Of a stretch of 64,000 bases of DNA, positions 1 through 64,000 are shown one piece after another; position 1 is the first letter of the stretch, and each line of letters starts with the position of its first letter. The notes under the pieces are model-generated. The model had not been told where the DNA came from. It was given only the letters and a program-made list of their open reading frames with translations, and made no database searches. Origin of the DNA: Sedimentibacter hydroxybenzoicus DSM 7310 (GTDB taxonomy: Bacteria > Bacillota > Clostridia > Tissierellales > Sedimentibacteraceae). The translations under genes and the position numbers were made by a program. The stretch covers positions 62,001 to 126,000 of the forward strand of contig NZ_JACBNQ010000004.1 in the NCBI RefSeq assembly GCF_013403245.1, written 5' to 3'.

Positions 1-50
1 CCCTTTTTGTTCCGGGACTTACAATTAATCTCATATAATGGAGGTAACAA

Positions 51-1199
51 ATGGAACCGTTATTGCGCGACACATACGCAGAAATAAACTTGGACAACAT
101 TGGCTATAATGTCAGGAAGCTAAAAGAAATAGTAGGAAAGGATGTATCCATAGCAGCAGTGGTAAAGGCAAATGCGTATGGTCATGGGGCTGTAGCCATA
201 GCTCCCACTATTATGGAAAACGGCGCGGACATGCTGGCAGTTGCTACATTAACAGAAGCATTAGAGTTAAGAAACTATTACAGCGATTATAAAATATTCA
301 TCATGGGATACACTCCTGATGAATATTTGGAATATGTGGTAAAAAACAATATAACTCAGACGATATTTTCCTTAAGACAAGCTGTCCTAATCAATGATTT
401 AAGCATTAAATACAATACAATTTCTAAAGTTCATATTAAATACGACACAGGTATGAATCGTATCGGATATAAGGATAGTCAGGAAAGCATAGATGAAATA
501 GTTAAAATTTTCAACTTGAAAAACATAGATGTTGAGGGCATTTTCTCACATCTTGCATTAACAAACAGAGAAGAAGATGATAAGCAATACGAAAGATTTT
601 TAAATGCTGTAGGTAAAATAGAGGAAAAAGAGAAGACCTTCAAATACAAACATATTTGCGACAGTATTTCAGCAATAGATTATCCCGAATACAGATTGAC
701 TATGATAAGACCGGGTGCAATTATTTATGGTATGAAATCATATGAAGACGATTCGGTGATTATGAAGACTGCTTTAAAATTTAAAACAAAAATATACCAG
801 ATTAAGGAGCTTCAACCGGGCGAAGGTGTCAGCTATGGCTACAGGTGGAAGGCAACTAAAAAAACATCGGTAGGAACTCTGCCTATGGGCTATGCCGACG
901 GTTATCCTCGTATAAGAGACAGCTTCGTTACAATTCACGGCAAAAAAGCTCAGATTATAGGCGTAATAAATATGGATCAATGTATGGTGGATTTAACAGA
1001 CATACCTGAAGCGAAAGTTGGAGATGAAGTAATAATCTACGGTGATGGAACTGACAATACAATAGACATTCAGGGTATGGCGGATTTATTAAATACAAAT
1101 AAAAATGAAATACTTTGCAGGCTTTCAAGAAGGACGCCGAGAGTTTACATAAAGGGCGGCAAGGTTGTAAAAGTATTAAATTATTTATTACAGGAGTAG
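51..1199 (+). CDS. alr: Alanine racemase
   Basis: PLP enzyme interconverting L- and D-alanine for peptidoglycan; cytosolic. The 382-aa length is normal for the family. The PLP-lysine motif VVKANAYGHG (Lys39) begins the TIM barrel, GMNRIG (about 135-140) is a conserved barrel segment, and SYGYRW (Tyr262) carries the second catalytic residue in the C-terminal beta domain; the protein ends with the typical SRRTPRVY segment. ATG at 51 has GGAGGT at 40-45. It lies 6 bp before an M20 amidohydrolase gene and likely shares its transcript, pointing to a D-amino-acid or peptide theme. A broader amino-acid racemase is possible but less likely. Confidence 0.95.
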   Translation: MEPLLRDTYAEINLDNIGYNVRKLKEIVGKDVSIAAVVKANAYGHGAVAIAPTIMENGADMLAVATLTEALELRNYYSDYKIFIMGYTPDEYLEYVVKNNITQTIFSLRQAVLINDLSIKYNTISKVHIKYDTGMNRIGYKDSQESIDEIVKIFNLKNIDVEGIFSHLALTNREEDDKQYERFLNAVGKIEEKEKTFKYKHICDSISAIDYPEYRLTMIRPGAIIYGMKSYEDDSVIMKTALKFKTKIYQIKELQPGEGVSYGYRWKATKKTSVGTLPMGYADGYPRIRDSFVTIHGKKAQIIGVINMDQCMVDLTDIPEAKVGDEVIIYGDGTDNTIDIQGMADLLNTNKNEILCRLSRRTPRVYIKGGKVVKVLNYLLQE

Positions 1200-1205
1200 C
1201 TATCT

Positions 1206-2387
1206 ATGGATATAAATAAAAGAGTTACGGAAATATTCGATGAATTGGTACATATCAGAAGGGATTTTCACATGAACCCCGAGCTTAGTCAGCAGGAATT
1301 CAGAACTCAGAAAAAAATACAGGACTATTTAAATGAATGGGGAATTGAAAATTATGTGTGCGCAGAAACGGGTGTGGTAGGTCTGATAAATGGGAAAGGT
1401 TCGGGAAAGACAGTCGGTATCAGAGCCGACATAGATGCTTTACCTATAAATGAAGAGAACAACCATTCTTACTGTTCATTAAGGGTCGGAGCTATGCACG
1501 CCTGCGGTCACGACGCACACACAACCATACTCCTCGGGATAGCTAGAATAATGAAAGAAATGGCTGATTCAGAAGATTCAATAAACGGTAATGTAAAGCT
1601 ATTTTTTCAACCTGCTGAAGAAACCATAGGCGGAGCTAAAAGGATGGTTGAGGAAGGCTGCATGTTAAATCCCACCGTTGACTATGTTTTAGGATTACAT
1701 GTAATGCCATATATCGAGGCGGGAATGGTTGAACTGAAATACGGCAAGCTCAATGCATCAACGGATTCAATTAAAATTACATTAAATGGAGCGTCAGCGC
1801 ACGGAGCTTATCCCGACAAAGGCATAGATGCTATTGCCATGGCAGGAAGTGTTATAACTTCATTGCAGACTGTTGTAAGCAGAAATATTTCACCTCTTAA
1901 TTCTGTGGTAATATCGTTGGGAAGAATATCAGGCGGTGTAAAAGACAATGTTATAGCTGATGAAGTTAAAATTACAGGTACTTTAAGAGCTCTAGATGAT
2001 GATACAAGAAACTACGTTAAACAGAGAATCAAAGAAATAGTTACAAATACAGCAAATGCATATGGTGGTCATAGCACGGTGGATTTCTATGACGGATATC
2101 AGGCATTGATAAATAATGATGAGGTTGTTGACGTAGTAAAAGAAAATGCTGAAAAGCTTCTCGGTAAGGATAATATAGTATTTAAGGAATTTCCGAGCTT
2201 GGGAGCAGAGGATTTCTCATATTTTTCTGATGAAGCTAAGGGAGCATTTTTCCACTTGGGATGCGGTAACAAAGAAAAGGGTATTACTTCGTTAATACAC
2301 ACAGATACATTTGACATAGATGAAGAATGCTTAAAAACAGGAGTATTGTTGCAAGTAGAAAATATATTATCATTATTTGGTCGCTGA
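1206..2387 (+). CDS. M20 family metallo-amidohydrolase (N-acyl-amino-acid/hippurate hydrolase type)
   Basis: Cytosolic zinc hydrolase of the M20D type that removes acyl groups from N-acyl amino acids or related amides. Metal-site motifs visible: RADIDALP (73-80), MHACGHDAH (97-105), QPAEE (135-139) and GAEDFSYF near residue 340; the central dimerisation domain contains SAHGAYPDKG. 393 aa is full length. ATG at 1206 has AGGAG just before the alr stop. It sits between alr and a D-aminopeptidase gene, suggesting turnover of cell-wall or D-amino-acid peptides. Substrate cannot be fixed from sequence. Confidence 0.92.
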   Translation: MDINKRVTEIFDELVHIRRDFHMNPELSQQEFRTQKKIQDYLNEWGIENYVCAETGVVGLINGKGSGKTVGIRADIDALPINEENNHSYCSLRVGAMHACGHDAHTTILLGIARIMKEMADSEDSINGNVKLFFQPAEETIGGAKRMVEEGCMLNPTVDYVLGLHVMPYIEAGMVELKYGKLNASTDSIKITLNGASAHGAYPDKGIDAIAMAGSVITSLQTVVSRNISPLNSVVISLGRISGGVKDNVIADEVKITGTLRALDDDTRNYVKQRIKEIVTNTANAYGGHSTVDFYDGYQALINNDEVVDVVKENAEKLLGKDNIVFKEFPSLGAEDFSYFSDEAKGAFFHLGCGNKEKGITSLIHTDTFDIDEECLKTGVLLQVENILSLFGR

Positions 2388-2404
2388 AAAATAAGGAGGG
2401 AAAA

Positions 2405-3199
2405 ATGAAAATATTTATAAGCGTAGATATTGAGGGTATAACAGGAGTGACATCATGGAGTGAAACAACATTAGGTAACCATGATTATAAACAATTTGCA
2501 GATCAAATGACAAAGGAAACAGTTGCGGCATGTGAAGGTGCAATTGCTATGGGAGCAAAGGAAATATTTATTAAGGACGCACATGATTCTGCAAGAAATA
2601 TCGATATAACAAAACTTCCGAAATGCGCCAAACTGAGCCGTGGGTGGACTAACTGCCCTGATTCTATGGTTGCAGGCATAGACGAAGACTTTGACGCTGC
2701 AATATTCATAGGGTATCACACTGCCTCAGGGACTGACGGAAACCCATTGGCTCACACCATGAATACAAATATCAATTATATAAAGGTTAACGGAGATTAT
2801 GCTTCGGAATTTGTTTTAAATTCTTATTTAGCGGCAGATTACGGAGTACCGGTAGTGTTCTTGAGCGGCGACAAAATGCTATGCGAAAAGGTGAAGGAAT
2901 TCAACAAAGGGATTGAAACGGTTGCAGTTAAAGAAGGTGTTGGTGGAGCTACAATAAGTATTAATCCGGAACTTTCGTGTGAGCTTATAAAAGAGGGAGT
3001 TAAAAACGGCTTGAAGCATATATCCGCTTGTAAACTTCAAATTCCTGAAAAATTTGAGGTGGAAATAAACTACAAGGAACATAAAAATGCAAAACATGCA
3101 TCCTATTATCCCGGAGTAACACAAATTGATGCACACACAGTAAAATTTACCGCAAACAGCGTAAAAGAATTAGCAACAACAAGAATGTTTATAATGTAA
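2405..3199 (+). CDS. dppA: M55 family D-aminopeptidase (DppA-like)
   Basis: Zinc D-aminopeptidase family that releases D-amino acids from peptides. The N-terminal SVDIEGITG carries the metal-binding Asp/Glu pair, KDAHDSARN and GYHTASG with NPLAHTMN carry the later ligands and the proposed catalytic His. The reading frame is open further upstream, overlapping the M20 gene, but the ATG at 2405 follows AAGGAGGG at a good distance and begins with the family's usual MKIFISVD, giving 264 aa. Third gene of an alr-M20-M55 set; a perfect terminator follows at 3257-3297. Confidence 0.93.
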   Translation: MKIFISVDIEGITGVTSWSETTLGNHDYKQFADQMTKETVAACEGAIAMGAKEIFIKDAHDSARNIDITKLPKCAKLSRGWTNCPDSMVAGIDEDFDAAIFIGYHTASGTDGNPLAHTMNTNINYIKVNGDYASEFVLNSYLAADYGVPVVFLSGDKMLCEKVKEFNKGIETVAVKEGVGGATISINPELSCELIKEGVKNGLKHISACKLQIPEKFEVEINYKEHKNAKHASYYPGVTQIDAHTVKFTANSVKELATTRMFIM

Positions 3200-3256
3200 C
3201 TCATTAAGGGACAGGTTTTCCTGTCGATATGCAGTAGTAGTACTGAAAATACAGTA

Positions 3257-3297
3257 AAAAATCGTCCGTTCTCGTTTATGCGTGAACGGACGATTTT
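3257..3297. terminator. Bidirectional intrinsic terminator between convergent genes
   Basis: Perfect inverted repeat: AAAATCGTCCGTTC (from 3258) and GAACGGACGATTTT (3284-3297) around a 12-nt loop. A-run on one side and T-run on the other suit termination from both the M55 gene and the convergent S-layer protein gene. The AAAATCGTCCG arm recurs upstream of that gene at 7412. Confidence 0.85.
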
Positions 3298-3318
3298 AAC
3301 ATAGCATGAGCTTTGAAA

Positions 3319-6300
3319 TTACATGCTTTTTATTTGATTCAAACTTTCTAAGAAACGATGGAGCATTGCTGCAACCTCAGCTCTCGTCGCGCTGCCATGC
3401 GGGTCTAAAAGTCCGTTCGGTCTGCCGTTCACTATACCCTCTCCATAAGCCCATTGCATAGCATGTAGCGCGTATTCTGAAATATTATCTGCGTCATTGA
3501 AGAATAAAATACTTGTATTTTCACCTTCTGATACATCAATGCCTATATGTTTTGCGTACCGCCATAAAATCGTCGCCATTTGCTCACGGCTCATGTTGCC
3601 GGACGGAGAAAACATATTGTTGCCGATTCCTGAAATTATACCGTTTTCATAAGCCCAACCGACTGCATTATGATAATATGCATTTTCATCTACATCGGCA
3701 AACTCTGTGTTTTTATTTGCTTTGAGATTTCCTGCTTCGCGCCATAGAGCAGTTACAAGCATAGCTCTGGTTATGGAGCTGTCAGGGCTGAACTCAGTAT
3801 CGCCGGTGCCATTGAACAGGCCTTTGACATACACATATTTCACATCATTGATGAACCAATCATTCTCGCTTATATCAGTAAATGGATTCTGCCATAAGAC
3901 CTCAATATCAGAAGTGTCATTTTTCTTCCAATTTGCGTAAAGAGTAATATTTTCAGTGACAGCAGAACTGAAGTTGTATGGTTTTGTCAAATCCCTGTCT
4001 ATATACCAGCCGATAAATGTAAAGCCTTCCTTTGTGGGAGGCGCAGGTTTGCCTGCACTTTCGCCGGCTGTTACTGTCTGGCTGTCTATGCTTATTCCAC
4101 CGTTTGTATCAAATTTGACAGTATATATGTCAGCGCTGATGAAGCCACCACTACCACCTCCGGGTGAAGCAGATCCTCCTCCACCTGAAGTATTAGTTTT
4201 TTCTTTTAAAATGCAGGATAGCTTATTTGAAACAACACTTCCTATCCGGGCATATATCTTATAATTGCCGGGCTTTAAAATTTTCAGAATTCTTCCGTTG
4301 ATTTGCACATTGCTGTCATCACATTTCCATTCTAATCCGCCTAAGTCAATCCAGCTATTATTATATTGATCAACACCCGAAACAGTCAACATGCCTAAAT
4401 TCATTTCAATCGGATCTTCTGAAAAGTCATTCAGCAATATAGAAGGTCTTGTATTATCTGTGATTGTTAATTTATTTAATACAGGAGCAGGAATTGCATG
4501 TATTTCAATCCATTCTGAGTAAGTATTTCCACTACGGGCACGGATATGAAAAGTACCCTCTTTTGCAAACGATAGAAGATTGTTTGTAATATTTATACCT
4601 CTGACGGGCAGCTCCCTTGCCTCCCAGGTAAACGACAGAGATACTTCCTTTCCTGTTTCATCGAAGGCAATTGCCTGTAAGGTATCATGGTTGTCTAAAT
4701 CAATTAGCGATGAGTCTGCATAAGCTGTAAGGCTACCTGTAACTTCAATACTTCCATTAAAATAATGAGGCTCAACAATGCATTTAAGCGTATTGGAAAC
4801 TACATCTCCTATCTTAGCATATATCATATATTCACCCGGAGCATTTATTTCTATCATGGTTCCGTTAATCCGTACATTGCTGTTATCACATTTCCACGCC
4901 AGTCCGCTGAGATCGGTCCAGCTGTTTCCATGCTGGTCTGACGCTGTTATATTCAACACCCCTAAATCGTAAATATTACCCAATGTATCATCGTAGTGCA
5001 TTACAGGTATATTTCCTTCGATGGATATTGATGAAAGCACAGGCTCATCCTTTACCTCAAACAGAAGGTAGTTGCTGTAGATGTTTCCTATTTTTGCATA
5101 TATGTGAGCATTTCCGGCATCTGTTGCGGTCAGTGTATTACCATGCACTGATGCTATAGAGTCATTAGTTATATACCAATCAACGTCTGACGAGTTAAAG
5201 CTGATATTGTCATAGCCGTCGTATCCCTTTATGGTAAGATGTGACAGGTCAAAGCTGTCAGGTGTACCGTTCTGATACATGGCGCCGATGCTTCCCGTTA
5301 ATGAAAGAGATTGCAGTGCTCGTGCCGGCAATACAGTCAGCGCTATGCGGTTTGACTCTTTTCCGTCTACCGTTGCATATATCTGATATGTGCCTGCACG
5401 GGAAAAATTGATGCTGCCGTTTTCTGATACGTTAATGCCAAAAGCATCATCGGTATACCATGCGATATTTTTGGAGCTCGGGACATCAATCCATGATTGG
5501 CTGTCCTCTGTTTTGATTTTCACATCTAAGGAAGCTGTATTTGTCGTGTTTGCTCCGTCATTCAAAATTAAAGGTGTAAATTCACCTCCGATTTGCACAT
5601 TGGCTGTTTCGTGCTCTTTAATATCGAGCAATATCCTTTGCGACACATAATGCTCATCAATCTTTTCGAATTTATCGGTATCAGGCTGGTACTGAAGAAA
5701 TATAGCGGTTCCGGTTGTGGCATTTTTTGCAACTATGACAGGATTCTGGTTATAGTCCCTTTGAATTTCGGCATAGTTAGAATTCTCATTCCCTGATTCA
5801 TCAATAATTTTCCATTTTCCGTCGAGACGCTGGTTAAACCCATAATAAGGAACACCGTACTCATTCTTTGCAGTGACCGAAACAGTGTTTGCCGATGCAG
5901 ACTGTCCCTTGTACAATGTGATTTTATCTGTACTCAATTCAAAGGTTTTTGCTGCATATATAGGAACTACCTTAGAAGGGTTCAATACGGTATTCTTGGT
6001 AGTATAGTAAAAATTACCTTTATACGGTGTCTTGGGCTGACCGGAAAGCAGAATATTTGCAGGATTAAGGTAAGCGTTATTTGCTACAAAAGCCGCATAA
6101 TCAACATTATCTACCTGATCTGCTCCGGTAGTAAAGCCTGATTTTCCGTTCTCTATTTTTACATCCAAATGCCCCATAGCGTCGTGGTCATCATTTCCGA
6201 ATGTGATTCTGCCATATCTGAAATGACCCTCGTCCGGATTAAGACCTGATTGCCCGGTGGTTTCGGGAGCGACAATAACTCCGTAGAGAATCATTGTTTT

Positions 6301-7392
6301 ATAAGAAATACGTCCTACGCCTGTATAAGGAATTTCGGTGGTTGTATCGGATGTATTTACAGCTATATCAATTGCGGTATGCGCCGGCAGGTCAACCTGT
6401 ATTTTATCTTCAACAGATTGGCTTACAGCCTCTTTTTCTGTGCTTGTTGATACCTTGGAAAGGGAGTAGTTAAATGTCGTTTTCTGCTCAACCTTTGGTT
6501 CAATCGATATTTTTGAAACAAGAGGAATATTCATTCCCACACTCAGCGTTGTTTCCTTCTGCCAACCCTCTGTGTATTCTGAAACAAGCTCTGTAGAGGT
6601 TTCCGTACTTTTGGAATACTGATATGTCTTGCTCACTGTGTTTGAAAAATCATTTTTGTTTTCAGCGGTGACTACATAAGAGTCGGTTCCTACTCCTTCC
6701 ACAACATTAATACCCTTGCTGTTCAGGGATTCAAGAGTATCCCCGACATTAAAAGAAGGTGTCTCAAACTCTTCCTGCAGCGGTTCAATTTTGAAATCAT
6801 AGAAAAGCTGCACAGTGAATCCGGCATATACTACATAGCTATTTGATAAAAGTTTGCTCCATCTCCAAGAAGTATTTTCATACTGTGCAAGCACCGGTCC
6901 GGTGGTTGCAGGGAGAAAATTAGCAAAATTATCGATATTATTCAGCCAATTGTTTCTTTGGCTATAGCTGCCGACGTTATCTCTTACATATGAGAGCACG
7001 GGAGCGCTGGCAAGGTCAAATGCATCTCTTGCACTTTCACCGATATAGTAATTATGTTCTTGTCCCCCAAATCTGGGAATTGTAATATCCATGTAGTCGT
7101 TCCACCAACTATTAAATTGAATGGAATCATTCTGCTGGTGCCGGATTAGAGCTTTGATAAGCTCATCCCACCTTGCGGTAAAAGTACCATTTCTAACTAA
7201 CTTGTTCAGTAATATTGACTGTGTTGTCGGAAGAACATCATTTTTTCCGTACAACATCCAATCATTTTCATGAGTAATTGCTGCTGATGCTGTAATGGGG
7301 AATCCGGTTACAATAATGCAAACCGCCAACAGGCCGCTTAAAAATTTTTTCCATGCGCTTGCCTTACATAAATTTTTCGTAAAAATTTTCAT
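3319..7392 (-). CDS. S-layer-anchored surface protein with aerolysin/ETX-MTX2-like module
   Basis: Secreted 1357-aa protein. Residues 1-38 are a signal peptide ending at TASAA. Residues about 205-375 are Ser/Thr-rich alternating beta sequence resembling the ETX/MTX2 (aerolysin-type) pore-forming fold: FSNTVSKTYQYSKSTETST, then IPLVSKISIEPKVEQKTT, then VDLPAHTAIDIAV. Residues about 480-1065 hold several Ig-like repeats; the segments near 785-875 and 970-1062 are clear paralogues (NSWTDLSGLAWKCDNSNV versus NSWIDLGGLEWKCDDSNV). A Gly/Ser linker (1069-1083), one InlB-type repeat (1090-1156) and three SLH domains (about 1170-1350) follow, predicting attachment to secondary cell-wall polymer. ATG at 7392 has AAGGAG eight bases upstream; longer upstream codons lack a ribosome site. 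The pore-former assignment is by pattern, not alignment. Confidence 0.85.
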   Translation of the reverse strand: MKIFTKNLCKASAWKKFLSGLLAVCIIVTGFPITASAAITHENDWMLYGKNDVLPTTQSILLNKLVRNGTFTARWDELIKALIRHQQNDSIQFNSWWNDYMDITIPRFGGQEHNYYIGESARDAFDLASAPVLSYVRDNVGSYSQRNNWLNNIDNFANFLPATTGPVLAQYENTSWRWSKLLSNSYVVYAGFTVQLFYDFKIEPLQEEFETPSFNVGDTLESLNSKGINVVEGVGTDSYVVTAENKNDFSNTVSKTYQYSKSTETSTELVSEYTEGWQKETTLSVGMNIPLVSKISIEPKVEQKTTFNYSLSKVSTSTEKEAVSQSVEDKIQVDLPAHTAIDIAVNTSDTTTEIPYTGVGRISYKTMILYGVIVAPETTGQSGLNPDEGHFRYGRITFGNDDHDAMGHLDVKIENGKSGFTTGADQVDNVDYAAFVANNAYLNPANILLSGQPKTPYKGNFYYTTKNTVLNPSKVVPIYAAKTFELSTDKITLYKGQSASANTVSVTAKNEYGVPYYGFNQRLDGKWKIIDESGNENSNYAEIQRDYNQNPVIVAKNATTGTAIFLQYQPDTDKFEKIDEHYVSQRILLDIKEHETANVQIGGEFTPLILNDGANTTNTASLDVKIKTEDSQSWIDVPSSKNIAWYTDDAFGINVSENGSINFSRAGTYQIYATVDGKESNRIALTVLPARALQSLSLTGSIGAMYQNGTPDSFDLSHLTIKGYDGYDNISFNSSDVDWYITNDSIASVHGNTLTATDAGNAHIYAKIGNIYSNYLLFEVKDEPVLSSISIEGNIPVMHYDDTLGNIYDLGVLNITASDQHGNSWTDLSGLAWKCDNSNVRINGTMIEINAPGEYMIYAKIGDVVSNTLKCIVEPHYFNGSIEVTGSLTAYADSSLIDLDNHDTLQAIAFDETGKEVSLSFTWEARELPVRGINITNNLLSFAKEGTFHIRARSGNTYSEWIEIHAIPAPVLNKLTITDNTRPSILLNDFSEDPIEMNLGMLTVSGVDQYNNSWIDLGGLEWKCDDSNVQINGRILKILKPGNYKIYARIGSVVSNKLSCILKEKTNTSGGGGSASPGGGSGGFISADIYTVKFDTNGGISIDSQTVTAGESAGKPAPPTKEGFTFIGWYIDRDLTKPYNFSSAVTENITLYANWKKNDTSDIEVLWQNPFTDISENDWFINDVKYVYVKGLFNGTGDTEFSPDSSITRAMLVTALWREAGNLKANKNTEFADVDENAYYHNAVGWAYENGIISGIGNNMFSPSGNMSREQMATILWRYAKHIGIDVSEGENTSILFFNDADNISEYALHAMQWAYGEGIVNGRPNGLLDPHGSATRAEVAAMLHRFLESLNQIKSM

Positions 7393-7411
7393 AAATATAT
7401 CACTCCTTAAC

Positions 7412-7447
7412 AAAATCGTCCGACCTCGTTTTCCTGCGAGATCGGAC
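7412..7447 (-). promoter_or_regulatory. 5' leader hairpin of the S-layer/pore-former-like gene
   Basis: Just upstream of the ribosome site of the 7392 gene. GTCCGA-C-CTCG (7418-7428) pairs with CGAG-A-TCGGAC (7437-7447) with one mismatch. On the transcribed minus strand the stem is followed by GATTTTG. The outer arm AAAATCGTCCG (7412-7422) repeats the arm of the terminator at 3257. It could be an attenuator or mRNA-stabilising stem. Confidence 0.5.
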
Positions 7448-7605
7448 ACTTCAATTTTACATAAACTTTTCATGCAAATCAATAGAAGTGTAATAAGTCG
7501 GCGTGAAATGTAACAAAAGGTGCAATAAGTGATTTTGAAAAACAATGAACAAGCATATTGAAAAAAGCTGCAATTAATGATAAAATGCTGGAAAGAGGTG
7601 ATACC

Positions 7606-9657
7606 GTGCTAAACAGAATTTATTCAATCCTGCTTTTGCTATGCATGATATTTTATCTATTCCTCCCTATGGATATTGCTTACGCTTCGGAACAGGAGAC
7701 CAAAGATATTGAGTCCGTCGAGTATGAAGTGGAAAATGGAGATATCTTTGACGAAGATGAGGATCCGAAATCCGGTGCTGCAGATGAATCATATGAAAAC
7801 GATACGGAAAAAAAAGAACCCCCTGTCCTAAAAGAGAAAGATACGGAAAGTATTGAAGACGTTGAAGATATTGAAGACATTGAGAAACAGGAGGGTTATA
7901 TATACAGCTTTGAGGAATTAAAGGACTGGTTTCGTGAGAATAGCTCCGGCGAAGTAACCCTTGGTGCGGATATCATTGTGCCGAAGGGCGAGGAGATCCA
8001 TTTAAGGGGTTTTGGTGATACTGTCTGCATACATACCGGTGATTACGGCATTATTATTGAAGGAAATTTAACGCTGTCATACCATGTTAACATATCAGGT
8101 ACCGGTATATCACAGCCGGTCATTGAGGTAAAAAGCGGAGGTAAATTTGAGCTGATAAACATTTCCTATGATGTCTTGTCCAAAATCACAGCGACGGGAG
8201 AAAACGGGTGTGCACTTGTTTTTCGTGAAGGAAGCAGATATTCTCAGTCAAGTTCTCATCTTGAAATTACCGCCATGGATGGTACGGCGGTTGAGTCTGA
8301 AATTCCGATTGAAGCGGAGCGGTGGATTATCAGAGCAGAGACGGGCATAGTGTCCGGCTGCGATGTTTCCTTGCTGTTATGTATTATTGAAGCACAAATA
8401 GCAGCTGATGCACCCGAAGTTATTGCCGATACCTGTATTTTACCGGAAACGGGAAGAGAAAATATAACCGAAATACGGCGCAGTGTGATGAAAATGGACA
8501 ACAATAATATTAGGCTTAATATAGGTGCTGAAGAATCTGAATATTTGCGGGAAGGGTGGATGAGCCACGCTGTTTTAAGTGCTGACGGATATGAAGACAT
8601 AGAAGTCTTGCTTGACTACAACCTTCTGTCCTCGCAAATTGATACAAGCACTGAAGGAATATATTACATCCCCATTGAGCTTAATGGATATTTAAGCTCG
8701 TTTGGTCTGATTGATGAGAGTGTCCCTCTCTTTACCGCGGAAGTAAGGAATATGAGCATACCTGTGTTTGACAGCGCAGTATTTGCCTTTAATGCCTACT
8801 TTGTAGATTACCTGTACGTGCCCGGCAGTGCTGAAAACAGCTTGAAATTGTGGCGCTCGGATGACGAAGGAGAGAGTTGGTATGACTGCACGGATGAAAC
8901 ACCCTTCAAATTATTTTCGGATGCTATAAGAATAACCTTTTACGAACCGTCAGAACAGCCTGTCTGGCTGGTTTGGGAAGTGACAGGGGTTGGAGAATCA
9001 GAAATACTGCGCCTTACATGGGACGGTGAAGTATTGTTGGAACCTATGGAAGGAGGCGACCGCAACGGTGGTGACCGCGGTGAGGTCAAGCCTCCGGCAG
9101 CACCTAAAAAACCTTCACATAGACCTGAAACAACTCCCAAACAAGCTTCAGACACAGCATCAGAGCCAAAGAAGGGCGGCGATATTATAATCATCCTGCC
9201 AAAGCTTATGCAAAGCGTAAAGCTAATAACGGAGGCAGCGGCGGAGCTGCATGATAATACGATATTACTTCCCATAATTTTGCAAACGGAGGAGGAATCC
9301 TACAAGGATGCACATGATACGAATACTATGCATACAGATAATGATGACACAGATGACACATACAAGGACGCAGCACCCGTCAGTTCTTTTTCCGACACAC
9401 CGGATATGATTCAGACATTACCCGATGTATCGCTTGACGAAGCTCCGGCCATTGCTGCAGAAGAATATCACATTGTGATAAATGAAGCTGAATCCGCAGC
9501 TAAGGATGAGAATACGCATATGAAATCTCCGGATGAGGCTGCCGACATACCTCCATATTCAGACAGTAATATGCCCCTTGTCATTGTTGGCGGCATTAGC
9601 CTTGCGGCAGCTGCAGCATATTTTGTTTTCAGGCAAAAACAGGTGAAGAGGCAATGA
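7606..9657 (+). CDS. Membrane-anchored secreted protein with predicted beta-helix region
   Basis: 683 aa of unknown function. A signal peptide (IYSILLLLCMIFYLFLPMD, ending near YAS) is followed by a very acidic stretch, then YSFEELKDWF and repeated short beta segments (about 105-270) typical of right-handed beta-helix proteins, a middle domain, a Pro-rich linker and a C-terminal transmembrane anchor (MPLVIVGGISLAAAAAYFVF) with basic tail. I chose GTG at 7606 because AGAGGTGAT lies just upstream; a TTG at 7558 in the same frame lacks this. It overlaps the histidine kinase gene by ATGA, so it is probably co-expressed with, and may be a partner of, the sensor. Divergent from the S-layer protein gene. 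Confidence 0.75.
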   Translation: MLNRIYSILLLLCMIFYLFLPMDIAYASEQETKDIESVEYEVENGDIFDEDEDPKSGAADESYENDTEKKEPPVLKEKDTESIEDVEDIEDIEKQEGYIYSFEELKDWFRENSSGEVTLGADIIVPKGEEIHLRGFGDTVCIHTGDYGIIIEGNLTLSYHVNISGTGISQPVIEVKSGGKFELINISYDVLSKITATGENGCALVFREGSRYSQSSSHLEITAMDGTAVESEIPIEAERWIIRAETGIVSGCDVSLLLCIIEAQIAADAPEVIADTCILPETGRENITEIRRSVMKMDNNNIRLNIGAEESEYLREGWMSHAVLSADGYEDIEVLLDYNLLSSQIDTSTEGIYYIPIELNGYLSSFGLIDESVPLFTAEVRNMSIPVFDSAVFAFNAYFVDYLYVPGSAENSLKLWRSDDEGESWYDCTDETPFKLFSDAIRITFYEPSEQPVWLVWEVTGVGESEILRLTWDGEVLLEPMEGGDRNGGDRGEVKPPAAPKKPSHRPETTPKQASDTASEPKKGGDIIIILPKLMQSVKLITEAAAELHDNTILLPIILQTEEESYKDAHDTNTMHTDNDDTDDTYKDAAPVSSFSDTPDMIQTLPDVSLDEAPAIAAEEYHIVINEAESAAKDENTHMKSPDEAADIPPYSDSNMPLVIVGGISLAAAAAYFVFRQKQVKRQ

Positions 9658-11540
9658 AAATACGAAAAATATCAAGTATCACGGCTTTTTTATCAGTTGT
9701 CATTTTGATTTCAGCGGGTATTTTTCTGTTATGCTATAGGTTTGATAATAAGTATACGGCAAGAGAAAAGCCGGATTTCATTTATCTGATACATGGCTGG
9801 GAAATATACCGTGGCAAGCTGCTTGTTCCGTCAGATATTGGGAATCACCGACCGGATGAGATTGTTTTTATCGGTCAATATGGCGGCTTTGAGGGTCATA
9901 TTGGCGGTGAAGTGGACAGAAATCCACACGGAAGCGCCACATACCGTATAAACCTTGCTCTGCCTCCCGGAGAAAAAAGCTATACACTTGAGCTGCCGGA
10001 GATTTATTCAGCATATAAATTGTATATTAACGGGTTGCTGATGGCACAAATGGGAAATCCCGATCCCGAAAACTATGAGCCGCAGACAGGAAACAGCTTT
10101 GTGACGGTTCACGGATCGGATAAAATTGAAATTATCATTGCTGTTTCAGACTACAGCCACTTTTACAGCGGTGTGGTATATCCGCCCGCCTTCGGTGAGT
10201 CAGCCGCCGTAATCAGCCTTATAAATATGCGTTTTGGTTTGCGGGCAATGGCAGTTGCTATAGCTTTGTGTATAGGCGGACTATACTTAGGTATTTGGGT
10301 GCTGACTAAAAAAAGTCAGAGAAATATTCCCTTGCTATATGCGGCGCTGTGCGCTTGTTTTGCAATTTATATCTGCCATCCGGTGGTAAAAACATTGTTC
10401 TATGGGGGTATGAATTTTTATACTGTGGAAATTACCGCTTACTGCATGATGCTTTTGCTGTTTATGCTGATTCAGGAGCGTATCATCAACCTGCCCGAAA
10501 AATATAGGTTGTTCTATTCGGGGCTTGTCTCTTTTGGAGTTTTTACCTGCTGCTGGTCACTGCTTATGCCATATTTTTTAGGGGGCAGTCTCAAGCTGAT
10601 GCTTGCTTATTCTGTGCTTATAAATATATACACATGGATTTCCGGAACGTTTTTGATTTTATCAGCCGCATACGGTGTTTACCAAGGTGCCGTTCACAGT
10701 AAAACGATTTTGACAGGGGAGGTTATATTTGGATGTGCTCTTGTTATGGACAGAATATTTCCTGTGTTTGAGCCGATCCGTTTCGGCTGGTTTACTGAGC
10801 TTGCAGGCGGAGTAATGGTGGCGCTTACAGGTGTTGTGATGGCAAAGGAAATAGCAAGGGAGTTTCATATGCGCCTTGCATTAGAGGAGCGGGTTGAAAG
10901 TGTGAATCACCTGTTGGAAACGCAGCGAGCTTATTATCCTGTTCTTCTGCAAAAAGAAGAGGAAGCGAGAGCTGCCCGTCACGACCTGCGGCATCATATG
11001 CTCATGCTTCGTGAGCTTGCACAAAGTGATACCAATAAATTAACGGAATATTTAAACAAATATGAAACCAAGTATTTACAGCAAAACAATATTTCTTACT
11101 GTAATCATTACGTAGCGGATATGATTTTGAGAAAGTATGCGGCTCTTGCACAGCAGCATAGTACACCCATGGATATAAAAGTGTCCATACCGGAAACAAT
11201 TATGATAAATGATGTGGATTTTTGTGTAATTCTCAGCAATCTGCTTGAAAATTCCCTTGAGGCAACTTCAAAGCTTCCGGCGGAAAAACGTCATATTGCT
11301 GTACGTATCCGGCTGGTGCTTTCACGTATTGGTATATTTGTAGAAAATTCGTTTGATGGCATTTTAAAGGTAAAATACGACCGCTTCTTTTCAAGGAAGC
11401 TAAAGGGTGGCGAAGGAATTGGAATTAATTCTGTGCGTGCGATTTGCAGGCACTATGACGGCAGTGCAGAGTTTTATGCAGATGAAAATAATGTATTTCA
11501 CAGTGAAATCATTTTATCGGTGAGGGAGGAAACATCATGA
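9654..11540 (+). CDS. 7TM-type sensor histidine kinase (GHKL family)
   Basis: 628-aa membrane sensor. One N-terminal transmembrane segment (10-28), an extracellular jelly-roll-like domain (about 35-185; TYRINLALPPGEKSYTLELP), then about seven membrane segments (195-400) in 7TM-DISM style. The cytoplasmic part has ARHDLRHHM (His443 likely phosphorylated), N-box NLLENSLEA (529-537) and G-box GGEGIG (585-590), the layout of GHKL kinases that pair with LytTR regulators. ATGA overlap with the gene before and after. The extracellular domain resembles sugar-binding folds; the ligand is unknown. Confidence 0.88.
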   Translation: MKIRKISSITAFLSVVILISAGIFLLCYRFDNKYTAREKPDFIYLIHGWEIYRGKLLVPSDIGNHRPDEIVFIGQYGGFEGHIGGEVDRNPHGSATYRINLALPPGEKSYTLELPEIYSAYKLYINGLLMAQMGNPDPENYEPQTGNSFVTVHGSDKIEIIIAVSDYSHFYSGVVYPPAFGESAAVISLINMRFGLRAMAVAIALCIGGLYLGIWVLTKKSQRNIPLLYAALCACFAIYICHPVVKTLFYGGMNFYTVEITAYCMMLLLFMLIQERIINLPEKYRLFYSGLVSFGVFTCCWSLLMPYFLGGSLKLMLAYSVLINIYTWISGTFLILSAAYGVYQGAVHSKTILTGEVIFGCALVMDRIFPVFEPIRFGWFTELAGGVMVALTGVVMAKEIAREFHMRLALEERVESVNHLLETQRAYYPVLLQKEEEARAARHDLRHHMLMLRELAQSDTNKLTEYLNKYETKYLQQNNISYCNHYVADMILRKYAALAQQHSTPMDIKVSIPETIMINDVDFCVILSNLLENSLEATSKLPAEKRHIAVRIRLVLSRIGIFVENSFDGILKVKYDRFFSRKLKGGEGIGINSVRAICRHYDGSAEFYADENNVFHSEIILSVREETS

Positions 11541-12250
11541 GGATTGCAATTTGTGACGATATTAAAGGCGATGTTGTACATCTGCACGAATTGCTGAAGG
11601 AATACCTTTATACCAATTCCCTTGATGCGGATATTGACACCTTTGAAAGTGGTGAAGCGCTCCTTTCGGCATTTGAGCCGGGTAAATATCAGATTATTTT
11701 TCAGGATATATATATGAACGGAATGACCGGTATGGAGGTTGCTGAACAGATTCGGGAAACGGACAAGGATGTGGCAATTATTCTGACCACTGCAAGCCTC
11801 GAGCATGGTATAGCCAGCTACAAGGTAAACGCAGCGTATTATATTGTAAAGCCGGTCGAGCAGACTAATCTTACGCAGGGGATGGCACGTTGCCATGAAC
11901 ATGTTAATCAGTATGCTAAAGTCATTGAAATAATGGAAAACCGTCAATCGGTCCGTCTTAGACTACGGGATATTTTTTATGTGGAGTCCCAAAAGAGAGC
12001 CTGTGTTTTTCAAACTGCGACTGAAGAAATTAAGACTAACTCTTCCATGGATAAAATTGCCGGACAATTGAACGGCTTCCCTTTTGTGCGTTGTCACCGC
12101 AGCTTTATTGTAAATTTACTTCATGTTGCGGATATGCTGAATCAGGATTTTGTGATGGAAAGCGGTGCGAAGGTTCCCATAAGCAAAAGCTGTCATGCTG
12201 CCGCAAAAAAAGCTTTTAAGGAATTTTTTCGTGCAAAAATGATGGGATAA
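11537..12250 (+). CDS. LytTR family response regulator
   Basis: 237-aa cytosolic regulator. The receiver domain starts MRIAICDD and has Asp57 (FQDIYM) as the likely phosphoacceptor; the LytTR DNA-binding domain (about 135-232) is recognised by IFYVESQKR, FVRCHRSFIVN and a final basic segment. Overlaps the kinase by four bases (ATGA), so the two are a cognate pair. Likely targets are the adjacent surface-protein genes, by position only. Confidence 0.93.
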   Translation: MRIAICDDIKGDVVHLHELLKEYLYTNSLDADIDTFESGEALLSAFEPGKYQIIFQDIYMNGMTGMEVAEQIRETDKDVAIILTTASLEHGIASYKVNAAYYIVKPVEQTNLTQGMARCHEHVNQYAKVIEIMENRQSVRLRLRDIFYVESQKRACVFQTATEEIKTNSSMDKIAGQLNGFPFVRCHRSFIVNLLHVADMLNQDFVMESGAKVPISKSCHAAAKKAFKEFFRAKMMG

Positions 12251-12270
12251 CAGAATAGACACTATGACTG

Positions 12271-12717
12271 TTATTCGGCATATATTTTTACTTTTACCGT
12301 TGTATTGTGTTCTTCATCCCATGCCTCAATATCTACTATGCTTGGGTCATCTAGTGTTCCGCTCATCAATTCTTCAATAATTTTGGCAAAGTCAATACTT
12401 GTTATGTCTATACCTTGGTTTTCCAATTCTTCGCGAGCATCCTTAGGTACCATGTTAGTCATTTTACCGGCTATTCCGCCAAGAACAGTCAATAAACGTA
12501 TAGGAATATTAACCTTGACATTTACTGAATTATTATCTGATGTAATCCGTATTTTAAGGAATTTATAAGTGCGTTTTACAGAATCATATGGTATTAAATC
12601 ATTTTTTTCCTGTTCTGGTTCACCTGACGAGTTTAGTGCACTTAACAGTTCCATTCCTTCTGCGGCAGTAATTTGACCTTTTTCAATCATTTCCAATATT
12701 CTTTTTTGTTCATCCAT
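12271..12717 (-). CDS. SHOCT-like / YvlB-type N-terminal domain protein
   Basis: 148 aa. The N-terminus (MDEQKRILEMIEKGQITAAEGMELL) is the short helical SHOCT-like segment found at the start of YvlB/LiaX-like envelope-stress proteins; the remainder is mixed alpha/beta with a KVNIPIRLL strand seen before DUF4097-type domains. No signal peptide or membrane segment. GGAGGT lies before the ATG. Directly downstream of a DUF2089 gene and probably in the same operon; the pairing suggests regulation of envelope stress, by analogy only. Confidence 0.75.
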   Translation of the reverse strand: MDEQKRILEMIEKGQITAAEGMELLSALNSSGEPEQEKNDLIPYDSVKRTYKFLKIRITSDNNSVNVKVNIPIRLLTVLGGIAGKMTNMVPKDAREELENQGIDITSIDFAKIIEELMSGTLDDPSIVDIEAWDEEHNTTVKVKIYAE

Positions 12718-12735
12718 TTTTGGACCTCCGATTAA

Positions 12736-13119
12736 TTATAGATTTTTTATTCTTTCGGTTGCTTCTTTGGGGGATAATTCTCCTTTTGATAACTGGTCAA
12801 GTATAGCAGTTTTTTCTGCTTTCTTATTTTCGTTTTCTTTAATTGGTTCCTTGACTTCGAATCCCAAGCTTTTTATTACGGCATCCAGTTTGCTTCGAAC
12901 CGTCGGGTATGAAATACCTAACTCTCTTTCCACATCTTTAATACTTCCGCGGCATTTGATGAATACTTTGACAAAGTCAAGATCTTCTTCCGGCAGGCTG
13001 CAAAACTCGCATGGCTGGAAATCTCCCTCAATCGAAGTAGAACATTTGTGACAGCATAATTTTGTAACTGAAAGTTTATTACCGCATACGGGACATCTGC
13101 TTGGTGCTTTATACTTCAT
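12736..13119 (-). CDS. DUF2089 family zinc-ribbon/HTH protein
   Basis: 127 aa. The N-terminus has two CxxC pairs (CPVCG, CCHKC) and CEFC, a likely zinc ribbon, followed by a helix-turn-helix-like segment (CRGSIKDVERELGISYPTVRSKLD, in part) and a C-terminal SHOCT-like tail (ILDQLSKGELSPKEATERIKNL, in part). This arrangement defines DUF2089, believed to be a transcriptional regulator. The ATG follows GGTGAGG. The tail resembles the N-terminus of the next gene, suggesting the two proteins interact. Confidence 0.85.
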   Translation of the reverse strand: MKYKAPSRCPVCGNKLSVTKLCCHKCSTSIEGDFQPCEFCSLPEEDLDFVKVFIKCRGSIKDVERELGISYPTVRSKLDAVIKSLGFEVKEPIKENENKKAEKTAILDQLSKGELSPKEATERIKNL

Positions 13120-13285
13120 TTCCTCACCATCCTTTTATAAACAATATATACTTATTTTTATAAAATGTCAACAATAAAATTAAAATAATTAATATTAATA
13201 TTAATATTATTAATTCGTAAATTAAAATTATTAATATTGTTTTATAAAAACCTTGACTGTTTATTGTCATCTTGAGGTTCTACAC

Positions 13286-13343
13286 TTGACAAGACAGGTC
13301 TATCATGATAAACTTAATAATAAAGATTTATTCCAATAGACCT
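13286..13343 (+). promoter_or_regulatory. Promoter and candidate BlaI operator (first locus)
   Basis: TTGACA (13286-13291), 17-bp spacer, TAAACT (13309-13314). AGGTCTAT inside the spacer (13297-13304) and its inverse ATAGACCT just before the ribosome site (13336-13343) form a dyad, suiting autoregulation by the BlaI-like protein encoded downstream. The same -35, spacer length, -10 and GTCTA half-sites recur at 18460-18514. Confidence 0.7.
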
Positions 13344-13357
13344 TGGAGGTGAATAAA

Positions 13358-13717
13358 ATGGAAGAATTTAAACTGTTTGACGCGGAATATAAATTTTTAG
13401 ATATCATTTGGGAATCGGAACCTGTTAATTCAACTGAATTGACTAAAATATGTTTTAAAAAGCTTGGATGGAAAAAATCTACTACGTATACCATGATTCG
13501 TAAATTAGCCGTAAGAGGTATTTTAAAAAACGAGAATGCTATAGTAACAGCACTGATAAAAAAGGAACATGTTCAAAAATACGAAAGCGAAATATTGTTA
13601 GAAAAGTCATTTGATAATTCTCTCCCCACATTTATCGCTGCATTTTTAAAGGATAAAAAAATTTCTAAAAAAGAGGCCGAAGAAATCAAAAAAATGATTG
13701 AGGAGGCTTCTAAATGA
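13358..13717 (+). CDS. BlaI/MecI family repressor
   Basis: 119-aa winged-helix repressor: FKLFDAEYKFLDIIWESEPVN at the N-terminus and the family signature WKKSTTYTMIRKLAVRGIL (about 44-62). Family members dimerise, repress their own operon and are released when a BlaR1-type membrane sensor cleaves them. I chose ATG 13358 with GGAGGT at 13345-13350 rather than an upstream TTG. The downstream sensor gene has lost its peptidase part, so this repressor may no longer have a cognate inducer, unless the intact BlaR1-like protein at 18886 acts on it. Confidence 0.9.
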   Translation: MEEFKLFDAEYKFLDIIWESEPVNSTELTKICFKKLGWKKSTTYTMIRKLAVRGILKNENAIVTALIKKEHVQKYESEILLEKSFDNSLPTFIAAFLKDKKISKKEAEEIKKMIEEASK

Positions 13718-14755
13718 GTAGTTTGTTTTTGACTGTATTAAAATGTTAAGACAAGAATAAAAAACATCTTAAGCTACAAGAAACCGTCACAAATGATTTT
13801 AGCGGCATCGGTAATTATTGTAGTTGGTATAACTGTTCTGTTGAGCACAAATCCCGTGAGCCTTCAACAATATCAATTCCCTTTGACAAGTGAAGATATA
13901 GAAAGCGTGTTGGAAGAGCAGGGAATTAATATGTATATCAGTGACTTTAGTACAATTGATGATACAAGGAATATGGTGACCTTAACCAATGACAGAAATA
14001 TTACGTTTGGTATTGATGCTCAGGTAAGAGACGGATACAAGGTTTTAAATATGTCATGGTATTTGCCGAGTAGATTGACATCTGATGAAGTTCACGACTT
14101 TTTTCATAATGAATTGTCAAAGCAATTTGAGCTGGCTGGGATATTCTACGGTAATAAAAAAGGATTAGATAAAGAATTGGGCAAATTGCTTGAATATTAT
14201 TTCAAAGAAGAGAATTACAATAAGGGAGCATATTGGAGCAAAAGGATAGGTAATGATCATCTGAGAGTAAGCAAAAGTGTTCAGCAGGTAGCAACAACCA
14301 TATACATGATGATTATGCCGGATGAAATATATGAAGACTTTTTAAGCTCAACAAATGAAGCATGGAAAAATACTGCTGAAATTGAAAATATTAAAATATG
14401 TAACAACACTGTAGCTGAAATGGAGGAGACAGCAAAAGAAGACATTCTTAATGAGAACGAATTAGATTATTTTACGAAGCATTTCGCTATAAAGGGATAT
14501 TTAAAAAACATTAAAGAAAATAAAAGCGTCCCCGAAGAATTAATTAATCCTATTTCAAGCTATTTTATACCCAACAAGGATAAATATTTAAGCGCTGTAT
14601 TATTTGATGCTACAGGCAGTGTGGATGTATTTGTAGAAATGACTTCGCTTAGCAAGGATGAATTAAATGCAGAACGGGAACACAATATAGTAATGTTTTA
14701 CAATAACGGTGAGCCGGTATATGTTGTTCGTTTCAGTATATTGCCAGCTGAATAG
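13714..14755 (+). pseudogene. blaR1-like sensor gene with the M56 peptidase region deleted
   Basis: An ATG overlapping the blaI stop (ATGA) with AGGAGG before it starts MSSLFLTVLK and then hits a stop. About 20 bp on, another frame reads TRIKNILSYKKPSQMILAAS, which matches the intact homologue at 18886 (SRIKNILKYKKPAVWVLAAA, about residues 274-293). The roughly 260 residues between, including the HEXXH metallopeptidase and most membrane helices, are missing. The remaining frame (13793-14755, 320 aa) keeps one transmembrane helix and an extracytoplasmic sensor-like domain and may still be translated from ATG 13793. Confidence 0.8.
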
Positions 14756-14779
14756 ATAAGCTCTTAATAATACAGGAAT

Positions 14780-14801
14780 GCATGTAATTGAAATTACATG
14801 C
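14780..14801. repeat. 22-bp palindrome, copy 1
   Basis: GCATGTAATT-GA-AATTACATGC, a perfect 10-bp stem with a 2-bp centre, followed by GTT. The identical 22 bp plus GTT recurs at 14959-14980. It lies just after the blaR1 remnant and may serve as its terminator. Confidence 0.85.
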
Positions 14802-14805
14802 GTTG

Positions 14806-14926
14806 AGGCTGCTGAAAAAGTCCCCCTGCTTCGTTGATGTTCAGCCGGTCAATCCTCACGTATGTCTAAATACGCTCCGGTTGCCCGTCTTCCATCGCCT
14901 TGCAGGATGAACTTTTTCAACAGCCT
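14806..14926. repeat. MITE-like 121-bp non-coding element
   Basis: Near-perfect terminal inverted repeats: AGGCTGCTGAAAAAGT (14806-14821) and ACTTTTTCAACAGCCT (14911-14926), one mismatch. The interior is more GC-rich than its surroundings and contains no ORF. GCTGTTGAAAAAGT-type ends are common on transposon-derived small elements. No clear target-site duplication was identified. Confidence 0.6.
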
Positions 14927-14933
14927 ATCATCT

Positions 14934-14985
14934 TGATGACTTTGTCATCAATCTGAACGCATGTAATTGAAATTACATGCGTTTT
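14934..14985. terminator. 22-bp palindrome copy 2 with T-run, plus a second hairpin
   Basis: TGATGAC-TTT-GTCATCA (14934-14950) precedes the second GCATGTAATT-GA-AATTACATGC copy (14959-14980), which is followed by GTTTTT and can terminate rightward transcription; the A-rich flank could serve the opposite strand, where the permease gene ends at 15008. Confidence 0.65.
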
Positions 14986-15007
14986 TAAAATAAATTGCAA
15001 TAAATTC

Positions 15008-15709
15008 TTACTTTATTTTTACAGGCATATTTTTGGTTAACAACCTGATTATTATCAGCATAATTGCTATTAATAATAATGTCTGTACGGATGAGATTAA
15101 GAATGATGAATTTGAATATCGTACAACAGTTTCAAATGTTTCTGTGAAGAGCATATCCAAATTATAAAGAGCAACAATGCTTCCGCTCCAGATTAACGCA
15201 TAAATATAGTCTATAAAAATAGCAAAAGCGATAAAAACCAAACCTATCATCCAGTTGAATTTATAAAATCCGATATTTATTATCCATCCAAGGAGATACA
15301 TCACAAATATACTAAAAACGTACAGCGCAAAGGACGCAATACTAAATTGAAACAACCCTGAAAATAAGGCTTCAATCAAAGCAAGCAAGCTGAATATTAA
15401 CGGTAATGAGACGGATAAATATAGTGCAGCAACGGCCATGCTGTAAACGCATGTTTTTCTGGTTATTCCAAGCTTAATAAGCTGTGGCAGAAATGTGGCT
15501 CCGGCAATAATACCTATAACAAACATGTATATCATGGATGATCCGGCAGAAAACAGAAACAGATTATTTGCAGAACTAAAATCAATATAAGAATGGGCTA
15601 TGCTCAATCCGACATATACAGCCATCATTATACCTATAAACCAAAGAGACCACTTCATCTGCTCGATGTAAATATCCCTTGCAACTTTCATAACACTATT
15701 TGCTTTCAT
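15008..15709 (-). CDS. ABC transporter membrane protein (YtrC/D-like)
   Basis: 233 aa with about six hydrophobic segments and no other recognised motif; charged N-terminus in the cytoplasm. Translationally coupled to the ATPase gene (14-bp overlap) with GGAGG before the ATG. It is the expected permease of a GntR-ABC operon of the ytr type, whose members respond to cell-wall antibiotics. Export of a peptide or antibiotic is the family expectation; the substrate is unknown. Confidence 0.8.
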   Translation of the reverse strand: MKANSVMKVARDIYIEQMKWSLWFIGIMMAVYVGLSIAHSYIDFSSANNLFLFSAGSSMIYMFVIGIIAGATFLPQLIKLGITRKTCVYSMAVAALYLSVSLPLIFSLLALIEALFSGLFQFSIASFALYVFSIFVMYLLGWIINIGFYKFNWMIGLVFIAFAIFIDYIYALIWSGSIVALYNLDMLFTETFETVVRYSNSSFLISSVQTLLLIAIMLIIIRLLTKNMPVKIK

Positions 15710-16583
15710 GTGAATCCTCCGTTTCTGTCAAATGAATAAATAAATCCTGAAGTGAAATTGGACCTATTTCTAATCCTAAGCTATCAGCCGCATTTTCAAT
15801 TTTTTCTGTCCTTTCTTCATAAATCATAACAGATTTTGTTTTTCCAAGCTGTTGCGAGCTAAGTATTCTTCTTCCTTTAACAAACTCATCAACATCCGTT
15901 GCATTACCCGTTATAGACATACCTCTTGAAATCAAGGTTTCATAATCTTCATGCAGCAGTAATTTGCCGTTGTCAAGTATTAAAACCTCATCAAATAAAT
16001 AATCCATTTCGGATACTAAGTGAGTTGATAATATAAAAATACGCGGATGATTTTCCTGATCTTTTAACAGCTCGTTATAAAATTTTACCCTTGTGGGTGC
16101 GTCCATACTCAGATATGACTCGTCAAAGATTGTAATCGGAGAACGGCTTGCTAATCCCATAATTACCTCCAAGGCGGATTGCATTCCTTTTGAAAGCTTA
16201 TTGACATTTTTATTCATTGGCAGCTTAAAAAGCTCTACCAAATATTTTGCATATTCTGCATCGTAATTAGGTCTGTACTCTTCAACCATGGACAGCATAT
16301 TTTTTACTTTTTCTGTTTCTTCTTCATAATTTGTCTGAAAATGAAAAGATATATTCTGATTTATTTCTGCGTTTTCATAAGGAGCTGCTCCCGCAATTTT
16401 TACACTTCCGGCAGTCTGCTGTCTGTATGAAGCAAGAATTGATAAAAGAGATGTCTTGCCTGCGCCGTTTCTCCCTAACAAACCATATATTTTCCCATCT
16501 TCAAGCTTAAATGATACATCCTTTAATGCTTCAAAATTTTTATATTTTAAAGACAGATTATTTACTTCAATATTGTAGGTCAT
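15696..16583 (-). CDS. ABC transporter ATP-binding protein (YtrB-like)
   Basis: 295-aa ATPase: Walker A GLLGRNGAGKTSLL (34-47), Q-loop FHFQTN, signature region LSKGMQSALE, Walker B ITIFDES and H-loop STH. The signature is LSKGM rather than LSGGQ, a common variant in this export-type subfamily, and the Walker B region ends in ES rather than EP. ATGA overlap with the regulator gene upstream; C-terminal 90 residues are outside the core fold. Confidence 0.9.
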   Translation of the reverse strand: MTYNIEVNNLSLKYKNFEALKDVSFKLEDGKIYGLLGRNGAGKTSLLSILASYRQQTAGSVKIAGAAPYENAEINQNISFHFQTNYEEETEKVKNMLSMVEEYRPNYDAEYAKYLVELFKLPMNKNVNKLSKGMQSALEVIMGLASRSPITIFDESYLSMDAPTRVKFYNELLKDQENHPRIFILSTHLVSEMDYLFDEVLILDNGKLLLHEDYETLISRGMSITGNATDVDEFVKGRRILSSQQLGKTKSVMIYEERTEKIENAADSLGLEIGPISLQDLFIHLTETEDSHESK

Positions 16584-16957
16584 TGATTACCACTTCCTTT
16601 CACCTGATTGATCAAATTAATTATTTCGTTTGACGATATACCCAGCTTAGATGCTTCCTGAACCAGAGGTACAACATATTCATCCGAAAAAGCCTTTCTT
16701 CGTTTATCCCTAAGCTTATCCTTTGCGCCTTTTGATACAAACATTCCTATACCGCGTTTTTTATACAATATTCCTTCATCAACAAGCTGATTTATACCTT
16801 TTGCAACAGTTGCGTGATTTATTTTATAGAAACTTACTAATTGGTTAGTCGATGGTGCCTGTTCTTCCTCTGAAAGAAGCCCGTTAACTATCTGGTCTTC
16901 AATTATTTCACGTATCTGAATAAAAATAGGTTTGTCATTATTAAAGCTGTTGTTCAT
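16580..16957 (-). CDS. GntR family repressor (YtrA subfamily)
   Basis: 125 aa: N-terminal winged helix with IFIQIREIIEDQIVNGLL and APSTNQLVSFYKINHATVAKG, then a short C-terminal helical tail typical of YtrA rather than the large effector domain of FadR/HutC types. ATG 16957 has AAGGAG at a proper distance; a GTG three codons earlier is too close. First gene of an ABC operon and probably its autorepressor through the operator at 16985-17016. Confidence 0.9.
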   Translation of the reverse strand: MNNSFNNDKPIFIQIREIIEDQIVNGLLSEEEQAPSTNQLVSFYKINHATVAKGINQLVDEGILYKKRGIGMFVSKGAKDKLRDKRRKAFSDEYVVPLVQEASKLGISSNEIINLINQVKGSGNQ

Positions 16958-16984
16958 AGTGATCACTCCTTTTTAAGAGCAGTT

Positions 16985-17038
16985 ATATGGTTATACACTT
17001 ATGTATATAACCATATCACAAAAGTGTTTCCGAGTCAA
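16985..17038 (-). promoter_or_regulatory. Promoter and operator of the YtrA-type operon
   Basis: Perfect 11-bp inverted repeat ATATGGTTATA (16985-16995) / TATAACCATAT (17006-17016) with a 10-bp centre. On the minus strand TTGACT (17033-17038) lies upstream, so the dyad covers the -10 region, the expected site for a GntR repressor dimer. Confidence 0.7.
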
Positions 17039-17157
17039 TAAAAAGATTTGCGGACAAGCAGCTTTTTTTTTCGTAGCCATAGAAAAAGTCATATGGTAGA
17101 ATATAGGCAAAAGATGGATATAATATCATAAATTAATTGAGAGCGGGGATAAAAGAT

Positions 17158-18324
17158 ATGGATTACGAAATTATACATTTGCCAAAAGAAAAATGGAAAG
17201 GAACTGTAATACCCATAAAATATACAACAGATAAGTATTATGATGTTAGTGTAAATAAAACATATAACGGTTTCTCTGTTGAGATGGAAAAGAAAAAATT
17301 TACGGAGCTCTTATCTCGTGATATTTCAGGTAAGTTATATGAAGATCATTGGGAGAATGCATATGCCTGGGGAGTAATAGCAAACGATGAATTAATTGCC
17401 GCAATGGAAACAGATCAGGAATTATGGTCAAATCGTATAAGGATTACAGAACTTTGGGTATCAGAAAGATATCAGAAGCACGGAATCGGCCACACCTTAA
17501 TAGAAATTGCCAAAGAGCAGGCAAGGAGAGAAAGACGGAGAGCTGTTATATTGGAAACACAATCCTGCAACGCAAATGCAATAGATTTTTATTTGCATGA
17601 GGGCTTTATCTTAATCGGTATGGACACTTGCTGCTACAAGAATAACGACTTGGAAAGAAAAGAGGTAAGATTAGAATTCGGATGGCTTCAAGAAGAAAAG
17701 AAAAAATTAAATGATAAAGATATAGAAATAAGAATGGAAACTGAAGATGATTGGTATGATGCAGAATTAATGACACAGCGCGCATTCTGGAATAAACATC
17801 ATCTTGGTTGTGATGAGCATTACCTTGTACATAAAATACGTCATCATGAAGATTACCTTCCCGAATTAAGCAGAATAGCAGTAAAGAATGGGCAGGTGGT
17901 AGGATGCATAATGTATACGAAGTCAAGAATTGTTGACGGAGAAGATACACATGGAATTATAACCTTCGGACCTCTTTGCGTAGAGCCGAAATGGCAGGGA
18001 TACGGAGTGGGAGAGATGCTATTGAGAGAAACAATGAGCTTAGCCGCAAACAAAGGGTATAAAGGTATAGTAATATTCGGAGAACCTGATTACTATCCCG
18101 GAATAGGATTTAAAACATGTGATAATTTTAATATTACAACCTCTGACGGCAGGAACTTCGATGCATTTATGGCAATTGAATTAGCGGAAGGCAGTTTGAA
18201 AGGAATAAAAGGAAAATTTCACTATTCAGAGGTTTTTGATAATCTTCCGAAGGAAGAAGTAGAAGAATTCAATAAAAGATTTCCCAAGCTGCAAAAATTA
18301 AAATTCCCGGGACAATGGGATTGA
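17158..18324 (+). CDS. Tandem GNAT acetyltransferase
   Basis: 388 aa with two GNAT folds. Domain 1 (about 60-165) has the acetyl-CoA loop VSERYQKHGIGHTLIEIA and AIDFYLHEGF; domain 2 (about 190-340) has VEPKWQGYGVGEMLLRE and YYPGIGFKTCDNF, similar to YhbS-type acetyltransferases. Substrates are unknown; small molecules or antibiotics are possible. ATG 17158 follows a weak GGGGAT; it is a single gene without obvious operon partners. Confidence 0.85.
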   Translation: MDYEIIHLPKEKWKGTVIPIKYTTDKYYDVSVNKTYNGFSVEMEKKKFTELLSRDISGKLYEDHWENAYAWGVIANDELIAAMETDQELWSNRIRITELWVSERYQKHGIGHTLIEIAKEQARRERRRAVILETQSCNANAIDFYLHEGFILIGMDTCCYKNNDLERKEVRLEFGWLQEEKKKLNDKDIEIRMETEDDWYDAELMTQRAFWNKHHLGCDEHYLVHKIRHHEDYLPELSRIAVKNGQVVGCIMYTKSRIVDGEDTHGIITFGPLCVEPKWQGYGVGEMLLRETMSLAANKGYKGIVIFGEPDYYPGIGFKTCDNFNITTSDGRNFDAFMAIELAEGSLKGIKGKFHYSEVFDNLPKEEVEEFNKRFPKLQKLKFPGQWD

Positions 18325-18459
18325 CACAGAAAAAATCGGAGGCTTTATTTTGGAGGTTAATTGAATATAACACTACTAAATTTATGTACACTTTTATCAA
18401 AGTGTTGCTCAAACATTCGCAATACAGTAGCAGATAACACAAATGAAAATAAAAAAGTC

Positions 18460-18514
18460 TTGACAAATCAGTCTACGAATCATAAACTAAACATAGTCTA
18501 AAAAATATAGACTA
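18460..18514 (+). promoter_or_regulatory. Promoter and candidate BlaI operator (second locus)
   Basis: TTGACA (18460-18465), 17 bp, TAAACT (18483-18488). Half-sites: CAGTCTAC in the spacer (18469-18476) and the dyad TAGTCTA-AAAAATA-TAGACTA (18494-18514) before the ribosome site. Architecture matches the promoter at 13286. Confidence 0.75.
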
Positions 18515-18526
18515 TAGGAGGCTGTT

Positions 18527-18883
18527 ATGAAAAGATTTACTGATGCAGAGCAGAAGCTTGCGGAAATAATTTGGGCTAATGAACCGGTGACATCGCCTAA
18601 ATTGGTTCAGATATGCAAAGAAGAACTGAACTGGAAAAAATCAACCACGTATACGATGTTGAAAAAGCTTGAAATTAAAGAGATTTTTATAAACAATAAA
18701 GGAATAGTTGAATCCTTACTTACTAAGGAGGAATTTTATGCAGAGCAAAGCAAGCAAATAGTAGATGAAGGATTTAACGGTTCCTTCCCGAGATTCTTAG
18801 CAGCTTTTACAAGGCATAAAAAGCTAAGCAGTAAAGAAATCTCTGAGCTTCAGAGACTTATCGAAGAGCATAAAGAGGATTAG
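18527..18883 (+). CDS. blaI: BlaI/MecI family repressor
   Basis: 118 aa, clearly paralogous to the repressor at 13358 (shared WKKSTTYTMLKKL, SFPRFLAAF versus SLPTFIAAF, and the same C-terminal helix). N-terminal winged helix plus short dimerisation helices. AGGAGG precedes the ATG, and a dyad operator covers the promoter. Two bases separate it from the BlaR1-like sensor gene, the normal two-gene arrangement. Confidence 0.93.
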   Translation: MKRFTDAEQKLAEIIWANEPVTSPKLVQICKEELNWKKSTTYTMLKKLEIKEIFINNKGIVESLLTKEEFYAEQSKQIVDEGFNGSFPRFLAAFTRHKKLSSKEISELQRLIEEHKED

Positions 18884-18885
18884 CC

Positions 18886-21024
18886 ATGGATGGATTATTT
18901 TTGTATATAATTAACATGAGCGTTACCGCAAGCTATGCAATTGCTTTTGTAATAGTGCTGAGATTGTTTTTAAAAAGGCTTCCTAAGGTATTTTCTTATG
19001 TATTGTGGTTTGCAGTATTGTTCAGATTGGTGATTCCATTTTCATTTGAAAGTGTACTGAGCCTGATTCCCAAGGATGTGCGCATACCTCAGGATATTGC
19101 TTATTCACCCAATCCTGAAATAAGCAGCGGTATATCCTCAGTTGACAGTGTGGTAAACAATCTGTTGCCTGCGCCTGTTGATCAGGCGGCAAGTATTAAT
19201 CCCATGCAGGCATGGCTTGCTGTCGGAGAAATAATATGGATCACAGGGATGGTCATACTACTTTTTTACAGTATCTTTACTACCGTAAAATTATATAGAA
19301 ATATAAACGGGGCAGTTCATACAGAAGATAATATATACATTCTGGACGGACTTAAAACGCCTTTTGTTTTTGGTATAATTAATCCAAAGATATATCTTCC
19401 AAATCAGCTTTCGAAAAATGAAAAAATATATGTGCTGCTGCATGAGCAGACCCACATAAAACGTCTCGATCATATTGTAAAACCTATTTTCTTTTTAGTT
19501 ACATGTATTCATTGGTTTAATCCTCTTGCATGGATTGCGTTCTGTCTTATGGGTGAGGACCTGGAGTTGTCCTGTGATGAAAATGTAGTAAAGCAATTAG
19601 GAAACAATATTAAGAAGGAATATTCATCCTCTCTTCTTTTCATGTCCACAGGCAGGAAAATAGTGAGTGGATGTCCTCTTGCTTTCGGCGAAAATAATAC
19701 TAAGAGCAGGATTAAAAATATTTTAAAATATAAAAAGCCGGCAGTATGGGTTCTGGCAGCTGCGGTTATAGCTGTTATTATAATTATTGCAGCTCTCATA
19801 TCCAATCCGAAAACAGAAGCAAGACTCGATGCCTTGCGTCCCATGATAATGGTTAACGGTGAGTTATACTTGGATACGGGAAGGAGTGTTCCTGCTGAAA
19901 TTGATGAAAGTGCAATCATAGGAGAAGTGAAATCCTCTGTCAGCCCATCTGAAAAACCTTCAGAAGAGGGTCAGGCCAACTTTGGATTTACAGGTGCTAA
20001 ATACGCACATTTTGAAGATAACATAGTTGTTCTTATAGATAATGAGTGGTATGTTTTTGAAAAGGATGTAACAGAAGATGTATCAATTCATTTGAGCAAA
20101 GAAAATAAATCTACCGGAATGTATGAAAAGGTTACTGTAAAATCCGGAGAAATTGAAAAGACCTTTTCATGGAAAAATGTGACTAATCCCACATATGCTC
20201 CGGTTAAATATATCGCCGATGTGGATAATGATACCAAGGATGAAATTATAATATTGTTGACTACCGGCTATGGCACAGGTGTACAGGTTCAGGATATACA
20301 TATATTAAATTCAGAAGATTTGTCTGAAATTAATATAGAAGATCCTTTGGAAGCCATAAATAAAACTGTATCTTCATCAATCACAATTAATGGGGATATA
20401 GTCAGTGTAGAAATAAAATGGAACGGAAATTCAATTGAGAAAAGCTATGACAAATCATACGCAGGCGTTTGGCTTGACAAGGTTTCGTTTGGTTCTATTA
20501 TAAATTATGAAATTGTAAACGACAGAATTGTTGTAAAAGTTCCCGGGCAAATGTCGCCGGCGGCGTTTCCTTTTATTGCCGTAGTTGAATATGATGAGAA
20601 TTTAATAATAACGAATATTGAAGTTATGGAAATAGTCGATAAAACAAGCCGTGATAAAATAAGTGCATATTTAGAGGAAGAGTCTAAAGCTGTTTTTTCT
20701 CCATATTATGAGTTGTTAGATTTTATAATCTATAACTATGCAGAAGAAAACAAAGACGGAAATATTGAAGCAGTTTTTAATTATACCATAGTACACAAAA
20801 ATTATGACCGAGATCCGGATACCGTTGAATACATCAAAGAAGCCAAGGAAAAAGGTGACGGCAGCTATCAACAGTTGTATAATGAGTACTTACAGCCTAA
20901 GGATATGAATTTTTATCTCAAAGCTGTAATTGACGAAAATGACAATATAACCTTGTATCACAATTTTTCTCCTAACGGTGTCGACTGGCAGGAGACAGAA
21001 ATGTCGGATTATATTATCAGATAG
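18886..21024 (+). CDS. blaR1: BlaR1-like M56 membrane metallopeptidase sensor
   Basis: 712 aa. Membrane helices at about 5-30, 35-60 and 110-135 flank a cytoplasmic-facing peptidase with HEQTH (186-190) and ELSCDENV (227-234), the zinc site of M56. A further helix (286-306) leads to a large extracytoplasmic sensor region (310-712) that is not the penicillin-binding domain of classical BlaR1 (no SxxK/KTG pattern seen), so the signal is probably not a beta-lactam. Expected action: signal binding triggers cleavage of the adjacent BlaI. No effector gene follows in the operon; a terminator ends it. Confidence 0.88.
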   Translation: MDGLFLYIINMSVTASYAIAFVIVLRLFLKRLPKVFSYVLWFAVLFRLVIPFSFESVLSLIPKDVRIPQDIAYSPNPEISSGISSVDSVVNNLLPAPVDQAASINPMQAWLAVGEIIWITGMVILLFYSIFTTVKLYRNINGAVHTEDNIYILDGLKTPFVFGIINPKIYLPNQLSKNEKIYVLLHEQTHIKRLDHIVKPIFFLVTCIHWFNPLAWIAFCLMGEDLELSCDENVVKQLGNNIKKEYSSSLLFMSTGRKIVSGCPLAFGENNTKSRIKNILKYKKPAVWVLAAAVIAVIIIIAALISNPKTEARLDALRPMIMVNGELYLDTGRSVPAEIDESAIIGEVKSSVSPSEKPSEEGQANFGFTGAKYAHFEDNIVVLIDNEWYVFEKDVTEDVSIHLSKENKSTGMYEKVTVKSGEIEKTFSWKNVTNPTYAPVKYIADVDNDTKDEIIILLTTGYGTGVQVQDIHILNSEDLSEINIEDPLEAINKTVSSSITINGDIVSVEIKWNGNSIEKSYDKSYAGVWLDKVSFGSIINYEIVNDRIVVKVPGQMSPAAFPFIAVVEYDENLIITNIEVMEIVDKTSRDKISAYLEEESKAVFSPYYELLDFIIYNYAEENKDGNIEAVFNYTIVHKNYDRDPDTVEYIKEAKEKGDGSYQQLYNEYLQPKDMNFYLKAVIDENDNITLYHNFSPNGVDWQETEMSDYIIR

Positions 21025-21044
21025 TAATATTGATTTTTTAAGTA

Positions 21045-21074
21045 GAGCACAAGAAATTTTACTTTCTTGTGCTC
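21045..21074. terminator. Intrinsic terminator between convergent genes
   Basis: Perfect 12-bp stem GAGCACAAGAAA (21045-21056) / TTTCTTGTGCTC (21063-21074), followed by CATTTT; TTTTTT on the other side suits the convergent ATPase gene. Confidence 0.85.
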
Positions 21075-21090
21075 CATTTTAATATATTAT

Positions 21091-22380
21091 TCATATTACT
21101 GACTCGTCAAGCAAAAAGTCAATTAGCCCGATATTTAGAATACCATTATCATCATACCACCGTTTACTTATGTCTTTTCTGACTACAATTTTCGGGAAAG
21201 AATCACCGGTCAGAGAAAAAGGTATTATTTCGCTTGCCAGCTTTTCTTCGGTTGGCATGGCATAAGCCGATTGAATATAAACCTTCCTGTTACCTAAAGT
21301 TGCGATAAAATCAATCTCTCTTGATACCCGCACAGAGTTTCCGTTTTTATTTTGCTCTCTTGAAAAGACAATGCCTACATCAACGGCATAACCTCGTATA
21401 ATCAATTCATTATAAAGGATATTTTCCATAATATGCGTCATTTCCTGCTGTCGGAAACCGATTCGTGCATTGCGCAGTCCTATATCTTCACAGTAATACT
21501 TGTTTGGAAAATCAAAATATGATTTTCCCCTTACATCATATCGTTTGCTCTCAGCAAACAAGAAGGCATCTTTTAAATGGTCAATGTATGCCTTGACAGT
21601 ATTAGGAGACATACTCATCTGGTTTTTAGATTTCATTGTATTGGTTATTTTCCCCGGGTTGGTAAGTGAGCCTATGGATGAGCATAAAAGATCAATAATC
21701 TGTTCCAAAATATCCTGACGCTCGATTTTTTTGCGCTCCACAATGTCCTTGATGAAAACCTCCGAAAACAGAGATTGCAGGTAATTCATTTTGGCCGTGT
21801 CCGTTGGTCTGGAGAGAACAAGGGGCATCCCACCATAGAAAGCATAGGTATCAAATGCCTCGTTCTTGTCGCCACCGACAGCCGAATAAAATTCTGCGAA
21901 ACTAAACGGATGAACGCGGATTTCATCACTCCTTCCCCGGAATTCGCTGAGAATGTCTTTAGAAAGCATTTTTGAGTTGCTTCCGGTAACATACACATCA
22001 AGATTGGAAAGTGATTTTAAATCGTTCAGAGCATCATAGAAGGTAATTGGTTTCCCAGTGGGGTTGTAAGGATTGGCTACCTCATCTGACATCTGAATCT
22101 CATCTATAAAAAGGTAGTAATTATCAGGTTTACCATCAACATGATTTCTTACATGATCAGAAAGCTCAAGAGGATTGCGAAAACGTATATCCTTTGCCAA
22201 ATCAAGCTCAAAGGATAGGATGTGTTCTTCTCTGACACCGCTCTCCAATAAGTAATTCTTAAAAAGTGTACGCAGAAGATAAGACTTTCCGCATCTTCTG
22301 ATTCCGGTTATAACCTTTACCTGGCCGTCCCATTGATAATCAATCAGCTGCTTTAAATATTTATCTCGTTTTATTTCCAT
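21091..22380 (-). CDS. AAA family ATPase with DUF4143 domain
   Basis: 429 aa. N-terminal AAA_14 domain with Walker A GIRRCGKSY (26-34), Walker B YLFIDEIQM and sensor VTGSNSKML; C-terminal DUF4143 with a nuclease-like patch (SREIDFIATLGNRKVYIQSAYA region). Such proteins are widespread orphans, often mobile, of unknown physiological role. ATG 22380 has GGAGGT; a TTG two codons upstream is not needed. Stand-alone gene. Confidence 0.88.
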   Translation of the reverse strand: MEIKRDKYLKQLIDYQWDGQVKVITGIRRCGKSYLLRTLFKNYLLESGVREEHILSFELDLAKDIRFRNPLELSDHVRNHVDGKPDNYYLFIDEIQMSDEVANPYNPTGKPITFYDALNDLKSLSNLDVYVTGSNSKMLSKDILSEFRGRSDEIRVHPFSFAEFYSAVGGDKNEAFDTYAFYGGMPLVLSRPTDTAKMNYLQSLFSEVFIKDIVERKKIERQDILEQIIDLLCSSIGSLTNPGKITNTMKSKNQMSMSPNTVKAYIDHLKDAFLFAESKRYDVRGKSYFDFPNKYYCEDIGLRNARIGFRQQEMTHIMENILYNELIIRGYAVDVGIVFSREQNKNGNSVRVSREIDFIATLGNRKVYIQSAYAMPTEEKLASEIIPFSLTGDSFPKIVVRKDISKRWYDDNGILNIGLIDFLLDESVI

Positions 22381-22598
22381 GAACAACCTCCGGTGAAATG
22401 TTTTGACCTTAAGGGCTTAACTATTCATTATTATAACCAAAATTTTGAGAAAAATCAAGAGTTGACTGAAATTTATTGCCTTCACGGGCAACAAATTTTA
22501 TAATATACCGATATTTTATATTTTTGCTTTGATTTATATAATCCAATTCCGCACATTATATGCTATTATACGTTATACATAGTGAAAGGAGGTTTCTT

Positions 22599-23051
22599 AT
22601 GTCTGTAAGCTTACGGGATCAATATGATAAAATATACAGATATTGTTTTTTTAAGGTGAATAATAAAGAGATAGCAGAAGATTTGACGCAAGAAACTTTC
22701 TTGAAATATTTTGCTCAAACATCCTATATAAACAGAGGAAAGCCCCTTGCTTATCTTTATACTATAGCTAAAAATTTGTGTATTGATTTTTACAGAAGCA
22801 ATAAAGGGGATCAGGAGCTTGATGAATCAGTATTGCGTAGTGATGATATTTCTGAGTTTGAAACAAATTATGATATAAAACAGGCGGTATCCGTATTGCC
22901 CGATGATTTGCAGGAGTTTCTTTTGCTTCGTTTCTCAAATGAACTTGGTATAGGTGAAATAGCAAGTATTATGGGAATTTCAAGATTTTCGGTTTATCGC
23001 AAGTTAAATAAAGCACTTGGCATGCTAAAAGCTATTTTAAGGGAGGAATAA
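22599..23051 (+). CDS. ECF-type RNA polymerase sigma factor
   Basis: 150 aa: region 2 (YDKIYRYCFFKVNNKEIAEDLTQETFLKYF) and region 4 (LPDDLQEFLLLRFSNELGIGEIASIMGISRFSVYRKLNKAL) are both present. ATG 22599 follows AAAGGAGG. It is the first gene of an operon with a membrane protein and an ABC transporter and probably drives its own operon; there is no classical zinc-finger anti-sigma factor next to it. Confidence 0.92.
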   Translation: MSVSLRDQYDKIYRYCFFKVNNKEIAEDLTQETFLKYFAQTSYINRGKPLAYLYTIAKNLCIDFYRSNKGDQELDESVLRSDDISEFETNYDIKQAVSVLPDDLQEFLLLRFSNELGIGEIASIMGISRFSVYRKLNKALGMLKAILREE

Positions 23052-23053
23052 AT

Positions 23054-23785
23054 ATGGACAATAATATAAAGAGAAAACTAAAATCAGTCTTTGAAGCTCC
23101 GATGCCGGCAAAAAAGGATGATTTTTTAAATCAATTAGACTATCCCAAAGCAAGCCGTCTTGATTTCATAAAGTCGCAGGCCGGATATATAAGAAAACAG
23201 GTATGGGTTTTATCATTGTTACTATTTATAGGTACGCTAATTTTAATGTATTATTTTGAAGTGTCTGATTCTGTTATCTGGATTTTGTCATCAGCCTTAC
23301 CCTTTATTTCTCTGGTAAGCATAGGCGAAATTTTCAGAAGTATCACATACAATATGGACGAACTTGAAATGAGCTGCAAGCATAATTTTCTGGAAATAAG
23401 CCTTATTCGCTTTGGTATATTGGGATTAGCTAATCTTGCTGTCCTGATCAGCCTTTTGATTTTACTGGCGGGAAAAACTGATTTTGGCTTTTTCAGATTG
23501 GGACTGTATCTGACGACGCCGTACCTGCTGAACTGCTACGGCTCGATATTTGCTGTAAATCGCTTAAAAAACAGAGAGATAGTTTACGTTTGCGGTGTTG
23601 TTACGGCTTCCGTCAGCATATTAAATGCTTTGTTTACAACTCAAATAAACGATATTTACACAGATAAATATTGGTCCTTCTGGATTATATCATTTATCAT
23701 TTTGGCTGTATTTAGTTATAAAGAGATTTTGAAACTGATTAAGAAAATGGAGGAATTAAAATGGAGCTTATCATTGACCGTTTAA
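23054..23785 (+). CDS. Membrane protein, possible anti-sigma/ABC accessory
   Basis: 243 aa: about 50 cytoplasmic residues then about six hydrophobic helices. No family recognised with confidence. Three bases after the ECF sigma gene and overlapping the ABC ATPase gene by 25 bp, so it is either the membrane regulator of the sigma factor or part of the transporter. The soluble N-terminus (MDNNIKRKLKSVFEAPMPAK) could contact the sigma factor. Confidence 0.7.
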   Translation: MDNNIKRKLKSVFEAPMPAKKDDFLNQLDYPKASRLDFIKSQAGYIRKQVWVLSLLLFIGTLILMYYFEVSDSVIWILSSALPFISLVSIGEIFRSITYNMDELEMSCKHNFLEISLIRFGILGLANLAVLISLLILLAGKTDFGFFRLGLYLTTPYLLNCYGSIFAVNRLKNREIVYVCGVVTASVSILNALFTTQINDIYTDKYWSFWIISFIILAVFSYKEILKLIKKMEELKWSLSLTV

Positions 23786-24639
23786 CCAAACAATATAAAA
23801 ATAAGATTGCTGTTGACCGTATTTCTTTAACCTTGAACAAGGGTGTTTATGGACTGTTGGGTGCCAACGGCTCCGGAAAAACTACATTGATGCGAATGCT
23901 GTGCGGTGTTTTAAAACCCACAAGCGGAGAGGTGAAATTTAATGGAATCGATGTAAGTCAGGAAGAATACAGGGACTCTTTAGGATATTTACCTCAGGAT
24001 TTTGGATATTATCCGGAATTTACAGCATACGAGTTTCTATTGTACATGGCAAGCTTAAAGGGGCTTGCAAAGCAAAGTGCCAAGGATAAAGCAAAGGAGC
24101 TTTTAGAGCTTGTGTCTCTTTCAGATTCTGCAAAAAAGAAAATTAAGACATATTCGGGCGGTATGAAGCAGCGCCTGGGAATTGCTCAGGCTATTTTAAA
24201 CAATCCTAAAATTTTAATTTTGGATGAGCCTACCGCAGGTCTTGACCCCAAGGAGAGGGTGCGCTTCAGAAATCTTATTTCTCAGTTGGGTACGGATAGA
24301 ATTATTTTGTTGTCTACACATATAGTATCCGATATTGAAAATATTGCCGGTATGATATTAATAATGAAAGATGGTCAGATTGTACATAAGGGCGGGCTGG
24401 ACGAAATAATTAAGGCTATTGACGGACGGGTTTTTGAATGTACCGTTGATGCCGGGGAAGCGGGAAAGCTCATTTCAATGCATACAATTACTAATTTCAG
24501 ACAAGAAAATGACAAAACATTTCTCCGTCTTATATGCGATAAAAGTCCATGTGAAAATGCCATCAGCGTAAAAGCAACCCTGGAGGATTTATATTTATAC
24601 TATTTTAAGGAGGTCAATACAGATGAAAAGCTTTTTTAG
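23761..24639 (+). CDS. ABC transporter ATP-binding protein
   Basis: 292 aa: Walker A GLLGANGSGKTTLM (32-45), Q-loop YLPQDFG, signature YSGGMKQRLGIAQA, Walker B ILILDEPTAGLDP and H-loop STH. Belongs to the DrrA/NatA-like export group. ATGGAGGAATTAAA before the ATG supplies the ribosome site within the previous gene. The partner permease overlaps its end by 17 bp. Confidence 0.93.
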   Translation: MELIIDRLTKQYKNKIAVDRISLTLNKGVYGLLGANGSGKTTLMRMLCGVLKPTSGEVKFNGIDVSQEEYRDSLGYLPQDFGYYPEFTAYEFLLYMASLKGLAKQSAKDKAKELLELVSLSDSAKKKIKTYSGGMKQRLGIAQAILNNPKILILDEPTAGLDPKERVRFRNLISQLGTDRIILLSTHIVSDIENIAGMILIMKDGQIVHKGGLDEIIKAIDGRVFECTVDAGEAGKLISMHTITNFRQENDKTFLRLICDKSPCENAISVKATLEDLYLYYFKEVNTDEKLF

Positions 24640-25825
24640 GCTCATAGGGTTTGAATATAAAAAAATCTTTAAAAAGCGAAGCAACATTGTTATACTACTG
24701 ATTGCTGTTTTCTTAACGGCGTTCAGCAGCCTTGGTCCATTGATGGGAAATTATTATATAAAAGGTGAAATATTTGAAAGTAATTATGAAGGTATGAAGA
24801 GGGACAGAGAATATATAAGAAGCTTGTCAGACAGGGAAGTAGGCAGCGATATACTTTCGGAAGCAATCGGTGCTTATTCCTTAATTCCGCCTACGGACGG
24901 CAAGTATACAGATACAGATGAATATCAGCGGTATGCACGACCCTACAGTGAAATTAATTATATTATCAGAAAGTCATACGGTATGAATGACTGGAAGGAA
25001 GTGAAATCACTTACCGGGAAAGATGTTAAAAGCTTCTATGATGTACGTCAAGGTGCTGTTGAAAGGAGCATAGAGGAAACAACCATGTCTCCCGCAGAGA
25101 AGTCAGCGTCGGTGAGCTTAAGCAGGCAGGTAAAAACCCCTTTTGCTTATTCGTACACAGGAGGATATACACGGTTTTTCTCACAAATGTATACAACTGC
25201 TATTTTAATCTGCTTTATATGCTCCATATGCATTGCTCCGTTATTTTCAGGTGAATACACTGATAAAACAGACAGTCTTATCCTATCATCTAAATATGGT
25301 AAAAACAAAGTTATACATGCAAAGCTGATTACGGGTATATCCTTTTCAGTTTTGTTAACTATTATGCTGACCATAGTATCCTATGTAACGGTAATGATGT
25401 TTTTCGGTCGGGAAGGAGGAGAAGCTCCGATACAAATTTTTCTGCCCCTTTCAATACATCCGTTTACAATAGTACAGGCTGCATTGCTGTATTTTACTAT
25501 AGTATTGATGGGAAATTTGTTATCTGCTGCAATTGTTATGCTTTTATCCGCAAGGCTAAAATCCCCATTTATGGTGATGGTGATAATGACGGTAATTACG
25601 GTTTCGCCGATGTTTATAAATATATCTGAAAATACACTTTGGATATATCATTTGTTTAATCTTATTCCCGTAAATATGTTTTATCTCAGCAGGATTTTAG
25701 ATAAATTTTCTATAGACTTATTTGGGCTGATTGTACAACCCTACGAAGTTACTGTTATCTTTTCTGTCGCATTAGGCATAATATTAATGCCGTTAGCATA
25801 CAGTGGGTTCAAAAAACATAATTGA
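24623..25825 (+). CDS. ABC-2 type permease
   Basis: 400 aa. An N-terminal helix (about 20-40), a long extracytoplasmic loop (45-185) with charged sequence, then about five helices ending near residue 395, the ABC-2 layout. AAGGAGGT precedes its ATG inside the ATPase gene. With the ATPase it forms an exporter likely under ECF sigma control; substrate unknown. Its stop codon lies inside the following terminator stem. Confidence 0.85.
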   Translation: MKSFFRLIGFEYKKIFKKRSNIVILLIAVFLTAFSSLGPLMGNYYIKGEIFESNYEGMKRDREYIRSLSDREVGSDILSEAIGAYSLIPPTDGKYTDTDEYQRYARPYSEINYIIRKSYGMNDWKEVKSLTGKDVKSFYDVRQGAVERSIEETTMSPAEKSASVSLSRQVKTPFAYSYTGGYTRFFSQMYTTAILICFICSICIAPLFSGEYTDKTDSLILSSKYGKNKVIHAKLITGISFSVLLTIMLTIVSYVTVMMFFGREGGEAPIQIFLPLSIHPFTIVQAALLYFTIVLMGNLLSAAIVMLLSARLKSPFMVMVIMTVITVSPMFINISENTLWIYHLFNLIPVNMFYLSRILDKFSIDLFGLIVQPYEVTVIFSVALGIILMPLAYSGFKKHN

Positions 25826-25869
25826 TAGTAAAAAATTCATGGATACACATGAATTTTTTACTATCAATT
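25820..25869. terminator. Strong bidirectional terminator
   Basis: 22-bp perfect stem: left arm begins AATTGATAGT and ends TTCATG (25820-25841), right arm begins CATGAA and ends ATCAATT (25848-25869), 6-nt loop. Serves the permease gene and the convergent VapC remnant. Confidence 0.9.
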
Positions 25870-26053
25870 ATTTCTCAAATAATTTATTCAATTTTTTATC
25901 AAAAGTACACACTTCATATCCATTAACCTTATGATACGCATAAAGTAATGTGTCAACAAAGTCAATTTTTCTGTTGCTGAAAAGAACAAAAGCTTCTTTA
26001 ACTACTTCTATATTATAAACATTAAGGTTTTCGTATTGCAAAAGATTTTTCAT
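25868..26053 (-). pseudogene. VapC-like PIN toxin remnant (N-terminal half deleted)
   Basis: 61 residues from an ATG at 26053: MKN runs straight into NLLQYENLNVYNIEVVKE and IDFVDTLLYAYHKVNGYEV with TFDKKLNKLF, the C-terminal half of VapC PIN domains (the Asp of IDFVDT is a normal metal ligand). The first half with the initial catalytic Asp and Glu is absent, so ribonuclease activity is not expected. Overlaps the antitoxin gene end. Confidence 0.65.
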
Positions 26054-26282
26054 GCTTTTCCACCGTTGCATCCGCCCATGCTTCATTTTCTTTTACTTTT
26101 AATTCTTCATTTCTATATTTTGATAATGCACCTCGTACATTTTTCTTGTTTCCAATATATGTTTGAGTTGAATTATCATATGGCAGGATAATAATTTCTA
26201 CTTCTTTATTTTTTAATTCTTCAGGTATATCTATTAATCCGGCTAACACATTACTATTTGCAATTTTCCGTACAAATTGCAT
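26022..26282 (-). CDS. VapB-like antitoxin
   Basis: 86 aa. N-terminal segment GLIDIPEELKNKEVEIIILPY resembles DUF2281-type antitoxins; the C-terminal half is charged and probably disordered until it binds toxin. AAGGAG precedes the ATG. The partner PIN toxin is truncated, so this antitoxin is probably a relic. Confidence 0.6.
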   Translation of the reverse strand: MQFVRKIANSNVLAGLIDIPEELKNKEVEIIILPYDNSTQTYIGNKKNVRGALSKYRNEELKVKENEAWADATVEKHEKSFAIRKP

Positions 26283-26432
26283 AATTCATCAACTCCTTCA
26301 GCATTACTTTTATTAATATTATAACACGATAATAGATTTTTTTCCATTTATAATTTATATTTGAGAAAATATATAAGCTTACCGGCACAATGTACGCAAA
26401 GTATTTATAATAAAAAGTACCTTGACATCTGC

Positions 26433-27734
26433 CTAATTGGTTGCAGGAAGCTCTATTACAAATATGCTTCCTCCTCCTTCTCTGTCCTTTACGTATATTT
26501 TCCCCGAATGGGAGCTTATTATTTCCTTTGCGATGCTAAGTCCCAGTCCGTAGTGCTCCTTCTTGCTGCGGGAAGAGTCTTCTCTGAAAAATCTGTCAAA
26601 TATCTTGTCTTTGTTTTCATCATTTATTCCGGTTCCTGTATCTGAAACATATATTGTAAGCTTTTTCCTGCCCAGAGAATATTCCAGTTCTACATTTCCG
26701 CCAAATGGCGTATAAAACAGCGCATTGTCAAGTATGGCACCCAACGCCTGATACAATCTTTGATAATCTCCGTTTAAAACCGGGATTGGACAGTCGGGTA
26801 AACTTATAGTAAGCTCTAGACCATTTGAAACGGCCAATGGAGTATAATGTTCATACAGGCTTAACAGCAGTGTCTGAACATCAAATTTTTCTGAATTCAA
26901 GGGCACAGCATTAATATCGGAGCTGGCAAGGGTCAGCAAATCATTTACAAGACGTGACATGCGTGTGCACTCGTGCTTTAAGGAGCTGATAAATTTATTG
27001 GTGTCTTCCTCATTCCTTGATTTCTCTAATGATGCTATGCTTAATCCCATAACAGTTACAGGTGATCTGAGTTCGTGAGAAGCAGAGGCAACAAATTCCA
27101 TTTGTTGACGGTGACTTTTTTCTATTGGTTGTATTGCCTTGCCTGAGAACCACCAGCTAAAATAAAACATGATCACTGTTAAAAATAATATTGCTATAAA
27201 AAAAACAAGACGGGTATGTGCCATTGCGTCGTAATCCTGCTTTAAATCTCTCAATACTATAACACTTTGCCAGCCTGAATCCATAGGAACCACTGCTAAG
27301 GCAGCCTTGTATAATTCCTTGTGCTGCCCGGTAATTTCAAAGAAGATGCTGCTTACATTTATTATTGATTCCGGTTTAATCCTAGTGTTAAATCCATATT
27401 CAGACAGGGCTTTCTCCTGTACGTCAGCAATCAAGATATCTCGGGATGTAATTGTTTTATATGAGCCTCTGAAGGAAAGAGGATATTTTCCATCCTCTAT
27501 ATGTACAATAATTTTATTTCCTGCTTCAAGCTGTGAAAGCCACGCATTATCTATTATTTTATTGTCCTGAATTTTGTAAACTATGGAATTCAGGTTGTTT
27601 TTTACTATAGTTTCACCTTGGTTTTTTAATTGTGTTTCCGACAGGCTGAAATAAAACACACATATGGATATTAAGATAATTCCCATCCCGAGGGAGCAGA
27701 TGAAGGTAAATTTGAGCCGCAGCTTTTTTATCAT
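26433..27734 (-). CDS. Sensor histidine kinase (OmpR-type partner)
   Basis: 433 aa: transmembrane helix 11-31, extracellular region 32-172, second helix about 175-196, HisKA with SASHELRSP (His220), N-box region AILDNALFYTPFGG and G-boxes DTGTGI and YGLGLSIAKEI. 4-bp overlap with the response regulator gene, its clear partner. Divergent from the transporter operon starting at 28554, which it may control. Confidence 0.92.
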   Translation of the reverse strand: MIKKLRLKFTFICSLGMGIILISICVFYFSLSETQLKNQGETIVKNNLNSIVYKIQDNKIIDNAWLSQLEAGNKIIVHIEDGKYPLSFRGSYKTITSRDILIADVQEKALSEYGFNTRIKPESIINVSSIFFEITGQHKELYKAALAVVPMDSGWQSVIVLRDLKQDYDAMAHTRLVFFIAILFLTVIMFYFSWWFSGKAIQPIEKSHRQQMEFVASASHELRSPVTVMGLSIASLEKSRNEEDTNKFISSLKHECTRMSRLVNDLLTLASSDINAVPLNSEKFDVQTLLLSLYEHYTPLAVSNGLELTISLPDCPIPVLNGDYQRLYQALGAILDNALFYTPFGGNVELEYSLGRKKLTIYVSDTGTGINDENKDKIFDRFFREDSSRSKKEHYGLGLSIAKEIISSHSGKIYVKDREGGGSIFVIELPATN

Positions 27735-28408
27735 TTTGAAACCTCCAATATGTATCCTATTCCTCTTTTGGTTTTAATATTTAAATTACTTTTAACCGAA
27801 TTGAGACGCTTCCTTAAAAAATGGATGTAGTTATCTAAATTGCCATCCTCTACGGGGGCATCCGGTCCCCATATTCTTGAAAGCAGGACTGATCTGGGCA
27901 GAATCTGATTTGGGTTGTTAATAAACATTTCCAACAGCTCACATTCCCTTTTAGATAAAAGGCATGTCTGATAAGTGCCCTTTAAACAGCATCTCCTGGT
28001 GTCAAGAGAAATGTCTGCCAGAGACAATATGCATGAGCTTTTCAATTGAAGGGATCTTCTGCTTACGGCTCTTATTCGTGCAATTAATTCATTGACATCA
28101 AAGGGCTTGACTAAGTAATCGTCGGCACCTGCATCAAGTCCTTCTATTCGGTTTCCTATACCGTCAAGAGCTGTAATCATAATAATATATACGCTGATGC
28201 CTAAGGCCCTGACCTTAGACAGTACATCCATACCGTTAACCTCCGGCAGCATCCTGTCCAATAAAATTATATCGTATGCTTCCTGCTTTATAAGGTGTAT
28301 GCTGTCATAGCCGTTGTTGCATATATCAACCACATACCCTTCCTGACACAGGTTAAATTTCAGCAATTCACATAAATCATTATCATCTTCAACAATTAAT
28401 ATTCTCAT
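27731..28408 (-). CDS. OmpR/PhoB family response regulator
   Basis: 225 aa: receiver domain (MRILIVEDD; phosphoacceptor Asp51 in LLDRMLPEV; KPFDVNEL) and C-terminal winged helix with LLSKRECELLEMFINNP and VDNYIHFLRKRL-type recognition helix (LDNYIHFLRKRL). ATG 28408 with GAGG upstream; the in-frame codons further 5' are not needed. Confidence 0.93.
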   Translation of the reverse strand: MRILIVEDDNDLCELLKFNLCQEGYVVDICNNGYDSIHLIKQEAYDIILLDRMLPEVNGMDVLSKVRALGISVYIIMITALDGIGNRIEGLDAGADDYLVKPFDVNELIARIRAVSRRSLQLKSSCILSLADISLDTRRCCLKGTYQTCLLSKRECELLEMFINNPNQILPRSVLLSRIWGPDAPVEDGNLDNYIHFLRKRLNSVKSNLNIKTKRGIGYILEVSK

Positions 28409-28553
28409 AGCAAACCTCAACAATTAATTATATCTATCATTATACAACAATTAACTCTAAATAGTCTCTAAAAACCTTTGAGGATATTTAGAGATTTATA
28501 TATTATAGTTAAATAAAACATGGTCGAGTGATAATTCGGGAGGAGTGTAATTT

Positions 28554-30755
28554 ATGAAAAAAATAAAAAGTATAATAGCTTATATCTGCATAATTTGTTT
28601 TAGTTTAGTATTGCTTTCGTCTTGCAAAGATTCTGAAAGCAATGTTACAAAGGAAAATGTGCCACAAGCTGCAATGGGCAGGTATGTAGAAAAATACATA
28701 GAGGAATTAAGCTCTGAGGATGGAGGTATGGTGGCTTACACAGCAGTCAGGAATGACGGCACTATTGAATTTTATAAATATTACAGCGAAGAAAACGTGA
28801 CAAAAGTTTACAGCACTGCGGACGGTATTAATTTTGAAAGAAAAGATGCAGAGCCATGGTATGCAGAAATACTCAATATGGGAAATTACCAAATAACAAA
28901 AATAGATTACGACAGTGAAGGAAACATTTATGTCCTTATCTTTGAAAATGAAGCGGAAAGCAGTTTGTTTAATAAAATTTTCAAGGTAACTTCTGACAAT
29001 GAAATCCATGAAATAGATATGGAGTGGAGGGAAACAGATGTAGAGGATTTGAAGGTATATATAACGGATATGACGGTAACTGCGGAAGATGAATTGATGA
29101 TAAATCAATCACTAAGGGGTATTTTACATTATACAGATGAAGGCAAATACTTAGGTCAATACGGCTCTTCTTCGGACGGTATATACACTGTTTCGGATAA
29201 TTATATTTATAATTTTGACGCACGACAGCTTAAAATCAATGTGTACAATATAGAAACCCATGAAATGACGAGAGAAATTCCATTGGATGAAATGACAGGA
29301 GAAATTCCTTTGGGTGAAATGATATTAGGCTTAAAGCTGTCTCCCGGGAAGGATGGATCAATATATATAACAGACAGAAGCGGAGTATATAAAATGGTAG
29401 AGGATGGAGTAATATTAGAAAAAATAATTGACGGTGAATTAACCTCATTGGGTATACCTTCACTGCATTTCTCAGCCATATTGGAGGGCATAAACGGAGA
29501 GTTTTACATTCCATATTCGGACAGAGAACAGAATACATCGGTTGCAAAATATGAATTTGACGAAAATGTGTCTACAATGCCAAGCATGGAGTTAACCGTC
29601 TATACTCTGGAGGAAAACAATACATTGAGACAAACGGCAGGAGAGCTGCAAAATAAATATCCTGATTTCAAGGTTAATATAAAGGTTGGTCTGGATGGTG
29701 ACACCTCCGTAACAAAGACCGACGCCATAAAGCAGTTAAACGGAGAGTTATTGGGAGGAAAGGGACCCGATTTGATACTTTTAGACGGATTATCTGTTGA
29801 ATCATATATACAAAAGGGCGTATTGGCTGATTTGTCGGATATAGTAAATGCATATATGAAGGATGAGAAGCTATTGTCCGCTGTGATAAATACATATGCA
29901 AATGACGGGAAATATCCCGTTATACCCACAAAATTTCATATGCCGCTTATTTGGATAGATGAGGAATACAAGGATTATATGAAAAATTTAGATACATTAA
30001 TTGAGTTTGTACAAGAAAAAAAAGATAAGCCTGTACTTGGTTATTTTGAGCCGGATGATTTAATAACGACATTTAGTTATACATGCTTTCCAGAATGGAT
30101 AAACGAAGGAAAAGAAATTAACCGGCAGGAATTAACGAAATTTCTTCAGAATATGAAAATTTTGTATGACAACAGGGGTGACCTTACCGGAAGTGACGGA
30201 AAGGCATTTGCTTGGGCATTTAATAAGACATACGGATGCTATTCCTTATTAAAAGGGTATCAATCATATGTTATAGAAAATCTTGCACAGGATAAAAGAC
30301 AAGGGGGAATTCCTTTGTTTCTGCCGGGACAGGTTGAAAAAAGCTTTGTTCCCGTGAATTGCATAGGTGTAAACAATAATTCTTCAAATATAGATATTTC
30401 TAAAGAATTTGTAAGCCTGATGTTGTCGGAAGCAGTTCAGAAGGCACCAATAAGTGACGGATTTCCCGTAAATTTAGATGCACTGGAATACGGAGCCTTA
30501 GGAACAGGCAATGAAAATATGTATTATATGGTTAGCGGACCCGGCGAAGAAATTTTAGAAGGAGTACCTCCTTCACGAGAGAAATTAGAGGTTATAAAGG
30601 AACTGTGCCACAAGGTTGAAACTCCTTCTGTACCGGATGAAGTGTTGATTGAGATAATAATTGAAAATTCAAAGGAATATTTTGAGGGAGCAATAACGGT
30701 TGAAGATGCTGTTGAAAAAATCAAGGAAAAATCAAAATTATATTTATCGGAATAG
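28554..30755 (+). CDS. Extracellular solute-binding lipoprotein with extra N-terminal domain
   Basis: 733-aa lipoprotein: signal helix and lipobox LLSSC (Cys24). Residues about 40-345 form a repetitive beta-rich domain suggestive of a propeller (repeated ...DSEGNIYVL..., ...DGSIYITD...), not usual in this family. Residues about 350-720 are a family-1 sugar-type binding protein (LTVYTLEENNTLRQTAGELQ; GPDLILLDG; AFAWAFNKTYG). A 27-bp tandem repeat (29262-29315) encodes EMTREIPLD/EMTGEIPLG. First gene of the operon; GGAGG before ATG. Confidence 0.85.
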   Translation: MKKIKSIIAYICIICFSLVLLSSCKDSESNVTKENVPQAAMGRYVEKYIEELSSEDGGMVAYTAVRNDGTIEFYKYYSEENVTKVYSTADGINFERKDAEPWYAEILNMGNYQITKIDYDSEGNIYVLIFENEAESSLFNKIFKVTSDNEIHEIDMEWRETDVEDLKVYITDMTVTAEDELMINQSLRGILHYTDEGKYLGQYGSSSDGIYTVSDNYIYNFDARQLKINVYNIETHEMTREIPLDEMTGEIPLGEMILGLKLSPGKDGSIYITDRSGVYKMVEDGVILEKIIDGELTSLGIPSLHFSAILEGINGEFYIPYSDREQNTSVAKYEFDENVSTMPSMELTVYTLEENNTLRQTAGELQNKYPDFKVNIKVGLDGDTSVTKTDAIKQLNGELLGGKGPDLILLDGLSVESYIQKGVLADLSDIVNAYMKDEKLLSAVINTYANDGKYPVIPTKFHMPLIWIDEEYKDYMKNLDTLIEFVQEKKDKPVLGYFEPDDLITTFSYTCFPEWINEGKEINRQELTKFLQNMKILYDNRGDLTGSDGKAFAWAFNKTYGCYSLLKGYQSYVIENLAQDKRQGGIPLFLPGQVEKSFVPVNCIGVNNNSSNIDISKEFVSLMLSEAVQKAPISDGFPVNLDALEYGALGTGNENMYYMVSGPGEEILEGVPPSREKLEVIKELCHKVETPSVPDEVLIEIIIENSKEYFEGAITVEDAVEKIKEKSKLYLSE

Positions 30756-31593
30756 CAAAAAAGAATCATTGACGGGATGGATGTTTATACTTCCAAGCTT
30801 GGCGGGAGTCAGTATATTTTATCTGATTCCCTTTGCCGATGTGGTAAGAAGGTCTGTGACAGAAGGTATGGGGGTCAGATTTGTGGGTCTCAGGAATTAC
30901 ATCACTGTTTTGGAAAATGAGGCATTTTTACTTGCGTCAGCAAACACAATTAAATTTATGCTGCTGTGCATTCCGTTGCTGCTTATTTTTTCTTTGCTGT
31001 TCGGAGTTATAATTAAGAGCTTAAATGGAAAAGCCGGTATATACAAAACGGCTTTTCTCGTTCCTCTTGCTGTTCCTGTTGCATCAATTGTTTTAATGTG
31101 GAGATTTCTGTTTCACGAGAACGGATTTTTCAGCATGCTGGCTGTGAGCATTTTAGGCAATCCAATAGATTTCATGAACACGGACCTGGCGGTATATGTG
31201 CTGATTATAAGCTATTTATGGAAAAATACAGGCTATGATATGATTTTATGGATAGCAGGGCTATCCGGCATACCATCAAGCCTGTATGAAGCAGCATCTG
31301 TAGACGGGGCAGGAAGGTTCAAACAGTTTTTTTACATAACATTGCCAAATCTAAGGGGCATGCTTTTTATAATATTTATCCTGTCTGTAATTAATTCCTT
31401 TAAGGTTTTCAGAGAAGCCTACCTCATAGGAGGTAATTATCCTCATACGAGCATGTATATGCTGCAGCATTTATTTAACAATTGGTTTGTTGCTCTGGAT
31501 ATAGAAAAATTATGTGCAGGTGCTGTAATCATATCCATAGCCACATCTGCATTGATTATATTTTTTAGAAACTCCATACAGGGAGGTAAGTAA
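30706..31593 (+). CDS. Sugar-type ABC permease (MalF/UgpA-like)
   Basis: About 295 aa, six membrane helices with the EAA loop YEAASVDGAGRFKQFFYITLP. Translated from within the end of the binding-protein gene (about 50-bp overlap); ATG 30706 is the first ATG in frame, a TTG at 30700 is possible and neither has a strong ribosome site, so the start is uncertain. Pairs with the next permease. Confidence 0.88.
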   Translation: MLLKKSRKNQNYIYRNSKKESLTGWMFILPSLAGVSIFYLIPFADVVRRSVTEGMGVRFVGLRNYITVLENEAFLLASANTIKFMLLCIPLLLIFSLLFGVIIKSLNGKAGIYKTAFLVPLAVPVASIVLMWRFLFHENGFFSMLAVSILGNPIDFMNTDLAVYVLIISYLWKNTGYDMILWIAGLSGIPSSLYEAASVDGAGRFKQFFYITLPNLRGMLFIIFILSVINSFKVFREAYLIGGNYPHTSMYMLQHLFNNWFVALDIEKLCAGAVIISIATSALIIFFRNSIQGGK

Positions 31594-32445
31594 ATGAAGT
31601 TTAAAAATAAAATTGTACATATAATTCTTATTTTATTCTGCTTGTTGTTCATTTTACCTCTGCTGATGATTTTTTCCGGATCCTTTGAAAATCAAAGTCA
31701 ACTGACAGAAAATCTTGAGCCTGTATTTAAAAGCGTAAATTCAGAAAGCAAAGCCAGGTGGTATGTAATTCCCATGTATCCCACTTTAAAATCCTATGTG
31801 GAGATATTGTTTGATTCGCCTGAATTTTTCATTATGTTCTGGAATTCATGCAAGTTAGTTTTTCCGATACTTTTGGGACAGCTTATTGTTAACACTCCCG
31901 CAGCATGGGGGTTTGCAAGATATGACTTCAAATGGAAAAATACATTGTTTACTTTGTACATAGTATTAATGCTTATGCCCTTTCAGTCTACCATGGTTTC
32001 AAATTATATCGTGCTGAATTATCTGAAGCTTTTAAATACACGGAGCGGAATCATTTTTCCCGCAATATTTTCAACATTATCGGTGTTCATAATGTACAGG
32101 TTTTTCAAGGGGATTCCAAAGACTGTCATAGAGGCTGCACGAATGGATGGAGCAGGTGAATTTCAAATATTTGTAACAATTGGGATACCAATGGGTGCAC
32201 CGGGTATTGCTTCCGCAATGGTATTGGGATTTTTGGAATATTGGAGTATGATTGAGCAGCCCCTGGCATTTTTGGAGGATAAGACTCTATGGCCATTATC
32301 TCTCTACACGCCCGACATAACACCTGAGCTTACGGGTGTGTACCTGGTATCCTCGGTGATAATACTTATTCCAACCCTTTTGATATTTTTAACAGGTCAG
32401 AAGTATCTGGAGAAAGGAATTCAAGCTTCGGGATTAAAGGAATAG
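31594..32445 (+). CDS. Sugar-type ABC permease (MalG/UgpE-like)
   Basis: 283 aa, six helices, EAA loop IEAARMDGAGEFQIFVTIGIP. ATG immediately follows the previous stop, with GGGAGG upstream inside the previous gene. Completes the importer with the ATPase at 34879. Confidence 0.92.
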   Translation: MKFKNKIVHIILILFCLLFILPLLMIFSGSFENQSQLTENLEPVFKSVNSESKARWYVIPMYPTLKSYVEILFDSPEFFIMFWNSCKLVFPILLGQLIVNTPAAWGFARYDFKWKNTLFTLYIVLMLMPFQSTMVSNYIVLNYLKLLNTRSGIIFPAIFSTLSVFIMYRFFKGIPKTVIEAARMDGAGEFQIFVTIGIPMGAPGIASAMVLGFLEYWSMIEQPLAFLEDKTLWPLSLYTPDITPELTGVYLVSSVIILIPTLLIFLTGQKYLEKGIQASGLKE

Positions 32446-32453
32446 GAGGAGAC

Positions 32454-33680
32454 ATGCAAAAAAAATACATAAAGGCACTTATTTCATTTTTTATAATAAT
32501 ATTCATTCTTACAATTTTGTCCCGTGTGGCGGATTCTGTTACCGTAGCTGTGGTAATGGTTCAGACACCTCGCAGGGGAAGCATAAATCATGAGATTGTA
32601 ATAGAAGGAAGCATTGAAGCCTCAGGAAAAAATAAAATAAAAATACAAGAGGGGTTCAGGATAGACGCAATATATGCAGAAAGAGGTCAAAGAGTGGCTA
32701 AGGGGGATAAACTGCTATACCTCGGCAAGGAAGAAATAGAAAAGCAATTATCCAGGCTGCAGATTGAAATTGAAATTTTAGAGCTTAATAGGCAAAACAT
32801 TGAGCTTCAGACCTATGAAAATATTTATGAGGAGGAAATAAAAAGGGCACAGATAGCATTGGACAGGGCACTGAATGACAGAGATATAAATATTCAGATA
32901 AACGGAGTGGAGCTGGAAAGTGATAAGAGAGCTGTGGAGGATGCGGAAATCTCCCTGAATTTAGCTGTAAAGCAAAAAGAGAAGCAGGATGCTAAAAATG
33001 AAGAAGATCTCAGGAAGAATGAGAATGAAAAGAAGCGGTTAGAACTGGAGCTTCAGATGAAAAGGAATGAATACAAGGATATCGAAGAATTGAATAAGGT
33101 TGATAATATTGTGTATGCTGAGGAAGATGGCATAGTTGATGAAATTTATGTAAAAGAAGGAGAAAAAACAACAGGAGGTGAAGTAATATCAATTATAGAT
33201 TCAGGTGCGGAATATATCTTTACGGGTAAAGCAGATGCTGAAAAGGCAAAATATATGAAAGCGGGAGATACGATAAGTATTAAACTCAGCGGCAAGACCA
33301 TATCCATCGATAATGTGGAAATAAAATCAATAATTCCGGAACCGGAAGACAGCACCGTAAAAATAACAGCTGTGATTCCTGAAAATTCAAATATTTCTCC
33401 TGGTATGAGTGCAACTGCCAGACACATATACAGTACGGATGAATATCCCAGGATTATTCCCATAAGGGCACTGCGAAACGATAATGGACAATACTATGTA
33501 TTGGCTGTTGAGGAAAAGAATACAGTTATGGGTAAGGAAAAGATATCTTACAGAGTAAATGTGGAGGTTGCTGATAAAAACGACAGCCTTGCGGCAATCA
33601 GCTCTGTAGGTAATGAAGAAATAATAATAAAAAGTAATAAGCCCATATCAGAGGGCGAAAGAGTCAGAGTAGAAAAATGA
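32454..33680 (+). CDS. HlyD/MacA-like membrane fusion (adaptor) protein
   Basis: 408 aa: N-terminal transmembrane anchor (8-25), half-lipoyl motif IYAERGQRVAKGDKLLYLG, a long charged coiled coil (about 95-225), second lipoyl half EEDGIVDEIYVKEGEKTTGG and beta-barrel (about 260-400). Such adaptors belong to exporters, so its position inside an importer operon is unusual. GGAGGAG before the ATG; ATGA overlap with the next gene, a possible partner. Confidence 0.88.
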   Translation: MQKKYIKALISFFIIIFILTILSRVADSVTVAVVMVQTPRRGSINHEIVIEGSIEASGKNKIKIQEGFRIDAIYAERGQRVAKGDKLLYLGKEEIEKQLSRLQIEIEILELNRQNIELQTYENIYEEEIKRAQIALDRALNDRDINIQINGVELESDKRAVEDAEISLNLAVKQKEKQDAKNEEDLRKNENEKKRLELELQMKRNEYKDIEELNKVDNIVYAEEDGIVDEIYVKEGEKTTGGEVISIIDSGAEYIFTGKADAEKAKYMKAGDTISIKLSGKTISIDNVEIKSIIPEPEDSTVKITAVIPENSNISPGMSATARHIYSTDEYPRIIPIRALRNDNGQYYVLAVEEKNTVMGKEKISYRVNVEVADKNDSLAAISSVGNEEIIIKSNKPISEGERVRVEK

Positions 33681-34891
33681 ATAGAATAATCAGAGAATAC
33701 AAAAAAGAAGCCCTGATATTTTTGCTTTTATTTATCGCATATACTATGTGGATGTATGCACTTTTTATAAATGAGCAGGTAACAAGCTGTTATTCAGGTT
33801 CAAGCTACCGCTTGGAATCAAATCCGATAAAAGTTAATGAATTTAATCAAATAAACGAAAAGGTGAATGAAGGAAAATCAAGTGCAAAGAATATAACGGG
33901 ATGGTTTCAAATAAATAATGAAACAATAACTGATGACAGAGATATATCCATAAGCTCCGATGTTATATATGTATTTGGAAATGTTCCATATGAATTGGGG
34001 GTCACGTCTGAATACAGCTGTGCAATTTCTTCAGACAAGGCATATGAGCTGTGGAATTCATATAACGTGGAGGGTGAATATGTGCGGATAGGCAATGTTA
34101 AATACAAGGTTTTATCCGTGCTTCACGGCATGTCAGACATCATTATTGTAAATGCCAACGGTCAGTCAGCATTAAGGGATGCTGAAATTACTGCATTGGA
34201 GGTTGAAATCAATGAAGATGATTTTTGGTCACCGGAAGTATTTGAATATGAAAATTTCATAGAAAGTGATATTATAGTAAGCTATACCGAAATAACAGGC
34301 ATTTTGAGCTCTGTTTCTTTACTGCCTGCGTACGGTATTTTTTTGGCAGCATTGGCTAAGCTGGTATTTGAAATTATACAAAACAGAAAAAATATACCAT
34401 ACATTTTTATACTTTCTGCAATAGGCTTAATCTGGATTATTATCAATGTAAAAATATTTCAGCTTAATTTTTATATTCCTGAAAGTATGATACCTGACAA
34501 GTGGTCAAACTTCGGATTCTGGACAAGCAAGATAAACAGTTTTAGGGGATATTTGAGGGATGTAGCATTGATGAAATCTTATTATCCAGATCTGCATATA
34601 AAATCTATGACTGATTCTATACTTATTTATTCAGTTCTATCCGCAGTAATATTTTTGTTTTCTGCCAGGATGCTTAAAATCAGAACGGAAAACAAATTAA
34701 TTGTAACAGAGCTTGTTATAATTATAATTTCGTTGTTGTCTTTTCTTGTATCCTACATAAATAATATTGCCGCCAAAACCTCAAATATTTACTGGATGGG
34801 GATTCCCGGATATATTTTAATCAACTATGTTGTTAATAATCTTAATATTAAGTATAAGTCTTTTAAGGATGTGATAAAATGTCTTCAATAA
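33677..34891 (+). CDS. Membrane protein with MacB-like periplasmic core domain
   Basis: 404 aa: helix at about 13-31, an extracytoplasmic domain (35-205), then about four to five helices. The segment around AISSDKAYELW...GEYVRIGNVKYKVLSVLHG resembles the MacB_PCD domain of MacB/FtsX-type proteins, but the C-terminal membrane part is not a normal FtsX fold by eye. With the HlyD/MacA-like protein it may form a MacAB-like assembly. No ATPase of the MacB type is present in the operon. Confidence 0.65.
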   Translation: MNRIIREYKKEALIFLLLFIAYTMWMYALFINEQVTSCYSGSSYRLESNPIKVNEFNQINEKVNEGKSSAKNITGWFQINNETITDDRDISISSDVIYVFGNVPYELGVTSEYSCAISSDKAYELWNSYNVEGEYVRIGNVKYKVLSVLHGMSDIIIVNANGQSALRDAEITALEVEINEDDFWSPEVFEYENFIESDIIVSYTEITGILSSVSLLPAYGIFLAALAKLVFEIIQNRKNIPYIFILSAIGLIWIIINVKIFQLNFYIPESMIPDKWSNFGFWTSKINSFRGYLRDVALMKSYYPDLHIKSMTDSILIYSVLSAVIFLFSARMLKIRTENKLIVTELVIIIISLLSFLVSYINNIAAKTSNIYWMGIPGYILINYVVNNLNIKYKSFKDVIKCLQ

Positions 34892-35979
34892 TCCTGAAAA
34901 ATATATCTAAACAATATTACCATGACAGCTATGCCGTGAGGGATTTGAGCTTAGAAATAAAACACAAAGAATTCATTGTCCTGGTCGGACCGTCAGGATG
35001 CGGCAAATCTACAACTTTGAGAATGATAGCAGGTCTTGAAGAAATAACAGAGGGGAGTATGTACATAGATGAAAGGGAAGTAAACAGCGTTGAAGCAAAG
35101 GACAGAAACATAGCCATAGTATTTCAGGACTATGCCTTGTATCCTCATATGAATGTATATAACAACATGGCTTTTGGACTTAAGATGAAGAAAATAAAAA
35201 GAAATGAAATAAAAGATAAGATAGAAAAAACAACTGAGATACTTGATATAAAAAATCTGCTTTACAGATATCCATCTCAATTGTCAGGGGGAGAAAAGCA
35301 AAGGGTGGCGTTGGGTAGAGCCATGGTTAAAGAGCCCAAGGTCTTTTTATTGGATGAGCCTCTGTCTAATTTAGATGCAGGTCTTAAAGCAAGAATGAGA
35401 CTTGAGATTATGGAGCTCCACAAAAAACTTGATGCCACGTTCATATATGTTACCCACGATCAGACGGAGGCAATGACAATGGCCGACAGAATAGCAGTTA
35501 TGAAGGACGGTTTAGTAATGCAATTTGATACGCCTAGCAACATATACAACAAACCGGATAATATATTTGTGGCAAAATTTATAGGCTCTCCTCAGATGAA
35601 TGTCTTTGAAGTATATGTGCAATGCGGTAAAAACGGAGTTTCAATTGTGAAGGATGGGGAGGCTGTTTCTGTAAATAATGCAGACACCGAGAGAATAAAA
35701 AAATACAGTAATAAAAAGATACTTGCGGGAGTCAGGCCCGAGCATATAAAAATACATAATGATAATAATTCAGCGGAAAATTTTTTAAGCGCAAAGCTTT
35801 ATATAAAAGAAAATTTAGGACATGAGATATATTATCATTTCAATTCAGGAAAGGATAACAGCGATATAATAGTAAGAACAATACCTGAAATGGATGTTGT
35901 GAATAATCATGAATATAGGCTCTGGATCAATCCCGAAAAAATGCATTTTTTTGATGCGGAAAACGGAAATAGAATCTGA
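34879..35979 (+). CDS. Sugar ABC transporter ATP-binding protein (MsmK/UgpC-like)
   Basis: 366 aa: Walker A GPSGCGKST, Q-loop VFQDYALYPHM, signature LSGGEKQRVALGRA, Walker B VFLLDEPLSNLDA, H-loop THDQTEAMTMADR, and the C-terminal TOBE/MalK regulatory region (GVRPEHIKI). Members often energise several importers. Starts inside the previous gene (13-bp overlap). Confidence 0.94.
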   Translation: MSSIILKNISKQYYHDSYAVRDLSLEIKHKEFIVLVGPSGCGKSTTLRMIAGLEEITEGSMYIDEREVNSVEAKDRNIAIVFQDYALYPHMNVYNNMAFGLKMKKIKRNEIKDKIEKTTEILDIKNLLYRYPSQLSGGEKQRVALGRAMVKEPKVFLLDEPLSNLDAGLKARMRLEIMELHKKLDATFIYVTHDQTEAMTMADRIAVMKDGLVMQFDTPSNIYNKPDNIFVAKFIGSPQMNVFEVYVQCGKNGVSIVKDGEAVSVNNADTERIKKYSNKKILAGVRPEHIKIHNDNNSAENFLSAKLYIKENLGHEIYYHFNSGKDNSDIIVRTIPEMDVVNNHEYRLWINPEKMHFFDAENGNRI

Positions 35980-36085
35980 TAAAAAGCTTTCTTATTTTCC
36001 TTGCGGAAATTTATAAATTATAGTACAATGAAAGAGAACATAAGTTCGATGGTGATAAATTATAAATATATGGAGGAAAATAGTT

Positions 36086-36451
36086 GTGACTAATATTAAA
36101 AGGTATCATGTTAATGAAGAATGTGCGTGGTCAGAGATGGTAGAGGCCGGAGATTTTGTGTTTTTGAATTTCTGTGTAGGAAATGTGGGACAGTCGATTG
36201 AAGCTCAGGTGAACGGTGCACTTGATGATATGGAGAATCATCTGAAACAGATTGGCCTGACTTTAGAGTCTGTAGTTAAGATAGATGTATTATTAAGAGA
36301 TGCATGGAATATACCTATCATGGAAAATGTATTTAAGGAGCGTTTCACCGGTCAGTATCCGGCAAGAAAAACGATACAGACAGATTTTGCACATGCCGGC
36401 GGTCCAGAGGGATTACACGTACAGATTGATGCAATTGCATATAAGAAATAA
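36086..36451 (+). CDS. RidA family protein (YjgF/YER057c)
   Basis: 121 aa, full length for the trimeric RidA fold, which hydrolyses reactive enamine/imine intermediates or has related roles. Recognised by IGLTLESVVKIDVLLRDAW, YPARKTIQTDFA and HVQIDAIAY. The canonical RidA arginine motif before the last strand is not obvious (LHVQIDAIA where ...R...EIEAIA is usual), so it may be a divergent Rid subfamily member. GTG start with GGAGG upstream. Confidence 0.85.
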   Translation: MTNIKRYHVNEECAWSEMVEAGDFVFLNFCVGNVGQSIEAQVNGALDDMENHLKQIGLTLESVVKIDVLLRDAWNIPIMENVFKERFTGQYPARKTIQTDFAHAGGPEGLHVQIDAIAYKK

Positions 36452-36549
36452 TGAACCCGGTGGCAAGGGGCTGACAGGCCCTGAGCCATATTCATGGATA
36501 AATTCCAAAAGTTAAAAGGACAGTAAGACATTTAATTCTTATATAGAGG

Positions 36550-37110
36550 TTAATAAAAAATCAATCCTGCAAAACCTGATACAACTATGATTAATACAGG
36601 GTTTGGTTTATACTTTCTCAATAATAATAAGGAGATAATAAATACAATTATTGCAGCAATGTTTATATCTGCATTATCAAAATTAAATGATGAGGTTCCC
36701 AAAAAGGCAATCATGATAATTGTGGATGCTGCAGATGCAATAAGACCGACAGAGCTGGATCGCAATCCTTTTAATACGTTTGAGATGCTGTCAATGTCTT
36801 TATGTTTTTTAAAGAAATTATATAAAACAATCGAAACAATAAATCCGGATAGAATACTTCCTAAAGTAGCAACAATAGCTCCCGGTATGCCGGCAATGCG
36901 TATTCCTACAAAAGAAGCGGTATTAACTACCAAAGGTCCGGGCGTCATCTGAGAAATTGCAATAATATCTGTATATTCCTGTAATGTAAGCCAGTTATAA
37001 GAATTCACCACCTGTTCTTGTATTAGCGGTATAATAGCATATCCGCCACCAATACTGAGCAAACCAATTTGTAAAAAGGTTGTAAGCAAAGTAAAAATAA
37101 TGTTATTCAC
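36550..37110 (-). CDS. chrA: Chromate transporter half, second gene
   Basis: 186 aa short-chain CHR protein with about six helices; motif SQMTPGPLVVNTASFVGIR and an earlier GGYAIIPL. GTG start overlapping the end of the first half gene. Pairs of short CHR proteins work as heterodimers; substrates may be chromate or other anions. Confidence 0.9.
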   Translation of the reverse strand: MNNIIFTLLTTFLQIGLLSIGGGYAIIPLIQEQVVNSYNWLTLQEYTDIIAISQMTPGPLVVNTASFVGIRIAGIPGAIVATLGSILSGFIVSIVLYNFFKKHKDIDSISNVLKGLRSSSVGLIASAASTIIMIAFLGTSSFNFDNADINIAAIIVFIISLLLLRKYKPNPVLIIVVSGFAGLIFY

Positions 37111-37681
37111 CTCTGATTCCTCCTTGTCTGATTTTTATATAAGCCTGGATAAAGCATAGAATAGAGCAGAAAATAATGATAACCAGCACATTGATGTTAA
37201 AAATAAAATTAGCGAAAAATGTGATGGGGGCCATTAAAGTTAACAGCAAATTTTTTTCTCTTATAATTCCTTGCCACATATCGATTAATATATCAACAAT
37301 TGTTGCAGCAACTCCGGCTTCCATTCCCTTTAATATTGCAGAGATGACTCTGTTGTCTCTGAAGGATTTATAGAAAAAAGATATAACTGATAATATTATC
37401 AAGGGAGGTAATACTGTTCCAATACAAGTAATAATTGCACCTGTAATTCCGGCGATACGATAGCCTGCTAATACAGCAATATTAACTGCAATAGCACCCG
37501 GGGTTGATTGTGCGATTGCAGCCATATCTAATAGTTCCTGCTCACTGATTAGAGCTAAATCATTAACGAAATATCTGCGCATCATAGGAATAACTACATA
37601 TCCTCCTCCAAAAGTAAAAGCACTGATAGAAAATGTGATTCTAAAAAGCGAAAAATATAGCTTTAATTTTTTTAGTCTCAT
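37103..37681 (-). CDS. chrA: Chromate transporter half, first gene
   Basis: 192 aa short-chain CHR protein: FGGGYVVIPMM near the N-terminus and QSTPGAIAVNIAVLAGYRIA. About six helices. GGAGGG before the ATG. Divergent from the LysR gene at 37803, which may regulate it. Confidence 0.9.
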   Translation of the reverse strand: MRLKKLKLYFSLFRITFSISAFTFGGGYVVIPMMRRYFVNDLALISEQELLDMAAIAQSTPGAIAVNIAVLAGYRIAGITGAIITCIGTVLPPLIILSVISFFYKSFRDNRVISAILKGMEAGVAATIVDILIDMWQGIIREKNLLLTLMAPITFFANFIFNINVLVIIIFCSILCFIQAYIKIRQGGIRGE

Positions 37682-37802
37682 AATAGTGAACCCTCCAATA
37701 AATTTATCGCAACATTGTCTATTATATATCTTGACTCAATATAAGTATAATAGTACAATTTTATACAATACATAACTAAAGGGTAATGAATCGGGAGTAA
37801 AT

Positions 37803-38690
37803 ATGAAAATAAGACATCTGCGTATTTTTAAAATGGTATGTGAAGAAGAAAGTATTACAAAGGCGGCAGAAAGGCTGTTCATGACACAACCGGCAGTTTC
37901 CAGCGCAATCGGTGAATTAGAAAGTCATTTAGGTGTGTATTTATTTGATAGAATTTCAAGAAGGATTTATTTAAATGAAACAGGCAAATTATTCTTGGCA
38001 AAGGTAATAAAGCTGTTAGAACTGTATGACGGTTTAGAAAGAAATGTTAAAGAGCTGGAAGACAATGCAACTATTAAAATTGGATCGAGTATAACTATAG
38101 CGAACTTTATTTTGCCTGAAGCAATAGTGCAATTTGAAAAAATTTATAAGAATACTCCGACAAAGGTTATAGTCGGAAACGCCAGAAGAATCGAAGACAT
38201 GCTATATAACAATGAAATTGATATAGGCTTAATTGAAGGAATTATCTATAATGAAGAATTAGTAAAAATTCCATTCTCGTCCTACAAATTAGCAATAATA
38301 TGTTCTCCCAGGCATAAATTAGCCTCAGAAGAATCTGTAGATATCAATAAGTTAGTGCAGGAAAGATTATTACTCAGAGAAAAAGGCAGTGCAATCCGTG
38401 ATGTCTTTGACAGTGCATTATTGTTAGATAATTTAAAAGCAAATCCCGAGTGGATAAGTATAAATTCACAAGCTCTTATTCATGCAGTAAAACAAAATTT
38501 AGGAATAAGTGTGTTACCTAAAATTCTGATAGAAGAAGAAATCAACAATGGTGAAATTTTTGAAATAAAGGTAAATGATTTTGAGTTAGTTAATATAAAT
38601 CATATTGTATTTCATAAAGATAAGTTTCAAACAAAGAGCTTTAAAACGTTGATTGAAATAATTGAGAATAAAGTAAATGATAAGACATGA
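37803..38690 (+). CDS. LysR family transcriptional regulator
   Basis: 295 aa: N-terminal winged helix (MKIRHLRIFKMVCEEESITK; LFMTQPAVSSAIGELE) and a periplasmic-binding-protein-like effector domain (about 90-290). Sits between divergent chromate-transporter genes and an oxidoreductase gene; either could be its target. GGGAG before the ATG. Confidence 0.93.
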   Translation: MKIRHLRIFKMVCEEESITKAAERLFMTQPAVSSAIGELESHLGVYLFDRISRRIYLNETGKLFLAKVIKLLELYDGLERNVKELEDNATIKIGSSITIANFILPEAIVQFEKIYKNTPTKVIVGNARRIEDMLYNNEIDIGLIEGIIYNEELVKIPFSSYKLAIICSPRHKLASEESVDINKLVQERLLLREKGSAIRDVFDSALLLDNLKANPEWISINSQALIHAVKQNLGISVLPKILIEEEINNGEIFEIKVNDFELVNINHIVFHKDKFQTKSFKTLIEIIENKVNDKT

Positions 38691-38762
38691 GAGGTAAAAT
38701 ACTTATTGTAAGATGTGTTTGGCTTATGTGAGAAGTGATAATAATAAATCAGGAGGAAGAAT

Positions 38763-39767
38763 ATGAGCATTATAAATAAACCAATGCGTATCAAAAATAC
38801 AGAGCTTCGTAACCGCCTAGTCATGCCGCCGATGGCAACTGCCAAAGCAGAAAACGACGGTAAAGTTACAGAGCAGTTATGTAACTACTACGCTGAAAAA
38901 TCCAATGGAGGATATATTGGGTTGATTATAACAGAGCATAGTTATATAAGTCCGGAAGGAAAGGCAAGTAAAGGACAACTATCCATATCGGATGATGATG
39001 ACATTGCCGGATTAAAAAAATTGGTATCAGCAGTTCATCAAAACAATACAAAAGTGATGGCCCAGATTAATCATGCAGGAGGAGCCGCAATACAAGAAAT
39101 TACAGGACACGAGCCTCTAAGTGCCAGTTCCGTTAAAATTCCGAGACCGACGGCAACAGAAATATTACCTAGAGAAATGGACAGTAAAGATATTGAAAAA
39201 GTTATAGGAGATTTCGCTCGTGCAGCAAGCAGAGCAAAAGAAGCCGGCTTTGACGGTGTGGAAATTCATTCCGCCCATGGCTATTTGTTAAATCAGTTTT
39301 TCTCACCTTTGACAAATAAAAGGGACGATGAATATGCCGGAACTTCAATTTATGGAAGAATAAAGCTGCATATGGAGATCATAAATGCTGTTCGGAAGGT
39401 GGTTGGCAATGATTATCCGGTTGCCTTAAGATTAGGAGCCTGCGATTATATGGACGGCGGGAGTACATTAAATGACAGTGTTTTTGCGGCAAAAGAATTT
39501 GAAAGAGCGGGAATAGATTTATTGGATATATCAGGCGGCTTTTGTGGATATGTACGCCCCGGTGTAAAAGAACAAGGTTACTTCGGTGAGCTGACAGAAG
39601 CAATTAAAAACAATGTTACTATTCCGGTTATATTAACAGGAGGAATTGTGGATATAGGAGCGGCGGAAGCCCTGTTAAACAATAACAAAGCAGATTTAAT
39701 AGGTGTTGGAAGAGCTATACTGAAAGACTCCGAATGGGCAAGAAGAGCCATATCTTCATTGAAATAA
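38763..39767 (+). CDS. NADH:flavin oxidoreductase / old yellow enzyme family
   Basis: 334 aa, a single TIM barrel (no C-terminal Fe-S/NAD domain): LRNRLVMPPMATAKAEN at the N-terminus, GFDGVEIHSAHGYLLNQFFSP with the His/Tyr substrate pair, and VPVILTGG-type FMN phosphate loop (IPVILTGGI). Reduces activated alkenes with FMN. AGGAGG before ATG; probably co-transcribed with the LysR gene 73 bp upstream. Confidence 0.93.
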   Translation: MSIINKPMRIKNTELRNRLVMPPMATAKAENDGKVTEQLCNYYAEKSNGGYIGLIITEHSYISPEGKASKGQLSISDDDDIAGLKKLVSAVHQNNTKVMAQINHAGGAAIQEITGHEPLSASSVKIPRPTATEILPREMDSKDIEKVIGDFARAASRAKEAGFDGVEIHSAHGYLLNQFFSPLTNKRDDEYAGTSIYGRIKLHMEIINAVRKVVGNDYPVALRLGACDYMDGGSTLNDSVFAAKEFERAGIDLLDISGGFCGYVRPGVKEQGYFGELTEAIKNNVTIPVILTGGIVDIGAAEALLNNNKADLIGVGRAILKDSEWARRAISSLK

Positions 39768-39776
39768 GAGTATAAA

Positions 39777-39815
39777 AAAGGTGAAGTACCGGTCTTGTGA
39801 CCTGACTTCACCTTT
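39777..39815. terminator. Bidirectional terminator
   Basis: AAAGGTGAAGT (39777-39787) pairs with ACTTCACCTTT (39805-39815), with an inner GGTC/GACC stem. Lies between the convergent oxidoreductase and chemotaxis genes. Confidence 0.85.
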
Positions 39816-39822
39816 GTGTTAT

Positions 39823-41532
39823 CTATGAAGCTGTTTCTGCTAACCTGAACTGGTTTATTTCATCCATAAGCAGAGCTGCCAGTGTAGATAATTCTCCTGC
39901 GGAAGCGGAACCTTCTTCCGAAGAAGCCGCATTGCTTTGCACAATACCGGAAATTTGTTCTGTGTTGAATGTTATTTGTTCTATTGCTTCTTTTTGATTG
40001 AAAGATCCGTTTTCTATCATAGACATTATCTCACCTACGGAAGATACCTTAATTGAAACATCCTGTAATACCTGGGCAGTCTCTGAAGCTATATGAGTGC
40101 CGTTTTCAACAGCTGCCACGGTGTCAAAGGTTAGTTGCGCCGTCTCTTTTGCCGCTTCACCTGACCTTACTGCAAGATTTCTTACTTCTTCTGCCACTAC
40201 CGCAAAACCTTTCCCCACCTCACCTGCACGTGCTGCTTCTATGGAAGCATTTAAAGCAAGAATATTTGTCTGGAAGGCAATATCATCAATTATCTTTGTA
40301 ATACCTGATATTTTTGTGGCAAATTCCTCTATTTTTTCCATGGCTTTAAGCATTTCAGACATATGTATGTTACTTTCTTTAATTCCGTTTTCTGCTTGCT
40401 CTGTATATTTTGATGCTTTTTCCACGTGAGATGCATTTTCATTTGCTTCTTTTAGAACTTCAGCAATAGAATTATTCAATTCCTGAACTGATGATGCTTG
40501 CTCTGTGGCACCGGAAGCAATATTAAGACTTGCACTTGCTACTTCCTTAACACCTGCATTTAACTGCTCAGCTATATTGTTAAAGCTCCCCAATAAATTA
40601 TTTAAATTTCCTATGGTTTTATTAAGTGATAACATCATTACATCTTTATCGGAGCGAGGAATGGTACTAACGGTCAGGTTGCCTACCTCTATAGCTTCTA
40701 CGATTTTTACCTGTTCCCGGATTCCATGTATCATGTTGTTAAAATCTTTTGCTAATTGACCAATTTCATCTTCACTGTCGATTTCAACCAGAACATCTAC
40801 ATTTCCCACAGCGATTTCATTTGTGGCCTTAACCAATTTTTCTACTTGTCCGGCAATCATTTTGTCCAATGTTTTTACTAAATATAGCAGCCAGAATACT
40901 GCAAAAATAACAAATAGAATGCCTGTGGCATATGTTATAATTGCTACCCTTTGGGATTCCAGCATAGCATTTTCTATGTACCCCTTATTCAACTCCTCAA
41001 TTTGTGTCAGATAACCATACATAATATCATTAAGCTCTATGTCTGAAAGTAAATGCTCAAGGGCAGCGGATGAGTTCTTTTGTTCTGCATAATTCTTTAG
41101 TGTTTCTTTGTAATTTGCATAATCACCAAAATATAAAGATTTTATTTTCTCAAAAATTTCATTACTTTCTTGAGTTTTAATTGTGGCTTCATATACATCA
41201 AAGTTTTCCTTCATCATTATTTGCAAATCATCTAATTCTTCAACATAATTTATGGTTGCGGAGCTGACCGCATCCGCTCCGTCGTGTTTCACAGTTGCGG
41301 AGCTGATTACATCCATAGTAGCAATATCTCTTGAAACGGTACGCTCGTATTGGTATATTTCACGTATTCTGCCTATGGCATTTGATGCTGTGTAATTTTT
41401 GGTATAAATTGATTCAAGCCGTGCATTTGTCATAATAATACAATAAAATGCTACGGAACACATAATTAAAAGCAATACCCCAAGAGAGCCTAAGCTTACT
41501 AATAATTTTTTGCGTATTTTGTAATTTTTCAT
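39823..41532 (-). CDS. Methyl-accepting chemotaxis protein
   Basis: 569 aa: helix 9-31, four-helix-bundle ligand domain (35-195), helix about 200-222, HAMP (about 225-275), and signalling domain with the conserved hairpin DIAFQTNILALNASIEAARA and VVAEEVRNLAVRS. Conserved methylation-type helices flank it. A 39-bp near-duplication encodes DVISSATVKHDGA / DAVSSATINYVEE in the ligand domain. GGAGGAG before the ATG; single gene. Confidence 0.94.
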   Translation of the reverse strand: MKNYKIRKKLLVSLGSLGVLLLIMCSVAFYCIIMTNARLESIYTKNYTASNAIGRIREIYQYERTVSRDIATMDVISSATVKHDGADAVSSATINYVEELDDLQIMMKENFDVYEATIKTQESNEIFEKIKSLYFGDYANYKETLKNYAEQKNSSAALEHLLSDIELNDIMYGYLTQIEELNKGYIENAMLESQRVAIITYATGILFVIFAVFWLLYLVKTLDKMIAGQVEKLVKATNEIAVGNVDVLVEIDSEDEIGQLAKDFNNMIHGIREQVKIVEAIEVGNLTVSTIPRSDKDVMMLSLNKTIGNLNNLLGSFNNIAEQLNAGVKEVASASLNIASGATEQASSVQELNNSIAEVLKEANENASHVEKASKYTEQAENGIKESNIHMSEMLKAMEKIEEFATKISGITKIIDDIAFQTNILALNASIEAARAGEVGKGFAVVAEEVRNLAVRSGEAAKETAQLTFDTVAAVENGTHIASETAQVLQDVSIKVSSVGEIMSMIENGSFNQKEAIEQITFNTEQISGIVQSNAASSEEGSASAGELSTLAALLMDEINQFRLAETAS

Positions 41533-41739
41533 TCAATCTCCTCCTCAAGATCTCCTCATAATTGAATAATTGAAATTAGCTACGTTAATAATCGACCTTA
41601 AAATAAGTTAGTTGAGCCTTTATTTCAATCTGATGGATATAAAATTAAGATTATTGATATAAAATTGTGATAATTTTTACAAAGTAAAATTGACAAATAA
41701 TGCTAGCGTACATATAATCGTATTCGAGGTGAATTTATT

Positions 41740-43902
41740 ATGTTAAATGATGATAAAATACATGAAATATTAAATAATTTTTATAAAGCTACCGAAATAG
41801 GTATTTTATTCTTTGACACGGAACTTAATATTACTTCGTGCTTGCCTTCGAAGAATATTGTCAATAATTTTATTGGATTAGGCTTAAACAGGATAACTTC
41901 ATTTTTAACAAAAGAATTTTCATCTTTATCAATTAAACAAAATATGTTTTATACATTTTCTTTAGAATCTAACCTTGTTTGCAATGTTAGGTTTCTTTAT
42001 AACGACAATAGATATGTTGGCGCTTTCGTTACACAATTTGTCTTTATTAATAAGCTGTATTCATACGAGGTGGAAAAGCTTCTTGACTCCATGAATCTTT
42101 CGACAGAAAAAAGGAAGACAATGAGGTCCTTGCTTTTGAAAGTTCCTGTAGTGCCTTATGACAGAATAATGCCTATGGGAATGGTACTTAATAGTTTAAT
42201 AAGTGCTTTTTCTTCCGAAGGAACACCGAGGCAGGTTCTGAAAGGCAAAGATGATGTCAACCCTGAAATCGAATTTAGTATTGTGAAACCTAATAACCGT
42301 GCCGATATAATCAAAGATGCCGTAACAAGACACAGTACATTTTCAAATTACGTAACAATTAAGGAATGTATTCAAAGAGGTGATACTGAAGCGTTGCTAA
42401 GCCTTGTAAATGAAATTAATGCAGGAAGCATACCTATGGATCAGCTTCAGGATAAAAGCTATATACGTTCACTTAAGAATAATTTAATTAAGGTTTGTGC
42501 CATGAGCTGCTATGCTGCGATTGAGGCTAATGCTCCTTATTACAAAACATTAGATCTTGCGGATAAGATTATTCGTCAGATGGAAATCCTTGACAATATT
42601 AACGATATATATGAATTGATGAAAAGTACAATGGTAAGGTTTACTGAAATCGTGGCATCCAGTCGGAAAATATCTTATACAAAACCTATACGGCAGGTAA
42701 TTGAATATATAGAAGCACACTACACAGAAAAAATAACGTTAGACAAGCTTGCAAAACATACTGATCTCAGCCCTGCATATCTCTCAAATATGATTAAAAA
42801 AGAGACAGGATTCAACCTGATGGACAATATAAACAAAATAAGAGTCGAGCAGAGCAAAAAACTGCTGCTTAATACAAATTTAAGCATTCTTGAGATTACT
42901 TTAAGGGTAGGTTTTAGTTATCAGAATCATTTTGCAACAATTTTCAAAAAGTTTACAGGTGTTGTACCGTCGGATTTCAGAAATACGGCTTGTATGAATA
43001 CAGAATCAAAGTCCGATAAAGATTCTGCCGATGAGTTTCTTCCTGTTGTTTTCGAAAATCTTAGCGATAAACAGTCAATATGTAACGAATTATATGATAT
43101 AGTGCGAATTGTTGATCCAATAAAGCATATGTCATGGGTTATATCTAACGATAATGAGAGTGTTTTTTCAGGAACTTGTTATGATTTCTGGGGTAGGAAT
43201 GAATCATGCAAAAACTGTATTTCTACCATGGCTTATATAATGAATGACACATTTATGAAAATCGATCATCAGAATAATAGTAATTTTTTTACAGTGATAG
43301 CCACCCCGAAAATCGTAGGTAAAAAGATATATGTTATAGAATTCTTGAAAAAGGTTACATATAATAATGTTGATATCGGATTTAATACAGATAATTTTAA
43401 AATACAGGATTTTATTGATAATAGTACATTTTTCAGGGACGAGCTTACAGGGCTTTACTGCAGACAATTTATAGACGAAAAATTGCCTGTTTGTTTGCGC
43501 AGAAGCAGTCATGAAAAAATGCCATTTTCCATAGTTCTATCAATAATCTACAGTTATGATTTGCTGAGTAATCAATATAGTTACAATATTGATGATGAGA
43601 TAATGCGTGAGTATGCTCAATTGATTATCAGTTCTTTAGAAAACCATGATGATTGGACAGGACGGTATATGGGGAATATTCTCATAACAGTGCTTAACAA
43701 TTCTGATTTTGAGAAAGCAAATCATATGGCTGAAATAATTGATAATAAGTTCAGAAATAATTTGCTTAAAGAAGACAAAAATAATGTCCGAATTTTAGCA
43801 AATTATTCAGTTGCTTCTATTTCAGATGATATACATGATTATGAATCTCTAATAAATATGGCTATAATGAATTTACATGATAAAATGAAGAATACTTTAT
43901 AG
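41740..43902 (+). CDS. AraC-type regulator fused to Cys-rich PAS and degenerate GGDEF domain
   Basis: 720 aa. Residues 1-135: unknown sensor-like region; 140-310: helical region; 315-415: AraC double HTH (ITLDKLAKHTDLSPAYLSNM; ILEITLRVGFSYQNHFATIF); 445-540: PAS-like segment with GTCYDFWGRNESCKNCIS (Cys480, 490, 493); 560-715: GGDEF-like fold, recognised by FFRDELTGLYCRQFID. At the active-site loop it has GRYMGN (641-646) instead of RYGGDEF, so cyclase activity is not expected. It lies 71 bp before an EAL-HDOD gene, suggesting a link to c-di-GMP or a pseudo-signalling role. Confidence 0.85.
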   Translation: MLNDDKIHEILNNFYKATEIGILFFDTELNITSCLPSKNIVNNFIGLGLNRITSFLTKEFSSLSIKQNMFYTFSLESNLVCNVRFLYNDNRYVGAFVTQFVFINKLYSYEVEKLLDSMNLSTEKRKTMRSLLLKVPVVPYDRIMPMGMVLNSLISAFSSEGTPRQVLKGKDDVNPEIEFSIVKPNNRADIIKDAVTRHSTFSNYVTIKECIQRGDTEALLSLVNEINAGSIPMDQLQDKSYIRSLKNNLIKVCAMSCYAAIEANAPYYKTLDLADKIIRQMEILDNINDIYELMKSTMVRFTEIVASSRKISYTKPIRQVIEYIEAHYTEKITLDKLAKHTDLSPAYLSNMIKKETGFNLMDNINKIRVEQSKKLLLNTNLSILEITLRVGFSYQNHFATIFKKFTGVVPSDFRNTACMNTESKSDKDSADEFLPVVFENLSDKQSICNELYDIVRIVDPIKHMSWVISNDNESVFSGTCYDFWGRNESCKNCISTMAYIMNDTFMKIDHQNNSNFFTVIATPKIVGKKIYVIEFLKKVTYNNVDIGFNTDNFKIQDFIDNSTFFRDELTGLYCRQFIDEKLPVCLRRSSHEKMPFSIVLSIIYSYDLLSNQYSYNIDDEIMREYAQLIISSLENHDDWTGRYMGNILITVLNNSDFEKANHMAEIIDNKFRNNLLKEDKNNVRILANYSVASISDDIHDYESLINMAIMNLHDKMKNTL

Positions 43903-43973
43903 ATGTTTATATGCTTGAATGATGGGTAACTATATTTAAGGTATATAGAAACTAAAGGTGAGGAAAAGATATA

Positions 43974-45176
43974 ATGGATATTTATGTAGGACGACAGCCT
44001 ATTTTTGACAGAAATATGAATGTTTTTGCATACGAATTGCTCTATCGAAGGAGTATGAACAATTTTTTTGAAGGAGTTGATGATAATAAGGCAACAGCCG
44101 AGTTAATCAACAATTACTTTTTGTCAATGCATTCGGCTGAACTTACGAGCGGAACTAAGGCTTTTATTAATTTTTCTCAGGACATGCTCTTAATGGAGAT
44201 TCCATTATTGTTACCCGTAGATACAACAGTTGTTGAAGTTTTAGAAAGAGTGGAAATAAATGAGGATATAATTGCTGCATGCACAAAGTTAAGAGACAAC
44301 GGTTATTTAATAGCGCTTGATGATTTTGTCTTTAACGAATCGTATCTTCCTCTGATGGAAATTGCTCATATAATTAAAATAGAGTTTTCAGCCGTTGACC
44401 ACGAAACACAACGAAAATTAATAAAGAAGTATAAAAATAAAATCAAGTTTTTAGCTGAAAAGGTAGAAACCAGAGAAGAATATATGATAGCTTTAGGTAT
44501 GGGATACGATTATTTTCAGGGTTATTTTTTCAGTAAACCCGTAATTGTTAAGGGCAAAGAGATAGGAAGCCTGAATAACAGCTTGATTAGAATTATGAAT
44601 GAATTAAATAAGAAAGAACCGGATTATCAAAAAATTTCACAGATAATAGAAACTGATATTGGACTTTCCTATAAATTATTAAAGCTTGCCAATTCTGCCT
44701 TCTTTGGAACGAGGAATCAAATATTGTCTATTAAACAGGCGTTAGTTCAATTAGGTTTAATTGAAATTAAGAAATGGGTTTATCTTATGATGCTCAAGGA
44801 TATACAGATTATAGAAAATAAAGAATTAATAAGAAACTGTTTTATAAGAGCAAAATTCATGGAGCTTTTAGCATTGGAGACGGGAAAAACGGATAGGCAA
44901 TCTGAATATTTTATGACGGGAATGTTCTCTTCAATTAATGTTCTTCTTAATAGGGATATGAATGAAATAGTGAAGGAGCTTTGTCTGGCTGATGATGTTA
45001 AAGATGCCTTGTTAGGTGTGGATAATGAAATAAAAAGGTTATTAGACATTGTGATCAATTACGAATTATTAAAATTTAATGCTTTAGATAATAGCAAGGA
45101 TTATTTTATAACACGAGAAAATCTTTCCTTTGTTTACATTGACGCACTGAAATGGGTAATGAAATTAGATTATTAA
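43974..45176 (+). CDS. EAL-HDOD signalling protein (YuxH-like)
   Basis: 400 aa: N-terminal EAL-like domain (MDIYVGRQPIFDRNMNVFAY; YELLYR) in which the EAL triplet is replaced, as usual for the YuxH group, so probably a c-di-GMP-independent or binding-only domain; C-terminal HDOD domain (about 205-400; QIIETDIGLSYKLLKLANSA). No catalytic HD pair is visible. GGTGAGG before the ATG; probably co-transcribed with the AraC fusion upstream. Confidence 0.88.
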   Translation: MDIYVGRQPIFDRNMNVFAYELLYRRSMNNFFEGVDDNKATAELINNYFLSMHSAELTSGTKAFINFSQDMLLMEIPLLLPVDTTVVEVLERVEINEDIIAACTKLRDNGYLIALDDFVFNESYLPLMEIAHIIKIEFSAVDHETQRKLIKKYKNKIKFLAEKVETREEYMIALGMGYDYFQGYFFSKPVIVKGKEIGSLNNSLIRIMNELNKKEPDYQKISQIIETDIGLSYKLLKLANSAFFGTRNQILSIKQALVQLGLIEIKKWVYLMMLKDIQIIENKELIRNCFIRAKFMELLALETGKTDRQSEYFMTGMFSSINVLLNRDMNEIVKELCLADDVKDALLGVDNEIKRLLDIVINYELLKFNALDNSKDYFITRENLSFVYIDALKWVMKLDY

Positions 45177-45278
45177 TTATCAGAGGATAGCTTGTGTGTT
45201 TCTTTGAATCTTGTGATAAGTGAAATTGTATTTTACCATACTATGGATTGTTTTACGAAAACTAAAGGAATATTTATA

Positions 45279-45307
45279 TTGACGTAAATAACGTAAGATG
45301 ATATACT
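45279..45307 (+). promoter_or_regulatory. Promoter upstream of the nickel/lar operon or a small RNA
   Basis: TTGACG (45279-45284), 17 bp, TATACT (45302-45307). The spacer holds a partial dyad, TTGACGT...AACGTAA. Transcription would begin near 45314, 223 bases before the first start codon, and meet the terminator at 45420-45468. Confidence 0.55.
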
Positions 45308-45419
45308 TCTTTTTGAAATAATATGTATAAGAAATACATAATAATAGACAAAATGTCTAGCCATATATTAGTAAGTTGACGTATCACTAAATGAAATTTC
45401 ATAAGTATAATCATAGTAG

Positions 45420-45468
45420 GAAACTATAGAAAGAAGTTCGAAAACTCTTCTATGGTTTTCTTTTTTTT
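45420..45468 (+). terminator. Leader terminator / attenuator before the nickel-lar operon
   Basis: A long stem with three small bulges: 45420-45436 (GAAACTATAG...) pairs with 45445-45460 (...CTATGGTTTTC), followed by eight T residues. It could end the upstream EAL-HDOD transcript, end a roughly 150-nt small RNA, or be a conditional attenuator of the operon. Confidence 0.75.
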
Positions 45469-45536
45469 GAAATGATGAATTAAGTGAGTCAAGACATTAT
45501 ATTGACATAACAGACAGAGAGGAGATATAGAGGGTT

Positions 45537-47144
45537 ATGACAAAACAAAGAATTAATATTATTTTGATGATGGTTATGATTATATTGCTTATTTCGGGGT
45601 GCAAAGATGAAAATACAGAAACACCGGACTTTTCTTCGGAAATAAGAGATAGCGTGGTGGTAGTAATGGGTGTAACATCAGAGCCTGAGGCAGGCTTTGA
45701 CCCTGCGTATGGCTGGGGAGCCGGTGAGCACGTACATGAGCCTTTGATTCAGAGTACCCTTACGGTTACCGGTAAGGATTTAAGCATTGGATACGATCTT
45801 GCAACGTCAATGGAGGTAAGTGATGATGGATTGAACTGGGTTGTAAAAGTTCGTGATGATGTTTCATTTACCGACGGCGAAAAGCTGACAGCAGAGGATG
45901 TAGCATTTACTTACAACACCTTAAAGAGTACAAGCTCTGTTAATGATTTTACGATGCTGGACAGAGCAGAGGCAGCGGATGGTACAACTGTAGTATTCCA
46001 TATGAACAGACCATATTCCATATGGCCATATACCATGGCAACAGTTGGAATTGTGCCGGAACACAGTTATGGACCGAATTACGGAGAGAACCCTGTGGGT
46101 TCGGGAAGGTATGTATTGAAACAATGGGACAGAGGTCAGCAGGTGATTTTGGAAGCCAACTCAAATTATTACGGAGAAGCACCTAATATTAAAAAAGTTA
46201 CCATACTTTTTATGGAAGAGGATGGTGCTTTGGCTGCCATAAGAGCAGGACAGGCAGATCTGGCTTATACGGCAGCCCCTTATGCAAATATGAACATACC
46301 CGGTTATGAGCTTTTATCCTTTCAGACAGTGGACAACAGGGGTTTTAATCTTCCGGCAATTCCATCGGGAAGCGTTTCAGCAGACGGGGTTCCTGTTGGA
46401 AATGATTTTACATGTGACGTAAAAGTCAGAAGAGCAATTAATATGGGAATAAACCGTGAAGAAATGATTGAAAATGTACTGAACGGATATGGAAGTCCCG
46501 CATACAGCGTTTGTGACAAAATGCCATGGTATGAGCCGTCTTCTAAAGCAGAATATAACCAGTCAGGTGCAAATGCACTGCTTGATGAAGCGGGATGGCT
46601 GAAAGGTGCGGATGGAATACGAGAAAAAGACGGAAAAAGGGCAGAGCTTCTGTTGCTTTATCCGGCCAGCGACTCTGTACGCCAGGCTCTCGCGGCAGAT
46701 ACGGTGAATCAGTTAAAGAAACTGGGAATTGACGGGCAGATACAAGGAGTAGGTTGGGATACAGCTTATGATTCTGCTCAGTCCAACCCACTTGTTTGGG
46801 GTTGGGGAGCTCATACTCCCATGGAATTTTATAATATTTATCATACTATGAAGGATACCGGACTTGCGGCTTATTCGCCATATGCCAATGTCCGTGTGGA
46901 CCGGTACATGGATGAAGCATTGGCTGAAAAGGATATGGGAAAATCCAATGAGCTCTGGAGAAAGGCACAGTGGGATGGAGAAACCGGAATCACTCATGAA
47001 GGAGATATCCCATGGGTATGGCTGGTAAATATTGATCATTTATATTGGTCAAGGGAAGACCTCAATGTTGCAGAGCAGAAGATCCATCCTCATGGACATG
47101 GATGGTCGATTGTCAATAACGTAGATCAATGGGGATGGGAATGA
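45537..47144 (+). CDS. nikA: Nickel/peptide-type ABC substrate-binding lipoprotein
   Basis: 535-aa family-5 (DppA/NikA-type) lipoprotein: lipobox ISGC near residue 21 and the family segment LTAEDVAFTYNTLKS. The C-terminus carries HPHGHGW, and the gene heads an operon that continues into larB, larC and larE, so nickel (possibly as a chelate) is the likely ligand rather than peptide. The gene symbol rests on this context. ATG 45537 follows GGAGATATAGAGGG. Confidence 0.8.
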   Translation: MTKQRINIILMMVMIILLISGCKDENTETPDFSSEIRDSVVVVMGVTSEPEAGFDPAYGWGAGEHVHEPLIQSTLTVTGKDLSIGYDLATSMEVSDDGLNWVVKVRDDVSFTDGEKLTAEDVAFTYNTLKSTSSVNDFTMLDRAEAADGTTVVFHMNRPYSIWPYTMATVGIVPEHSYGPNYGENPVGSGRYVLKQWDRGQQVILEANSNYYGEAPNIKKVTILFMEEDGALAAIRAGQADLAYTAAPYANMNIPGYELLSFQTVDNRGFNLPAIPSGSVSADGVPVGNDFTCDVKVRRAINMGINREEMIENVLNGYGSPAYSVCDKMPWYEPSSKAEYNQSGANALLDEAGWLKGADGIREKDGKRAELLLLYPASDSVRQALAADTVNQLKKLGIDGQIQGVGWDTAYDSAQSNPLVWGWGAHTPMEFYNIYHTMKDTGLAAYSPYANVRVDRYMDEALAEKDMGKSNELWRKAQWDGETGITHEGDIPWVWLVNIDHLYWSREDLNVAEQKIHPHGHGWSIVNNVDQWGWE

Positions 47145-48133
47145 GAAAGGAATTTCTGTTTATATTGAAAAATTTTGTACGAATGGCGATTCTCATGTTT
47201 TTAGTCAGCATTGTTGCTTTTTTTCTGGTATCAGTTTCTCCCATAGATCCTTTAAAGGTAAATGTAGGTCAGACGGCCTTGGGCTCCATGAGTCAGGAGC
47301 AGATTGAAAAGCTGTCACAATATTGGGGAACCTCAATTTCCCCTGTCAGGAGATATCTTTCCTGGGCAGGTGATTTCATACGGGGAGATATGGGTGTTTC
47401 CCTGTTATACCGACAGCCTGTTTCCCGCGTCATAGGAGTGAAACTGTCAAATTCACTTTTAATGCTGGGGATTTCATGGCTGATTTCCGGTATTGTTGGG
47501 TTTTCTCTTGGAATCCTTGCGGGGGCAAACAGAGGAAAAAGACTGGATAAGGGAATTTCAGCCTATGCGCTTATTACTGCCAGTACGCCGGCTTTTTGGC
47601 TGGCTCTTGTATTTTTGATGCTTTTTGGTGTATGGCTTAAAATACTTCCCATAGGCTTAAGTGTTCCTATAGGAACAGAAGCGGCAGAAGTTACCATCAG
47701 GGACAGGATACTTCACGGCATATTGCCGGTTTTAACTCTTTCCATAACAGGAATCTCTTCTATGATTCTCCATACAAGGGAGAAAATGCTGGAGGTTATG
47801 GAAAGTGATTATGTGCTTTTTGCAAAAGCAAGAGGAGAAACAGGAACTCAGATTGTTTTAGGACACGGTATCCGTAACATTCTTTTACCTGCACTGACAC
47901 TTCAGTTTGCATCCATAAGTGAGATTATAGGGGGCTCTGTTCTTGTGGAACAGGTATTTTCTTACCCCGGTATAGGTCAGGCGGCAGTAACGGCAGGGCT
48001 TGGCGGCGATGTACCCTTGCTTTTGGGAATTGCTGTAATCAGTGCGGCAATTGTATTTACGGGTAATTTTACCGCCAATATTTTGTATGGAATTGTAGAT
48101 CCAAGGATACGTAAAGCGAGGAACAATATATGA
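47141..48133 (+). CDS. nikB: Nickel-type ABC permease (DppB/NikB family)
   Basis: 330 aa; about six helices, N-terminal VSIVAFFLVSVSPIDPL, and the EAA-like loop KARGETGTQIVLGHGIRNILLP typical of DppB/NikB. I prefer ATG 47141, which overlaps the previous stop (ATGA), over ATG codons four and two codons upstream. Confidence 0.88.
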   Translation: MRKEFLFILKNFVRMAILMFLVSIVAFFLVSVSPIDPLKVNVGQTALGSMSQEQIEKLSQYWGTSISPVRRYLSWAGDFIRGDMGVSLLYRQPVSRVIGVKLSNSLLMLGISWLISGIVGFSLGILAGANRGKRLDKGISAYALITASTPAFWLALVFLMLFGVWLKILPIGLSVPIGTEAAEVTIRDRILHGILPVLTLSITGISSMILHTREKMLEVMESDYVLFAKARGETGTQIVLGHGIRNILLPALTLQFASISEIIGGSVLVEQVFSYPGIGQAAVTAGLGGDVPLLLGIAVISAAIVFTGNFTANILYGIVDPRIRKARNNI

Positions 48134-48954
48134 AACAATGGAACAGTCGGAAAACCATGTATTGCTTTTTTGTTCTTTCAATTATATTTTTGGCTGTAGT
48201 TACCGTTATCGGGTATTTCTCTTACGATAAAGCAATGGTCGTTGACTTTTCCCGAAAAAATCTTCCTCCATCCTTTTCCTATCCTTTTGGTACAGATTGG
48301 ATGGGTCGTGACATGTTTGCACGAACTATGACCGGTATTTCCATGAGCATCATGCTTGGGGTTTTAGCTGCTGCAGTCAGTTCTGTTATTGCTTTTTCTC
48401 TTGGAATAATCGGGGCATCCATGGGAAAGGCAGCAGATGGTTTTGTATCGGGTCTTATTGATCTGGTTATGGGAATTCCTCATATTCTTTTACTTGTTCT
48501 CATATCCTTTGCCCTTGGAAAAGGATTTAAAGGAGTGGTTACAGGCATAGCTATAACTCACTGGACTTCACTGGCTCGTTTGATTCGCGGAGAGGTTTTG
48601 CAGTTAAAGGAAAGCCAGTATATTAAAATAGCAGAAAAGCTTGGACATGGTAAGCTTAAAACAGCAGTTAAGCATATGACTCCTCATCTGCTGCCACAGG
48701 TTCTAGTAGGTTTTGTACTGCTGTTTCCTCATGCGATTTTGCACGAGGCAGGTATTACGTTTCTTGGCTTCGGGCTTCCTCCGGAGCAGCCGGCTGTAGG
48801 AATAATCCTGTCAGAAGGTATGAAATACCTAACAATGGGAAGCTGGTGGCTGGCATTGTTTCCGGGATTGCTTCTTACAATAGTGGTAGTGCTGTTTCAT
48901 CTTGTGGGAGACATCTTGGGGCGGTTGATAGATCCGGGACGTATACATCAATAG
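48130..48954 (+). CDS. nikC: Nickel-type ABC permease (DppC/NikC family)
   Basis: 274 aa: family start with SYPFGTDWMGRDMFARTMTG, five to six helices, and loop KIAEKLGHGKLKTAVKHMTPHLLP; ends FHLVGDILGRLIDPG. ATGA overlap with the partner permease gene. Confidence 0.9.
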   Translation: MKQWNSRKTMYCFFVLSIIFLAVVTVIGYFSYDKAMVVDFSRKNLPPSFSYPFGTDWMGRDMFARTMTGISMSIMLGVLAAAVSSVIAFSLGIIGASMGKAADGFVSGLIDLVMGIPHILLLVLISFALGKGFKGVVTGIAITHWTSLARLIRGEVLQLKESQYIKIAEKLGHGKLKTAVKHMTPHLLPQVLVGFVLLFPHAILHEAGITFLGFGLPPEQPAVGIILSEGMKYLTMGSWWLALFPGLLLTIVVVLFHLVGDILGRLIDPGRIHQ

Positions 48955-48997
48955 AGTGCTATACAGATTAATTTTCAGGGAAAGCTTGGAGGACAAA

Positions 48998-49942
48998 ATG
49001 TTAGAAGAAAGAAAAAAAATATTATCAATAAAAAATTTATCTGTGTCATTTTCTCAGTACGAGGGAGCATTCCGCTGGAAAAATCTCCTTGCAATCAAGG
49101 ATTTAAGCCTGGATGTCAAGGAGGGTGAGATGGTGGCAGTGGTGGGTTCCAGCGGATCGGGAAAAAGTCTTTTAGCTCACAGTGTTTTAGGAATTTTGCC
49201 CTACAATGCCACCAGGAACGGAGAAATTTCATTCTATGGAGAAACTCTTACGGAAAAGAGAATGAGGGAGCTCAGAGGAAAAGAAATAGTCCTTGTTCCT
49301 CAGAGTGTTTCCTATCTGGATCCCCTGATGAAGACGGGACTGCAGATTCGAAAAGGGAAAAAGGATGAGAGCAGCAGGCAGAAAAGCTTGGAGGTGCTGA
49401 AGTGTTACGGACTTGAAAGGGACACTGAAAATCTATATCCCTTTGAGCTGTCCGGCGGAATGATAAGAAGGATTTTGATTTCCACTGCGGTTATGGAGCA
49501 GCCAAGATTGGTGATTGCAGATGAGCCAACTCCCGGTCTGCATATTGATATCGCAAGGCGTGTACTGTCCCATTTCCGGGAAATTGCGGATGAGGGAGCT
49601 GGGGTGCTTCTCATTATCCATGATTTGGAGCTGGCTGTTGAGGTTGCGGACAGAATAGTTGTACTTTATGCAGGAACCAATTTAGAAGAGGCGAGGGCCT
49701 CTGACTTTTTAGAAGAAAATCGACTTCGTCATCCTTATACAAGAGCACTTTATCGCGCTATGCCGGATAACGGATTTTCTGCGGAGCCGGGCACCCAGCC
49801 ATACGCTGAAAATCGACCTGATGGATGTACTTATGCTCCAAGGTGTGAATATGTGCAGGAGAAATGCCTTAAGGAAGTGGAGTACCGAAACTTCCAAGGG
49901 GGCATGGTGCGTTGTATAATGGCAGGCGGTGAAATTAGATGA
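48998..49942 (+). CDS. nikD: Nickel-type ABC ATPase (DppD/NikD family)
   Basis: 314 aa: Walker A GSSGSGKSLL, Q-loop VPQSVSYLDPL, signature LSGGMIRRILISTA, Walker B LVIADEPTPGL, H-loop IHD, and a C-terminal oligopeptide/nickel extension with CTYAPRCEYVQEKC and a later Cys. Start ATG 48998 follows GGAGGACAAA; the frame is open 14 codons further but has no ribosome site there. Confidence 0.9.
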   Translation: MLEERKKILSIKNLSVSFSQYEGAFRWKNLLAIKDLSLDVKEGEMVAVVGSSGSGKSLLAHSVLGILPYNATRNGEISFYGETLTEKRMRELRGKEIVLVPQSVSYLDPLMKTGLQIRKGKKDESSRQKSLEVLKCYGLERDTENLYPFELSGGMIRRILISTAVMEQPRLVIADEPTPGLHIDIARRVLSHFREIADEGAGVLLIIHDLELAVEVADRIVVLYAGTNLEEARASDFLEENRLRHPYTRALYRAMPDNGFSAEPGTQPYAENRPDGCTYAPRCEYVQEKCLKEVEYRNFQGGMVRCIMAGGEIR

Positions 49943-50559
49943 GGTTGGAAGCAATTGATATTTCATTCCGTTATGACAACGGAAACAGAAAGATAATAAA
50001 CAATTTAAGCATGCATATGGATAAGGATGAGCGTCTTGGAATTACCGCTCCCAGCGGCTTTGGAAAAACAACCCTTTGCAAGATTCTGGCAGGATACGAA
50101 AAACCGGATTCAGGTGCAGTTCTTTTAGATGGGAAACAGCTTTTCGCATATAAAGGCTATTGCCCTGTTCAGATGGTATGGCAGCATCCGGAATTATCCG
50201 TAAATCCAAGGTTTCGTCTAAAAGAGGTTTTAAAAGAAGGAGACAGGGTAGAAAAGCATGTAATAGAAGGTCTGGGGATTGAACCTGACTGGCTGGAACG
50301 CTATCCTTCAGAGGTTTCGGGCGGAGAGCTTCAGAGATTCTGTATTGCCAGAGCACTTGGACAGGGAACACGATTCCTGCTTGCAGATGAAATAAGCACC
50401 ATGCTTGATTTGATTACACAGAGCCAGATATGGAATTTTCTTATGGAGGAAATAACTCTCAGGGGTATAGGATTAATGGTGGTAAGCCATTCGGAAGGAT
50501 TGTTGAAACGTGTGTGTACAAGAAGAATTAATTTGGATCAGTTAGGAGTGAAGCAATGA
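49939..50559 (+). CDS. nikE: Nickel-type ABC ATPase (NikE family, short)
   Basis: 206 aa: Walker A APSGFGKTTL, Q-loop VWQHPELSVNPR, signature VSGGELQRFCIARA, Walker B FLLADEISTMLD, H-loop SHS. It lacks the C-terminal oligopeptide extension, as NikE-type proteins often do. ATGA overlaps on both sides, with nikD before and larB after, tie the transporter to the cofactor genes. Confidence 0.9.
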   Translation: MRLEAIDISFRYDNGNRKIINNLSMHMDKDERLGITAPSGFGKTTLCKILAGYEKPDSGAVLLDGKQLFAYKGYCPVQMVWQHPELSVNPRFRLKEVLKEGDRVEKHVIEGLGIEPDWLERYPSEVSGGELQRFCIARALGQGTRFLLADEISTMLDLITQSQIWNFLMEEITLRGIGLMVVSHSEGLLKRVCTRRINLDQLGVKQ

Positions 50560-51299
50560 ATATAATAGATATGTTAAATAAGGTAAAATCCGGAGAAATG
50601 GAGATTATTGAAGCGGAAAAGCTATTAAAGGATCTTCCCTATGAGGATCTGGGATATGCCAAGCTGGACCATCACCGGGTACTTCGCTCAGGCTTTGGAG
50701 AAACAGTGTTCTGTCAGGGAAAGCCGGATCCGTACTTAGTGGAAATATATAAGAGATTTTATGACAGAGACGGAGAGGTTTTGGGAACCAGAGCCTCAAA
50801 GGAGCAGTTTGAGCTTGTAAGGAGCATTGTGCCAGAGGTGCAGTATGATCCCATATCAGGAATTTTGAAGGTTGAGCGTCCGGGAAAAGAGAAAAAGGGC
50901 TGTATAGCGGTTTGCACCGGCGGAACGGCGGATATACCCGTTGCGGAGGAGGCGGCTCAGACAGCAGAATACTTCGGATGCTATGTGGACCGTATTTACG
51001 ATGTGGGAGTAGCGGGTATTCATCGCCTTCTGTCTCAGAGAGAACGTATAGCAAAGGCTAACTGCATCATTGCAGTTGCAGGAATGGAAGGAGCCCTGGG
51101 AACGGTAATTGCAGGACTGGCAGAAAGCCCGGTTATTGCGGTTCCTACCTCTGTAGGTTACGGAGCCAGCTTTCACGGATTGTCGGCTCTTCTTACCATG
51201 CTGAATTCCTGTGCCAATGGAATATCAGTAGTAAATATTGACAATGGCTACGGAGCAGGTTATTTGGCAACACAAATAAACAGACTGGCGGTGAAATAA
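50556..51299 (+). CDS. larB: Nickel-pincer cofactor biosynthesis protein LarB
   Basis: 247 aa, PurE/AIR-carboxylase-like domain (about 105-240; CTGGTADIPVAEEAAQTAEY; GMEGALGTVIAGLAESPVIAVPTSVGYG). LarB carboxylates nicotinic acid adenine dinucleotide and removes AMP, the first step to the nickel-pincer nucleotide. ATGA overlap with the transporter ATPase gene. Confidence 0.95.
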   Translation: MNIIDMLNKVKSGEMEIIEAEKLLKDLPYEDLGYAKLDHHRVLRSGFGETVFCQGKPDPYLVEIYKRFYDRDGEVLGTRASKEQFELVRSIVPEVQYDPISGILKVERPGKEKKGCIAVCTGGTADIPVAEEAAQTAEYFGCYVDRIYDVGVAGIHRLLSQRERIAKANCIIAVAGMEGALGTVIAGLAESPVIAVPTSVGYGASFHGLSALLTMLNSCANGISVVNIDNGYGAGYLATQINRLAVK

Positions 51300-51300
51300 T

Positions 51301-52593
51301 ATGGGGAAAATATTGTATTTTGAATGCAATTCAGGAATCAGCGGAGATATGACTGTAGGGGCTCTGCTGGACTCAGGGGCTGACAAAGAGGTTTTAGTAA
51401 AGGCTCTTGATAGCTTGGGAATTAGCGGATACCATCTTCATTTCGGGAGGACTGTGAAATGCGGGCTGGATGCCTATGATTTCAATGTGGGTTTGGAAGA
51501 GGAGCATGCTCATGATCACGGTCATCATAACCACAGCCATCATGAGCATGGGCACGATTGCAAGCATGAACATGAACATCACCACGAACATCAGCAACAA
51601 CACCCACACAGAAATATCCATGACATCTACGCTATTATTGAAAAGCTGCAAACAAGCGAAAGAGTAAAAGACATGGCTAAAAAAATGTTTGATATTGTGG
51701 CGGAAGCGGAATCAAGGGCACATGGTATCCCTGTTGATGAGGTTCACTTTCATGAGGTCGGAGCAATTGATTCCATCGTAGATATCGTAGGAACTGCAAT
51801 ATGTATTGACAATTTAGGGATTGAGGAAGTGGTGGTTTCACCTTTGGCGGAGGGCTTTGGAACTGTTCGGTGCCAGCATGGAGTTATACCGGTTCCCGTA
51901 CCTGCAACTGCGAACATTGCATCGGCACATGGACTGAAGCTGCGTTTTACAGATAATATGGGGGAAATGGTAACTCCTACCGGAGCAGCAATAGCAGCAG
52001 CGCTTAAGACCAAAGAAAACTTACCGGCTACCTTCCGCATATTAAGAACGGGTCTTGGTGCCGGCAAAAAAGATTTTAAACAAGCCAATGTCCTCAGAGC
52101 TATGATAATTGAGGATTCTACTCGCGAAGAAAATACGGGTGAGCAAGCAGAACAGATGTGGGTTTTAGAAGCCAATATTGATGACTCCAACGGTGAAGCC
52201 CTTGGATTTGTAATGGAACTTCTTCTGGAAGCAGGAGCAGCGGATGTATGGTATACTCCGATTTATATGAAAAAGAACAGACCGGCCTATATGATGTCCT
52301 TAATATGCAGGGAGGAAGACATATACAGCTTGGAATCTATTATGTTTACTCAGACTACAACCATAGGTTTGAGAAGGTATCCGGTGTCCAGAACCATTTT
52401 AAGCAGGGAGAAAAGAATCATCAATACAGAGCTTGGTGAGGCAGAAGTGAAAATTTGCAGGCGCGGACAAAGAACTTTCTTTTATCCTGAATACGAAAGC
52501 ATCAGAAAAATATGCAGAAAGAATGATTTGGACTATCAGACAGTGTACTATACAATCAGAGAAGAGGCAGAAAGAATATGGAAAAAGAATTAG
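51301..52593 (+). CDS. larC: Nickel insertase LarC (uninterrupted frame)
   Basis: 430 aa: family start YFECNSGISGDMTVGALLD, motif VHFHEVGAIDSIVDIVGTA, and C-terminal nickel-insertion part (VLEANIDDSNGEALGFVME). LarC inserts Ni into the dithiolated pyridinium mononucleotide using CTP. A His-rich stretch (about 70-103; HDHGHHNHSHHEHGH and more) probably stores or binds nickel. In Lactiplantibacillus larC is split and read through a frameshift; here the two parts are one frame. Confidence 0.95.
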   Translation: MGKILYFECNSGISGDMTVGALLDSGADKEVLVKALDSLGISGYHLHFGRTVKCGLDAYDFNVGLEEEHAHDHGHHNHSHHEHGHDCKHEHEHHHEHQQQHPHRNIHDIYAIIEKLQTSERVKDMAKKMFDIVAEAESRAHGIPVDEVHFHEVGAIDSIVDIVGTAICIDNLGIEEVVVSPLAEGFGTVRCQHGVIPVPVPATANIASAHGLKLRFTDNMGEMVTPTGAAIAAALKTKENLPATFRILRTGLGAGKKDFKQANVLRAMIIEDSTREENTGEQAEQMWVLEANIDDSNGEALGFVMELLLEAGAADVWYTPIYMKKNRPAYMMSLICREEDIYSLESIMFTQTTTIGLRRYPVSRTILSREKRIINTELGEAEVKICRRGQRTFFYPEYESIRKICRKNDLDYQTVYYTIREEAERIWKKN

Positions 52594-53408
52594 AAAATAT
52601 AAAAATAAAATTGGAAGAAGCAATGGCTGAATATGCTAAAGAGGATATTTGTCTGGCATTTTCAGGAGGAGTGGACTCTAGTCTTTTGTTAAAGGTTGCT
52701 GCTGACGCCGTGAAAAAAACAGGAAAAAAGGTATATGCAGTTACATTTGACAGCCGCCTGCACCCATCCTGTGATTTGGAGATTGCTGCCGGAGTGGCAA
52801 AGGAACTGGGTGGAATTCACAAGGTTGTTACTGTGGATGAACTGGAACAGGAGGAAATACGTTTCAATCCTGTAAATCGCTGCTATCTGTGCAAGAACAA
52901 GCTTTTTAAGACGCTTAAGGAATTTGCAAAAGGGGTTGGGATTTCAAGTGTTATGGATGGAACCAACGAGGATGACATGCACGTATACCGCCCGGGAATC
53001 AAAGCTTTAAGAGAACTTGGAATTGTAAGTCTTTTGGCCCAGCTTCACATTACCAAGGCTCAGGTGAAAAAACTTGCTGCAGAGTATGGAATTTCTGTTG
53101 CTTCAAGACCTTCAGCTCCTTGTATGGCAACCCGCCTGCCCTACAATACTGAAATTAATTATGATATTCTTGAACGCATCGGGCAGGGAGAAGAGTTTCT
53201 GCGAACCATGATAAATGGCAATGTTCGTTTAAGGCTCCACAATGATATTGCTCGTATTGAAGTGGATTCAGAAGCAATGGAAGGGCTGATTAATAACAGG
53301 GAAAGAATTGTTTCTGATTTAAAGGAAATGGGATTTTCTTATATTACCGTGGATTTGGAAGGCTTTAGGTCCGGCAGCATGGATATTGGAATAGATCCGG
53401 TCCTGTAA
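52578..53408 (+). CDS. larE: Sulfur insertase LarE, three-cysteine type
   Basis: 276 aa: PP-loop SGGVDSS (29-35) for ATP pyrophosphatase chemistry and the family segment SRPSAPCMATRLPY with Cys182. Cys102 and Cys105 (RCYLCK) join it in the three-Cys pattern described for [4Fe-4S]-type LarE (Thermotoga), rather than the single sacrificial-Cys type of Lactiplantibacillus. Overlaps larC by 16 bp and ends the operon. No larA follows. Confidence 0.95.
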   Translation: MEKELENIKIKLEEAMAEYAKEDICLAFSGGVDSSLLLKVAADAVKKTGKKVYAVTFDSRLHPSCDLEIAAGVAKELGGIHKVVTVDELEQEEIRFNPVNRCYLCKNKLFKTLKEFAKGVGISSVMDGTNEDDMHVYRPGIKALRELGIVSLLAQLHITKAQVKKLAAEYGISVASRPSAPCMATRLPYNTEINYDILERIGQGEEFLRTMINGNVRLRLHNDIARIEVDSEAMEGLINNRERIVSDLKEMGFSYITVDLEGFRSGSMDIGIDPVL

Positions 53409-53451
53409 CTTTAAACTTACTTTGTAAAGTGGTTTTATTAAAATTTGCTGA

Positions 53452-53487
53452 GGCTGACTTGTAACTTTGATTCTGAGTCAGTCTTTT
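53452..53487 (+). terminator. Terminator after larE
   Basis: GGCTGACT (53452-53459) pairs with AGTCAGTC (53476-53483, one G-T pair), followed by TTTT. Confidence 0.65.
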
Positions 53488-53527
53488 ACATTGAGCTATT
53501 TGTATAATCGTGATAATCCGGTTTAAT

Positions 53528-53555
53528 TTGACAAGATTAAATTTAAAGGTATAAT
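53528..53555 (+). promoter_or_regulatory. Promoter of the rRNA methyltransferase gene
   Basis: TTGACA (53528-53533), 16 bp, TATAAT (53550-53555); start codon 28 bp downstream with AGGAG. Confidence 0.75.
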
Positions 53556-53582
53556 TAAAATAACAAAGAAATAGGAGTAATT

Positions 53583-55214
53583 ATGCTTATAAACGGATTA
53601 ATAACTGAGGTTGAAATTATAGATTTAAATCACACAGGACAGGGAGTCGCTAAAATAGATAACTTTGTTGTATTTGTAAGCGGAGCAATTACAGGAGATG
53701 TAGTTGAGATAGAAATAACAGAGACAAGGAAAAACTATGCTGTAGGACAGATAATAAATATTGTTAAACCCTCTGAATTCAGGATAAAGTCACCTTGTGA
53801 ACATTACGAGCAATGTGGCGGCTGTCAGTTAATGCATATGGATTATAACGAGCAGTTAAAGTATAAAAAGAACAGAGTAATTAATGAACTTAAAAGATCA
53901 AATGTATCATTTGAAGAATCAATAGTATATGACACTATAGGTATGGAAGATACATATAGGTACAGAAATAAAATAGCATTTTCTGTTATAGAAAAAAATG
54001 ATGAAATACAAATCGGACCATACGAGCAGGGTACATACAATACTGTTGATATTAATGGCTGTATGCTTCAAAGCAAGGAAGCGGATGATGTCGTAAAAGC
54101 TTTCAAAAATCTGATGGTGAAATACAAAATCAAAGCCTACGATAAGAATTTAAACCGGGGAATTGCAAGAAATATTGTAATCAGAAATAACCGTAAACAT
54201 GATTTGATGCTGATAATTGTTACTGTGACGGATAATTTTCATAACAAGGGCGAATTAATCAACGAATTAGTATCACTTGTACCAAATATAAAGACCATAG
54301 TACAAAACGTTAACAATAAAAATACAAATTTAATCATGGGAAGAAAAAATATTACCCTATATGGTGAAGGTACAATCATAGATATGATTGATGATTTAGT
54401 TTTTACCATATCACCTGAAACTTTTTTTCAAGTAAACCCTGTCCAGACAGAAAAGCTATATCAGACAGCCATCCAATATGCAGACATAGGAAAACACGAT
54501 ATTTGCTTTGATATATATTGCGGCATAGGTACAATTTCCTTAATGGCAGCAAAAAAAGCAAAAAAGGTATACGGAGTGGAAATAGTAGAGCAGTCAATTA
54601 TAAATGCAAGAGAAAATGCTAAAAGAAATAATATAAATAACACTGAATTTTTCGCCGGCAAAGCAGAAATAATTGTCCCAAAACTCTACAAACAAAATAT
54701 AAAAGCAGACATAGTTATAGTCGACCCCCCCAGAAAGGGCTGCGAAAAAGAAGTAATAGACACCATCATCAGCATGTCACCCAAAAAAGTAGTATACGTA
54801 TCCTGCAACCCTTCAACCTTAGCAAGGGATATAAAGCTGTTAGAAAGCAGCGGATATAAATTGCAAAAAGTTCAGCCTGTCGACCAATTCCCGTGGACGG
54901 TGCACGTTGAGACGGTTGTTTGTTTGTCCAGAAAAAATCCTGATGACAGAATAGAAATCGACTTAAACCTTGATGAGCTTGATATTACTGCTTCTGAAAG
55001 TAAAGCTACTTATGAGGAAATCAAAGACTATGTTCAAAAGAATCACGGCTTTAAGGTATCAAGTTTGTATATTTCGCAGGTTAAAAGAAAGTTGGGATTA
55101 GAGGTTGGAACAAACTATAACCTTCCAAAATCAGAGGATGCAAGAGTGCCACAATGTCCACCAGAAAAGGAGAAAGCCATAACAGAAACATTAAAGCATT
55201 TTAGGATGATATAG
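53583..55214 (+). CDS. rlmD: 23S rRNA (uracil-C5) methyltransferase with C-terminal extension
   Basis: 543 aa: TRAM domain (1-60), Fe-S cysteines CEHYEQCGGCQ (72, 78, 81) plus Cys160, SAM loop FDIYCGIGT (309-317), IVDPPRKGC (379-387) and catalytic SCNPSTLARD (Cys408). Methylates U1939-type sites of 23S rRNA. Residues about 455-543 are an extra module (YEEIKDYVQKNHGF; YISQVKRKLGL; VPQCPPEKEKAITETLKHF) typical of clostridial members and absent from E. coli RlmD. Single gene with its own promoter; last gene before the accessory segment. Confidence 0.93.
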   Translation: MLINGLITEVEIIDLNHTGQGVAKIDNFVVFVSGAITGDVVEIEITETRKNYAVGQIINIVKPSEFRIKSPCEHYEQCGGCQLMHMDYNEQLKYKKNRVINELKRSNVSFEESIVYDTIGMEDTYRYRNKIAFSVIEKNDEIQIGPYEQGTYNTVDINGCMLQSKEADDVVKAFKNLMVKYKIKAYDKNLNRGIARNIVIRNNRKHDLMLIIVTVTDNFHNKGELINELVSLVPNIKTIVQNVNNKNTNLIMGRKNITLYGEGTIIDMIDDLVFTISPETFFQVNPVQTEKLYQTAIQYADIGKHDICFDIYCGIGTISLMAAKKAKKVYGVEIVEQSIINARENAKRNNINNTEFFAGKAEIIVPKLYKQNIKADIVIVDPPRKGCEKEVIDTIISMSPKKVVYVSCNPSTLARDIKLLESSGYKLQKVQPVDQFPWTVHVETVVCLSRKNPDDRIEIDLNLDELDITASESKATYEEIKDYVQKNHGFKVSSLYISQVKRKLGLEVGTNYNLPKSEDARVPQCPPEKEKAITETLKHFRMI

Positions 55215-55575
55215 AAAAATGTTAGTAGGCAGTAAAAAATATATGAGGGTACAGTGCGTTAGTTCGTAGACTAAAATAGTATATCAGGAACATAAATAAA
55301 AACTTTTTACTGATGAAGAAAAAATGGACATAAATTTATGCATATATGAGTATATAATTAACCCATACTATAAATGTAAATAATTGGTAAACATCATATA
55401 TGACGTTCAAACATAATACGTATAGATGACAATAGATAAAGCTGATAGGTGAAGTTGGGTATATGGGATATATCAAAAGGGGTATCTACTCTAAGAGGTG
55501 CAAATAAAATTTAGGATTGATATCCAATCCGCTACGCGTTACACTGTGACCAATTTAAGATTGGTGGGTGATAAC
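55215..55575. other. Intergenic stretch at the edge of the accessory segment
   Basis: About 360 bp, very AT-rich, without a convincing gene. It contains ATGGACATAAA near 55323 (a motif resembling TTGGACA at 58108, 61972 and 63218). The frame of the following gene is open from 55498. I recognise no riboswitch, tRNA or attachment site here. Confidence 0.4.
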
Positions 55576-55842
55576 GTGAATGAGTTAGAGGAATTATATA
55601 ATAATGCTGCTTCCTATGCAGAAGATTTTGGGTTCAACATTTCTCCTGAGTGGAAAGACCTATCAGAGAAGATAGCAGACCTGACAAAAGACTTATCCTC
55701 TATTTTGGATGATAAGCAAAGAGAAAAGTTAAAACTGCTTGCAGACCTTTACACAAGACAGACTTGTCTTGAAACTGATAGAATGTTCTTTTATGCTTTT
55801 ACAAGTGGTGCAAGGCTGATAATGGATATTCAAAATAAATAG
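55576..55842 (+). CDS. Small DUF6809-like protein
   Basis: 88 aa, helical, starting VNELEELYNNAASYAEDFGF and continuing ISPEWKDLSEKIADLTKDLS and LLADLYTRQTCLETDRMFFYAF. The pattern resembles DUF6809, small proteins found next to clostridial mobile genes; function unknown. I chose GTG 55576 with GGTGGGTGAT upstream; the frame extends to 55498 without a ribosome site. Confidence 0.55.
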   Translation: MNELEELYNNAASYAEDFGFNISPEWKDLSEKIADLTKDLSSILDDKQREKLKLLADLYTRQTCLETDRMFFYAFTSGARLIMDIQNK

Positions 55843-55860
55843 TAGGAAAATCGTGTAAAA

Positions 55861-55891
55861 TAGCACTCCCGTTTTGTTTACGGGAGTGCTA
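55861..55891. terminator. Bidirectional terminator
   Basis: TAGCACTCCCGT (55861-55872) / ACGGGAGTGCTA (55880-55891), perfect 12-bp stem, between the small gene and the convergent XRE gene. Confidence 0.85.
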
Positions 55892-55919
55892 TAATTATTT
55901 GATATGCTTTATAGATGAT

Positions 55920-56168
55920 TTAATCAAATTCAAGGATTTTAGAAGGTGGCACTTCCAAAGCCTGTGCTATTGCAAGCAGTGTGCTTAGGGAAAAACTCAT
56001 AGCCATATTGGGAGCCTCAATTTGAGATAGAAAGCCCACAGAGATATCTGCCTTGTCTGCTAACTGATTTTGGGTCATAGCCCTTTGCCTTCTAAGGTAG
56101 CCTATTTTTAAACCAATTTCTATAATCTCATCTCTGAATTTATCTGAATTTTTGTTCTTAGTACCCAT
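55920..56168 (-). CDS. XRE family transcriptional regulator
   Basis: 82 aa, single helix-turn-helix: IGLKIGYLRRQRAMTQNQLA, DKADISVGFLSQIE and STLLAIAQALEVPPSKILEF. Start ATG 56168 with AGAGGTGAG; upstream in-frame ATG lacks this. Divergent from the LRR surface-protein gene, whose promoter lies just beyond its start, so regulation of that gene is plausible. Confidence 0.9.
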   Translation of the reverse strand: MGTKNKNSDKFRDEIIEIGLKIGYLRRQRAMTQNQLADKADISVGFLSQIEAPNMAMSFSLSTLLAIAQALEVPPSKILEFD

Positions 56169-56195
56169 TTTCTCACCTCTATTTATTGTAGCAGG

Positions 56196-56224
56196 TTGAA
56201 AATGGAAGATTAACATGGTATAAT
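56196..56224 (+). promoter_or_regulatory. Promoter of the LRR surface protein
   Basis: TTGAAA (56196-56201), 17 bp, extended -10 TGGTATAAT (TATAAT 56219-56224). Confidence 0.7.
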
Positions 56225-56306
56225 ACAGGGGTTACTGTCTTCTATGCAGTATAAAAAATATATAACATAGCAATCACTAAATAAATATTAAAAGGAGAAA
56301 TAAAAC

Positions 56307-58028
56307 ATGAAAAAACTACTTTCAACAATTCTTGCAATTGCAATGGTCTTTTCCCTGTCCACCACAGCATTTGCAGCAACCAGTGTATCAGATTTTACAG
56401 ATAGTGATTATCTTACTATGAAACCTCTTGATTATCATAAAATGCGTACCTTTTCAACCAATGGTAAAGGTGTTGCTTGGGACAGTGGTGCAACAGTAAT
56501 TTATGGTGAATCAGGTTTATTTGGAACAATCCCAGGAGCAAAGGGTGATGGCATTTGGCAGAAAAGTCCAAGTGTAGATACAAGTGTTAAGTCAATCAGT
56601 TTCCCAACAAGTGTAGTTATTTTGGGTATTCAGACTTTGGATGGTAGAGATGCAGTAACCTCTATCAATTTTAATGAACTTACCAATCTAAAATATATTG
56701 GTATCAGTGCATTTAACAGAACAAAGATTACCACAGCAGACCTTTCAAAGACAAAAGTAATCAACATTGACGATGGTGCATTTATGGCAGGAACTCAGGC
56801 AACCCTGACAACTTTCACAGCACCTTCCACTCTAAAGCGTTTGGGTACTGACGTATTTGCAAACCAGACAAGAGTAACCCTGAATTTGAATGAGGGTCTT
56901 GAAATCATTGATGATGGTGCATTGAAGGACGCTCCAGGAACAACAATTCCTTCCACAGTAAATGAAATTGGCAAGAACGCCCTTAACCCTAATACAACTT
57001 ATAAGGTTACAAAGGGTAGCTATGCAGAGCAGTATTGTAAGGACAACAGCATTAAGTATGTCTACACAGACAATACTTCTCCAACAACTCCAACAGACCC
57101 AACCACTCCTGCAACCAATTTCCCAACAATGGAGTACACTAAACAGATTGGTCCAGTAACCTTTTCCAACTATGTATCTCATACGCAGAGCAATCCTTCA
57201 GATGCCAATGGCAATAAGATTGACGTAACATGGGTAAAGATTAGTGACAAGGGTTCAATGCGTGCAGACAAGGACAAGACAGAGTTCAAGTATCATTATT
57301 CAGAGCCTTGGAATACAACAAATGAGTTGGATGTAGGTAGAACAGATAATACTTTTGGTTCAGGTCATTGGTCACTATCACAAAGGGGTGTAACGCCATA
57401 CGCAACCACAAAATCCAATGGTACTTGGAGCAAGGGCTTGACTTGGCAGTTCAATTATAATGCTCAATATACCAATCAGAATAGCTTTAAAATCACAGTA
57501 GAGAACAACAACCAGAAGTATTATTACTATGTAACAGTAGTAACAGATAAGCCTTCAGGCTCAACCACAACCCCAACAAATCCAACAACCCCAGCAACAA
57601 AAGCCACAGCCAACCCAACCAATTCAAAGGTAATGGTGAATGGCAAGCAAGTTTCTTTTGATGCGTACAACATTAACAACAATAACTACTTTAAGCTGAG
57701 GGATGTAGCACAGATTATCAGGGGTACAGATAAGCAGTTTAATGTGACTTGGGATGGAACAAAGAATGCAATCAACCTTATTTCTAATGAGGCGTATGAA
57801 AGCACAGGTGGGGAACTTGCCCTTGGAGATGGTCAGAGCAAACAATCTACCCTTAGTACCTCAACTATCTATAAGGATGGCGTAGAAGTATCTTTGACAG
57901 CTTATAATATCAATGGCAACAACTATTTCAAGTTGAGAGACTTAGGACAAGTATTTAATTTTGAGGTATCTTGGGATGGTGCTAATAACACAGTTGTTAT
58001 AAACACAGCAAATGACTATACAGAATAA
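56307..58028 (+). CDS. Secreted BspA-type LRR protein with stalk domain
   Basis: 573 aa: signal peptide (1-24, ending TTAFAA), BspA/LRR_5-type repeats (about 75-250, ending VTKGSYAEQYCKDNSIKYVY), Thr/Pro linker, a unique beta-rich domain (about 275-415), a second Thr/Pro linker and a copper-amine-oxidase-N-like stalk domain (about 430-573; KVMVNGKQVSFDAYNINNNN and NYFKLRDLGQVFNFEVSWDG). No cell-wall sorting motif or transmembrane anchor, so it is secreted or held non-covalently. AAAGGAG before the ATG. Confidence 0.85.
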   Translation: MKKLLSTILAIAMVFSLSTTAFAATSVSDFTDSDYLTMKPLDYHKMRTFSTNGKGVAWDSGATVIYGESGLFGTIPGAKGDGIWQKSPSVDTSVKSISFPTSVVILGIQTLDGRDAVTSINFNELTNLKYIGISAFNRTKITTADLSKTKVINIDDGAFMAGTQATLTTFTAPSTLKRLGTDVFANQTRVTLNLNEGLEIIDDGALKDAPGTTIPSTVNEIGKNALNPNTTYKVTKGSYAEQYCKDNSIKYVYTDNTSPTTPTDPTTPATNFPTMEYTKQIGPVTFSNYVSHTQSNPSDANGNKIDVTWVKISDKGSMRADKDKTEFKYHYSEPWNTTNELDVGRTDNTFGSGHWSLSQRGVTPYATTKSNGTWSKGLTWQFNYNAQYTNQNSFKITVENNNQKYYYYVTVVTDKPSGSTTTPTNPTTPATKATANPTNSKVMVNGKQVSFDAYNINNNNYFKLRDVAQIIRGTDKQFNVTWDGTKNAINLISNEAYESTGGELALGDGQSKQSTLSTSTIYKDGVEVSLTAYNINGNNYFKLRDLGQVFNFEVSWDGANNTVVINTANDYTE

Positions 58029-58037
58029 AAACCATTC

Positions 58038-58063
58038 GGGGAAGGTTGAAAACAGCCTTCCCC
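58038..58063 (+). terminator. Terminator after the LRR protein
   Basis: GGGGAAGG (58038-58045) / CCTTCCCC (58056-58063) around a short loop, followed by TTTCC. Confidence 0.75.
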
Positions 58064-58158
58064 TTTCCAACTAAAAAGAACAAATATTGAGCATATATAA
58101 TTCCCTCTTGGACAGAAAAATCTACTTTTGATTAATAACAATCAAAGGGGGATTTTTT

Positions 58159-58794
58159 ATGTTAGTAAGTGAAGTTACTGCTTTTTTGGAGCAGGCCTAT
58201 AATGTTCTCAATCAACACTACTTCGGCGGCATACTGCCGCCGGTGATAATTACAGTCCAGAGTTCACCTAAAACAAATGGACACTATACGAAATTTGATG
58301 CTTGGGAGCAGAGCAATCAAGGATATAGGGAAATAAATATAAGTGCTGAAAATCTGAATAGACCTATTCAATGTGTCATAGCAACCTTAATACATGAAAT
58401 GGTTCACCATTTCTGTGACCAGCAAGGAATTAAGGATTGTAGCAGAGGTGGGGTCTATCATAATAAGAAATTCAAAGAGCAAGCACAGCAAAGGGATTTG
58501 ATTATTGAGTATAACCCAAGAATAGGATTTAGCGTGACAAGCCCCTCGTATGCCCTTGTAGCCTTTATTGAGGGACAGGGGTGGCAAGGGATAGACTTAT
58601 CTCGTGTAGGTGGACACAGCGTGCCTGGTGGGGGTTCTGATAATGCTGGTAATTCTGGTGGGGATAATGGAAAGCCTAAATCATCCACCAGAAAATATCA
58701 ATGCAGGGTATGCCAAAATAGCGTTAGAGCAACAAAAGAGGTTCATATAGCCTGTCTGGACTGCAATACACAAATGTTTCAAGTGGAAAAATGA
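58159..58794 (+). CDS. SprT-like zinc metallopeptidase domain protein
   Basis: 211 aa: SprT-like domain with HEMVHHFCDQ (HEXXH at 79-83) and upstream QHYFGGILPPVIITVQSS; a Gly-rich linker; C-terminal zinc ribbon (YQCRVC ... ACLDCN). SprT/Spartan relatives cleave proteins crosslinked to DNA; small bacterial versions are common on mobile elements and uncharacterised. AGGGGG ribosome site next to a TTTGATT/AATCAAA hairpin. Confidence 0.85.
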   Translation: MLVSEVTAFLEQAYNVLNQHYFGGILPPVIITVQSSPKTNGHYTKFDAWEQSNQGYREINISAENLNRPIQCVIATLIHEMVHHFCDQQGIKDCSRGGVYHNKKFKEQAQQRDLIIEYNPRIGFSVTSPSYALVAFIEGQGWQGIDLSRVGGHSVPGGGSDNAGNSGGDNGKPKSSTRKYQCRVCQNSVRATKEVHIACLDCNTQMFQVEK

Positions 58795-59115
58795 AGAAAA
58801 ATTCAATCTAAGAAATCTGCTATCATAATTTTGTGGTAACAGATTTTTTAATGTGCAAAAATCTTAAAAAATCTATCAGGGGCATTTACGAAGAACACAT
58901 ACAGGGTATAGCCTGCTCCCCTACTCCCTATCTCAAAAAATACTCACTTATTGTTCTTATTGAGATTGCAGCCTTTGAAGGTATTTCCTGAAAAAATAAG
59001 TTTTGGATGGTGATTTTGGAAAAGTTGGTTTTGTGAAGTGCAGGCTAAAAAGATTGTAATTTCATGGGTTATCCTGTATACTGGTAGAAAAGAACAGTAA
59101 GTGAGTGGGTAGACT
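58795..59115. other. Intergenic region before the methyltransferase fusion
   Basis: About 320 bp with no gene recognised. It includes short T-runs after the SprT gene and the promoter at 59054-59082. Confidence 0.5.
59054..59082 (+). promoter_or_regulatory. Promoter of the methyltransferase fusion
   Basis: TTGTAA (59054-59059), 17 bp, TATACT (59077-59082); ATG at 59116. Confidence 0.6.
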
Positions 59116-61524
59116 ATGAGTGAGAAGAAGAAATCACAATATAAAGGGGTACACCAGAGAAAGAATGGAACTTGGTACTACCGCATTAAAAAGACCTTTG
59201 AAGATGGTACAATTGAACATTTTCAGGAAAGCGGGTTTAAAAATGAAGAGCTGGCTAATCAGGCTCGTATAGAAAGGTTAAGAAGTGTTGAATCGCTCAG
59301 GGGCTTTTCTGTAATATTATCTAAAGAAGATATAGTTGAGATAACCTTTGGAGTAGCATTTCAGGAGTTTTTAAATGATGGGTTTATAGAGAGTGAAAAC
59401 TCTATAAAAAAGTATCAGGCCTTGTATAACGCTCAACTTATGATGTGGGAGCATAGAGAAATCCATACCCTTACAGACCAGGATATAGATATTCTCCTAT
59501 TGAGGTTATCGCTGCAAGGCTATTCAGAGAGTTATATTTCTTCCATTAGAAAACTCCTGAAAATCTTTTTTGGTTATTTGAATTTGACATATCCTATGAT
59601 TGATGCATCCCTTGGAACTGGTATTGTAACGAAGCCTTATAAATTAAGGGTGTTGAGCTTGTTTACTGGGATTGGAGCATTTGAACAGGCTCTGACCAAT
59701 TTAAAGATAGACTATCAACTTGTAAATTTTTGTGAAATAAATGAGAAAGCAATAAAGGCCTACTGCCTTTTACATAATGCAATACCCGACAAGAACTTAG
59801 GAAATATAAATACTGCATGGTATAAACACTACATACCTAATGCAGATATTATGTTTTTTGGTTTTCCCTGCACAAGCATAAGCAGAGCAGGAAAACGTGA
59901 GGGGTTAAGGGATGGGGATGGGGAGCTTACAGAAAGTGGACTTTTTTTCAGTGCTATGCGTGTAGCCTATCTGAAAAAACCTAAAATCCTCATTGCTGAA
60001 AATGTAGCAGATTTACTTGGGAAAAAGCATAAAGAAGATTTTAAGCGTATCATAGAAGAATTTGAAGACCGTGGGTACAACTATTTTTATAGAAAGTTGA
60101 ATGCCAGAGATTTTGGCCTTCCCCAAAACAGAGAAAGGGTTTTCTTTATTTTGGTGCGTGAGGACTTAGAACTAAGGTTCAAATTCCCCAAAGGCTTCCC
60201 TTCTGCAACCAGAGCTGAAGATTATTTTCTTTATCAAGAGGAAAACAAGGGCTATACAGTAGACGATAAGTGCTATGTGGATATGTCCAAAGACACTAAA
60301 TTGTCAGAACTATTAAGGACAGGCTATGACTTTGAAAAACAGAAGGAATATATTAAGTGTATCACCACCGGTTGGGGATATCGTAGTTATGATAGGCAAT
60401 CCTTTATAAAAGATGATGAGGGTATCAGGTGTTTAGATGGTCAGGAGTTAATGAGGTTTCAAGGGTTTACCTATGAACAAGGTAAATTATTGCGTGAAAA
60501 TGGGTTCACAAATTCTGAAATTGGGTATCTGGTAGGAAATTCAATCAGCGTTCCTATCTTGGAACGGATTATGAAAAAACTCATAGAGGCACTTGGACAG
60601 AATAATAAAGTAAGTATTCCTGATAAAGAGCAGAGAAAATATAAATGGGTAGAAATCATGCCATTGTTCTCCTATTCGGGGAATAAAACAAAACTGCTAC
60701 AATATCTATTGCCTTTGTTCCCCAAAGATTTACCCAATATGAATTTTATAGATGCCTTTGCTGGTACTGCTACTGTATCAGTAAATATAAAAGCAAAGAG
60801 AATTCTGGTAAATGATTTTGAACTGCTGCTTATAAATATTTATAAAGCCTTATCTACCATACCACCAGAGGAAGCTTGGGAACAAGTTGTAAATGTGGTG
60901 GATTGGTATAATTTATCAAGCGAAGATGAACAGGGATATATCCAATGCAAGGAACATTATAACAGGTCAAGCAGAGAGGCCAGTTCTGTCCTATGGGCTA
61001 TGGGTCTTGCTTTGATATATCATAGTTTTAATAGAGGTACAATAAGGCATAATTTAGAAGGTGAATATAATGCTTCATTTGGAGAAAATAAATGTGATAT
61101 GGGTATCTCTAAAATGAGGTTCTTCCCCTTTGCTAAAAAATTATATGAAAGCAATCACTTTGAATTTTCCAACAAGGATTTTAGAGAACTTCCTTTAGAG
61201 GAATATGGGTATGAGGACACATTTATATATTTAGACCCTCCCTATTATGCAAGTGAGGCCACCTATAACAAAGGGTGGACTGAAAAGGATGAAAGAGAAC
61301 TGTATGCCTTCTTAGAGGATTGCGACAAAAAGGGTATCAGGTGGATGCTATCCAATGTTACAGAAAATAATGCAAAGAGGAATGAAATCTTGATTGAATG
61401 GCTTGAAAAGGTTCAAGACAAATTCCATATATACCACCTGAACAGAGATTACAAGAACAGCAATTATCAGAGAGAAAACAAGGGTAAAACGGATGAGATA
61501 GTTGTTACCAACTATAAAGACTGA
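59116..61524 (+). CDS. Integrase-like head fused to C5-cytosine and D12 adenine DNA methyltransferases
   Basis: 802-aa three-part protein. 1-160: tyrosine-integrase-like DNA-binding head, an arm-binding segment (YKGVHQRKNGTWYYRIKKTF, 9-28) and a SAM-like core-binding helical domain (about 76-158), without the catalytic domain. 175-495: C5-cytosine methyltransferase with motif I LFTGIGAFEQ (182-191), IV GFPCTSIS (Cys252), VI ENV (295-297), VIII QNRERVF (337-343) and X GNSISVP (474-480); the target-recognition region is about 350-470. 510-802: D12-class adenine methyltransferase with FSYSGNKTKLLQYL, FIDAFAGTATVSVN (544-557) and DPPYYAS (707-713). All key catalytic residues appear intact. No restriction gene is adjacent. 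Start has only a weak ribosome site (GTGAGTGGG). Confidence 0.9.
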   Translation: MSEKKKSQYKGVHQRKNGTWYYRIKKTFEDGTIEHFQESGFKNEELANQARIERLRSVESLRGFSVILSKEDIVEITFGVAFQEFLNDGFIESENSIKKYQALYNAQLMMWEHREIHTLTDQDIDILLLRLSLQGYSESYISSIRKLLKIFFGYLNLTYPMIDASLGTGIVTKPYKLRVLSLFTGIGAFEQALTNLKIDYQLVNFCEINEKAIKAYCLLHNAIPDKNLGNINTAWYKHYIPNADIMFFGFPCTSISRAGKREGLRDGDGELTESGLFFSAMRVAYLKKPKILIAENVADLLGKKHKEDFKRIIEEFEDRGYNYFYRKLNARDFGLPQNRERVFFILVREDLELRFKFPKGFPSATRAEDYFLYQEENKGYTVDDKCYVDMSKDTKLSELLRTGYDFEKQKEYIKCITTGWGYRSYDRQSFIKDDEGIRCLDGQELMRFQGFTYEQGKLLRENGFTNSEIGYLVGNSISVPILERIMKKLIEALGQNNKVSIPDKEQRKYKWVEIMPLFSYSGNKTKLLQYLLPLFPKDLPNMNFIDAFAGTATVSVNIKAKRILVNDFELLLINIYKALSTIPPEEAWEQVVNVVDWYNLSSEDEQGYIQCKEHYNRSSREASSVLWAMGLALIYHSFNRGTIRHNLEGEYNASFGENKCDMGISKMRFFPFAKKLYESNHFEFSNKDFRELPLEEYGYEDTFIYLDPPYYASEATYNKGWTEKDERELYAFLEDCDKKGIRWMLSNVTENNAKRNEILIEWLEKVQDKFHIYHLNRDYKNSNYQRENKGKTDEIVVTNYKD

Positions 61525-61576
61525 TACTGAAAAAACGCTCTATTTTTGTTCCAAAATAATAATTTCATAGTTATAT

Positions 61577-61616
61577 AGCCAACTCCCTATGCCGATATCG
61601 GCATAGGGAGTTGGCT
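61577..61616. terminator. 40-bp perfect palindrome, terminator of the fusion gene
   Basis: AGCCAACTCCCTATGCCGAT (61577-61596) followed by its exact reverse complement (61597-61616), then TTTTC. No loop bases at all; the RNA would fold with a 4-nt loop. Position 53 bp after the stop suits termination. Confidence 0.8.
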
Positions 61617-62043
61617 TTTCTGGATGTGTATATTCAAAAAATCTATCACTGCTGCAATCTGAAATCAAACTGGAGGGGTATCTCCTATTCTGTCTGATTT
61701 ATAAAAACAGTCTTTCTTTTTATAACCACTGTTCTTCTCTTTTATAATTCATGTGTGAAAAGCAGGTATTCCAATCATATAACCTACTATTCATTTGCAA
61801 TAAGATGTAAATATTACAGTTATATTACAGATTGAATATGGTATTAGACAAATACAAGAATGTGCGATAAAGTAGTCCTACACCACAACAAACGAAAAAT
61901 GACATATATTATAAAGTAAAATTAAACATTTGTCAATGAGAAAGTTTTACAGATAAAAGTCAAAAGGCGAATTGGACATAAAAGAAATTTTAGCACTGTT
62001 TAACGTAATATTGAATAGATAACAGAACAAATAAGTTTACATT
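61617..62043. other. Long AT-rich non-coding region
   Basis: About 430 bp with no credible gene. A TTGGACATA motif lies at 61972-61980. The 3' end leads into a structured leader (62044-62109). It could hold the promoter of the small-gene run, but no clear -35/-10 pair stands out. Confidence 0.4.
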
Positions 62044-62109
62044 ATATAGGCAGCACAGGATGGTATGTAAATATGGGTTCAACTCCCATTGCTGCAAGGG
62101 GTTCTATAT
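62044..62109 (+). ncRNA. tRNA-like leader structure 1
   Basis: GCAGCA (62050-62055) pairs with TGCTGC (62090-62095); directly 5' of the latter is a perfect T-arm, ATGGG-TTCAACT-CCCAT (62073-62089), stacked on the acceptor-like stem with no linker as in a tRNA. Only 17 nt (62056-62072, GG-containing) stand where D and anticodon arms should be. ATATAG (62044-62049) and CTATAT (62104-62109) extend the outer stem. Lies 35 bp before the gene at 62144. Confidence 0.5.
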
Positions 62110-62143
62110 GGGCTACTAATAAAAATACATTGGAGGAAATTAA

Positions 62144-62617
62144 ATGGAGAATATTGTTATTAATGGAGTAGAGGTTTCAGAGGTTAGAGGGATTAGTATT
62201 GAAGACCTTTACAAGGTGTATCAAGAGGCTGTAGAAGAAGATATTCCTTATTATGTAGAAGCGAACTGTCTGGTTCAGTTTGATACTGAATATAAGCCAC
62301 TTGAAGCCTATCTTTGTATCTCTCGTGAGGGGGATGAATGTTGGTCTTATGTAGATTTTCCATTCACATGGAAAAATGGATGGACTGAAAAAATGTACTA
62401 TGCCATAAAGATAAACCTCTTAGAAAGTGAAGTTACGGTACAATCTGAATTTTTGGAGGGTTATCCTTATGATAGGTTAGGTGAGCCACTTGTAGGCATC
62501 ACAGATGAAGAAGTTGAAGAGTGGGAAGAGGGAGTTGCAAAATACAGAGAAGAATACGCTCAAAGTATAGAATTTAGGTTTTTTGAGGAAATTGTAGAAG
62601 AACTGATAGAGGGTTAA
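62144..62617 (+). CDS. Very acidic protein of unknown function
   Basis: 157 aa, cytosolic, no membrane segment. By my count about 39 Asp/Glu against about 11 Lys/Arg. The N-terminus (MENIVINGVEVSEVRGISIE) resembles other small mobile-element proteins but no family is recognised. GGAGG before the ATG, with a tRNA-like structure in the leader. The strong negative charge would suit a DNA mimic, which is speculation. Confidence 0.75.
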   Translation: MENIVINGVEVSEVRGISIEDLYKVYQEAVEEDIPYYVEANCLVQFDTEYKPLEAYLCISREGDECWSYVDFPFTWKNGWTEKMYYAIKINLLESEVTVQSEFLEGYPYDRLGEPLVGITDEEVEEWEEGVAKYREEYAQSIEFRFFEEIVEELIEG

Positions 62618-62626
62618 CCCTCTTTT

Positions 62627-62690
62627 AGCAGGGGCATGGGTGCTAAGTGGAAAATTCATTTATAGGGGTTCAATTCCCCTATCCTGTATA
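62627..62690 (+). ncRNA. tRNA-like leader structure 2
   Basis: A T-arm ATAGGGG-TTCAATT-CCCCTAT (62662-62682) followed directly by CCTGT, which pairs with GCAGG (62628-62632, one G-U). Between lie 29 nt including a GGGTGC segment like a D-loop; there is no anticodon arm. Just downstream ACCCTACGGGGT (62690-62701) forms a small hairpin before the gene at 62735. Layout matches structure 1. Confidence 0.45.
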
Positions 62691-62734
62691 CCCTACGGGG
62701 TTTCCATAAACAGAGAAAGGAGGAAGTCTTTTAT

Positions 62735-63016
62735 ATGATTAAAGAAAATAGTTTATTTTTTGCAACAGATTTTCCACAAGAGCAGATTTTTATTTTGGCT
62801 GTGATTGGTGAATCAGTACCAAATTTAAGTTATGATGAGGTACAATTAACCTTTTATACAGGTTATCAAGGTACGGGTAAAATGATTTGGTTTGATACGT
62901 TTATCGTAGAAGATTATATATTAGAGGACAGAGAAGATTTACAAGAGATAGTTGAGAACTATTTTGAAAAAGATGAAACTTTGAGTATGGCAAAAAGAGC
63001 ATTAGAGGAAAGATAA
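62735..63016 (+). CDS. Small acidic protein of unknown function
   Basis: 93 aa: MIKENSLFFATDFPQEQIFI, a beta-rich middle (VQLTFYTGYQGTGKMIWFDT) and an acidic C-terminal helix. No family recognised. AAAGGAGG before the ATG and a tRNA-like structure in its leader; terminated by the hairpin at 63082. Confidence 0.7.
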   Translation: MIKENSLFFATDFPQEQIFILAVIGESVPNLSYDEVQLTFYTGYQGTGKMIWFDTFIVEDYILEDREDLQEIVENYFEKDETLSMAKRALEER

Positions 63017-63081
63017 TAGTTTTGAAAAATAGATAACAATAAAATCTCATTTGGATTTTGCTATAGGCATATCAAAAATTG

Positions 63082-63113
63082 CTGTGTCAGAACTGACACA
63101 GTATATTTTTTTC
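63082..63113 (+). terminator. Intrinsic terminator
   Basis: Perfect 9-bp stem CTGTGTCAG (63082-63090) / CTGACACAG (63093-63101), then TATATTTTTTT. Confidence 0.85.
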
Positions 63114-63323
63114 TCTTTTTTCATCTTAATTATTTATATGAAAATAAAAACTTATTTATCGTTCTTTAATCCGTAAAAATATGAAAAAATTATCCCTTGC
63201 TTAAAGAAAATATAGGATTGGACATATATAAAATTAGTTTTGGCTGATACGAACAATTTGAGTGACATAAAGATAAATTCCCTGCAGTTAGATTTATTCT
63301 AACTTAGAGGGGGTGAAAAAGTT
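63114..63323. other. AT-rich leader region
   Basis: No gene seen. Contains TTGGACATA (63218-63226) and a hairpin AGTTAGA-TTTAT-TCTAACT (63286-63304) directly before the GAGGGGG ribosome site of the next gene. Confidence 0.45.
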
Positions 63324-63617
63324 ATGAAGTCAAGTATCAGCATATTTTTTGAAGTGCCTGAAATGGTATACAAAATTTTGGACATGGTAGCAGAGCAAGA
63401 CAATAATGTGAAATTGTATTGTATGGGTGGAAATGAAATCTTACTGGCAGGCAATCTACCAGAGGTTGAGGATTGTGAGGATGAAGATGAGGATTGGGAA
63501 GATATAGAAGATGAAGATGAGGGTGATTTAGAGTTATTTAAGAAAAATGTAAAGTGGGAAGATTTAGATTTAGATTTTGAGGATGATAGTTGGTGGAATA
63601 AAGATTTACCATTTTAA
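63324..63617 (+). CDS. Small protein with Asp/Glu-rich tail
   Basis: 97 aa. The first 50 residues look folded (KSSISIFFEVPEMVYKILDM); the rest is almost continuous acid (DEDEDWEDIEDEDEGDLELF and more), ending WWNKDLPF. No family recognised. Ribosome site GAGGGGGTG. Followed 15 bp later by the next gene, so probably one operon. Confidence 0.75.
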   Translation: MKSSISIFFEVPEMVYKILDMVAEQDNNVKLYCMGGNEILLAGNLPEVEDCEDEDEDWEDIEDEDEGDLELFKKNVKWEDLDLDFEDDSWWNKDLPF

Positions 63618-63631
63618 AGGGGGTGTAGCAA

Positions 63632-63952
63632 ATGTCAGTTAATTTGGTTCCTGCTGTGATTGCAGTTAAGGCAGGTAAAGACAAGGCGGGTCAAAATGCT
63701 ATTGTGCATCAAGTGGCACAGATAACAACAAAGTGCTGCTATTACAATGTTGAGATTGTAGAAGGGTTTGTCAGTTTTGGAGGGTTAAAGGATATTAAAA
63801 AAGAAGCCATAAAGATTTTTGAGAAAAAGGCATACAGGTATTTAATGATTTATTCTCCTACACAGTTTACTCAAAATGAAAAAGAGTACAGGGAGTTTGT
63901 AGAGGAATTAGAGCAGTTTTATAACATTCACGTTAAGCAGTTAAGACCTTAA
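63632..63952 (+). CDS. Small protein of unknown function
   Basis: 106 aa, mixed alpha/beta and near-neutral or basic, unlike its acidic neighbours: MSVNLVPAVIAVKAGKDKAG, then YYNVEIVEGFVSFGGL and a C-terminal EFVEELEQFYNIHVKQLRP. No membrane segment. AAAGGGGGTG before the ATG. Last complete gene in the window; family not recognised. Confidence 0.7.
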   Translation: MSVNLVPAVIAVKAGKDKAGQNAIVHQVAQITTKCCYYNVEIVEGFVSFGGLKDIKKEAIKIFEKKAYRYLMIYSPTQFTQNEKEYREFVEELEQFYNIHVKQLRP

Positions 63953-64000
63953 CGCAATTTTCTCAGGTGGGCTGGTTTCAGACCTTCCCAAAATCCTATA

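Follow-up and report, generated by a model that had tools for sequence, protein, structure and literature searches.

A predicted two-activity DNA methyltransferase with an integrase-type head, carried on a serine-recombinase element in rumA

P0001, encoded in the 64,000-nucleotide stretch of Sedimentibacter hydroxybenzoicus DNA analyzed here (the window), joins an integrase-type head without a catalytic domain to two complete methyltransferase domains, a C5-cytosine methyltransferase followed by a D12 N6-adenine methyltransferase (Table 1). Domain searches and motifs bear out this three-part layout, which had been given in the original prediction with coordinates and domain boundaries that are correct within a few residues (Pfam, NCBIfam). 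With a probability of roughly 55%, we regard P0001 as a solitary modification enzyme with two activities that would protect its mobile element from restriction, the head serving as an accessory DNA-binding or assembly module; the protein probably serves to hide mobile DNA from the restriction enzymes of bacteria. Element and host DNA alike would receive m5C from the C5 domain and m6A from the D12 domain, and the element, on entering a new cell, would escape more than one restriction enzyme, or be covered on both strands of one asymmetric site. The head would be a captured half of an integrase, now raising DNA affinity or assembling the enzyme, and not choosing integration sites. With two activities combined and no nuclease found, the most probable role is to shield the element, in line with the suggestion in the original prediction that this may be an orphan anti-restriction enzyme. 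Mobile elements are reported to carry orphan methyltransferases often, and these can have an anti-restriction role (PMC12707154); the ICEs and IMEs of S. salivarius carry 19 of them (PMC7563491).

Table 1. Features of P0001, its element, and the host gene. Positions are those of the window, except those prefixed L006, in which position 4175 is 68175.
Feature	Position	Strand	Details
Host rumA/rlmD	53583..55214	+	543 aa; the element supplies a new in-frame 3' end
Serine-recombinase element (13.27 kb), left part	54912..64000	.	extends past the window to 68175 (L006:4175)
DUF6809 protein, element gene	55498..55842	+	Pfam E 2.4e-10
Cro/CI-type HTH regulator, element gene	55920..56216	-	Pfam HTH_3 E 1e-8
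LRR_5 / Cu_amine_oxidN1 protein, element gene	56307..58028	+	Pfam; hydrophobic N terminus (by eye)
SprT-like protein, element gene	58159..58794	+	Pfam E 1.9e-6; phrog_6361 E 1.8e-22
P0001	59116..61524	+	802 aa; head, C5-cytosine methyltransferase, D12 adenine methyltransferase
P0001 head	59116..59637	+	residues 1-174; homologue of the tyrosine integrase arm-binding and core-binding (SAM-like) region
P0001 C5-cytosine methyltransferase domain	59647..60585	+	residues 178-490
P0001 D12 N6-adenine methyltransferase domain	60655..61521	+	residues 514-802 (515-799 by Pfam and NCBIfam)
Perfect 40-nt palindrome, then TTTCT	61577..61616	+	52 bp 3' of the P0001 stop
Catalytic-only tyrosine recombinase, element gene	L006:1466-2056		196 aa; PF00589 E 4.2e-17; without head
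Resolvase-like protein, element gene			without the first 45 profile positions
Large serine recombinase	L006:2540-4225		Resolvase, Recombinase, and Zn_ribbon domains

Judged from their sequence, both methyltransferase domains are complete and have the motifs expected of active enzymes. PF00145 (DNA_methylase) matches residues 178-490 (E 1e-54) and PF02086 (MethyltransfD12) matches residues 520-775 (E 5.1e-26), both far over the Pfam cut-offs; the NCBIfam models dcm (176.3 bits, cut-off 100.65) and dam (TIGR00571; 120.1 bits, cut-off 114.85) are also passed. The C5 domain has FTGIG, GFPCTSIS, ENV, QNRERVF, and GNSISVP in order (motifs I, IV with its PC, VI with its ENV, VIII as QxRxR, and X), which together with the profile match places it among the C5 methyltransferases; FAGTA at motif I, DPPYYAS, and the matches to PF02086 and TIGR00571 place the other domain in the D12/Dam class. 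The motifs are assigned to methyltransferase function on what we take to be their established roles. The nearest solved relative of the C5 domain is M.HhaI (E about 1e-24; alignable) and that of the D12 domain is 1yf3, a DNA adenine methylase (E 5.4e-34) that is presumably T4 Dam.

C5-D12 fusions without a head are already known, from the P1/IncY type. The P1-like Dmt fusions compared here were a 672-aa ORF of IncY plasmid pSBF45b (L004; we take IncY to be P1-like) and a 616-aa ORF of Citrobacter phage Omnitron (L005), which belong to phrog_116 (PHROG). Like these, P0001 has C5 and then D12 in one mobile-element-borne protein with all motifs, and its membership of the bifunctional single-chain C5-D12 fusions is reflected in a phrog_116 match over residues 172-716 (E 1.3e-77). 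Unlike P0001, these fusions have no integrase head that we could find and share about 23-25% identity with it, and each P0001 domain is closer to other proteins than to them. No nuclease is present among the ten annotated features around L004. Anti-restriction does not by itself explain what the head does, because P1-like C5-D12 fusions exist without one.

The main rival to element protection, to which we assign an appreciable minority chance, is that P0001 is a Type IIS-like two-strand enzyme whose restriction partner has been lost, the C5 domain marking one strand of a single asymmetric site and the D12 domain the opposite one. Joined D12-D12 enzymes beside FokI- or AlwI-like nucleases are thought to mark each strand of an asymmetric site, and several D12 relatives are tandem D12-D12 fusions (L013, L014, L020, and G798). 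Two of the three plasmid D12 matches that were opened adjoin genes for FokI-C-terminal or AlwI-family nucleases (the IncY one does not). Type IIT enzymes, which have two catalytic sites and an asymmetric recognition sequence, are described as having one methyltransferase per strand, sometimes as a single chain (PMC4081073). Resembling the M.FokI-type methyltransferases, P0001 has two methyltransferase domains per chain and a related D12 domain; unlike them, it has one C5 activity, a head, and no nuclease that was recognized in the element. A further point against a two-strand enzyme is that the closest D12 relative, P0002, has a single D12 domain and no C5 domain.

The original prediction referred to element DNA, and the P0001 gene does sit on a mobile element, with a serine recombinase and with both ends located. 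We take this element to be 13.27 kb long and inserted in rumA by the large serine recombinase with exchange of 3' ends. TIGR00479 (RlmD) matches residues 15-443 of the rumA product in the window, the matches of genus relatives mostly stopping at 440-466, and the tail comprises about 90 extra residues that are absent from those relatives. The last codons of the serine recombinase, from 68175 (L006:4175), encode VECVILMQRCGIEGKS before the stop, and rumA of L061 and L063, relatives in the genus, ends similarly (VHVECVILMQRSGIEDKK and VHVECVILMQRSGLEDEK, each followed by the stop); this match holds for two of the six printed relatives, the other four ending differently. Similarity of the left flank to L061 rumA ends after GTGCACGTTGAG (54900-54911), and similarity to L051 and L053, in which rumA ends in ETV..., extends to about 54937; the left end is thus uncertain by about 26 bp (54911-54937), since four of the six printed relatives have other rumA ends. 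On the right, similarity restarts at 68166-68187. Reciprocal exchange of the rumA and integrase 3' ends is described for streptococcal serine-integrase elements that target rumA (PMC4701971). The P0001 element agrees with the rumA-targeting serine-integrase ICEs in its position in rumA, in having a serine integrase at one end, and in the exchanged 3' ends; unlike them, it is only 13 kb long and no conjugation gene was recognized in it. At E<=1e-80, the 25 genus genomes gave no serine recombinase relative beyond its own copy, and the right-hand neighbor gene, used as a synteny marker, was present in one of the 25, its own. Megablast of the element DNA against plasmids gave no match, nor did the downstream acidic ORF when searched against plasmids, nor Rfam over 54900-64000.

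The remark in the original prediction that no restriction enzyme gene is nearby agrees with our scans, in which no restriction enzyme or nuclease family was recognized among 13 element ORFs by Pfam, nine of them also scanned by PADLOC. With no adjacent endonuclease recognized in the element, P0001 falls outside the Type II restriction-modification systems as presently annotated. Several small ORFs of the element have no assigned function, and a restriction partner could be concealed among them. A DUF1016/YhcG PDDEXK nuclease gene (L006:4358-5122) lies about 180 bp past the right end, outside the element; no link between it and P0001 was found. No relaxase, conjugation or transfer gene, or phage structural gene was recognized among the element ORFs scanned, which sets the element apart from integrative conjugative and mobilizable elements and means that transfer of the element is itself only inferred.

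The head of P0001 is predicted to be the arm-binding and core-binding region of a tyrosine integrase without the catalytic domain. Pfam matches are below threshold (Arm-DNA-bind_4 at 19-53, E 0.016; Phage_int_SAM_1 at 93-155, E 0.046), and the PHROG family phrog_1 ("integrase") matches residues 8-161 (E 1.7e-10), aligning there with positions 112-253 of its 611. A profile built from 12 clostridial integrase N-terminal halves scores the P0001 head at 55.3 bits and the P0002 head at 76.6 bits, against a best of 9.2 bits for 1000 shuffled heads; that test is partly circular, its integrases having come from a profile that contained the P0001 head, and the phrog_1 match is not. Aligned by hhalign to 11 clostridial integrases, the heads of P0001 and P0002 reach 99.4% probability (E 1.9e-21, 152 columns). 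At E<=1e-4, the two-head profile has matches in 18 of the 391 class genomes, among them the P0001 genome and that of P0002; the other 17 ORFs found (L030-L046) are 335-473 aa long, with one exception of 135 aa, and an alignment of 11 of them shows invariant R, HxLRH, GH, and Y columns, as would presumably be expected of tyrosine integrases. PF00589, the catalytic domain, was not found in P0001 at E<=1 (Pfam), so that the R-K-H-R-H-Y catalytic domain is missing. Like the Bacillota tyrosine integrases (phrog_1; L030-L046), P0001 has arm-binding and core-binding parts in the same order; unlike them, it has methyltransferases in place of the catalytic domain and has lost most of the basic charge.

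Against the PDB the P0001 head alone has no match, and the best match of the two-head profile (2kiw, Int protein) is not significant at E 0.14; with a 39-row profile, core-binding domains of integrases come up (2kkp, E 2.5e-17), a result that says little on the head itself because 37 of the 39 rows are integrases. Apart from its own copy, the P0001 head has just two matches in 249 order genomes, both weak (E 2.6e-4 and 6.2e-4). It has no match in plasmids, and in phages it finds five Streptococcus integrases over residues 6-53 only (E 0.9); the P0002 head has no match in phages.

P0002, the one partial relative with the head that the searches found, is encoded by a Clostridia bacterium MAG (RGIG8521) from water deer cecum (G308 = JAGAKI010000058.1). 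It comprises about 198 N-terminal residues without assigned function, the head, and a D12 domain. The D12 domain is 50% identical and the head about 28% identical to those of P0001; the P0002 head matches Arm-DNA-bind_4 under the Pfam cut-off (E 0.0024) and in the PHROG scan is matched by phrog_26960, of unknown function (E 2e-7), instead of phrog_1. P0002 is carried in an 11.1-kb serine-recombinase island that splits spoIIID. One flank of the island matches positions 4-37 and the other positions 38-79 of the NCBIfam SpoIIID model, which has 80 positions; taken alone, each flank scores under the NCBIfam cut-off and over the Pfam cut-off. The two proteins therefore share the type of head, a related D12 domain, and their place as cargo of a small serine-recombinase element, and P0002 differs in its extra N-terminal part, its lack of C5, and its island in spoIIID. 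The serine recombinases of the two elements are only 24% identical.

It is doubtful that the P0001 head retains an unchanged integrase function, because few conserved positions are kept and the basic charge is lost. Across 37 viral-contig integrases, picked from 47 non-redundant ones, 63 positions are conserved, of which the P0001 head keeps 15 and the P0002 head 19. The net charge of the P0001 head over the counted columns is +1, against a mean of +12.3 and a minimum of +6 in the 37 integrases; its core-binding part has a charge of -4 (integrase minimum -1), and residues 1-174 as a whole have a net charge of -0.1 at pH 7. These losses would suit a head that is a non-functional relic of gene fusion, leaving the methyltransferases as the only parts that matter, which we consider rather unlikely: the head has been retained in two proteins with only 50% identity between their D12 domains and about 28% between their heads, and both heads are in open frame with arm-binding and core-binding parts.

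The original prediction went further, suggesting that the head could direct methylation to integration sites. That suggestion did not hold up well: methylation of integration sites guided by the head is weakly supported because integration is by a serine recombinase, and not a tyrosine integrase, and because the head is less basic than all 37 integrases and conserves few of their positions. In its fuller form, in which the head would dock the enzyme at attachment or arm-type sites and methylation would control recombination, perhaps in concert with the catalytic-only tyrosine recombinase, we find it improbable. In its favor, a single element of 13 kb encodes both a head that lacks a catalytic domain and a catalytic domain that lacks a head, there are two different head-methyltransferases, and the net charge of the P0002 head (+10) is inside the integrase range. 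Against it, P0002 itself was the sole tyrosine recombinase match at E<=0.01 in the 40 kb around its gene, and similarly sized relatives of the catalytic-only recombinase occur elsewhere (60% identical in G236, 47% in G184); the 10 kb and 20 kb covered there yielded no C5 or D12 domain, and the one head match lies in a full-length integrase. We give similarly little credence to the broader proposal that, in small serine-recombinase islands of Clostridia, the part of a tyrosine integrase that grips DNA has been taken up to aim methyltransferases at particular DNA, be it element ends, arm sites, or the sites of competing integrases; were it true, the separate 196-aa recombinase, as the missing catalytic half, and the methyltransferase could share sites, and recombination could be methylation-dependent.

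That P0001 is an assembly or frameshift artefact fusing three genes is very improbable: the full-length protein was found in one copy only, but it is a single uninterrupted frame from an ATG start to a TGA stop (on a 195-kb contig of a 3.8-Mb genome) with flat GC3 over its three segments (0.356/0.355/0.350), and the head-D12 join recurs independently in P0002. The presence of a like join in a distant Clostridia MAG makes an accident of assembly unlikely as its cause, and head-methyltransferase fusions in at least two different serine-recombinase islands argue for a working unit. The head-C5 and C5-D12 joins of the P0001 type were each seen once only.

In FastTree phylogenies (midpoint rooting; some nodes with modest support), the D12 domain of P0001 is sister to that of P0002 (support 0.946), and its C5 domain clusters with stand-alone C5 enzymes encoded on viral contigs (0.861). 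Both P1-like fusions are placed outside the clades of P0001, which have 50 of 52 members for D12 and 22 of 25 for C5; each domain is nearer to other proteins, with modest support, which does not fit common descent with a fusion of the P1 Dmt kind. BLAST gives about 45% identity over 205-227 residues for the best C5 matches, and for D12 50% to P0002 and at most 39% to others in the set. From P0002 and the trees we infer that a head-D12 protein would have come first and that a phage-type C5 domain was later inserted in the linker between its two parts, independently of P1 Dmt.

The original prediction proposed a search for proteins with all three parts, and this returned no second full-length copy in the sets searched, which for genomes were samples of at most 398 per rank, starting from a coarse first look. 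Only its own copy was full-length in 27 family genomes (E<=1e-40) and in 249 order genomes (E<=1e-60), and the 13 matches in 391 class genomes (E<=1e-35) were its own copy in whole and 12 over one domain. A D12-pair profile found its own copy and one D12-D12 tandem in 398 phylum genomes (E<=1e-40). In tblastn searches, none of the plasmid matches listed covers 80% of P0001, and none does among phages (1882 records). Six-peptide scans of viral and genome contigs gave no relative; this method also overlooked P0002, which an alignment search recovered. At 80 of 389 viral C5 loci no ORF joins C5 to head or D12 (E<=1e-3), and one locus (L158) has a weak head match in a separate ORF (E 0.0013). Among 80 of 137 viral D12 loci, together with L004, L005, L026, and L027, a head occurs only in L026 (P0002) and a C5 domain only in L004 and L005. 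Searches of open-licence literature found no description of an integrase-methyltransferase fusion with the P0001 architecture.

To our knowledge, integrase arm-binding and core-binding modules are known with a recombinase domain, and a related head on methyltransferases in two islands, with and without C5, suggests re-use of the module for DNA modification. If the head steers methylation, nature would have provided in P0001 a design for aiming methylation of two bases at chosen DNA; if it does not, the protein would still illustrate how mobile elements build anti-restriction enzymes with several activities. Downstream of the gene, the palindrome listed in Table 1, which is absent from the terminator scan (this demands a loop of 3-8), is a possible candidate for a transcription terminator.

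The element that splits rumA holds both a 196-aa tyrosine recombinase consisting of the catalytic domain only and, in the methyltransferase protein P0001, an integrase-type arm/core-binding head without a catalytic domain. Among 199 genomes of the order, two besides the own genome encode relatives of the recombinase that are equal in size and share 60% and 47% identity with it. A third recombinase-like protein with a missing part, of the resolvase type, is encoded within the same element; because the start of the Resolvase profile is absent from its sequence, this protein probably lacks the catalytic serine.

Features within and beside the element (L006, locus covering the right part of the element beyond the window)
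Feature	Coordinates	Detail
Palindrome	61577-61616	perfect, 40 nt, then TTTCT; 52 bp past methyltransferase gene
Acidic ORF	62144-62617	net charge -28.5
Acidic ORF	62735-63016	net charge -13.5
Acidic ORF	63324-63617	net charge -25.5
Resolvase-type protein	L006:313-849	HTH_7; Resolvase profile positions 1-45 unmatched
Tyrosine recombinase	L006:1466-2056 (65466-66056 from window start)	catalytic domain only; PF00589, E 4.2e-17
DUF1016/YhcG PDDEXK nuclease gene	L006:4358-5122	N-terminal profile matched from position 72 onward only

The palindrome downstream of the methyltransferase gene is terminator-like in sequence. The three small ORFs that follow are strongly acidic (pI about 4.05), and none matched a family above the cut-off; they possibly encode DNA-mimic-like proteins.

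The nuclease gene lies outside the element, about 180 bp past its right end. Host DNA adjoining the element (50556-53408) carries what we take, from the protein sequences, to be nickel-pincer cofactor genes (larB, larC, and larE-like).

In the Clostridia MAG encoding P0002 (head and D12 domain without C5), spoIIID on contig JAGAKI010000058.1 is split by an 11.1-kb serine-recombinase island (L024:9060 to L025:163, two loci on that contig), which resembles the gene-intervening elements described in sporulation genes.
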